Shown piece by piece: positions 1 to 22,725 of a stretch of DNA of 22,725 bases (positions are counted from its first letter, which is position 1; each line of letters begins with the position of its first letter). Under the pieces are notes generated by a model. That model had not been told where the DNA came from. It searched no databases and was given only the letters and a program-made list of their open reading frames with translations. The DNA is from a virus. The translations under genes and the position numbers were made by a program. The DNA lies in IMG/VR virus record IMGVR_UViG_3300027856_000112, positions 1-22,725 of that record. One strand, given 5' to 3'.

Positions 1-3000
1 GCTGATTCATTAGGTGCTGCTATATATCCCCATCTCGGTTTGAAAGCCAGAGAAGGTAGTGATGGCACTTTCGAGGCTAGACTGAAGCATTCACTTGGGG
101 AATTGGCTATCACTGTACTGCTAGAGCAGGGCTATGTAGAACAGAATGAAGTCTCTGCTAAAGAGTTTGGTGAATTGGACTCAGAGAAGATTACTAAGAA
201 TGTAAAGAGTAAGACTAACTTTATCCGAGTTAAGACTATTGAGGTTAACAACGAAGAGGAAATCCGTACTGATATCCAAGACCTGATTAAAACTAGTCAA
301 GAGAGTGATAGCATTATCAATACTTTGTTTGGCTTAGAGAAGAGAACTACTGCTCCTTCACTTAAGCCTATTACCAAAGTGAATGAGAATGTACGTAACT
401 CTCCACAGAAGGTCTCTGCTAAGACTCAGGCAGCTCAGAAGGCAGCTCAGAAGGAACCATGGAACTACAGAGAAGACCTCGACAAGGTACTTACCTTATT
501 GGATAGAGAGACTCTGCTTATCATGGAAGGATACGAGACAGACGTACAAGGTCTTCACATCACAGATAGAAAGGCTGCTACTGCTAAGAATAATGCCTTG
601 GTTAATGGCTTCAAGGATGCCCTTACCTTCAGAGATATTGCTGACGAAGCTGACTTCTACTTCAAGTACTTTACTACCAAGTCTGGACGTTCACATATTG
701 ACTCCTCTATCTTTAACCCTCAGGGGAATAAGGTACATAGACTGTTTGCCAGAGCGAAAGCATGGAAGCAGGAATATACCTCTGAGAATGTCTTTGCATA
801 TAAGGCTGCTATCATAGCAGGACTAGGCATTAAGTTTGAGAACTTCACTGATGAAAATATAAGCGAATTATTCAGAGGTGTACTTGCATCTCCTGCAATT
901 CAGGATGCTGTACATCATCTGGCTATTAGCGAAGACTCTCTCTCTAAAGAGGGCAAAGCTGCTGTCTCCCACGCTGTAGAGAAGGGAGGTGAAGGTCTGC
1001 ATTCCTTAGACGTACTATTGAGCCTAGCAGAGGCTACAGAGCTTGTAGGAGGTTCCTATGTACTCAAGGATAGCTTCACTTCTGATATCTACCTAGAAGT
1101 AGATGGTAAGGTGAACGGACCTACTATAGCTGTAGCACAAGTACCTGTAGATATCTCCGCTATGGATGCACTAGAAGCTGGTGGGTACTCCTTTGATAGT
1201 AGGACTGACCTGAGTGAGTTTGATAGTCCTGATACCTATGAGCAGTTAGCAGCTAACTGGATTAGCTACCTTAAAGGTATCCATGGAGCATTACCTACTG
1301 TAGAGAAGTTTGCTCTAGACAATCTCCGTGTTGTGATTGGTCCTTTCCTGTCAGATGGAGTTGTTAACGATTTGGCTAGGAAAATGAGCAAACCAGCTCT
1401 TACTACTACTAATTTTGGTCAAAGTATACCAAATGCTGTTGAGCAGTTCTCCGATGCTGCTATCAAGAAGATGTATCACCAACTTCGAGATGCGAAGGGT
1501 GATAAGGATGCTTTCGACAGTAAGAAGAGGCAGATAGAGAGTGTCATGGATGGGGCAGGAGGAATGGTACTGGATGTTACCCAAGAGAATGTTCTTGAGT
1601 TTGAATTCTCGAAAGCGGAAGAGAAAGCAATCAGAGCTACTGTAGAGAGTACCTATGGCGAAGCGTTGAAGATGGCTCTATATGATAAGATGAAGGAGTT
1701 TGTATTAGTTCGTGATGAAGTTAACACAGCTATCCGAGGGATGTTCCAAGTATTTGATGCACTACTTCAACATGAGTTAGGTAAGAAGAGAGCAGAGAAG
1801 AAGCAGCCTCTGTCAGCACAGGAAGAGAAAGATATAGTTGAATCTCTCAGTGACTTCTTCCCTAGATTCCGAGGACCTGCTTCTGATAATGTTGAGGAAG
1901 GTATCCTGGTGCTCAAGGAGCAGAGAGTACGTCAGCATACTCCTGAGTACAGAGTACAGCAGAACTACACTGCTAGAGTTAAAGGTACCACCAGCAAGGC
2001 CCCGCACATTGGTTCTATTACCTCTCACGCATCTAAGGTAGAGTATCAGGAAGGTGGAGTAGGTGGGCCTGTCATGTCTGTACATCATACTGACTCAGTG
2101 CAGGTAGGAGCTGTAATGGAAGAGTTTGGAGGTATGAGTGCCTTTGATGCTTATCTATTCAACCCTACTGAAGCTGTAGATGGCGGCAAGGTATTCAATA
2201 GCACAATGTTTGAAACCAATAAAGAGTATGACTTCGTGTCTGCTGTAACAGAAGCTGTTGCGCTATTAGGCCAGAAAGTAAAGGCTAATAAAGAGTACGC
2301 TGGTGTAGTACGTAAGGGTATCAGCTCTATGAAGATTACTCTGAATAAAGACCCTCTTGTAAAAGCCAATGAGCAGACTCAAGTTGCCCGGAAGTGGTTA
2401 TATACTCCCGGACGTATTAGGTCTCTGATGAACTATGGTATTAATGGTTCTGCTCATATAACTCCTCCTGTAGAGACTACAGAGAAAGACTCTACTGAAG
2501 CACTCCAAGCTGGTGTAGACTTTGTTGTACTTACTGAATACGGTAAGGACTTCACTGTGTTCCCTACTGGAGCTATTCTGGATAACAAGACTGGTAAACA
2601 GTTATCTGATAAAGACCCTGCCATCCAGAAGAGAATTGATAGACTTAAAAAGAAAGCCAAAAAAGAAGGTATCCTTGGTTCTTCTGAGGATTATATTGAT
2701 ACAGAGAGCTTTGCTCCCGAACATGAAGAAACTCTCATGGCGGAGAATATAAGTGAAGTGTTCAATGATATGGGTAACTACGGTACCAAGACTGAATCTG
2801 AGTCCCATAAGAGACATCTTTCTGAGATAGTAGGCACTATCATTAAGGATGGTATCGGTGCACTGGATAGTCTACAGCTTAAGCTTAGAGAGAAGGGGGA
2901 CAATACTATAGGTATCATCACTTCCTCTGAGAAGAATGGTAAGACTGCGGGTACCATCTATATTGAAGCATCGGTAGTTCACACCAATAACAATGCTAAG

Positions 3001-6000
3001 ATGAGCGCACAGGAAGTACTAGTACATGAGCTGGTTCATGCTGTTACTCAATATGCAGTAGATAAGTCTCCTTGGGTAAAGCGAGAGGCCATCCGTATAT
3101 TCAAGCAAGTTGAGAAGCACATTACTGTCAATGACTTCCTGCCTATGGACCAGAACGGTAACCCTATTGCTAGTCCAAGTAAGGAAGAACAGGCGACAGC
3201 AAAAGAGAGATATGAGTACATCTTTAAGAATAAGACTGTGAAGATTACAGAGAGTGTAGACCCTATCACTGGGTACATCCGTAATTCTCGTACCAATGAT
3301 TATATCCATGAGTTCATGGCACATGCCCTGTCTAACGAAGCATTCATCAAGCGTCTCGGCAATATCACTGTAGAAGCTACTAAGACTGATACTTCAGGAC
3401 TGAACTTCAGACAGAAGATTCTCTCTTGGTTCAATAGAATGATGGATACTCTGTCAGGCAAAATCTATGCCACTAATAACATTACAGCAGATAAAGCTCT
3501 ACATAATCTTGCAGGCAGAATGGCCCACATCAGTAAGACCAGTGAGGCTAAGGTAAATGTCTACAGTGAGCAAGCAGCGAAAATAAACGATAGCACTGTG
3601 AATGCACTGAACAAGTTTATTATGGCTCCTCTTACCAAATGGAGAAGCAAAGAGTCTGTACGGAATACTACTTCTGTCCTAAAGAAGGCAGCATCTACTA
3701 CCATAGGTGCAGCTACTCACGTTGCTTCTGGTGCTCTGGGAGATGTCGTATCTCAGGTAGCAGGACGGTTACGTAGCTCTGAGCATAATGTAATCACCAA
3801 TCTGGTTACAGAGATGAAGGGTATCACTGACAAAGGATTCATCTATCACAGACTGCTGGCTTACTCGAAGAAGGTTATTGACCAGCAGCGTAAGCATGTA
3901 TCCACAGGGGTATCACAGCAAATCAATGCAGCCTTCCTGAGTGAGCCTGATGAGGATTCTCGTAAGGCTATGAGCTATGGTCTACTGAAGACTAACCTTC
4001 AAGCTATCTGGGATAAGTATACCCCTGCTGAGATTGAGGAGTTCTTCACTAACGACACCAAGCTGAATGCTGCTATTGGTTCTGTACATGGCAGAATGAG
4101 AATAGAACAGACTGGTCCTAATGCTGAACACTTTATCATTCAGGCTAGAGGTCTGGGTAAGTTCATGGCTGAGGGTGTTATCACTGAGGCTAATCAGGCT
4201 TGGAATGCATATAGCATTGCTAATAAGTTTGCTGCTAATAAAGCAGGTCTTCCTAGTGATGTAGCCAAAGCAGAAGCTGACATAGATATACTCATTACCC
4301 TGAACGCTATCAAGAATACTCCTATGCAGTATAGGACTAAGACAGCAGAGGTAATGAATGCAGAGGCACAGCTACAGAAGGAAGGGGAGAAGAGAGACAA
4401 TGGGATACAGGTTACTATAGACCTGCACAGAGGCTTCATGGAGGAGTCCTTGGTTAATCTGTTTGGTGGTGTTAAGACTCAGATGATATCTGGATTTACC
4501 ACTGAGACCTATGACCCTAACGTAACCATTCAGGTAGCTCCTTTGGCTCAAGAAGGTGAGCTTAGAAAGCTTGGCTATACCAGACACTCAGTCCTGTCTA
4601 GAGAGGCTGTAGACGGTAACCCTGAGACTATGTACGTATTCGTATCTACTGTGGACTCTATGAGTACCTACAGCAAGGCTATCGTCTCTCTGACTAATGA
4701 GAAGGTCAAAGGTACTACCTTACTGGACTTGGCTAGAATCACTGGTAGCTTCAACCCTGCTCTGGATGCACAAAACAATATGGATAACATCCAAGCTAAG
4801 TACAATAAGAAAGTACTTGGGCAGCACAGTGGTAGAGGCTATGGTAAACAAACTGGTGAGTCTCTCATGGCTCCTATCTTTGCTGAGAATGGTGACATTA
4901 CTGGTTACAGATATGTAATGTCTGAGCACATGAAGCGTACCGTCCTGAAGAAGGATGAGAGGTTTGATGTAATACTTGGGAAGATGTGGGGGAGTGTTAC
5001 CGATAAGGTAAATTCGAAGGATGTAAATGAGCAGACTATTCATCTGTCGTATATGGATTATCTGGAGAATTATAATAGAGAACCAGAACAGTTCATTGAG
5101 ATTACTGAAAGTAATGATAATGAGCGGTATGATGAAATCTACGCTCTTATGCCTAAGCATATGCAGACAGCTATGCGTAAGCAGTACGGCTCTAATAAGA
5201 TGTTTGTCCGTAAGGAATATCTGGACTTAATCTTTGGGTATCGTAAGGCTTCACTGGCTAACTTCGAAATATTCGATAATGCTCTTATGGTTAAGAGAGC
5301 TATCCAAGCAGCAGAGGATATCTGGGGTGAGATAGTACAAGTAGCCAAGACCTATATCGTAATTAAGAATCCAGCTACACTGATAGGGAATATCACTAGT
5401 AACTTTATTCTCGGTTGGGTAAAGGGTATGCCTCTCAAGTATATGGTGCAGAAGCAGTCTGAGGCTCTCGTAGAGCTTCGTAGCTACCTTGAGACTCTGC
5501 GTGAGCGTGATAGCCTACAAAGAACACTTGAGACCAATACACGGCTCTCTGCGAAGGATAAGGATTCTTTGGAAGTACAGATTGCTAGACTGGATACTAG
5601 TATCTCTACTAGTGCTATCAAGCCACTTATTGATGAGGGAATCTTTCAGAATATTATTGAGGATATTGAACTTGAGGATGCTACATATGGTATGAGGGGG
5701 ATTGCTACAAATGCTGTGACTAGTGTAACTGATAGATTTGTACCAGAGAAATTGGTGGAAGGTTCTAAGCAATTGCTAATGACCAGAGATACTGCTCATT
5801 TTGAATTCATGCTTAAAGCTACTCAGTACAGTGACTTTGTAGCTCGATACTCTTTGTGGAAATATAATGCTGAAGTTAAGGGAATGAGCCATAAAGACAA
5901 CATTACTGATGTAGTAGAGACCTTTGTGAACTATGATGTCCCTACTGGTAAGTATCTCCAGTATGCTAATGATATGGGACTGTTCATCTTCACTAAGTTC

Positions 6001-6210
6001 TTATTTAGAATTCAGAAGGTTATCTACAAGACTCTGGCTGAGAAACCTGCTACTTCAATGGCAGTGTATATGACTCAGCAGTTGTTTGGAGATGTATCTG
6101 ATATTAATGATACACATATCTTCGGAGATGCTATAGCACATAGATTAGCTATAGACCATATCCTTGATAATGCTACTACTGTTGCGGGATTAGAGGCAAT
6201 CCCAGGATAA
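1..6210 (+). CDS. Giant virion-type protein with zinc metallopeptidase motif (3' part; start lies outside the window)
   Basis: The reading frame is open from base 1, so the N-terminus is missing; about 2,069 residues are visible and the gene stops with TAA at 6208-6210. A zincin signature, VHELVHAV, lies at bases 3022-3045 (window codons 1008-1015). About 95 codons later comes IHEFMAHALSN, whose Glu (bases 3310-3312) is a candidate third zinc ligand. This HExxH plus distant E-F-x-x-x-A-L-S-N pattern is known from large polyvalent phage proteins. Other visible parts are an AQK-rich low-complexity patch near bases 421-450, a Lys-rich stretch near 2640-2670 and a probable coiled coil around 5450-5600. 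It is the only + strand gene and ends at the shared terminator. A packaged, possibly ejected internal virion protein is the best guess, inferred from size and domain style. A virion RNA polymerase was considered, but I could not identify its motifs. Confidence 0.75.
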   Translation, partial: ADSLGAAIYPHLGLKAREGSDGTFEARLKHSLGELAITVLLEQGYVEQNEVSAKEFGELDSEKITKNVKSKTNFIRVKTIEVNNEEEIRTDIQDLIKTSQESDSIINTLFGLEKRTTAPSLKPITKVNENVRNSPQKVSAKTQAAQKAAQKEPWNYREDLDKVLTLLDRETLLIMEGYETDVQGLHITDRKAATAKNNALVNGFKDALTFRDIADEADFYFKYFTTKSGRSHIDSSIFNPQGNKVHRLFARAKAWKQEYTSENVFAYKAAIIAGLGIKFENFTDENISELFRGVLASPAIQDAVHHLAISEDSLSKEGKAAVSHAVEKGGEGLHSLDVLLSLAEATELVGGSYVLKDSFTSDIYLEVDGKVNGPTIAVAQVPVDISAMDALEAGGYSFDSRTDLSEFDSPDTYEQLAANWISYLKGIHGALPTVEKFALDNLRVVIGPFLSDGVVNDLARKMSKPALTTTNFGQSIPNAVEQFSDAAIKKMYHQLRDAKGDKDAFDSKKRQIESVMDGAGGMVLDVTQENVLEFEFSKAEEKAIRATVESTYGEALKMALYDKMKEFVLVRDEVNTAIRGMFQVFDALLQHELGKKRAEKKQPLSAQEEKDIVESLSDFFPRFRGPASDNVEEGILVLKEQRVRQHTPEYRVQQNYTARVKGTTSKAPHIGSITSHASKVEYQEGGVGGPVMSVHHTDSVQVGAVMEEFGGMSAFDAYLFNPTEAVDGGKVFNSTMFETNKEYDFVSAVTEAVALLGQKVKANKEYAGVVRKGISSMKITLNKDPLVKANEQTQVARKWLYTPGRIRSLMNYGINGSAHITPPVETTEKDSTEALQAGVDFVVLTEYGKDFTVFPTGAILDNKTGKQLSDKDPAIQKRIDRLKKKAKKEGILGSSEDYIDTESFAPEHEETLMAENISEVFNDMGNYGTKTESESHKRHLSEIVGTIIKDGIGALDSLQLKLREKGDNTIGIITSSEKNGKTAGTIYIEASVVHTNNNAKMSAQEVLVHELVHAVTQYAVDKSPWVKREAIRIFKQVEKHITVNDFLPMDQNGNPIASPSKEEQATAKERYEYIFKNKTVKITESVDPITGYIRNSRTNDYIHEFMAHALSNEAFIKRLGNITVEATKTDTSGLNFRQKILSWFNRMMDTLSGKIYATNNITADKALHNLAGRMAHISKTSEAKVNVYSEQAAKINDSTVNALNKFIMAPLTKWRSKESVRNTTSVLKKAASTTIGAATHVASGALGDVVSQVAGRLRSSEHNVITNLVTEMKGITDKGFIYHRLLAYSKKVIDQQRKHVSTGVSQQINAAFLSEPDEDSRKAMSYGLLKTNLQAIWDKYTPAEIEEFFTNDTKLNAAIGSVHGRMRIEQTGPNAEHFIIQARGLGKFMAEGVITEANQAWNAYSIANKFAANKAGLPSDVAKAEADIDILITLNAIKNTPMQYRTKTAEVMNAEAQLQKEGEKRDNGIQVTIDLHRGFMEESLVNLFGGVKTQMISGFTTETYDPNVTIQVAPLAQEGELRKLGYTRHSVLSREAVDGNPETMYVFVSTVDSMSTYSKAIVSLTNEKVKGTTLLDLARITGSFNPALDAQNNMDNIQAKYNKKVLGQHSGRGYGKQTGESLMAPIFAENGDITGYRYVMSEHMKRTVLKKDERFDVILGKMWGSVTDKVNSKDVNEQTIHLSYMDYLENYNREPEQFIEITESNDNERYDEIYALMPKHMQTAMRKQYGSNKMFVRKEYLDLIFGYRKASLANFEIFDNALMVKRAIQAAEDIWGEIVQVAKTYIVIKNPATLIGNITSNFILGWVKGMPLKYMVQKQSEALVELRSYLETLRERDSLQRTLETNTRLSAKDKDSLEVQIARLDTSISTSAIKPLIDEGIFQNIIEDIELEDATYGMRGIATNAVTSVTDRFVPEKLVEGSKQLLMTRDTAHFEFMLKATQYSDFVARYSLWKYNAEVKGMSHKDNITDVVETFVNYDVPTGKYLQYANDMGLFIFTKFLFRIQKVIYKTLAEKPATSMAVYMTQQLFGDVSDINDTHIFGDAIAHRLAIDHILDNATTVAGLEAIPG

Positions 6211-6212
6211 GA

Positions 6213-6283
6213 AACCCCTCGGGGTGAGCCATTGGAATCATAGTGGAACAGGCTATTACCTCTGTTCTATGGCTTGAGGGGTT
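6213..6283. terminator. Bidirectional terminator with nested stems, T7-like
   Basis: AACCCCTC (6213-6220) pairs with GAGGGGTT (6276-6283). Inside it AGCCAT (6227-6232) pairs with ATGGCT (6269-6274), and GGAACAG (6245-6251) pairs with CTGTTCT (6262-6268) with one G-T pair. ACCCC/GGGGT (6214-6225) can also form a tight alternative hairpin. The opening AACCCCTCGGGG and closing TTGAGGGGTT closely resemble the T7 late terminator. It starts 2 bases after the giant gene's stop. On the + strand the stem is followed by ATAAAA, a poor T-tract; on the - strand it ends in GGGGTTTCTT, a better one. It sits between converging transcripts and probably ends both. Confidence 0.8.
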
Positions 6284-6289
6284 ATAAAA

Positions 6290-6365
6290 TGGAGCCAATG
6301 GTAGGAGTCGAACCCACGACATCCTCCTTACAAGGGAGGCGTTCTACCTGCTGAACTACATTGGC
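6290..6365 (-). tRNA. tRNA-Thr (UGU anticodon)
   Basis: A full 76-base cloverleaf is readable on the - strand. The acceptor is GCCAATG/CATTGGC with discriminator T and an encoded CCA. The anticodon arm is CCTCC-CTTGTAA-GGAGG, giving anticodon TGT, and the T-arm carries GTTCGAC. It would read ACA, and perhaps other Thr codons if U34 is modified. It is the last gene of the - strand operon, 6 bases before the terminator stem. The encoded CCA is typical of tRNAs from gammaproteobacteria and their phages. Confidence 0.95.
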
Positions 6366-6369
6366 AATA

Positions 6370-6445
6370 TGGCTCCCTAGGTTGGGTTCGAACCAACGAC
6401 AACCTGATTAACAGTCAGGTGCTCTACCAACTGAGCTACTAGGAA
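6370..6445 (-). tRNA. tRNA-Asn (GUU anticodon)
   Basis: A 76-base cloverleaf on the - strand. The acceptor is TTCCTAG/CTAGGGA with one T-G pair, discriminator G and an encoded CCA. The anticodon arm CCTGA-CTGTTAA-TCAGG gives anticodon GTT. The D-arm (AGCTCAGTTGGTAGAGC) and T-arm (GTTCGAAC) are canonical. It is 4 bases from tRNA-Thr and 5 bases from tRNA-Pro, so all three are probably processed from one precursor. Confidence 0.96.
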
Positions 6446-6450
6446 TAATA

Positions 6451-6527
6451 TGGTCTGCGCGGCAGGATTCGAACCTGCGACATCTCAGTTCCAAACCGAG
6501 AACTCTACCAAGCTGAGCTACGCACAG
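6451..6527 (-). tRNA. tRNA-Pro (UGG anticodon)
   Basis: A 77-base cloverleaf on the - strand. The acceptor is CTGTGCG/CGCGCAG with one T-G pair, discriminator A and an encoded CCA. The anticodon arm CTCGG-TTTGGAA-CTGAG gives anticodon TGG. The D-arm and T-arm (GGTTCGAATCC) are canonical. It is the first of three tRNAs downstream of rtcB in the direction of transcription. Confidence 0.96.
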
Positions 6528-6547
6528 AGATTTAACTGGGAATAATG

Positions 6548-6566
6548 CGGGGGAATGAATCCCCCG
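6548..6566 (-). other. GC-rich hairpin between rtcB and the tRNA cluster
   Basis: On the - strand CGGGGGA and TCCCCCG form a perfect 7-bp stem with a 5-base loop, 5 bases after the rtcB stop. No T-run follows (the next bases are CATTATTCCC), so it is a weak candidate for intrinsic termination. It may instead protect the rtcB 3' end after tRNA processing or attenuate readthrough. Confidence 0.6.
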
Positions 6567-6571
6567 TCAAC

Positions 6572-7690
6572 TTATCCTTTAATATTAATAATAGGTTTAA
6601 CATGAGTAATGATATCTACTAGGTCTGTTTGTAGTTCCATTACCTCGTAAATATTCTTATACGCATCTGGAGCTTCATCAAGTGTACCTTCACCAACTTG
6701 AGCTGTTACACCGCTCATAGTAGTTGTGAAGTCTTCCACACTTAATTCACGCTTTGCTTGCTTACGTCCCATTACCCGTCCTGCACCATGAGAGCTAGAC
6801 CACAGAGAATCAGGATTCCCTTGACCTTTAACGATAAAGGAGCCATCTCTCATATTTCCTGGGATTACTCCCCACATGCCATCCTCTGCATGGGTAGCAC
6901 CCTTGCGGTGAATCCACATACCATGAGCATATTCAGCATGGTTATGGTTACGATTGATAAGGTTACGCCAATCAGCATCACCTTCACAACAGTCACCAAG
7001 GATATTCTCAACTACTGACATCATATGTCTACGATTCTCTAGGGCGTATTCAAGTGCCCAATTCAAATCATTGATGTATGAGAGACCCTTATCACTATCA
7101 GCCCCAAAGGAATAATGCCCTTCTTTGGCTTTACCTTCGGGATGAGCAAGCTTGATATACTCAGTAGCAATACCATGACCTACACCACGAGAACCAGAAT
7201 GAATAATAATCCATACACGGCCTGTACTCTCTACACCAATCTCGATAAAGTGATTACCCCCACCAAGAGTACCCAAACCTCTGAAGCCCTTACGAGCATC
7301 AAATGCAATACGTCCTAGAGGAGAAAGGTTACTGGGGTCCATATGAGTTTCTATAGGTTTATTATGAACATTAAATCCTACAGGAATACGCTGATAAATC
7401 TCAGCAAAGATTTCAGTAGCCTTCTTTCTGACATCGTTTACAGAAAATGAGGTAGGTAATGCACACATACCACATCCAATGTCATAGCCTACCCAAGCGG
7501 GAACAACTACGTTATCTGTAGCTACTACTGCACCAATAGGTAGAGTGTACCCTGTATGTGCATCAGGCATTAGCGCACCTTGGATAGAATAGTCCTGTTC
7601 CATCGCACTGTTAAATTGCTCTAAGGCGGTCTCCTCTAGGTGTTCTGCATAGATTTTAATTTTCTTCATGTTCTTGTATTCTATATTCAA
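6572..7690 (-). CDS. rtcB: RtcB-type RNA-splicing ligase (3'-phosphate to 5'-OH)
   Basis: RtcB joins RNA 3'-phosphate or 2',3'-cyclic-phosphate ends to 5'-OH ends, using GTP and Mn2+, through a histidine-guanylate intermediate. The family motifs are in order (372-residue numbering): DIGCGM with metal ligands D70 and C73, GGGNHF (H147), HSGSRG (H164), NHNHAE, HRKGAT (H261), and SSSHGAGR with the nucleophile H301. All key residues appear intact, and the length is a little below the ~400 of bacterial RtcB. The TTG start at 7690 has AGGA 8 bases upstream. An ATG at 7669 (365 residues) is an alternative but has no clear SD. It overlaps the upstream small gene and is followed by three tRNA genes, which suggests tRNA repair during infection. 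Confidence 0.95.
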   Translation of the reverse strand: MNIEYKNMKKIKIYAEHLEETALEQFNSAMEQDYSIQGALMPDAHTGYTLPIGAVVATDNVVVPAWVGYDIGCGMCALPTSFSVNDVRKKATEIFAEIYQRIPVGFNVHNKPIETHMDPSNLSPLGRIAFDARKGFRGLGTLGGGNHFIEIGVESTGRVWIIIHSGSRGVGHGIATEYIKLAHPEGKAKEGHYSFGADSDKGLSYINDLNWALEYALENRRHMMSVVENILGDCCEGDADWRNLINRNHNHAEYAHGMWIHRKGATHAEDGMWGVIPGNMRDGSFIVKGQGNPDSLWSSSHGAGRVMGRKQAKRELSVEDFTTTMSGVTAQVGEGTLDEAPDAYKNIYEVMELQTDLVDIITHVKPIINIKG

Positions 7691-7940
7691 AATAGTTGTC
7701 CTTCCTTTCCAATATTTTCTTGGTTCTCTTAGCCTCGTCTATATTTCTATAAGTATTAAAGGTAAGCCATGTATCCTTATAGGCGGTTATAGAACGTAAT
7801 GCCCTATCGGCCCACCTATATTCCATTACTATTGGTTTACTCTTTTTACTTTTACTAGGGGGAGTAGGTAAGTCTAATACAGGCTCTTGGCGTTTATCTT
7901 TAGCTTTAGAGTTCCTAACTTTTGCTTCTGGATTGCTCAT
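7656..7940 (-). CDS. Small basic protein of unknown function
   Basis: A 94-residue protein that I do not recognise. The N-terminal 40 residues are rich in Lys, Ser and Pro and probably disordered. The rest has mixed charge with many aromatic residues (YRWADRALRS, YKDTWLTFNTYRN) and may form a small alpha/beta fold. The ATG at 7940 follows AGGTG with good spacing and overlaps the pentapeptide gene's TGA as ATGA, so the two are translationally coupled. Its 3' end overlaps the start of rtcB. No Cys-Cys motif or membrane segment is visible. Confidence 0.75.
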   Translation of the reverse strand: MSNPEAKVRNSKAKDKRQEPVLDLPTPPSKSKKSKPIVMEYRWADRALRSITAYKDTWLTFNTYRNIDEAKRTKKILERKDNYFEYRIQEHEEN

Positions 7941-8467
7941 TGTTTCACCTGCGCCGTATAGAAGTCCCTAATTAGATTGAAGTACTCAGGTTCCCATGTC
8001 TCATACCTCTGAGCCAGTCTATTAACTGCTTCAGGAGTACTATCGAGCCACTTGTAAGCTCTCCTACCAGCACAGCCTACCTGAACCCAGTCATCGACTA
8101 TTGTGACGATATAGGGGGGTAGCTGCATGGTTCGAATAATCTTACCATCGCCTATGAGATTCTCTATCTTGGCATCCAGAAGGATAACTCTACTGAGATT
8201 GGCTCTTGAAAAGTTAGATGATGTAAGGTTAGCCTTAGTAAAGTCTACAGCATTGAGATTACATTCAGTAAATGAAGTCCGTTGTAGTTTACTACTACGA
8301 AAAGAAGCACCATCTAAATTGCTCCCATCGAATCGGGCACAACATAGATTGAACCTAGAGAAGTCTAGTCCAGATAAATCCTCATCTGTTAAGTCAGCAC
8401 CTACCATATTAGGTTTGGACATACGTGGAGTATTTACCCATTGTAGATACTTCTCTAGGTCAGTCAT
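7937..8467 (-). CDS. Pentapeptide-repeat protein with C-terminal phage domain
   Basis: Residues about 20-105 consist of A(D/N)LxX-type repeats (GADLT, DLSGLDFSRF, GSNLDGASFR, KANLTSSNFS, RANLSRVILL), which should form a right-handed quadrilateral beta-helix. After the helix a separate domain carries VQVGCAGRRAYKWLDS, resembling the 'IGCxxxxxxxW' tail seen in other phage pentapeptide proteins. Some pentapeptide proteins mimic DNA and inhibit gyrase, but nothing here proves that role; the helix is short and the tail suggests another use. It is 176 residues long, overlaps the upstream membrane-protein gene by 8 bases and is ATGA-coupled to the downstream gene. Confidence 0.88.
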   Translation of the reverse strand: MTDLEKYLQWVNTPRMSKPNMVGADLTDEDLSGLDFSRFNLCCARFDGSNLDGASFRSSKLQRTSFTECNLNAVDFTKANLTSSNFSRANLSRVILLDAKIENLIGDGKIIRTMQLPPYIVTIVDDWVQVGCAGRRAYKWLDSTPEAVNRLAQRYETWEPEYFNLIRDFYTAQVKQ

Positions 8468-8645
8468 TTTTCTTTAGTTCCCTATTTGCTTGCATAAGAA
8501 GATAGGCTATAAATGAAATACCTCCGAATATAAGTAGAAGCCAGAGGAAGGGAGCTATGACAATAGCCCCTAGGATAACTATCCCTAGAAGCACTGCCTT
8601 AATACCATCCAAGAACTTACGCACTCTGCTTCTTACCGAATACAT
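8460..8645 (-). CDS. Small membrane protein
   Basis: 61 residues. A basic N-terminus (RSRVRKFLDGIK) precedes a long hydrophobic stretch at about residues 17-51, enough for one long or two closely spaced transmembrane helices, and then a charged tail (NRELKKND). The positive N-terminus suggests it is cytoplasmic. It overlaps its neighbours on both sides. The position inside the replication/RNA-repair operon, not a lysis cassette, argues against a holin, but function cannot be assigned. Confidence 0.75.
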   Translation of the reverse strand: MYSVRSRVRKFLDGIKAVLLGIVILGAIVIAPFLWLLLIFGGISFIAYLLMQANRELKKND

Positions 8646-8931
8646 TTTTAGGCTCTATAGCGTTCTCTACCTTAGATGTATCCTTGAGTGCTTCCCAGGG
8701 AAGGTCAATTCTACTATCAGTACCACATACTACTTCTGTAATAGATACTGGATGATCTTCAATTGGGGGAGCATTTGCAGTATCTATATTGGCCTCAATA
8801 GTAATACCTTTTGGTTTTCTGGTTGTCTTGATATCTAGCTCACAGTTCTCACTAGTAGCACGAATACCAATATTGTTGAGATGTGAGATAATAGCTAATC
8901 TGACATCTTCAGCTGTTAATGTTACTTTCAT
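8617..8931 (-). CDS. Unknown 104-residue protein with C-terminal FGKK motif
   Basis: I do not recognise the family. The start is ATG at 8931, since GGAGG lies about 6 bases upstream; an in-frame start at 8952 lacks this. The N-terminal ~50 residues look alpha/beta (TAEDVRLAIISHLNNIGI). The middle is Pro- and acid-rich, and the last residues read EPKNVFGKKQSA. That tail matches the end of the SSB encoded two genes upstream (KKSIFGKKG). It overlaps the RuvC-like gene by 23 bases, so it may work in the same DNA-processing pathway (inference). Confidence 0.75.
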   Translation of the reverse strand: MKVTLTAEDVRLAIISHLNNIGIRATSENCELDIKTTRKPKGITIEANIDTANAPPIEDHPVSITEVVCGTDSRIDLPWEALKDTSKVENAIEPKNVFGKKQSA

Positions 8932-9391
8932 TTTGTTCCTCCAGTAGGCCATAATGAGCTATGGCTAATGAATCGGATTTACCATCTTGTAAACCGCCTC
9001 TAGGACCATATACAGATATATCAGGGTATAGCTTAGTAACGATATTAGCTACGTTATGTTTAATATCTTTACCTTTGCCAGTTACCCCTAATACTTTCTG
9101 CCACTTCTTTGGTTGGACTAGTGTGTACGGTACTTCTAATATATCCAGAATAGTCTGTATCTTGGATACGCTCTTACCAAATCCAAAATTAGACTTGGCA
9201 CTCATACCGGGAAGACTGTGAACATCCTCTAAGTAAGCCGAATAACTCCGTTTTTTACTTAGGATGTCTTGGAGTTCACAGTATATTTCTCTAGGTGATT
9301 TACCTAATAGTACGAACTCAGCAGAGGCACTCTCTGTATCTAGGACACAGATAGCACCTTTATTACCGGGGTCTCCGGCGACGATAATCAT
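8909..9391 (-). CDS. RuvC-like Holliday junction resolvase (RNase H fold)
   Basis: 160 residues. The start VAGDPGNKGA contains the first catalytic Asp (D7). YLEDVHS supplies E55, QPKKWQK near residue 93 is the usual basic strand, and LQDGKSDSLAIAHYG supplies D136 and D140 at the end. This D-E-D-D layout matches phage RuvC-family endonucleases that resolve branched DNA during replication, recombination and packaging with metal ions. The ATG overlaps the winged-helix gene's TGA as ATGA. The neighbours (SSB, Sak4 ATPase, primase-helicase) support the role. Confidence 0.9.
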   Translation of the reverse strand: MIIVAGDPGNKGAICVLDTESASAEFVLLGKSPREIYCELQDILSKKRSYSAYLEDVHSLPGMSAKSNFGFGKSVSKIQTILDILEVPYTLVQPKKWQKVLGVTGKGKDIKHNVANIVTKLYPDISVYGPRGGLQDGKSDSLAIAHYGLLEEQNESNINS

Positions 9392-9612
9392 CTAGAGTAC
9401 TTATGTACCATAGCCCCTGATATAGGGCACTTATACCGCCCATATGACTTCGTGACCTGCTCCCAGACACCTTGAGTAAGTTCACCCAATTCACGACGAA
9501 CAGTATTAGGGTTACCTTGAATACCTCGGGTAACTTCCATAGCTGAAGCAGCACTCTTGCGCTTACCGAGATAAGTCAGTATCTTATGAGTTACAGTTTC
9601 TTTTTTACGCAT
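9388..9612 (-). CDS. Small winged-helix DNA-binding protein
   Basis: 74 residues from ATG at 9612, chosen because AGGA sits 7 bases upstream and it starts 4 bases after the SSB stop; the longer in-frame extension lies inside the SSB gene. The sequence fits a winged helix-turn-helix: an N-terminal helix (TVTHKILTYLGKRKSA), a turn and recognition helix (GIQGNPNTVRRELGELT), then a basic wing (TKSYGRYKCPI). It could be a regulator of this operon or a DNA-replication accessory protein. It is coupled by ATGA to the resolvase gene. Confidence 0.8.
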   Translation of the reverse strand: MRKKETVTHKILTYLGKRKSAASAMEVTRGIQGNPNTVRRELGELTQGVWEQVTKSYGRYKCPISGAMVHKYSR

Positions 9613-9616
9613 ATAA

Positions 9617-10360
9617 TTATCCTTTCTTCCCGAAGATACTTTTCTTCGGTTTGGTTTCAGCAGCATTTGCAGTAGGAGCAGTACTACCTTTAGGGATGTG
9701 CCCATTCTTAGCAGCACTCTTGTCGTAATCATTGCCAGTGTTTTTCTCTACCCACTTATCAAAGAATACAGATTCTTCTACCTCTGCAATCATCTCATTG
9801 ACAGTAAGCTTAGTCTCAGGGTGGCAACTAGTGGACAACTCATTACTCAAACGAGTAAAGCCTGTTGGCTGGTAGTCACCTTTAGCATCCTTTACATTAA
9901 TATCAGAGATGACTCGCTGGAGACCAAGATAGACTTCCTGGCCACACCAATCCATCATCATCTGGACAGCGGTAGGCATTTCTTTCTTCTCATCATAGTC
10001 CCACAGACTAATTACTTTTTCTTCTGGCTCCATTTCAGCGATATGCTCTCCAGTAAGTAGAAGGGACAAATCATCCATCTTCTTGAAGCCTGGGAGGTAG
10101 TGCTTCTTACCATCACGCTCATAGTAATTCTTCTGGCCTTTCTTTTTACCAGAGGAGATATATTCAGTGAGACGAATGTTCTCACCGTTCTCGCCTTTAG
10201 CAGTGATGTTGATACAAGTTGCACCACCAGTAGACTCACCTACATAGGCAGTCTCGATAACTGCAAGGCACATACCGCTCTCTGTTGGACCATTACTGGC
10301 ACCTCCAACACGGTCTTTAGTTTCTTCAATACTGTCGTCTTTCTTAAAATTTCCAAGCAT
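9617..10360 (-). CDS. Phage single-strand DNA-binding protein
   Basis: 247 residues. The start MLGNFKKDDSIEETKDR, followed by an AYVGES strand and the Y-E-R-D-G-K-K-H-Y-L-P-G-F block near residues 79-91, matches a widespread family of phage SSB-like OB-fold proteins. It would coat and protect single-stranded DNA at the fork and in recombination. The C-terminus is unusual for an SSB: there is no acidic tail, and it ends in basic KKSIFGKKG. The SD is strong (AGAGGAATAAAAATATG). It lies directly downstream of the Sak4-like ATPase, a common phage pairing. Confidence 0.85.
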   Translation of the reverse strand: MLGNFKKDDSIEETKDRVGGASNGPTESGMCLAVIETAYVGESTGGATCINITAKGENGENIRLTEYISSGKKKGQKNYYERDGKKHYLPGFKKMDDLSLLLTGEHIAEMEPEEKVISLWDYDEKKEMPTAVQMMMDWCGQEVYLGLQRVISDINVKDAKGDYQPTGFTRLSNELSTSCHPETKLTVNEMIAEVEESVFFDKWVEKNTGNDYDKSAAKNGHIPKGSTAPTANAAETKPKKSIFGKKG

Positions 10361-10373
10361 ATTTTTATTCCTC

Positions 10374-11099
10374 TTATGAATAGTATTCGTTCAGTCTCTG
10401 AGAGACCAAATTCAAATCGTTGTTAATGTATTTCTCTGACCGCTTCCAGAGTCCCATATGGGAACGCATCTTCTCACCTAGACTCTTCTTATCAATCCGA
10501 GTCTGGAATACATACTTAACACCATCTTCTTCTTCTTCATCAGAGATAGTGAGTAAGTCGTTATCCTTCATCCACTTCTTAGCTTCTTTAGTGGAGATAC
10601 GTTTAGCACCTAGAATAGTAGTGAAGTCAGCCTCTGCACCTGTGTACCCTACAGCACCTTTAATAGGGATTTTACTCTCAAGTACCATATCTGTTTCATT
10701 CATGATGTCCTGTGTGTGAGCCAATACAAAATAAGTCTTTGTCCCTGTTTTAACTTCATGCAGTAAAGACCTGTAATACTTAGCGTAATCTTGCCAAGCT
10801 TGGCGGGAATCCACAGCAGTAAGCACCTTCTGTTGCTCATACATATTCATAAGGTATGTAAGAGTATCTACCACACAAGTGTGCGCTGTATCATGTACCT
10901 CAAACTCCTGTACTGCTGCAATAGCATCTTCAGGATCTTCTAGACGTACCTCCAAGAACTTGCTTCTAAAAGGCAAATCCTTCAAATCAGAATTAAGATA
11001 CACGATATTCTTTGGGTCATTAAGCCAAGCTAGGGAGGTACTCTTCCCTGAACTTGGTTTGCCTACTATCAGCACTACATGGTTATTACCATCACTCAT
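10374..11099 (-). CDS. Sak4-like RecA-fold ATPase
   Basis: 241 residues. Walker A is GKPSSGKST (13-21). The likely Walker B is HTCVVDTLTYL with D78, and there is a later sensor-like strand (KTYFVLAHTQD). This compact RecA core without large extra domains is typical of the phage Sak4 group, which promotes single-strand annealing recombination together with a phage SSB. The SSB gene is next downstream, supporting that assignment. Its ATG overlaps the end of the primase-helicase gene by 8 bases. A generic phage AAA-type ATPase is the fallback call. Confidence 0.85.
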   Translation of the reverse strand: MSDGNNHVVLIVGKPSSGKSTSLAWLNDPKNIVYLNSDLKDLPFRSKFLEVRLEDPEDAIAAVQEFEVHDTAHTCVVDTLTYLMNMYEQQKVLTAVDSRQAWQDYAKYYRSLLHEVKTGTKTYFVLAHTQDIMNETDMVLESKIPIKGAVGYTGAEADFTTILGAKRISTKEAKKWMKDNDLLTISDEEEEDGVKYVFQTRIDKKSLGEKMRSHMGLWKRSEKYINNDLNLVSQRLNEYYS

Positions 11100-13242
11100 C
11101 CATATCTCTCCGGCTAATTGCTTTCAATACTGTGGTCATAATTGTGTGCATAATCTCCTCTTCTTTCATTGGTGAAGTAATCTTATCATTAAGCTGTATA
11201 ACAGCATTTCTGATATCATCGTAGTCCTTACCACTATCCACCAATGCTAATGCATATCGGATAATACTGTTGGACCTATTGCCTCTTGTAGCTTTGAGAA
11301 TGAACCACCGCTCTAGGTTATTGATAGCATCTGTAGACAGAATCTTATCTCTAGTCTCCCCTTCTTTTCTGGTTTGGGGGATGAACAACATAGCATCAAG
11401 TAACTCACCTTCCTGATAGTGAAAACTACCGGGGTGTGCCATCCACTTGCGAGCAATATCTTTAGCTTGTACATCCACATTGAAAGGCAGCCACGCATAG
11501 ATATTCTCCATGAACTTAGAGAATTCTACAGTAGGTAACTTAACAGTATGGCTCAAAGGAAGAATAATCCTATACCTATTCTTACTATCAGTATGTCTCT
11601 TGGTTGTAGCAAACAGTGCTGTATAGTCCTCTAACAGCATCTGAGCTGTTTCCATCTGCACAGAGTCATCCACGTCCAGAACAACCATGTTAAAGCCCTG
11701 TATGACGTTAGAGGAGCTTCTGTAATCATCTACGAAATGGTGATTACAATAATGGTATCCCGGTTCAGTAAGAAGCTCATGCATACCATCGAAGGGAATA
11801 GTGAACTTCTCATATCCTGTAGTGATGTCTGTACTGTACGAGATAGTGAGATTGTCTAGGTCAGTGTCCTCTAATGACTCCCCAGAGAAGAACTCAATAC
11901 CGTCACTGGAGCTTCTCTTAATAATGATATTGTTCTTATAGCCCCAAGCACTAGCCTGATGCATTAAATCACTACGTTGAGATGCAGTACCTTTATAGAA
12001 AGGCAAGTCCTCTATGAGGTCCACTTCAGTTACCTCTTTCTTGACGCCCGCAATGTACTTAGCCAACAGAGTGTAGTTACGGTCTCTGTTAAGAATACCT
12101 CCAAAGGAATCCCCTGTCTCTTCTGCCAACTTAATAGCATTGAACAGGAGTTCCTCTGTAATCTCGTCACTCTCAGATATGAAGGCATAGGCACCTGCAA
12201 GTTTGAGAGCTTTGAAGTATCTATGACTCAGCTCTGCTTTCTGGATAGTAGCAAAGTCTCCTAACTCATCTGCACGATGGTCACAGTAAAGCCTATATTC
12301 AATAAGCTTAAGTGTGGTAGATTTGGAGATAGTGAGTACCTGACCAAATTTACTTTCGTCAGCAAGATTACCAATGTCTACAGCCAATTGCTCTAGATAG
12401 TCAGAGGATGTAGTATCCGTCATCATATCGTAGATTTGCTCAGGAGTGAGTATGGTATCCTTCTCAATACGTGGGATGTAGCCAAAGAAGCATCTACGAG
12501 CATACCCAGTATCCAACATGGATATGAGTTCTTCTTGGGTCTTACCACCATCTAGTACCTTATTAGGGGTACCAAACAACAACATATTAGTAGGAGTTCT
12601 ACCAGCTACTTCTTCACTACGGACATTCTCTTTGGTATTCTTAGTAAGCTTCTGTTTAACATTGCCAATGTCATACAGTTCTAGAAAGGTATTGAGTACC
12701 TCAATATTACTTACCAGATTACTGCCAATCTCATCTAGCTCTAACGATACTGCACCTGCCCCTGACATCAGGATAAGCTGCCTCATCTGTTTCACGGCAG
12801 GAGATGTACCACTATCAAAGGAGAATGCTAAGTGACCTAGACTATTAAACTCTTTTGTTGTTTTCTCTAGAGTCTCTTCGTAGTCTTCCCCATACTTGTT
12901 AGCCCTAGAAGCAGCTATTTTGGCTATACAAGATTCACTAAGAATAGGGAAAGTCTCTTCCATAAACTTATGTTTGAAGTTACTAATAACTTCCTCTTCC
13001 AGAATATTGGTAGAGAAGCCTTTACCAAAACCACTTGGAGCTAGATTAATAGCATAGAGGTTTACTGGGATAATGCCTCTGTCATGGGTTTTGATATTGG
13101 TATGCATGATACTCGCTACTTTAGCGAAGTAGTAAGCTACCAGTACTCGGAAAAAGATAGGATTTGCTATTTGAGTCTTCTGCATTAATACATTAACAAG
13201 CTTTTCACTTGGCACAAAATGCTTGACGTTCTCTAAATCCAT
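11092..13242 (-). CDS. Helicase-primase fusion: N-terminal DUF3987 ATPase, C-terminal archaeo-eukaryotic primase
   Basis: 716 residues. The N-terminal half is a DUF3987-type P-loop ATPase with Walker A APSGFGKGFS (68-77) and Walker B SLELDEIG (about 166-173). The second half has the three archaeo-eukaryotic primase motifs: VVLDVDD (D523, D525), TKRH (547-550) followed by the strand RYRIILPL, and NVD (D590). Residues about 654-710 (GNRSNSIIRYALAL onward) resemble a PriCT C-terminal module. It should unwind DNA and synthesise primers at the phage fork. The order ATPase-then-primase is the reverse of the usual primase-then-helicase fusion. The SD AAAGGA is good. It precedes the Sak4 gene with an 8-base overlap. 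Confidence 0.88.
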   Translation of the reverse strand: MDLENVKHFVPSEKLVNVLMQKTQIANPIFFRVLVAYYFAKVASIMHTNIKTHDRGIIPVNLYAINLAPSGFGKGFSTNILEEEVISNFKHKFMEETFPILSESCIAKIAASRANKYGEDYEETLEKTTKEFNSLGHLAFSFDSGTSPAVKQMRQLILMSGAGAVSLELDEIGSNLVSNIEVLNTFLELYDIGNVKQKLTKNTKENVRSEEVAGRTPTNMLLFGTPNKVLDGGKTQEELISMLDTGYARRCFFGYIPRIEKDTILTPEQIYDMMTDTTSSDYLEQLAVDIGNLADESKFGQVLTISKSTTLKLIEYRLYCDHRADELGDFATIQKAELSHRYFKALKLAGAYAFISESDEITEELLFNAIKLAEETGDSFGGILNRDRNYTLLAKYIAGVKKEVTEVDLIEDLPFYKGTASQRSDLMHQASAWGYKNNIIIKRSSSDGIEFFSGESLEDTDLDNLTISYSTDITTGYEKFTIPFDGMHELLTEPGYHYCNHHFVDDYRSSSNVIQGFNMVVLDVDDSVQMETAQMLLEDYTALFATTKRHTDSKNRYRIILPLSHTVKLPTVEFSKFMENIYAWLPFNVDVQAKDIARKWMAHPGSFHYQEGELLDAMLFIPQTRKEGETRDKILSTDAINNLERWFILKATRGNRSNSIIRYALALVDSGKDYDDIRNAVIQLNDKITSPMKEEEIMHTIMTTVLKAISRRDMDE

Positions 13243-13243
13243 A

Positions 13244-13543
13244 TTATTTTCCTTTAGCGATTCTGAGTACTGTAGCCGTACTCTTATTTAGCTTGAGAAC
13301 ATGAATAATCTCTTTAACAGCAGCACCCTGAGTTGTACAGTAAGCATCTACTACCCAACTAGATTCCTGCCATTCTGTGTATAGAGCACAGATAGCAGCT
13401 TTCTGCTTGTCATTGAGAGGAGGTGTAATAACCTTCTTCTTCTCCTCTTCTGGTTCATCATCAAATTTTTCCATTACCCAGTCATATCCTCGCTCCATTG
13501 CTGGAGGTACTAGTGCTAGAAAGAATTGTACGATTAAAGTCAT
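13244..13543 (-). CDS. Small unknown protein with hydrophobic N-terminus
   Basis: 99 residues from ATG at 13543, preferred because of a strong AAAGGAG SD 5-6 bases upstream. An ATG at 13570 overlaps the nuclease stop (ATGA) and would add 9 residues, but its AGGA is 11 bases away. The N-terminus (MTLIVQFFLALVPPAMERGY) could be a membrane anchor or amphipathic helix. An acidic/Lys linker (about 28-37) follows, then a helical region ending VKEIIHVLKLNKSTATVLR that could be a small helix-turn-helix. It lies between nuclease and primase-helicase genes. Confidence 0.7.
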   Translation of the reverse strand: MTLIVQFFLALVPPAMERGYDWVMEKFDDEPEEEKKKVITPPLNDKQKAAICALYTEWQESSWVVDAYCTTQGAAVKEIIHVLKLNKSTATVLRIAKGK

Positions 13544-13566
13544 ATAGTCTCCTTTAGGTTGTTTCT

Positions 13567-14544
13567 TCATAGTATTACTAATCCTTTTTGGATAAGTGCT
13601 TTAGCTTGGTCACAGACCTCTACAACATTGCAGTATTCACAGCGTTTAACTTGTCCCGGTACAGTAATAATAATACCCTTATTACCATCCTCCATAAGTC
13701 TTTGGTTAGCCTCATGAGAATCATCAAAGTTCTTAGTACTGCGGGTAAGCTTTGCTGGATTGCTGTAATACTTATACAGTGTAGGTTTCTGCCACAACTC
13801 TTCATACGTACATTCAGGCATCTCTGACTGTTCTGCTTGTAGATAGTCATCGACTTCATTAAGCCTGCTTCCAATCCACTTCTCTGTCTCATCAAAGGAC
13901 ATAAGAGGCAGTTTCTTCTGTAGTACCTTATGTGGAGGGTAGTCTTTCTTTCTAGAGGCCTCGGCCTTACTATAATCAGTGAAGATATAGTTGATAGCCA
14001 TTACATCACTGGTTACTTTATCCGGATTTAGCCATCTGTTGATGCTACCTTGGCGGATATAATCTGTATCATGTCCCCCAAGGATATAGCCCCATACACT
14101 TGTACTTTTATGGTCCTCCATGACACCATTTGCGATGACATCATATTTACCCGAGACTACCCATCCGGCAATTTCCTTCTTAACTCTCTGCTCAACAAAG
14201 AAGTTATGGAGATCTTCGTCTACAGTATCTGGATTAACCCGAGTTTTCTCAGCAATTGCCTTAGGATAGCCAAGAGACTCCAGTATAGCAGGTACTTTGT
14301 CAGATTTCCATGCTGATTCAATAGCATCATGAATAGCTGTACCCATACGACTAGGTACCAAATCCATAATATCCGTAGCTTTGCCTGCATCAGGATACTG
14401 TTGCTGAAGAATTATAGACCGTATTGGTTTAATCAGTGCAGTTGCACTAATAGTCTTAGGAGTATTGTCAAGGTCATATGAGTCAAATCCCAGCCATAAT
14501 GCTACGCTTAATGGTATGTTCTGTTTATTCGTGTATTTCTTCAT
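13567..14544 (-). CDS. Cas4/RecB-like PD-(D/E)XK nuclease with Cys cluster
   Basis: About 325 residues. GTAIHDAIE (H72) is the early motif of RecB-like nucleases, SGKYDVI supplies catalytic D135 and VMEDHKST supplies the E-x-K pair (E143, K146). Late Cys residues (PEC near 244, then CEYCNVVEVC near 301-310) give four cysteines placed like the iron-sulfur or zinc cluster of Cas4/AddB-type nucleases. RSTKNFDDSHEA is another family block. It probably acts as an exonuclease in recombination or end processing beside the polymerase. It overlaps the polymerase C-terminal gene by 20 bases. Confidence 0.87.
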   Translation of the reverse strand: MKKYTNKQNIPLSVALWLGFDSYDLDNTPKTISATALIKPIRSIILQQQYPDAGKATDIMDLVPSRMGTAIHDAIESAWKSDKVPAILESLGYPKAIAEKTRVNPDTVDEDLHNFFVEQRVKKEIAGWVVSGKYDVIANGVMEDHKSTSVWGYILGGHDTDYIRQGSINRWLNPDKVTSDVMAINYIFTDYSKAEASRKKDYPPHKVLQKKLPLMSFDETEKWIGSRLNEVDDYLQAEQSEMPECTYEELWQKPTLYKYYSNPAKLTRSTKNFDDSHEANQRLMEDGNKGIIITVPGQVKRCEYCNVVEVCDQAKALIQKGLVIL

Positions 14545-15634
14545 AAAATAAAGCCTCTATAGCCTCTCCAGAGGCATTATTAGGTAAAGTAGTAGAGCAG
14601 CTCCAGTTTGGGTAGAAGATGTCTGTAGCCCCTCCTAGACGTACTGTAGGATGCTGTAATTCAGGTAAGTCTTGCCACTGCATACATTCCACTAGGTTTT
14701 TATTGAACCAAGTCACTACTTCTATATCTGGCCTAACCAGAAAGTACTGAGCATCATGGATATGGATATTTGGTTTAATGTCGTAACGATAAGGAGATGC
14801 TAATATTCTCTTCAGCATTTCTATACCTGCTCTGTTATTGAGCATACAGTAACTCTGCCCTTTCATGTTACCCGCTGTACGTGCCTCTGCTTCAGCCTCG
14901 TAAGGCGTCTTAGAGGTACCTAGCATGACCTTGGATAGCATAGGGGTACGCAGCCTTAAACCGAAGGCTCCAGTGATGTAACCGTCCTTACAGGCTTGAT
15001 GAAGCTCACCTTGAATATACTCATCTGATTCAACATAGAGAGTATGGTAATTAGCCTCAACGTCCTGAGCTTTCTCTTTGGTCATACCTAGATTCTTAAC
15101 CAGAGTATGCCAAGTCCCGGAGTAGGTCAGTGCAAATGTAGGAGTTTTACTATCCTGACGTATTTGAGGGTACTTAGTCTTTATAGAGTTAATAGATGCT
15201 ACTGTATCTACTATATCTGGCAACTGGTCTCTAAAGTAAGAGTATGCTCGTAGACAGTGACCATCGTATCCGTCAGTGTACACTTTGAGCTTATTCTTAT
15301 CCTTAGTAGTCAATGCAGATATCATATCCTCAAGGCTATTAAAGTCTGCACCACAGAATAACCAATCCGCTGTGGATATAAAGCATTCTTTGATTAACTT
15401 AGCATGTACTGAGCCAGAAGGAATACTAGTTAGGTTAGGCTTACTACTAGAGAGCCTACCTGTCTTGGTTCCTCCTAGGTTAAACCCACCATGGAGATAA
15501 TATACTCCATCATCTTTGAGCACACTGTACTCTCTGAAGGCGGGTATGAATGTAGCTAAGAGGATATCTACCTCGGATAGCTCTACTAAAGCTTGGAGGA
15601 ATTTTACTGCCTCTATAGCCCCAGCTTTATCCAT
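14525..15634 (-). CDS. Family A DNA polymerase, C-terminal half (palm/fingers)
   Basis: 369 residues with the polymerase active site: TGRLSSSKPNL (58-68), motif A GADFNSLED (D97, E102), motif B RQDSKTPTFALTYS (R159, K163, F167) and motif C HIHDAQ (H293, D294). It begins just inside the thumb (KFLQALVELSEVDILLATFI), exactly where the exonuclease half stops, so together they make one complete enzyme. The ATG shares one base with the preceding TAA (TAATG). An in-frame TGA lies three codons upstream, so no longer start is possible. There is no clear SD, which suggests translation by coupling. Motif C has A-Q after H-D instead of the usual E. Confidence 0.93.
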   Translation of the reverse strand: MDKAGAIEAVKFLQALVELSEVDILLATFIPAFREYSVLKDDGVYYLHGGFNLGGTKTGRLSSSKPNLTSIPSGSVHAKLIKECFISTADWLFCGADFNSLEDMISALTTKDKNKLKVYTDGYDGHCLRAYSYFRDQLPDIVDTVASINSIKTKYPQIRQDSKTPTFALTYSGTWHTLVKNLGMTKEKAQDVEANYHTLYVESDEYIQGELHQACKDGYITGAFGLRLRTPMLSKVMLGTSKTPYEAEAEARTAGNMKGQSYCMLNNRAGIEMLKRILASPYRYDIKPNIHIHDAQYFLVRPDIEVVTWFNKNLVECMQWQDLPELQHPTVRLGGATDIFYPNWSCSTTLPNNASGEAIEALFYEEIHE

Positions 15635-16206
15635 TAAATATCACAGGTATTAAGTTTAGCTTGGAGGCTGTACAATTCTGAAGAAGCCTGAGAATGCTCT
15701 AGAGTCTGTTGCAAATATTCTCGTGCAGGCTTGTATAATTTCTGGATGTTAGTAAGTTCTTGTTTTAGCTCTTTCATAGAACTACGGGACAGGTTACCGT
15801 AACCTCCAGCAACTCTAAGGGTTACACTCTCATCTTTCGTGTCTAGTTTAATAGTAATCTCAATACCCTCACGAGAGATTTTTACAGACTCACCTTTGGC
15901 AGCACTGAACATACCATCTTGGTCATCGGGAACAGGATGGTCAGCCAGTTTCTCTTGTGCTTCCATCATTTCGTTGATAATAAGTATATGAGTACCAAGG
16001 AAATCCTCCAGCAGCTCTACAGCATACTCAATTTCTTTAGCAGAAGGAGTATTTCGAGAGAACACAATACCCCTTACTGAAAATAGCGGCTTACCACATT
16101 CGCCAACTACACGGAGACTTTTATTATCGCTAATAGCTACATGGTAATTGTTAAGGCTGAAGTTATCTAGTACATCTTGACATTCTTTACGTAAAATAAG
16201 ACTCAT
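15634..16206 (-). CDS. Unknown 190-residue protein encoded between the two polymerase halves
   Basis: I do not recognise it. The N-terminal ~90 residues look alpha/beta; a beta-rich middle (VKISREGIEITIKLDTKDES) follows, and a long C-terminal helical part with coiled-coil character (about 140-180). No HNH, GIY-YIG or LAGLIDADG homing-endonuclease motif is visible, and no intein splice residues. It is coupled on both sides: ATGA with the exonuclease half and TAATG with the palm half. Its own SD (AGAGGAATTAAAATG) is strong. Conserved-looking coupling suggests it may be a polymerase accessory or bridge subunit (inference only). Confidence 0.8.
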   Translation of the reverse strand: MSLILRKECQDVLDNFSLNNYHVAISDNKSLRVVGECGKPLFSVRGIVFSRNTPSAKEIEYAVELLEDFLGTHILIINEMMEAQEKLADHPVPDDQDGMFSAAKGESVKISREGIEITIKLDTKDESVTLRVAGGYGNLSRSSMKELKQELTNIQKLYKPAREYLQQTLEHSQASSELYSLQAKLNTCDI

Positions 16207-17711
16207 TTTAATTCCTCTTCTGTTATGTTGTATTGGTATTTTAGGTTATCTATGTGTTTAATAAGAGTTTCCTTTCCCGTTGCAGGTTGCCTGGTTTTGG
16301 TGTAATCAATTACAGGTAGTCCCATTACTTCATGCAATAGGGTCTGTAACTGAGGCCCACTACCGGGATTGAATTTAGCCTCTTCTTCGAAGTGTGATAA
16401 TGGATGTATTTTCTTAACTAACTTCTTATTGGCAGTTTTCATTAATGTTCTCTGCCTAAGCCTCTCAAATTTCTTAATGAGAGAGAACTTATGGATTCTA
16501 TCTAATGCGGAGTTCTTAATGGCTGTGAGTAGGCCGTCTACTTCATTTACCCTATTCATGTCTAAAGGTATGCCCACTAGCTCCATGATGAGGATTAAAG
16601 GCACACTCGGTAGAAATATTGACTCATATGGCTCACGTTGATTATCAGCAAGCATAATAGGGTAATATTTGTTGAATACCCAGAAAGTGCCCAAGCAATC
16701 CTTAAGGTTATAGGGGAGTAAGTCCTCGATAGGTATTTTTGTAATGTCATTAATGTCTTCCTCGGCATACCTTCCTAGGTACTCATGAGCCAGTGCTTTA
16801 AGTCCATAGGTCTGAGTAGCAGTAGAGTTTTTGGCTAGATACGCAATAAGTTTTGTATCGTGGATTCTCTTAGTGAGAATCTCTACTCCTCTAACTGTAC
16901 CGGGATAGTCTAACAGGTTATCCATGTATAGCTCGTATACGAGGACCTTGATATCATAGTTACCATTTTGGTAAATAATCGTACCTTTGTAGGTCTCGAA
17001 GAATTCCCGTAGGATATCTTTTATCTCTTCGTATATTGCTGAGTTACCATACTTACATGGGAAGGAGATACCTTCACTGTCACTCCAAGCGAATCCTATA
17101 GTACCTATAAAGGCTTCATAGAACTTCAAGCTGAATGCTTCAATATCACAAGACAGCGCGGAGTGCTGCTGTAATTTAGCTACTGCTTTACGTATAGCCT
17201 CTAGAGTCTTAGGATACTCAGAGTACTTAATTACATTCTGACCTACGGCTGTATAGGTATCATTGACAGATTTAGCCAAGGTATCTAGAGATGTATTCAG
17301 CTTAGCAAGCAGCGTATCATCATAGAATAGTGCCTGATAGTTCACAGAGACTACCATGTTGGTATCATCATGCACAGAGGGTAATACATACCCATATGCA
17401 CTAGGCACCTTCACTACTTTGGTTAATAGCTTAAAGTAGGGAGAATCTGCTACCAATACAGTCTTTGTATTTCTTGCTTCAAATGCCTTGGTTAGATTCT
17501 CAATGTGAGGGGCAGCAAACTTAACAGGAGTCTTTCCCTTCTCATTATAAGTCAGCGAGTACACAACAATATTTTCAGTGATACCTCTAGCTCTGAGAGG
17601 GTCAATGTAATACTGCTGTAGCTCTTTTACTTTAAATGCTGATTCTTTAATGAGTACTGCTATGGGAAAGTCACTACTGTCTTCATCACCGTAAAATACA
17701 GTGTGCTTCAT
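16203..17711 (-). CDS. Family A DNA polymerase, N-terminal half (3'-5' exonuclease plus start of thumb)
   Basis: 502 residues. An N-terminal phage-specific domain (about 1-180; YGDEDSSDFPIAVLIK, VLVADSPYFKLLT) is followed by a proofreading exonuclease with Exo I SCDIEAF (D189, E191), Exo II IYQNGNYD (N251, D253), a helper motif RIHDTKLIAYL and Exo III YNLKD (Y334, D338). The C-terminus reaches FNPGSGPQLQTLLHEVMG and TRQPATGKETLIKHI, the region just before the polymerase thumb, then ends in TGA. The catalytic polymerase half is a separate gene downstream. All exonuclease residues look intact. The start has GAGGAATTAATATG 10 bases after the preceding stop. Confidence 0.93.
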   Translation of the reverse strand: MKHTVFYGDEDSSDFPIAVLIKESAFKVKELQQYYIDPLRARGITENIVVYSLTYNEKGKTPVKFAAPHIENLTKAFEARNTKTVLVADSPYFKLLTKVVKVPSAYGYVLPSVHDDTNMVVSVNYQALFYDDTLLAKLNTSLDTLAKSVNDTYTAVGQNVIKYSEYPKTLEAIRKAVAKLQQHSALSCDIEAFSLKFYEAFIGTIGFAWSDSEGISFPCKYGNSAIYEEIKDILREFFETYKGTIIYQNGNYDIKVLVYELYMDNLLDYPGTVRGVEILTKRIHDTKLIAYLAKNSTATQTYGLKALAHEYLGRYAEEDINDITKIPIEDLLPYNLKDCLGTFWVFNKYYPIMLADNQREPYESIFLPSVPLILIMELVGIPLDMNRVNEVDGLLTAIKNSALDRIHKFSLIKKFERLRQRTLMKTANKKLVKKIHPLSHFEEEAKFNPGSGPQLQTLLHEVMGLPVIDYTKTRQPATGKETLIKHIDNLKYQYNITEEELK

Positions 17712-17720
17712 ATTAATTCC

Positions 17721-18035
17721 TCAGGAAACGTACATTCCACCAACTGCCCCAAATTCAGAACTAGTTTCTAGTTTTAGGCGCTCTATTTCTGCATCTAACT
17801 GTGCTTTAACTGAAGTTAGGTCTAGTCCATTTTTGAAAGGGTCTGTTACTGTTAGAAATACTCCGTCAATGCTTCCAATATACGTATTCCCTGCTTCGAA
17901 CCATTCGAAGCCTCCCCGTATCTCTTCATCAATGTAATTTCCAAGACCGCTATCTAAGGCTTCTGTATCTGCAATTTCTTCGCTCGCATAGACCCCATAT
18001 CCAATACCATAGTTTGCATCATAATCAATACTCAT
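17721..18035 (-). CDS. Unknown 104-residue acidic protein
   Basis: Not recognised. It is rich in Gly, Asp, Glu and aromatic residues (YGIGYGVYASEE, RGGFEWFEAGNTYIG) with a probable C-terminal helix (VKAQLDAEIERLKLETSSEF). A small beta domain with a helical tail fits. No metal or membrane motif is visible. It sits directly upstream of the polymerase exonuclease half, 9 bases away, and is ATGA-coupled to the preceding membrane protein, so it is transcribed with the replication genes. Confidence 0.75.
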   Translation of the reverse strand: MSIDYDANYGIGYGVYASEEIADTEALDSGLGNYIDEEIRGGFEWFEAGNTYIGSIDGVFLTVTDPFKNGLDLTSVKAQLDAEIERLKLETSSEFGAVGGMYVS

Positions 18036-18241
18036 TTCCCTTGCTCCTTCACTTTCTTCTTTTTGCGTCTCATAAGAGCAGCTAATGATATTAGAGGCCA
18101 GCCAGCAGCTACTACAAGCATAGGTAAGTCTACAGATACTCGTTCATCTCCATCTCTTATGTGTAGGTATACAAGTGTATGTAAAGTTGAATGAAATCCA
18201 AGTAGGTACATTACTATAATTATAACTAGTTCAGCGTTCAT
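18032..18241 (-). CDS. Small two-helix membrane protein
   Basis: 69 residues. Two hydrophobic segments, VIIIVMYLLGFHSTLHTLVYL (about 6-26) and MLVVAAGWPLISLAALM (about 41-57), are joined by a charged loop (HIRDGDERVSVDLP). The tail is strongly basic (RRKKKKVKEQGK) and so probably cytoplasmic, which puts both ends inside the cell. It is ATGA-coupled on both sides. Function is unknown; phage early operons often carry such host-takeover or membrane-anchoring peptides. Confidence 0.78.
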   Translation of the reverse strand: MNAELVIIIVMYLLGFHSTLHTLVYLHIRDGDERVSVDLPMLVVAAGWPLISLAALMRRKKKKVKEQGK

Positions 18242-18663
18242 TCTAGTAATTGCCTTTTCTTTGCATGTAAGGTTGTTTTAGGCGGATATGCTTCTACGTA
18301 TACTTTCTGATATATTCTCTTGTTCTTCTGTACAGTAGCTATTAGCTCCTCTACAGGATAGAGAATACCGTAGTTTATAAGCAGAGTACGGAGGTACTCA
18401 AAATCAATACCAATATCATCTATCCATGGAGGATTCTCACAATAGAGGTAATCGAATGCTTCTACCTTAGGTATTACATTTCGGAACATAGTATAGTGGT
18501 ACGCAGTCCTTACTGGCTTATAAGGATTAGGCAATTCTTTCCATGCCTCACCTACAGCTAGGACTACAGCTCTTGTGTAGAGTAAAGCTTCAGGAGAGTC
18601 AATAACAACCATATCCTTAATCTTCTTCTCTACAAACTCTAGAGCTTTATCCTTATCTATCAT
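18238..18663 (-). CDS. Unknown 141-residue protein
   Basis: Not recognised. It looks mostly helical with a central aromatic-rich block (TAYHYTMFRNVIPKVEAFDY, ENPPWIDDIG) and a basic C-terminus. No nuclease, ATPase or zinc motif is visible. It overlaps the upstream gene by 11 bases and is ATGA-coupled to the small membrane protein downstream. The tight coupling supports it being a real gene. Confidence 0.75.
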   Translation of the reverse strand: MIDKDKALEFVEKKIKDMVVIDSPEALLYTRAVVLAVGEAWKELPNPYKPVRTAYHYTMFRNVIPKVEAFDYLYCENPPWIDDIGIDFEYLRTLLINYGILYPVEELIATVQKNKRIYQKVYVEAYPPKTTLHAKKRQLLE

Positions 18664-18937
18664 CGCTTAGAGCTTCTGCTTTAAGTAATGAATAGCCAAT
18701 ACAGTCTAGAGCACTGTCATGATGATAGGAGTCCTTAGACCACTGCCGTACATCCTTCAGTAGTTGTAGTAGCAGCCATCCTTCAGCTTCACTGAGGTCT
18801 TGTCCTGTGATATGGGCAAAAGCCGCTACAGCCTTACCCATACTCCTTTCCCCTGCGGCTGAATCGTACTCTTCGCCTCTACTGATTAGAGTCTCTATAA
18901 TTTCTTCAATAAGTTCTTCCACGTCTTTAGCAGCCAC
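18653..18937 (-). CDS. Small helical phage protein, DUF6378-like
   Basis: 94 residues, starting with GTG at 18937; AGGAG lies 7 bases upstream, which fixes the start. The pattern SRGEEYDS, then KAVAAFAHITG, LLLQLLKDVRQW and HHDSALDCIGYSLLK resembles the phage 'ERGxxYG...LLKxxR...HxDxxxDxxGY' family (DUF6378), a small all-helical protein with no firmly known function. MazG-like nucleotide pyrophosphohydrolases have a loosely similar helical, acidic make-up, but the motif is not the MazG E-x-x-E/D set. The match is from memory of the pattern. Confidence 0.72.
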   Translation of the reverse strand: MAAKDVEELIEEIIETLISRGEEYDSAAGERSMGKAVAAFAHITGQDLSEAEGWLLLQLLKDVRQWSKDSYHHDSALDCIGYSLLKAEALSDDR

Positions 18938-19154
18938 TTGAATTCTCCTCTCGTTTGCTTACAGCTTCTACAAGCTTTCTCAGTTTGGTTGGCACCTCAG
19001 AGAAATTAAAGATAAATGTATGCTCAACCCAAGAATGCTCATTATCGTTATATTGGATAGCAGTGAGTTCATATTCTGTTACTGATAAAGCAGAGTTTAT
19101 TTTTAGAACATAATCATCTGCACGGTAAATAAATTTTAAATCTTTAGTGTCCAT
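18927..19154 (-). CDS. Unknown 75-residue protein
   Basis: Not recognised. It appears to be mostly beta strands (KFIYRADDYVLKINSAL, YELTAIQY, WVEHTFIFNF) with a C-terminal helix (TKLRKLVEAVSKREE). The ATG shares a base with the preceding TAA (TAATG), so it is coupled to the metallophosphoesterase gene, and it overlaps the next gene by 11 bases. Confidence 0.72.
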   Translation of the reverse strand: MDTKDLKFIYRADDYVLKINSALSVTEYELTAIQYNDNEHSWVEHTFIFNFSEVPTKLRKLVEAVSKREENSSGC

Positions 19155-19654
19155 TATTCGCTCTCAAAGTTATCAAACCATTCTTGGATTATTTCTAGAG
19201 ATACAGGGTAACCGCTATTATAATCTAGGTTTACATTAAAATAGGGATAAGGCAATGGAGGTGTTGCTGCACCATTATGTAGGTGACCATGGATGTTCCC
19301 TCTACACCTATATATCTCTTGAGGATGTACAGGGCAGTGAGTTAGCCAGAATTTCTTATAGCGTCTAAATCCATGCACCTTAATAACATGCTCTAAGTAT
19401 CTCTCTGTAGCTAAGTTGTCATGGTTCCCTATAATGAGTTCCTTAACACCATTAAGCCTTCCGAGTTTAGGGAGACCAGCAATACTCCTAGCAACATCAC
19501 CAAGAATAAATAACTTATCTCGTTTACGTACAAAGCTGTTAATATTATCAATAATATGCTCATCATGTTCTTCTTTGGTATCCCCAAAGTTTCTATGCTT
19601 TGCTATATTATCCTCCTCAAAATGGAGGTCTGATGTAAACCATACATTGCTCAT
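19154..19654 (-). CDS. Metallophosphoesterase (calcineurin-like)
   Basis: 166 residues with the complete two-metal motif set: SDLHF (D9, H11), LGDV (D53), GNHD (N77, H78), THCPVH (H106) and GHLH (H124, H126). The fold hydrolyses phosphomonoesters or phosphodiesters; the short form is common in phages and the substrate is unknown. DNA-end, cyclic-nucleotide and RNA substrates are all possible. Its neighbourhood with RtcB and nucleotide-metabolism genes is suggestive but does not decide. The SD AAGGAT lies 5 bases before the ATG, inside the preceding small reading frame. Confidence 0.93.
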   Translation of the reverse strand: MSNVWFTSDLHFEEDNIAKHRNFGDTKEEHDEHIIDNINSFVRKRDKLFILGDVARSIAGLPKLGRLNGVKELIIGNHDNLATERYLEHVIKVHGFRRYKKFWLTHCPVHPQEIYRCRGNIHGHLHNGAATPPLPYPYFNVNLDYNSGYPVSLEIIQEWFDNFESE

Positions 19655-19728
19655 TATTTATCCTTGGGTATATCACTATCACAAATTGGGCATGGTGCAA
19701 CGGGAGTCATATCATCCCCTGTCCACAT
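19654..19728 (-). CDS. Possible tiny CPxC protein (24 residues)
   Basis: Between two genes the - strand holds a short frame from ATG at 19728, or from ATG at 19710 with an AGGGG SD, to TAA at 19654. The TAA overlaps the metallophosphoesterase ATG (TAATG). The product ends PVAPCPICDSDIPKDK, a single C-P-x-C zinc-knuckle half. The gap would otherwise be 93 bases in an operon where most gaps are 0-20, which favours a real gene. It could be a remnant or only a coupling leader. Confidence 0.45.
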   Translation of the reverse strand: MWTGDDMTPVAPCPICDSDIPKDK

Positions 19729-19747
19729 ATATTGATAACCTTGTAAA

Positions 19748-19960
19748 TCAGCTCTCTCTTGGTATTACTGTATTTACTAATGCCCCGTTCCATTTAGATA
19801 CAATGGTGGTTCCTACATACACGGCAAACCACGGTACACCTGACATTTGGCCGTTTTCCATTACGACCTTAATAGCTGTACATCCGTGTTCTCCTACTCT
19901 AAAGATATTACCTCCAGCGTAGATTGCAACAACATACTCCCCTTGTTTAAATTCACTCAT
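19748..19960 (-). CDS. Unknown 70-residue beta-rich protein
   Basis: Starts at ATG 19960, which shares one base with the TAA of the TSCPD gene (TAATG); a longer frame from 19987 would run inside that gene and is not needed. The sequence is strand-rich (GEYVVAIYAGG, FRVGEHGCTAIKVV, WFAVYVGTTIV) and suggests a small beta barrel, perhaps SH3-like. It has a single Cys. Function not recognised. Confidence 0.72.
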   Translation of the reverse strand: MSEFKQGEYVVAIYAGGNIFRVGEHGCTAIKVVMENGQMSGVPWFAVYVGTTIVSKWNGALVNTVIPRES

Positions 19961-20607
19961 TATCCACATTCTCCAAGGTGACCACATTCAGGATTAGTAC
20001 ATTTGGTACACCCTCCCTCAATAATCAGAGTCATCTCTGAGCACTCAGGGCACTGTTTACCTGTAGCTTTTGGCTTAGTACTGGCCTCTTCTTCAATAGG
20101 CTCTGGAGTGTCCTCTACAGCCTCATAGAGGTCTTTCTTGGTAGGGGTGGCACCATTGATATGTTCGTCAATTACCCAACCTATATGAGCCACTACAGAG
20201 GGATAATTCCTTCCCTTCATAAAGTATGAGCCAGAGCCGTCATGTACCTGCTTCATCTCCTTAATAAGGAACTGGATAGACTCTCCTCTACGGAAAGCAC
20301 TACTCATCATTCGAGTGATAGCATCCATCCATTGCTTATGTTCTGTATGTTTAGTATTGAGGAAGATTTCGAAAGGAGTATCAGCATAATCATTGATGGT
20401 GATATAGATGGTACCGTAACCAGCAATAGGAGGTTTAATCTTATATGTGAACCCAGGGAGCTTATACTCCCTTTTTTTCTTAGGGATATCTTCGTTCTCT
20501 TTGGCACATTCGCTATTAATATAGTGAGTACACCCTGCTGCTTCTTCTGGCTTATCTTCATCAAGAACTTTCCAACCAACAATCTTATTTTTAATTTCTA
20601 TAGCCAC
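19960..20607 (-). CDS. Stand-alone TSCPD-domain protein with C-terminal zinc ribbon (B12-dependent RNR C-terminal-like)
   Basis: 215 residues, GTG start at 20607 after AGGGGAA. Residues about 54-150 match the TSCPD domain found at the end of B12-dependent ribonucleotide reductases: GYGTIYITINDYADTPFEIF, then AITRMMSSAFRRGES and IQFLIKEMK. An acidic linker leads to a zinc ribbon, CPEC (186-189) and CTKCTNPEC (200-208), with one more Cys at 214. No reductase catalytic domain (glycyl or thiyl radical motifs) is in this protein or elsewhere in the window. It may help a phage or host reductase, or be a renamed domain with another job. Many phages carry such proteins annotated as reductase parts. 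Confidence 0.8.
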   Translation of the reverse strand: MAIEIKNKIVGWKVLDEDKPEEAAGCTHYINSECAKENEDIPKKKREYKLPGFTYKIKPPIAGYGTIYITINDYADTPFEIFLNTKHTEHKQWMDAITRMMSSAFRRGESIQFLIKEMKQVHDGSGSYFMKGRNYPSVVAHIGWVIDEHINGATPTKKDLYEAVEDTPEPIEEEASTKPKATGKQCPECSEMTLIIEGGCTKCTNPECGHLGECG

Positions 20608-20889
20608 TTATTTTCTTCCCCTCAGTAATTCTATTGTTGCTAGTTTATCCAGATAGTTCTGCACAGAACCTTGTGATGTACATTGGTATCGTGTTTTTCC
20701 TGCGAATATATCATATGCCTGGCCTCTTTCTAACGCACATTGGCTGCAAACTATAGCACTACATTCCATATGGTGGCAATAGTATTCTGTTGAGCCTCCA
20801 ACTATAGCAGGCAAAAACCCGGTTTTTGCTTTATATGTAACTTTAATATACTTATGTTTACCTATAGTAATTATAGTATCCTTCATCAT
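20608..20889 (-). CDS. Cys-motif small protein (paralog family member)
   Basis: 93 residues. It carries the C-x4-C-x2-C motif (ECSAIVCSQC; C43, C48, C51), with extra Cys at 38 and 70, and a C-terminal stretch QGSVQNYLDKLATIELL. The cysteine block matches the proteins encoded at 21506-21736 and 21733-21966, and the tail matches the 27-residue frame just upstream. Four to five Cys suggest zinc or iron-sulfur binding. The start ATG (20889, or the next codon) has no good SD and overlaps the upstream stop (ATGA), so translation is probably coupled. Confidence 0.75.
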   Translation of the reverse strand: MMKDTIITIGKHKYIKVTYKAKTGFLPAIVGGSTEYYCHHMECSAIVCSQCALERGQAYDIFAGKTRYQCTSQGSVQNYLDKLATIELLRGRK

Positions 20890-20969
20890 GTTAATAACTC
20901 TATTATTGCGTAATTATCTACGTACTCTTGGATAGAGCCATAAAGTGCACATTGAAACGTACCCTTCAC
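20886..20969 (-). CDS. 27-residue miniature paralog, coupled on both sides
   Basis: A GTG at 20969 overlaps the ThyX-like gene's TGA as GTGA, and the frame ends in TGA at 20886 overlapping the next ATG as ATGA. The product (VKGTFQCALYGSIQEY, then VDNYAIIELLT) aligns with the tail of the downstream protein, sharing QC, GS, Q, Y, D, A and IELL. No SD precedes the GTG, and a TAG lies upstream in frame within the ThyX-like gene. It is either a tiny real gene or the 3' remnant of a decayed duplicate that still couples translation. Confidence 0.5.
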   Translation of the reverse strand: MKGTFQCALYGSIQEYVDNYAIIELLT

Positions 20970-21502
20970 GTCTTCAGCGGGTAATCTGGGTATGCCCTAA
21001 GTACCTTCTCTAGTCCTACATGACATTCGGTGTATTCTCCACAAATCCCGTTTCTATAGACGCAAGCAGGAACTAAATAGGGATGTAGCTTTGGTTCAAC
21101 TTTCTTAATCTCATTACATATCTTAGTCCATGCACCTACAGTCTCTTTATGACTCTTATAGCAGAGACGAGACTTAGAGATATTAATTAATTCCTGTGCA
21201 TTGGTCTCAATAGCGTGGTTAACCAAGGTCTCCCTGCCCTCATCTGATACGTCAGTAGGTCTCAGGTCATCTCTCATGGTCATACAGGCGTGTTCAGCGA
21301 ACTTACCATGCCTAACTAGGTGAGTGGAGATAAAGAGCTTGATACCCTCTAGTTTGATGAAATAGCGGTACATACGTAATGGGGAGTGTTCGCACTTAGC
21401 CCAGTAAGCAATAGATGCTTTCACATCCTTACCATGAGTGGTAGTAGCAGCAAATTCATTAGGTACTTCAGGGAGGTTATTCTTCTTGACTGTAATTTTC
21501 AT
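20966..21502 (-). CDS. Divergent ThyX-like protein (FAD-dependent thymidylate synthase fold)
   Basis: 178 residues. LFISTHLVRHGKFAEHACMT (about 56-75), MRDDLRP (76-82), VNHAIETNAQELINISKSRL (94-113) and a terminal VPACVYRNGICGEYTEC block match a ThyX-like phage family. The hallmark ThyX signature RHRxxSxNxxSxRY is only partly kept: R64-H65 and R77 remain, but the signature Ser is not where expected. ThyX makes dTMP using FAD and methylenetetrahydrofolate. This version may have altered chemistry (another pyrimidine substrate) or be non-catalytic. Three late cysteines (147, 154, 160) are unusual. Confidence 0.72.
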   Translation of the reverse strand: MKITVKKNNLPEVPNEFAATTTHGKDVKASIAYWAKCEHSPLRMYRYFIKLEGIKLFISTHLVRHGKFAEHACMTMRDDLRPTDVSDEGRETLVNHAIETNAQELINISKSRLCYKSHKETVGAWTKICNEIKKVEPKLHPYLVPACVYRNGICGEYTECHVGLEKVLRAYPDYPLKT

Positions 21503-21505
21503 CGG

Positions 21506-21736
21506 TCAGCTCAGTAGTTGTTTGGTTAGAAACTCTTTTGTATAATCTTCAGCAGAGGGGTATAGATGGGGATGTGGTCCCTCCCTCCCATTGGTGGCAT
21601 AATTACACCCCGTTGTATGATGGAAAAAGCAGTCACTACAAGGCATACCCGCACAAGTCCTAAAAGGAACAAGTACCGTATCTTCCAATCCTCGTGTCTT
21701 CTCAGGATATCTAGAGTCATGCCATTCATACTTCAT
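21506..21736 (-). CDS. Cys-motif small protein (paralog family member)
   Basis: 76 residues. The start MKYEWHD, the block RTCAGMPCSDCFF (C28, C33, C36), a fourth Cys at 44 and the tail KEFLTKQLLS are all shared with the next upstream gene. The C-x4-C-x2-C-x7-C spacing suits one zinc or iron-sulfur site. Function is unknown. It is ATGA-coupled to the upstream paralog and ends 3 bases before the ThyX-like gene. The block between Cys 44 and the tail is His/Pro-rich (GPHPHLYPS). Confidence 0.78.
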   Translation of the reverse strand: MKYEWHDSRYPEKTRGLEDTVLVPFRTCAGMPCSDCFFHHTTGCNYATNGREGPHPHLYPSAEDYTKEFLTKQLLS

Positions 21737-21966
21737 TTTAATAATCCTTTAGTAAGGAACTCTTCAGCAAATTCCCTGGGAGAGGTGTAATCACTTAGAA
21801 TAATCCTACCTTTCCCTGTTTTTATAGCTAGGCAGCCGTGATGAACTGTAGGTTTAAAAAGGCATTGGCTACAGGATATACCACTACAACTTCTTGTAGG
21901 GATATATGTGGTACCTCTAGGTAGACCGATCTTATTTGTATTATCCTCGTACCATGCATAATCCAT
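21733..21966 (-). CDS. Cys-motif small protein (paralog family member)
   Basis: 77 residues. Same plan as its downstream neighbour: MDYAWYED start, RSCSGISCSQCLF (C27, C32, C35), a fourth Cys at 45 and the tail EEFLTKGLLK. The DNA between the two has diverged widely although the protein motifs match, so the duplication is old. The SD GAGG lies 7 bases before the ATG. A metal-binding role is inferred from the Cys spacing only. Confidence 0.78.
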   Translation of the reverse strand: MDYAWYEDNTNKIGLPRGTTYIPTRSCSGISCSQCLFKPTVHHGCLAIKTGKGRIILSDYTSPREFAEEFLTKGLLK

Positions 21967-21968
21967 AA

Positions 21969-22472
21969 TTACACCTCTAATAAGCTTTTAAGCATACGTG
22001 TATTAAGCATCTCCAATAGATTCTTTAATGCTTTGGAATCTACAGTATAGTTATTATCAGCTATGGATGTTTTATATGATAATCTGGCATCTTCCCACTG
22101 AGGGAATATATTAGGAGGTAAATACCCTAACACCATATGAGTAGTACCCGGACAGCTTGTCTTTAAATCTTTGGATAGTTTACGGAGTAGACGTAATACT
22201 CTTTTCTTCTCGTCTTCCAATTTAACTACGGTATTGAGATAGGGATGTAGCTTTAGTTTCTGTTCTTGGGTAAGTGTAGTGTATCTAATCTTCTTAAACG
22301 AAATACTACTATTTAGGGTAAATAACTTACCTCTATACCTATACTTGTAAATAGCATGAGAATCCATATTGAAGTAAACCTCATTAAATTTCTTATGTAC
22401 ACCTAGAACGGCTGTATCTATAAGAGGGTTATAAAAGCTTCGGTCCATTTGGGTTATGATGAGATCACTCAT
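21969..22472 (-). CDS. Unknown 167-residue protein
   Basis: Start is ATG at 22472, with AGGA about 8 bases upstream and an 8-base overlap with the preceding gene (ATGAGTGA); an in-frame extension to 22553 runs inside that gene. The N-terminal half is beta-rich and aromatic (HAIYKYRYRGKLFTL). A helical basic stretch follows (KLEDEKKRVLRLLRKLSKDL), and a helical tail ends LLEMLNTRMLKSLLEV. No family recognised. It is flanked by Cys-motif genes and may belong with them. Confidence 0.75.
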   Translation of the reverse strand: MSDLIITQMDRSFYNPLIDTAVLGVHKKFNEVYFNMDSHAIYKYRYRGKLFTLNSSISFKKIRYTTLTQEQKLKLHPYLNTVVKLEDEKKRVLRLLRKLSKDLKTSCPGTTHMVLGYLPPNIFPQWEDARLSYKTSIADNNYTVDSKALKNLLEMLNTRMLKSLLEV

Positions 22473-22635
22473 TAAAATATTCCTGTAGTAATATACATTC
22501 CTCAAGTAATACAGGCTGCATACTGCAAGCACTATTCTCTGAGGAATATACAAAAGAACTGCAATAGCTACAATTGGTACATTTATAGGTATCCCATAAT
22601 TCTTTATGGATTGCCTCTACAATATTATTTGCCAT
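22465..22635 (-). CDS. 56-residue Cys-rich protein
   Basis: A short gene from ATG 22635 to TGA 22465. The Cys pattern is YKCTNCSYCSSF (C19, C22, C25) with further Cys at 37 and 47, a tighter variant of the cluster in the genes at 21506-21966. The tail is LLEECILLQEYFNE, loosely similar to the hydrophobic tails of that family. An AGAAG-like SD precedes the ATG. It overlaps the 167-residue gene by 8 bases. It lies 15 bases after another family member's stop. Confidence 0.68.
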   Translation of the reverse strand: MANNIVEAIHKELWDTYKCTNCSYCSSFVYSSENSACSMQPVLLEECILLQEYFNE

Positions 22636-22650
22636 TTATTTTTCTTCTTA

Positions 22651-22725
22651 TTAGGTTAGGAGTTGTTTGGTCAAATATTCCTCTACAAAGGCTTGCACGG
22701 AGGGATAGTCTCTCTTATTGGGAAA
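22651..22725 (-). CDS. C-terminal end of another Cys-motif paralog (runs off the window)
   Basis: From base 22725 the - strand is open and encodes 24 residues ending in TAA at 22651. The tail YPSVQAFVEEYLTKQLLT matches YPSAEDYTKEFLTKQLLS of the gene at 21506-21736 almost position by position. The N-terminal Cys block, if present, is beyond the window edge. It shows that the paralog array continues to the right. Confidence 0.72.
   Translation of the reverse strand, partial: FPNKRDYPSVQAFVEEYLTKQLLT

Follow-up and report, generated by a model that had tools for sequence, protein, structure and literature searches.

How does a phage obtain a working replicative DNA polymerase when the enzyme is encoded by two separate genes, and what is the role of the unrelated gene lodged between them? 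The question is raised by a 22.7 kb fragment of an uncultured N4-like phage (Schitoviridae-type), referred to below as the window, which is the whole stretch of DNA that was analysed. A preliminary description had recognised in it a family A DNA polymerase (PolA) divided over two genes with a further gene in between, and we recover all three open reading frames (ORFs) with exactly the same boundaries. The middle protein had been proposed to be a stable third subunit that bridges the two halves. Here, we describe the composition of the locus, its recurrence in other phages and the explanations that can be given for it.

A complete polymerase in two genes

The locus consists of the following three genes:

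16203..17711, minus strand: exo half, 502 aa; 3'-5' exonuclease and first part of the thumb (helices H, H1 and H2 by alignment); PF01612 (E=1.3e-12), DNA_pol_A positions 11-68, PHROG 17 DNA polymerase (E=5.7e-62)
15634..16206, minus strand: middle gene P0002, 190 aa; orphan family common to L202, L203 and L209
14525..15634, minus strand: pol half, 369 aa; thumb helix I, palm and fingers with motifs A, B and C; PF00476 positions 74-360 (E=6.3e-29), PHROG 17 (E=1.6e-69), invariant columns

On the minus strand, the exo half is followed by the middle gene and the pol half, each in a different frame. The PHROG 17 profile is covered from position 514 to 922 by the exo half and from 929 to 1245 by the pol half, while the Pfam DNA_pol_A profile is broken between positions 68 and 74. 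Placed end to end and aligned to fused relatives, the two halves cover the whole length of the fused enzyme, as the preliminary description had held, and carry about 17 extra residues at the junction. The exo half ends in a C-terminal tail of about 10 residues (...YNITEEELK). The full set of catalytic motifs, likewise claimed earlier, is in place: CDIE at 188, NYDIKV at 251 and YNLKDC at 334 in the exo half, and GADF at 95, RQDSKTPTFALTY at 159 and HIHDA at 291 in the pol half. All of them sit in invariant columns of the family, which identifies the enzyme as an N4-type family A polymerase. The usual, though not strictly required, form of such an enzyme is a single polypeptide; here the coding sequence is interrupted by stop codons and divided over two ORFs whose frames differ.

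The cut falls inside the thumb. In alignments to the Taq and Klenow structures, it lies in a variable thumb loop between helices H2 and I. The earlier view that the exo half stops before the thumb has to be corrected, since DNA_pol_A positions 11-68 are already part of the exo half.

Genomic setting

The window carries both a giant virion RNA polymerase (positions 40-6210, phrog_2206, E reported as 0) and N4-type replication genes, namely a primase (phrog_2135), an SSB (phrog_743) and an exonuclease (phrog_2139), the combination that marks an N4-like phage. The named polymerases nearest to that of the window are N4-like as well, at about 60% identity. Two of the replication genes place the phage among other phages with a split polymerase:

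13567..14544, minus strand: N4-type exonuclease phrog_2139, with a 20-nt overlap with the pol half
11092..13242, minus strand: N4-type primase phrog_2135

Fused N4-type polymerases (N4 gp39 and those of other Schitoviridae; L004, L265, phCDa) share 59-62% identity with the window over the pol half and have the same motifs and the same neighbours (primase, exonuclease, Sak4-like and SSB). In contrast to the window, they form one chain, without the approximately 17 junction residues and without a middle gene.

Recurrence of the split at the same site

Profiles built on the pol half located 14 further distinct polymerases that are split at the site seen in the window. Together with L207 and the window itself, this gives 16 distinct same-site splits on about 20 contigs; the IMG/VR polymerases further comprise 113 distinct fused enzymes and 8 that are split elsewhere. 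Because 15 further distinct polymerases break identically in independent contigs, a sequencing or assembly error, which had been named as a possible source of the arrangement, is excluded. Fused polymerases in related genomes had also been named as a potential objection; they do occur in most relatives, which shows the split to be derived, not unreal. A second PolA is absent from all 16 split-phage records, contigs of 54-73 kb included, in a search with Pfam PF00476 in which a short N-terminal piece fell below threshold in two records. In the closer split pairs, dN/dS is 0.04-0.16 for both halves, so both are in use and under strong purifying selection. The split is thus heritable in the window phage, and the same is true of some fifteen further distinct lineages of uncultured phages.

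Two genes may still yield one chain, if an intron, a split intein, a frameshift or a bypass joins the halves, and phage DNA polymerase genes are well known for introns and inteins (PMC10580990). Rfam gives no intron match for the window or for 12 split loci, and an intein would need more than the roughly 17 residues added at the junction. Lineages differ in how the frames of the two halves relate, with +1 in L213 and L228 and +2 in L247, and each half has its own start, usually with a Shine-Dalgarno sequence or a stop-start overlap. We consider a joined product highly improbable.

Translational coupling of the three genes

According to the preliminary description, the middle gene uses a third frame and is coupled to its neighbours through ATGA and TAATG, and both overlaps are indeed present:

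16204..16226, minus strand: Shine-Dalgarno-like GAGGA within the codons of the exo tail, followed by the middle-gene start on the exo stop (ATGA); duplex -6.0 kcal/mol
15630..15638, minus strand: TAATG stop-start overlap from the middle gene to the pol half, without Shine-Dalgarno; duplex +0.6 kcal/mol, 92nd percentile

Among the sites of the exo ORF, the anti-Shine-Dalgarno duplex of the window's GAGGA belongs to the best 2.7%. In nearly all split loci, the last exo codons contain a Shine-Dalgarno-like GAGGA that is suitably spaced from the next start (-5.7 to -12.3 kcal/mol), with L213 as the exception (-1.9 kcal/mol). The pol half lacks a Shine-Dalgarno sequence in all four phages with P0002-type genes (-0.8 to +0.6 kcal/mol), and in the window's family it overlaps the stop of the middle gene by 1 or 8 nt. 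At the C-terminus of the P0002 family, conservation is limited to C-D/N-V/I, residues that encode the overlapping pol ATG in L202, L203 and L209; the window differs in that the pol start is shifted to TAATG. Since the pol half has no Shine-Dalgarno sequence of its own and starts on the P0002 stop, its translation probably depends on that of P0002, to judge from the junction sequences, and ribosomes would pass from one to the other by termination-reinitiation.

The conserved exo tail (T/S-E-E-E/D-L) was also considered as a protein interface, but the Shine-Dalgarno sequence that it encodes accounts for its conservation at least in part. As the tail encodes this signal, a common tail alone is no proof of a single origin of the split.

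The middle protein P0002

P0002 has no Pfam or PADLOC match, and its matches to PDB sequences are at chance level only. In PHROG, it gives only a 23-residue match to PHROG 10708 (E=0.001), a family missing from 46 related viral records, and in NCBIfam only a match with E=0.061. A tblastn search of P0002 and its halves against 50,697 phage records produced no credible match, and pattern scans for the P0002 family, run over both genome and viral contigs, recovered L202 and L203 only. The AlphaFold2 (AF2) model, built on a 4-sequence alignment, reaches a pLDDT of 78 and consists of a helix, three strands with helices, and then a second strand-plus-helix module. Searched against the PDB and viral libraries, it gives no E below 0.001, with residues 1-62 barely covered; the best fold matches are a Foldseek PDB hit with E=0.12 and a VIA hit with Z 5.7 to a designed protein.

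The profile and structure searches suggested for the 190-aa protein gave neither a known family nor a convincing fold. Homologues occupy the junction in L202, L203 and L209, where the three-gene order is kept as the preliminary description had proposed to check. They are 27-39% identical, with the N-terminal 78 residues best conserved. Between L202 and L203, the P0002-type genes are 43% identical, whereas the polymerase halves are 73-79% identical.

The usual interpretation of a split PolA gene is an intron or a scar left by a homing endonuclease. In N4-type polymerases, HNH-type splits are common at other sites, and 8 distinct polymerases are split elsewhere, so P0002 or a predecessor might be an unrecognised or decayed homing endonuclease, or a similar selfish gene, that made the split. 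Lateral movement of a cassette would also give the pattern seen in the window, which has a P0002-type gene like those of L202, L203 and L209, yet a polymerase that groups apart from theirs. However, the early remark that no homing-endonuclease motif is visible holds for P0002 and extends to the other middle proteins, none of which matches HNH, GIY-YIG or LAGLIDADG families in Pfam or PHROG. The HNH-split polymerases of the N4-like phages Pollock, Pylas, VEc25 and nACB1 resemble the window in family, in having two ORFs and in having an overlapping gene between them, but they are cut near or after motif A and carry a recognisable HNH endonuclease in the gap. The break in the window lies in a variable loop and not in a conserved catalytic motif, as opposed to the conserved target expected of such an insertion. 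Furthermore, insert-free splits persist, and the overlaps of start and stop codons are finely tuned. A mobile element as the maker of the split is, on this evidence, improbable.

Alternative occupants of the junction

Two further families of middle genes are found at the same junction. The second is present in L211, L125 and L207, and the third in L279, L281 and L284-L286. Profile comparisons among the three families detected no relation. For the middle genes of family C, dN/dS is about 0.14, which indicates purifying selection and argues that they are not pure filler. L213, L228 and L247 lack any insert, their halves overlapping by 4-11 nt. The junction of L243, the sister of L247, contains a non-coding element of 191 bp whose terminal inverted repeats measure 23 bp. 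At the borders of the window's insert, direct and inverted repeats amount to weak, chance-level pairs only.

The empty junctions, the three unrelated families and the element in L243 together indicate that the split does not need a middle gene and that the junction tolerates varied cargo. The proposal of a stable third subunit bridging the halves is not supported by these loci, in which the same split occurs without a middle gene (L213, L228, L247), with at least three mutually undetectable families, or with a non-coding element only (L243). The middle protein is probably a coupled passenger and not an essential bridge. What speaks against a passenger is that every split phage of the window's clade has some middle gene, and within this clade the middle protein could be useful.

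Two of these junctions merit description in their own right. The L243 element (L243:5774-5964) is MITE-like, with repeats GTTAGGTTGCACATTGAAAACAT, and is absent from the close relative L247. In L281, the third-family gene is duplicated: two tandem middle genes (L281:5248-6017) look paralogous, the first being 17% identical to the L162 family member, and they have a C-terminal pattern in common.

Phylogenetic history

In the primase and exonuclease trees, the window falls among the split phages with a middle gene, and the phages without a middle gene form a separate clade. The polymerase tree is discordant. An AU test rejects all splits as one clade (p=0.0004), and it also rejects a clade that unites the window with the phages bearing P0002-type genes and the split phages closest to these (p=0.003). 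A single split event is thus unsupported by the polymerase tree, though the primase and exonuclease trees group the window with the middle-gene splits. The discordance may stem from internal recombination of the polymerase, from several origins of the split or from a long-branch model error. In L221 and L223, a fused polymerase is nested inside the window's split group in the primase and exonuclease trees; this fused gene may be a reversal (re-fusion) or a replacement of the split gene.

A proposed two-subunit polymerase and its junction

We postulate that the replicative family A PolA of this phage is a heritable two-subunit enzyme, with a thumb reassembled in trans and an exchangeable, coupled cistron at the junction, and we assign this explanation a probability of about 0.68. 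The break in the gene lies in the thumb loop that leads from helix H2 to helix I. The exo subunit, with the exonuclease and the initial helices of the thumb, and the pol subunit, with helix I, the palm and the fingers, would probably reassemble by packing the parts of the thumb together. The halves would associate and be active in this form. Coupling would keep the synthesis of the two in step, as the exo tail holds the Shine-Dalgarno sequence of the next cistron and later cistrons overlap or abut. The junction would be a permissive site that gains and loses unrelated small genes or a non-coding inverted-repeat element, and in the window it is occupied by P0002. Translation of P0002 probably hands ribosomes to the pol half, and this delivery would keep the P0002 frame open whatever its product does.

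Alternatively, P0002 may be a true accessory subunit that docks on the reassembled tip of the thumb and increases processivity or DNA affinity, other lineages using other small proteins to the same end. The cut lies at the thumb tip, where T7-type polymerases have the insertion for their processivity factor (PMC7699545, PMC10061031). T7 polymerase is known to have a small partner at the thumb tip, and such a partner is predicted in a C. perfringens PolA-SSB pair (PMC10061031, PMC7699545); by analogy with T7 gp5/thioredoxin and PolA-SSB pairs (CcPol-MP, PMC10061031) the thumb tip may be the common docking place in the window as well. The constant presence of some middle gene in the window's clade and the conservation of the 78-residue N-terminal part across four divergent phages are consistent with such a role, and the fixed coupling would yield equal amounts of the proteins. 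On the other hand, T7 gp5 is a single chain that has a genuine insertion for binding thioredoxin, and P0002 has no detectable relation to thioredoxin or SSB. It gives no recognisable fold match to a clamp, a thioredoxin or an SSB, which is a weak test; the lack of these folds in the Foldseek and VIA searches is not counted against them. Same-site splits without a middle gene exist, the three middle families are unrelated, and the divergence of the P0002-type genes far outpaces that of the polymerase halves. An accessory role for P0002 is conceivable but doubtful. We hold to be unlikely the more general form, a multi-chain family A polymerase with a thumb from two polypeptides, at whose tip a clade-specific, exchangeable small subunit docks as processivity factor, lineages having recruited unrelated proteins.

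The OM43 phages MEP401 and MEP402 (OP830906, OP830907), members of a mostly uncultured group, already provide an example of a PolA divided between two ORFs that enclose a small one (PMC10580990). As in the window, a family A polymerase is encoded there by two ORFs that flank a small orphan ORF, across a whole phage group. These phages differ from the window in belonging to the Zobellviridae, in being cut just before motif A in the palm and in having an unrelated middle ORF of 77 aa; a BLASTP comparison of the MEP401-type ORF14 with P0002 gave no significant match. The split at the thumb site is a variant of this arrangement.

With the two-subunit enzyme as the preferred explanation, a core replicative polymerase stays in two pieces over long divergence with no endonuclease and sometimes with no insert, which means that the phages tolerate the divided state or benefit from it. 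The loci provide a natural set of split sites for a two-chain PolA and a test bed for co-translational assembly. They would also offer a clear case in which a small orphan gene may persist as a translational bridge rather than for its product.

Other genes of the window

Several genes outside the polymerase locus were observed in the window. At 6290-7690, an RtcB-type RNA ligase (PF01139, E=2.9e-90) adjoins genes for tRNA-Thr, tRNA-Asn and tRNA-Pro, and the group is possibly a phage tRNA-repair unit. A 215-aa protein (19960-20607) has matches confined to the C-terminal end of profiles of the ribonucleotide reductase (RNR) large subunit, namely positions 790-969 of 975 in phrog_84, and phrog_23565 as well. 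It is perhaps a stand-alone RNR tail piece and, as such, another split gene. At 20966-21502, a 178-aa protein matches ThyX weakly at its C-terminal end (PF02511, below the cut-off) and has an altered signature motif (RHGKFAEHACMTMR). Finally, the window encodes a pentapeptide-repeat protein (7937-8467, PF00805); proteins of this kind can mimic DNA and act on gyrase.
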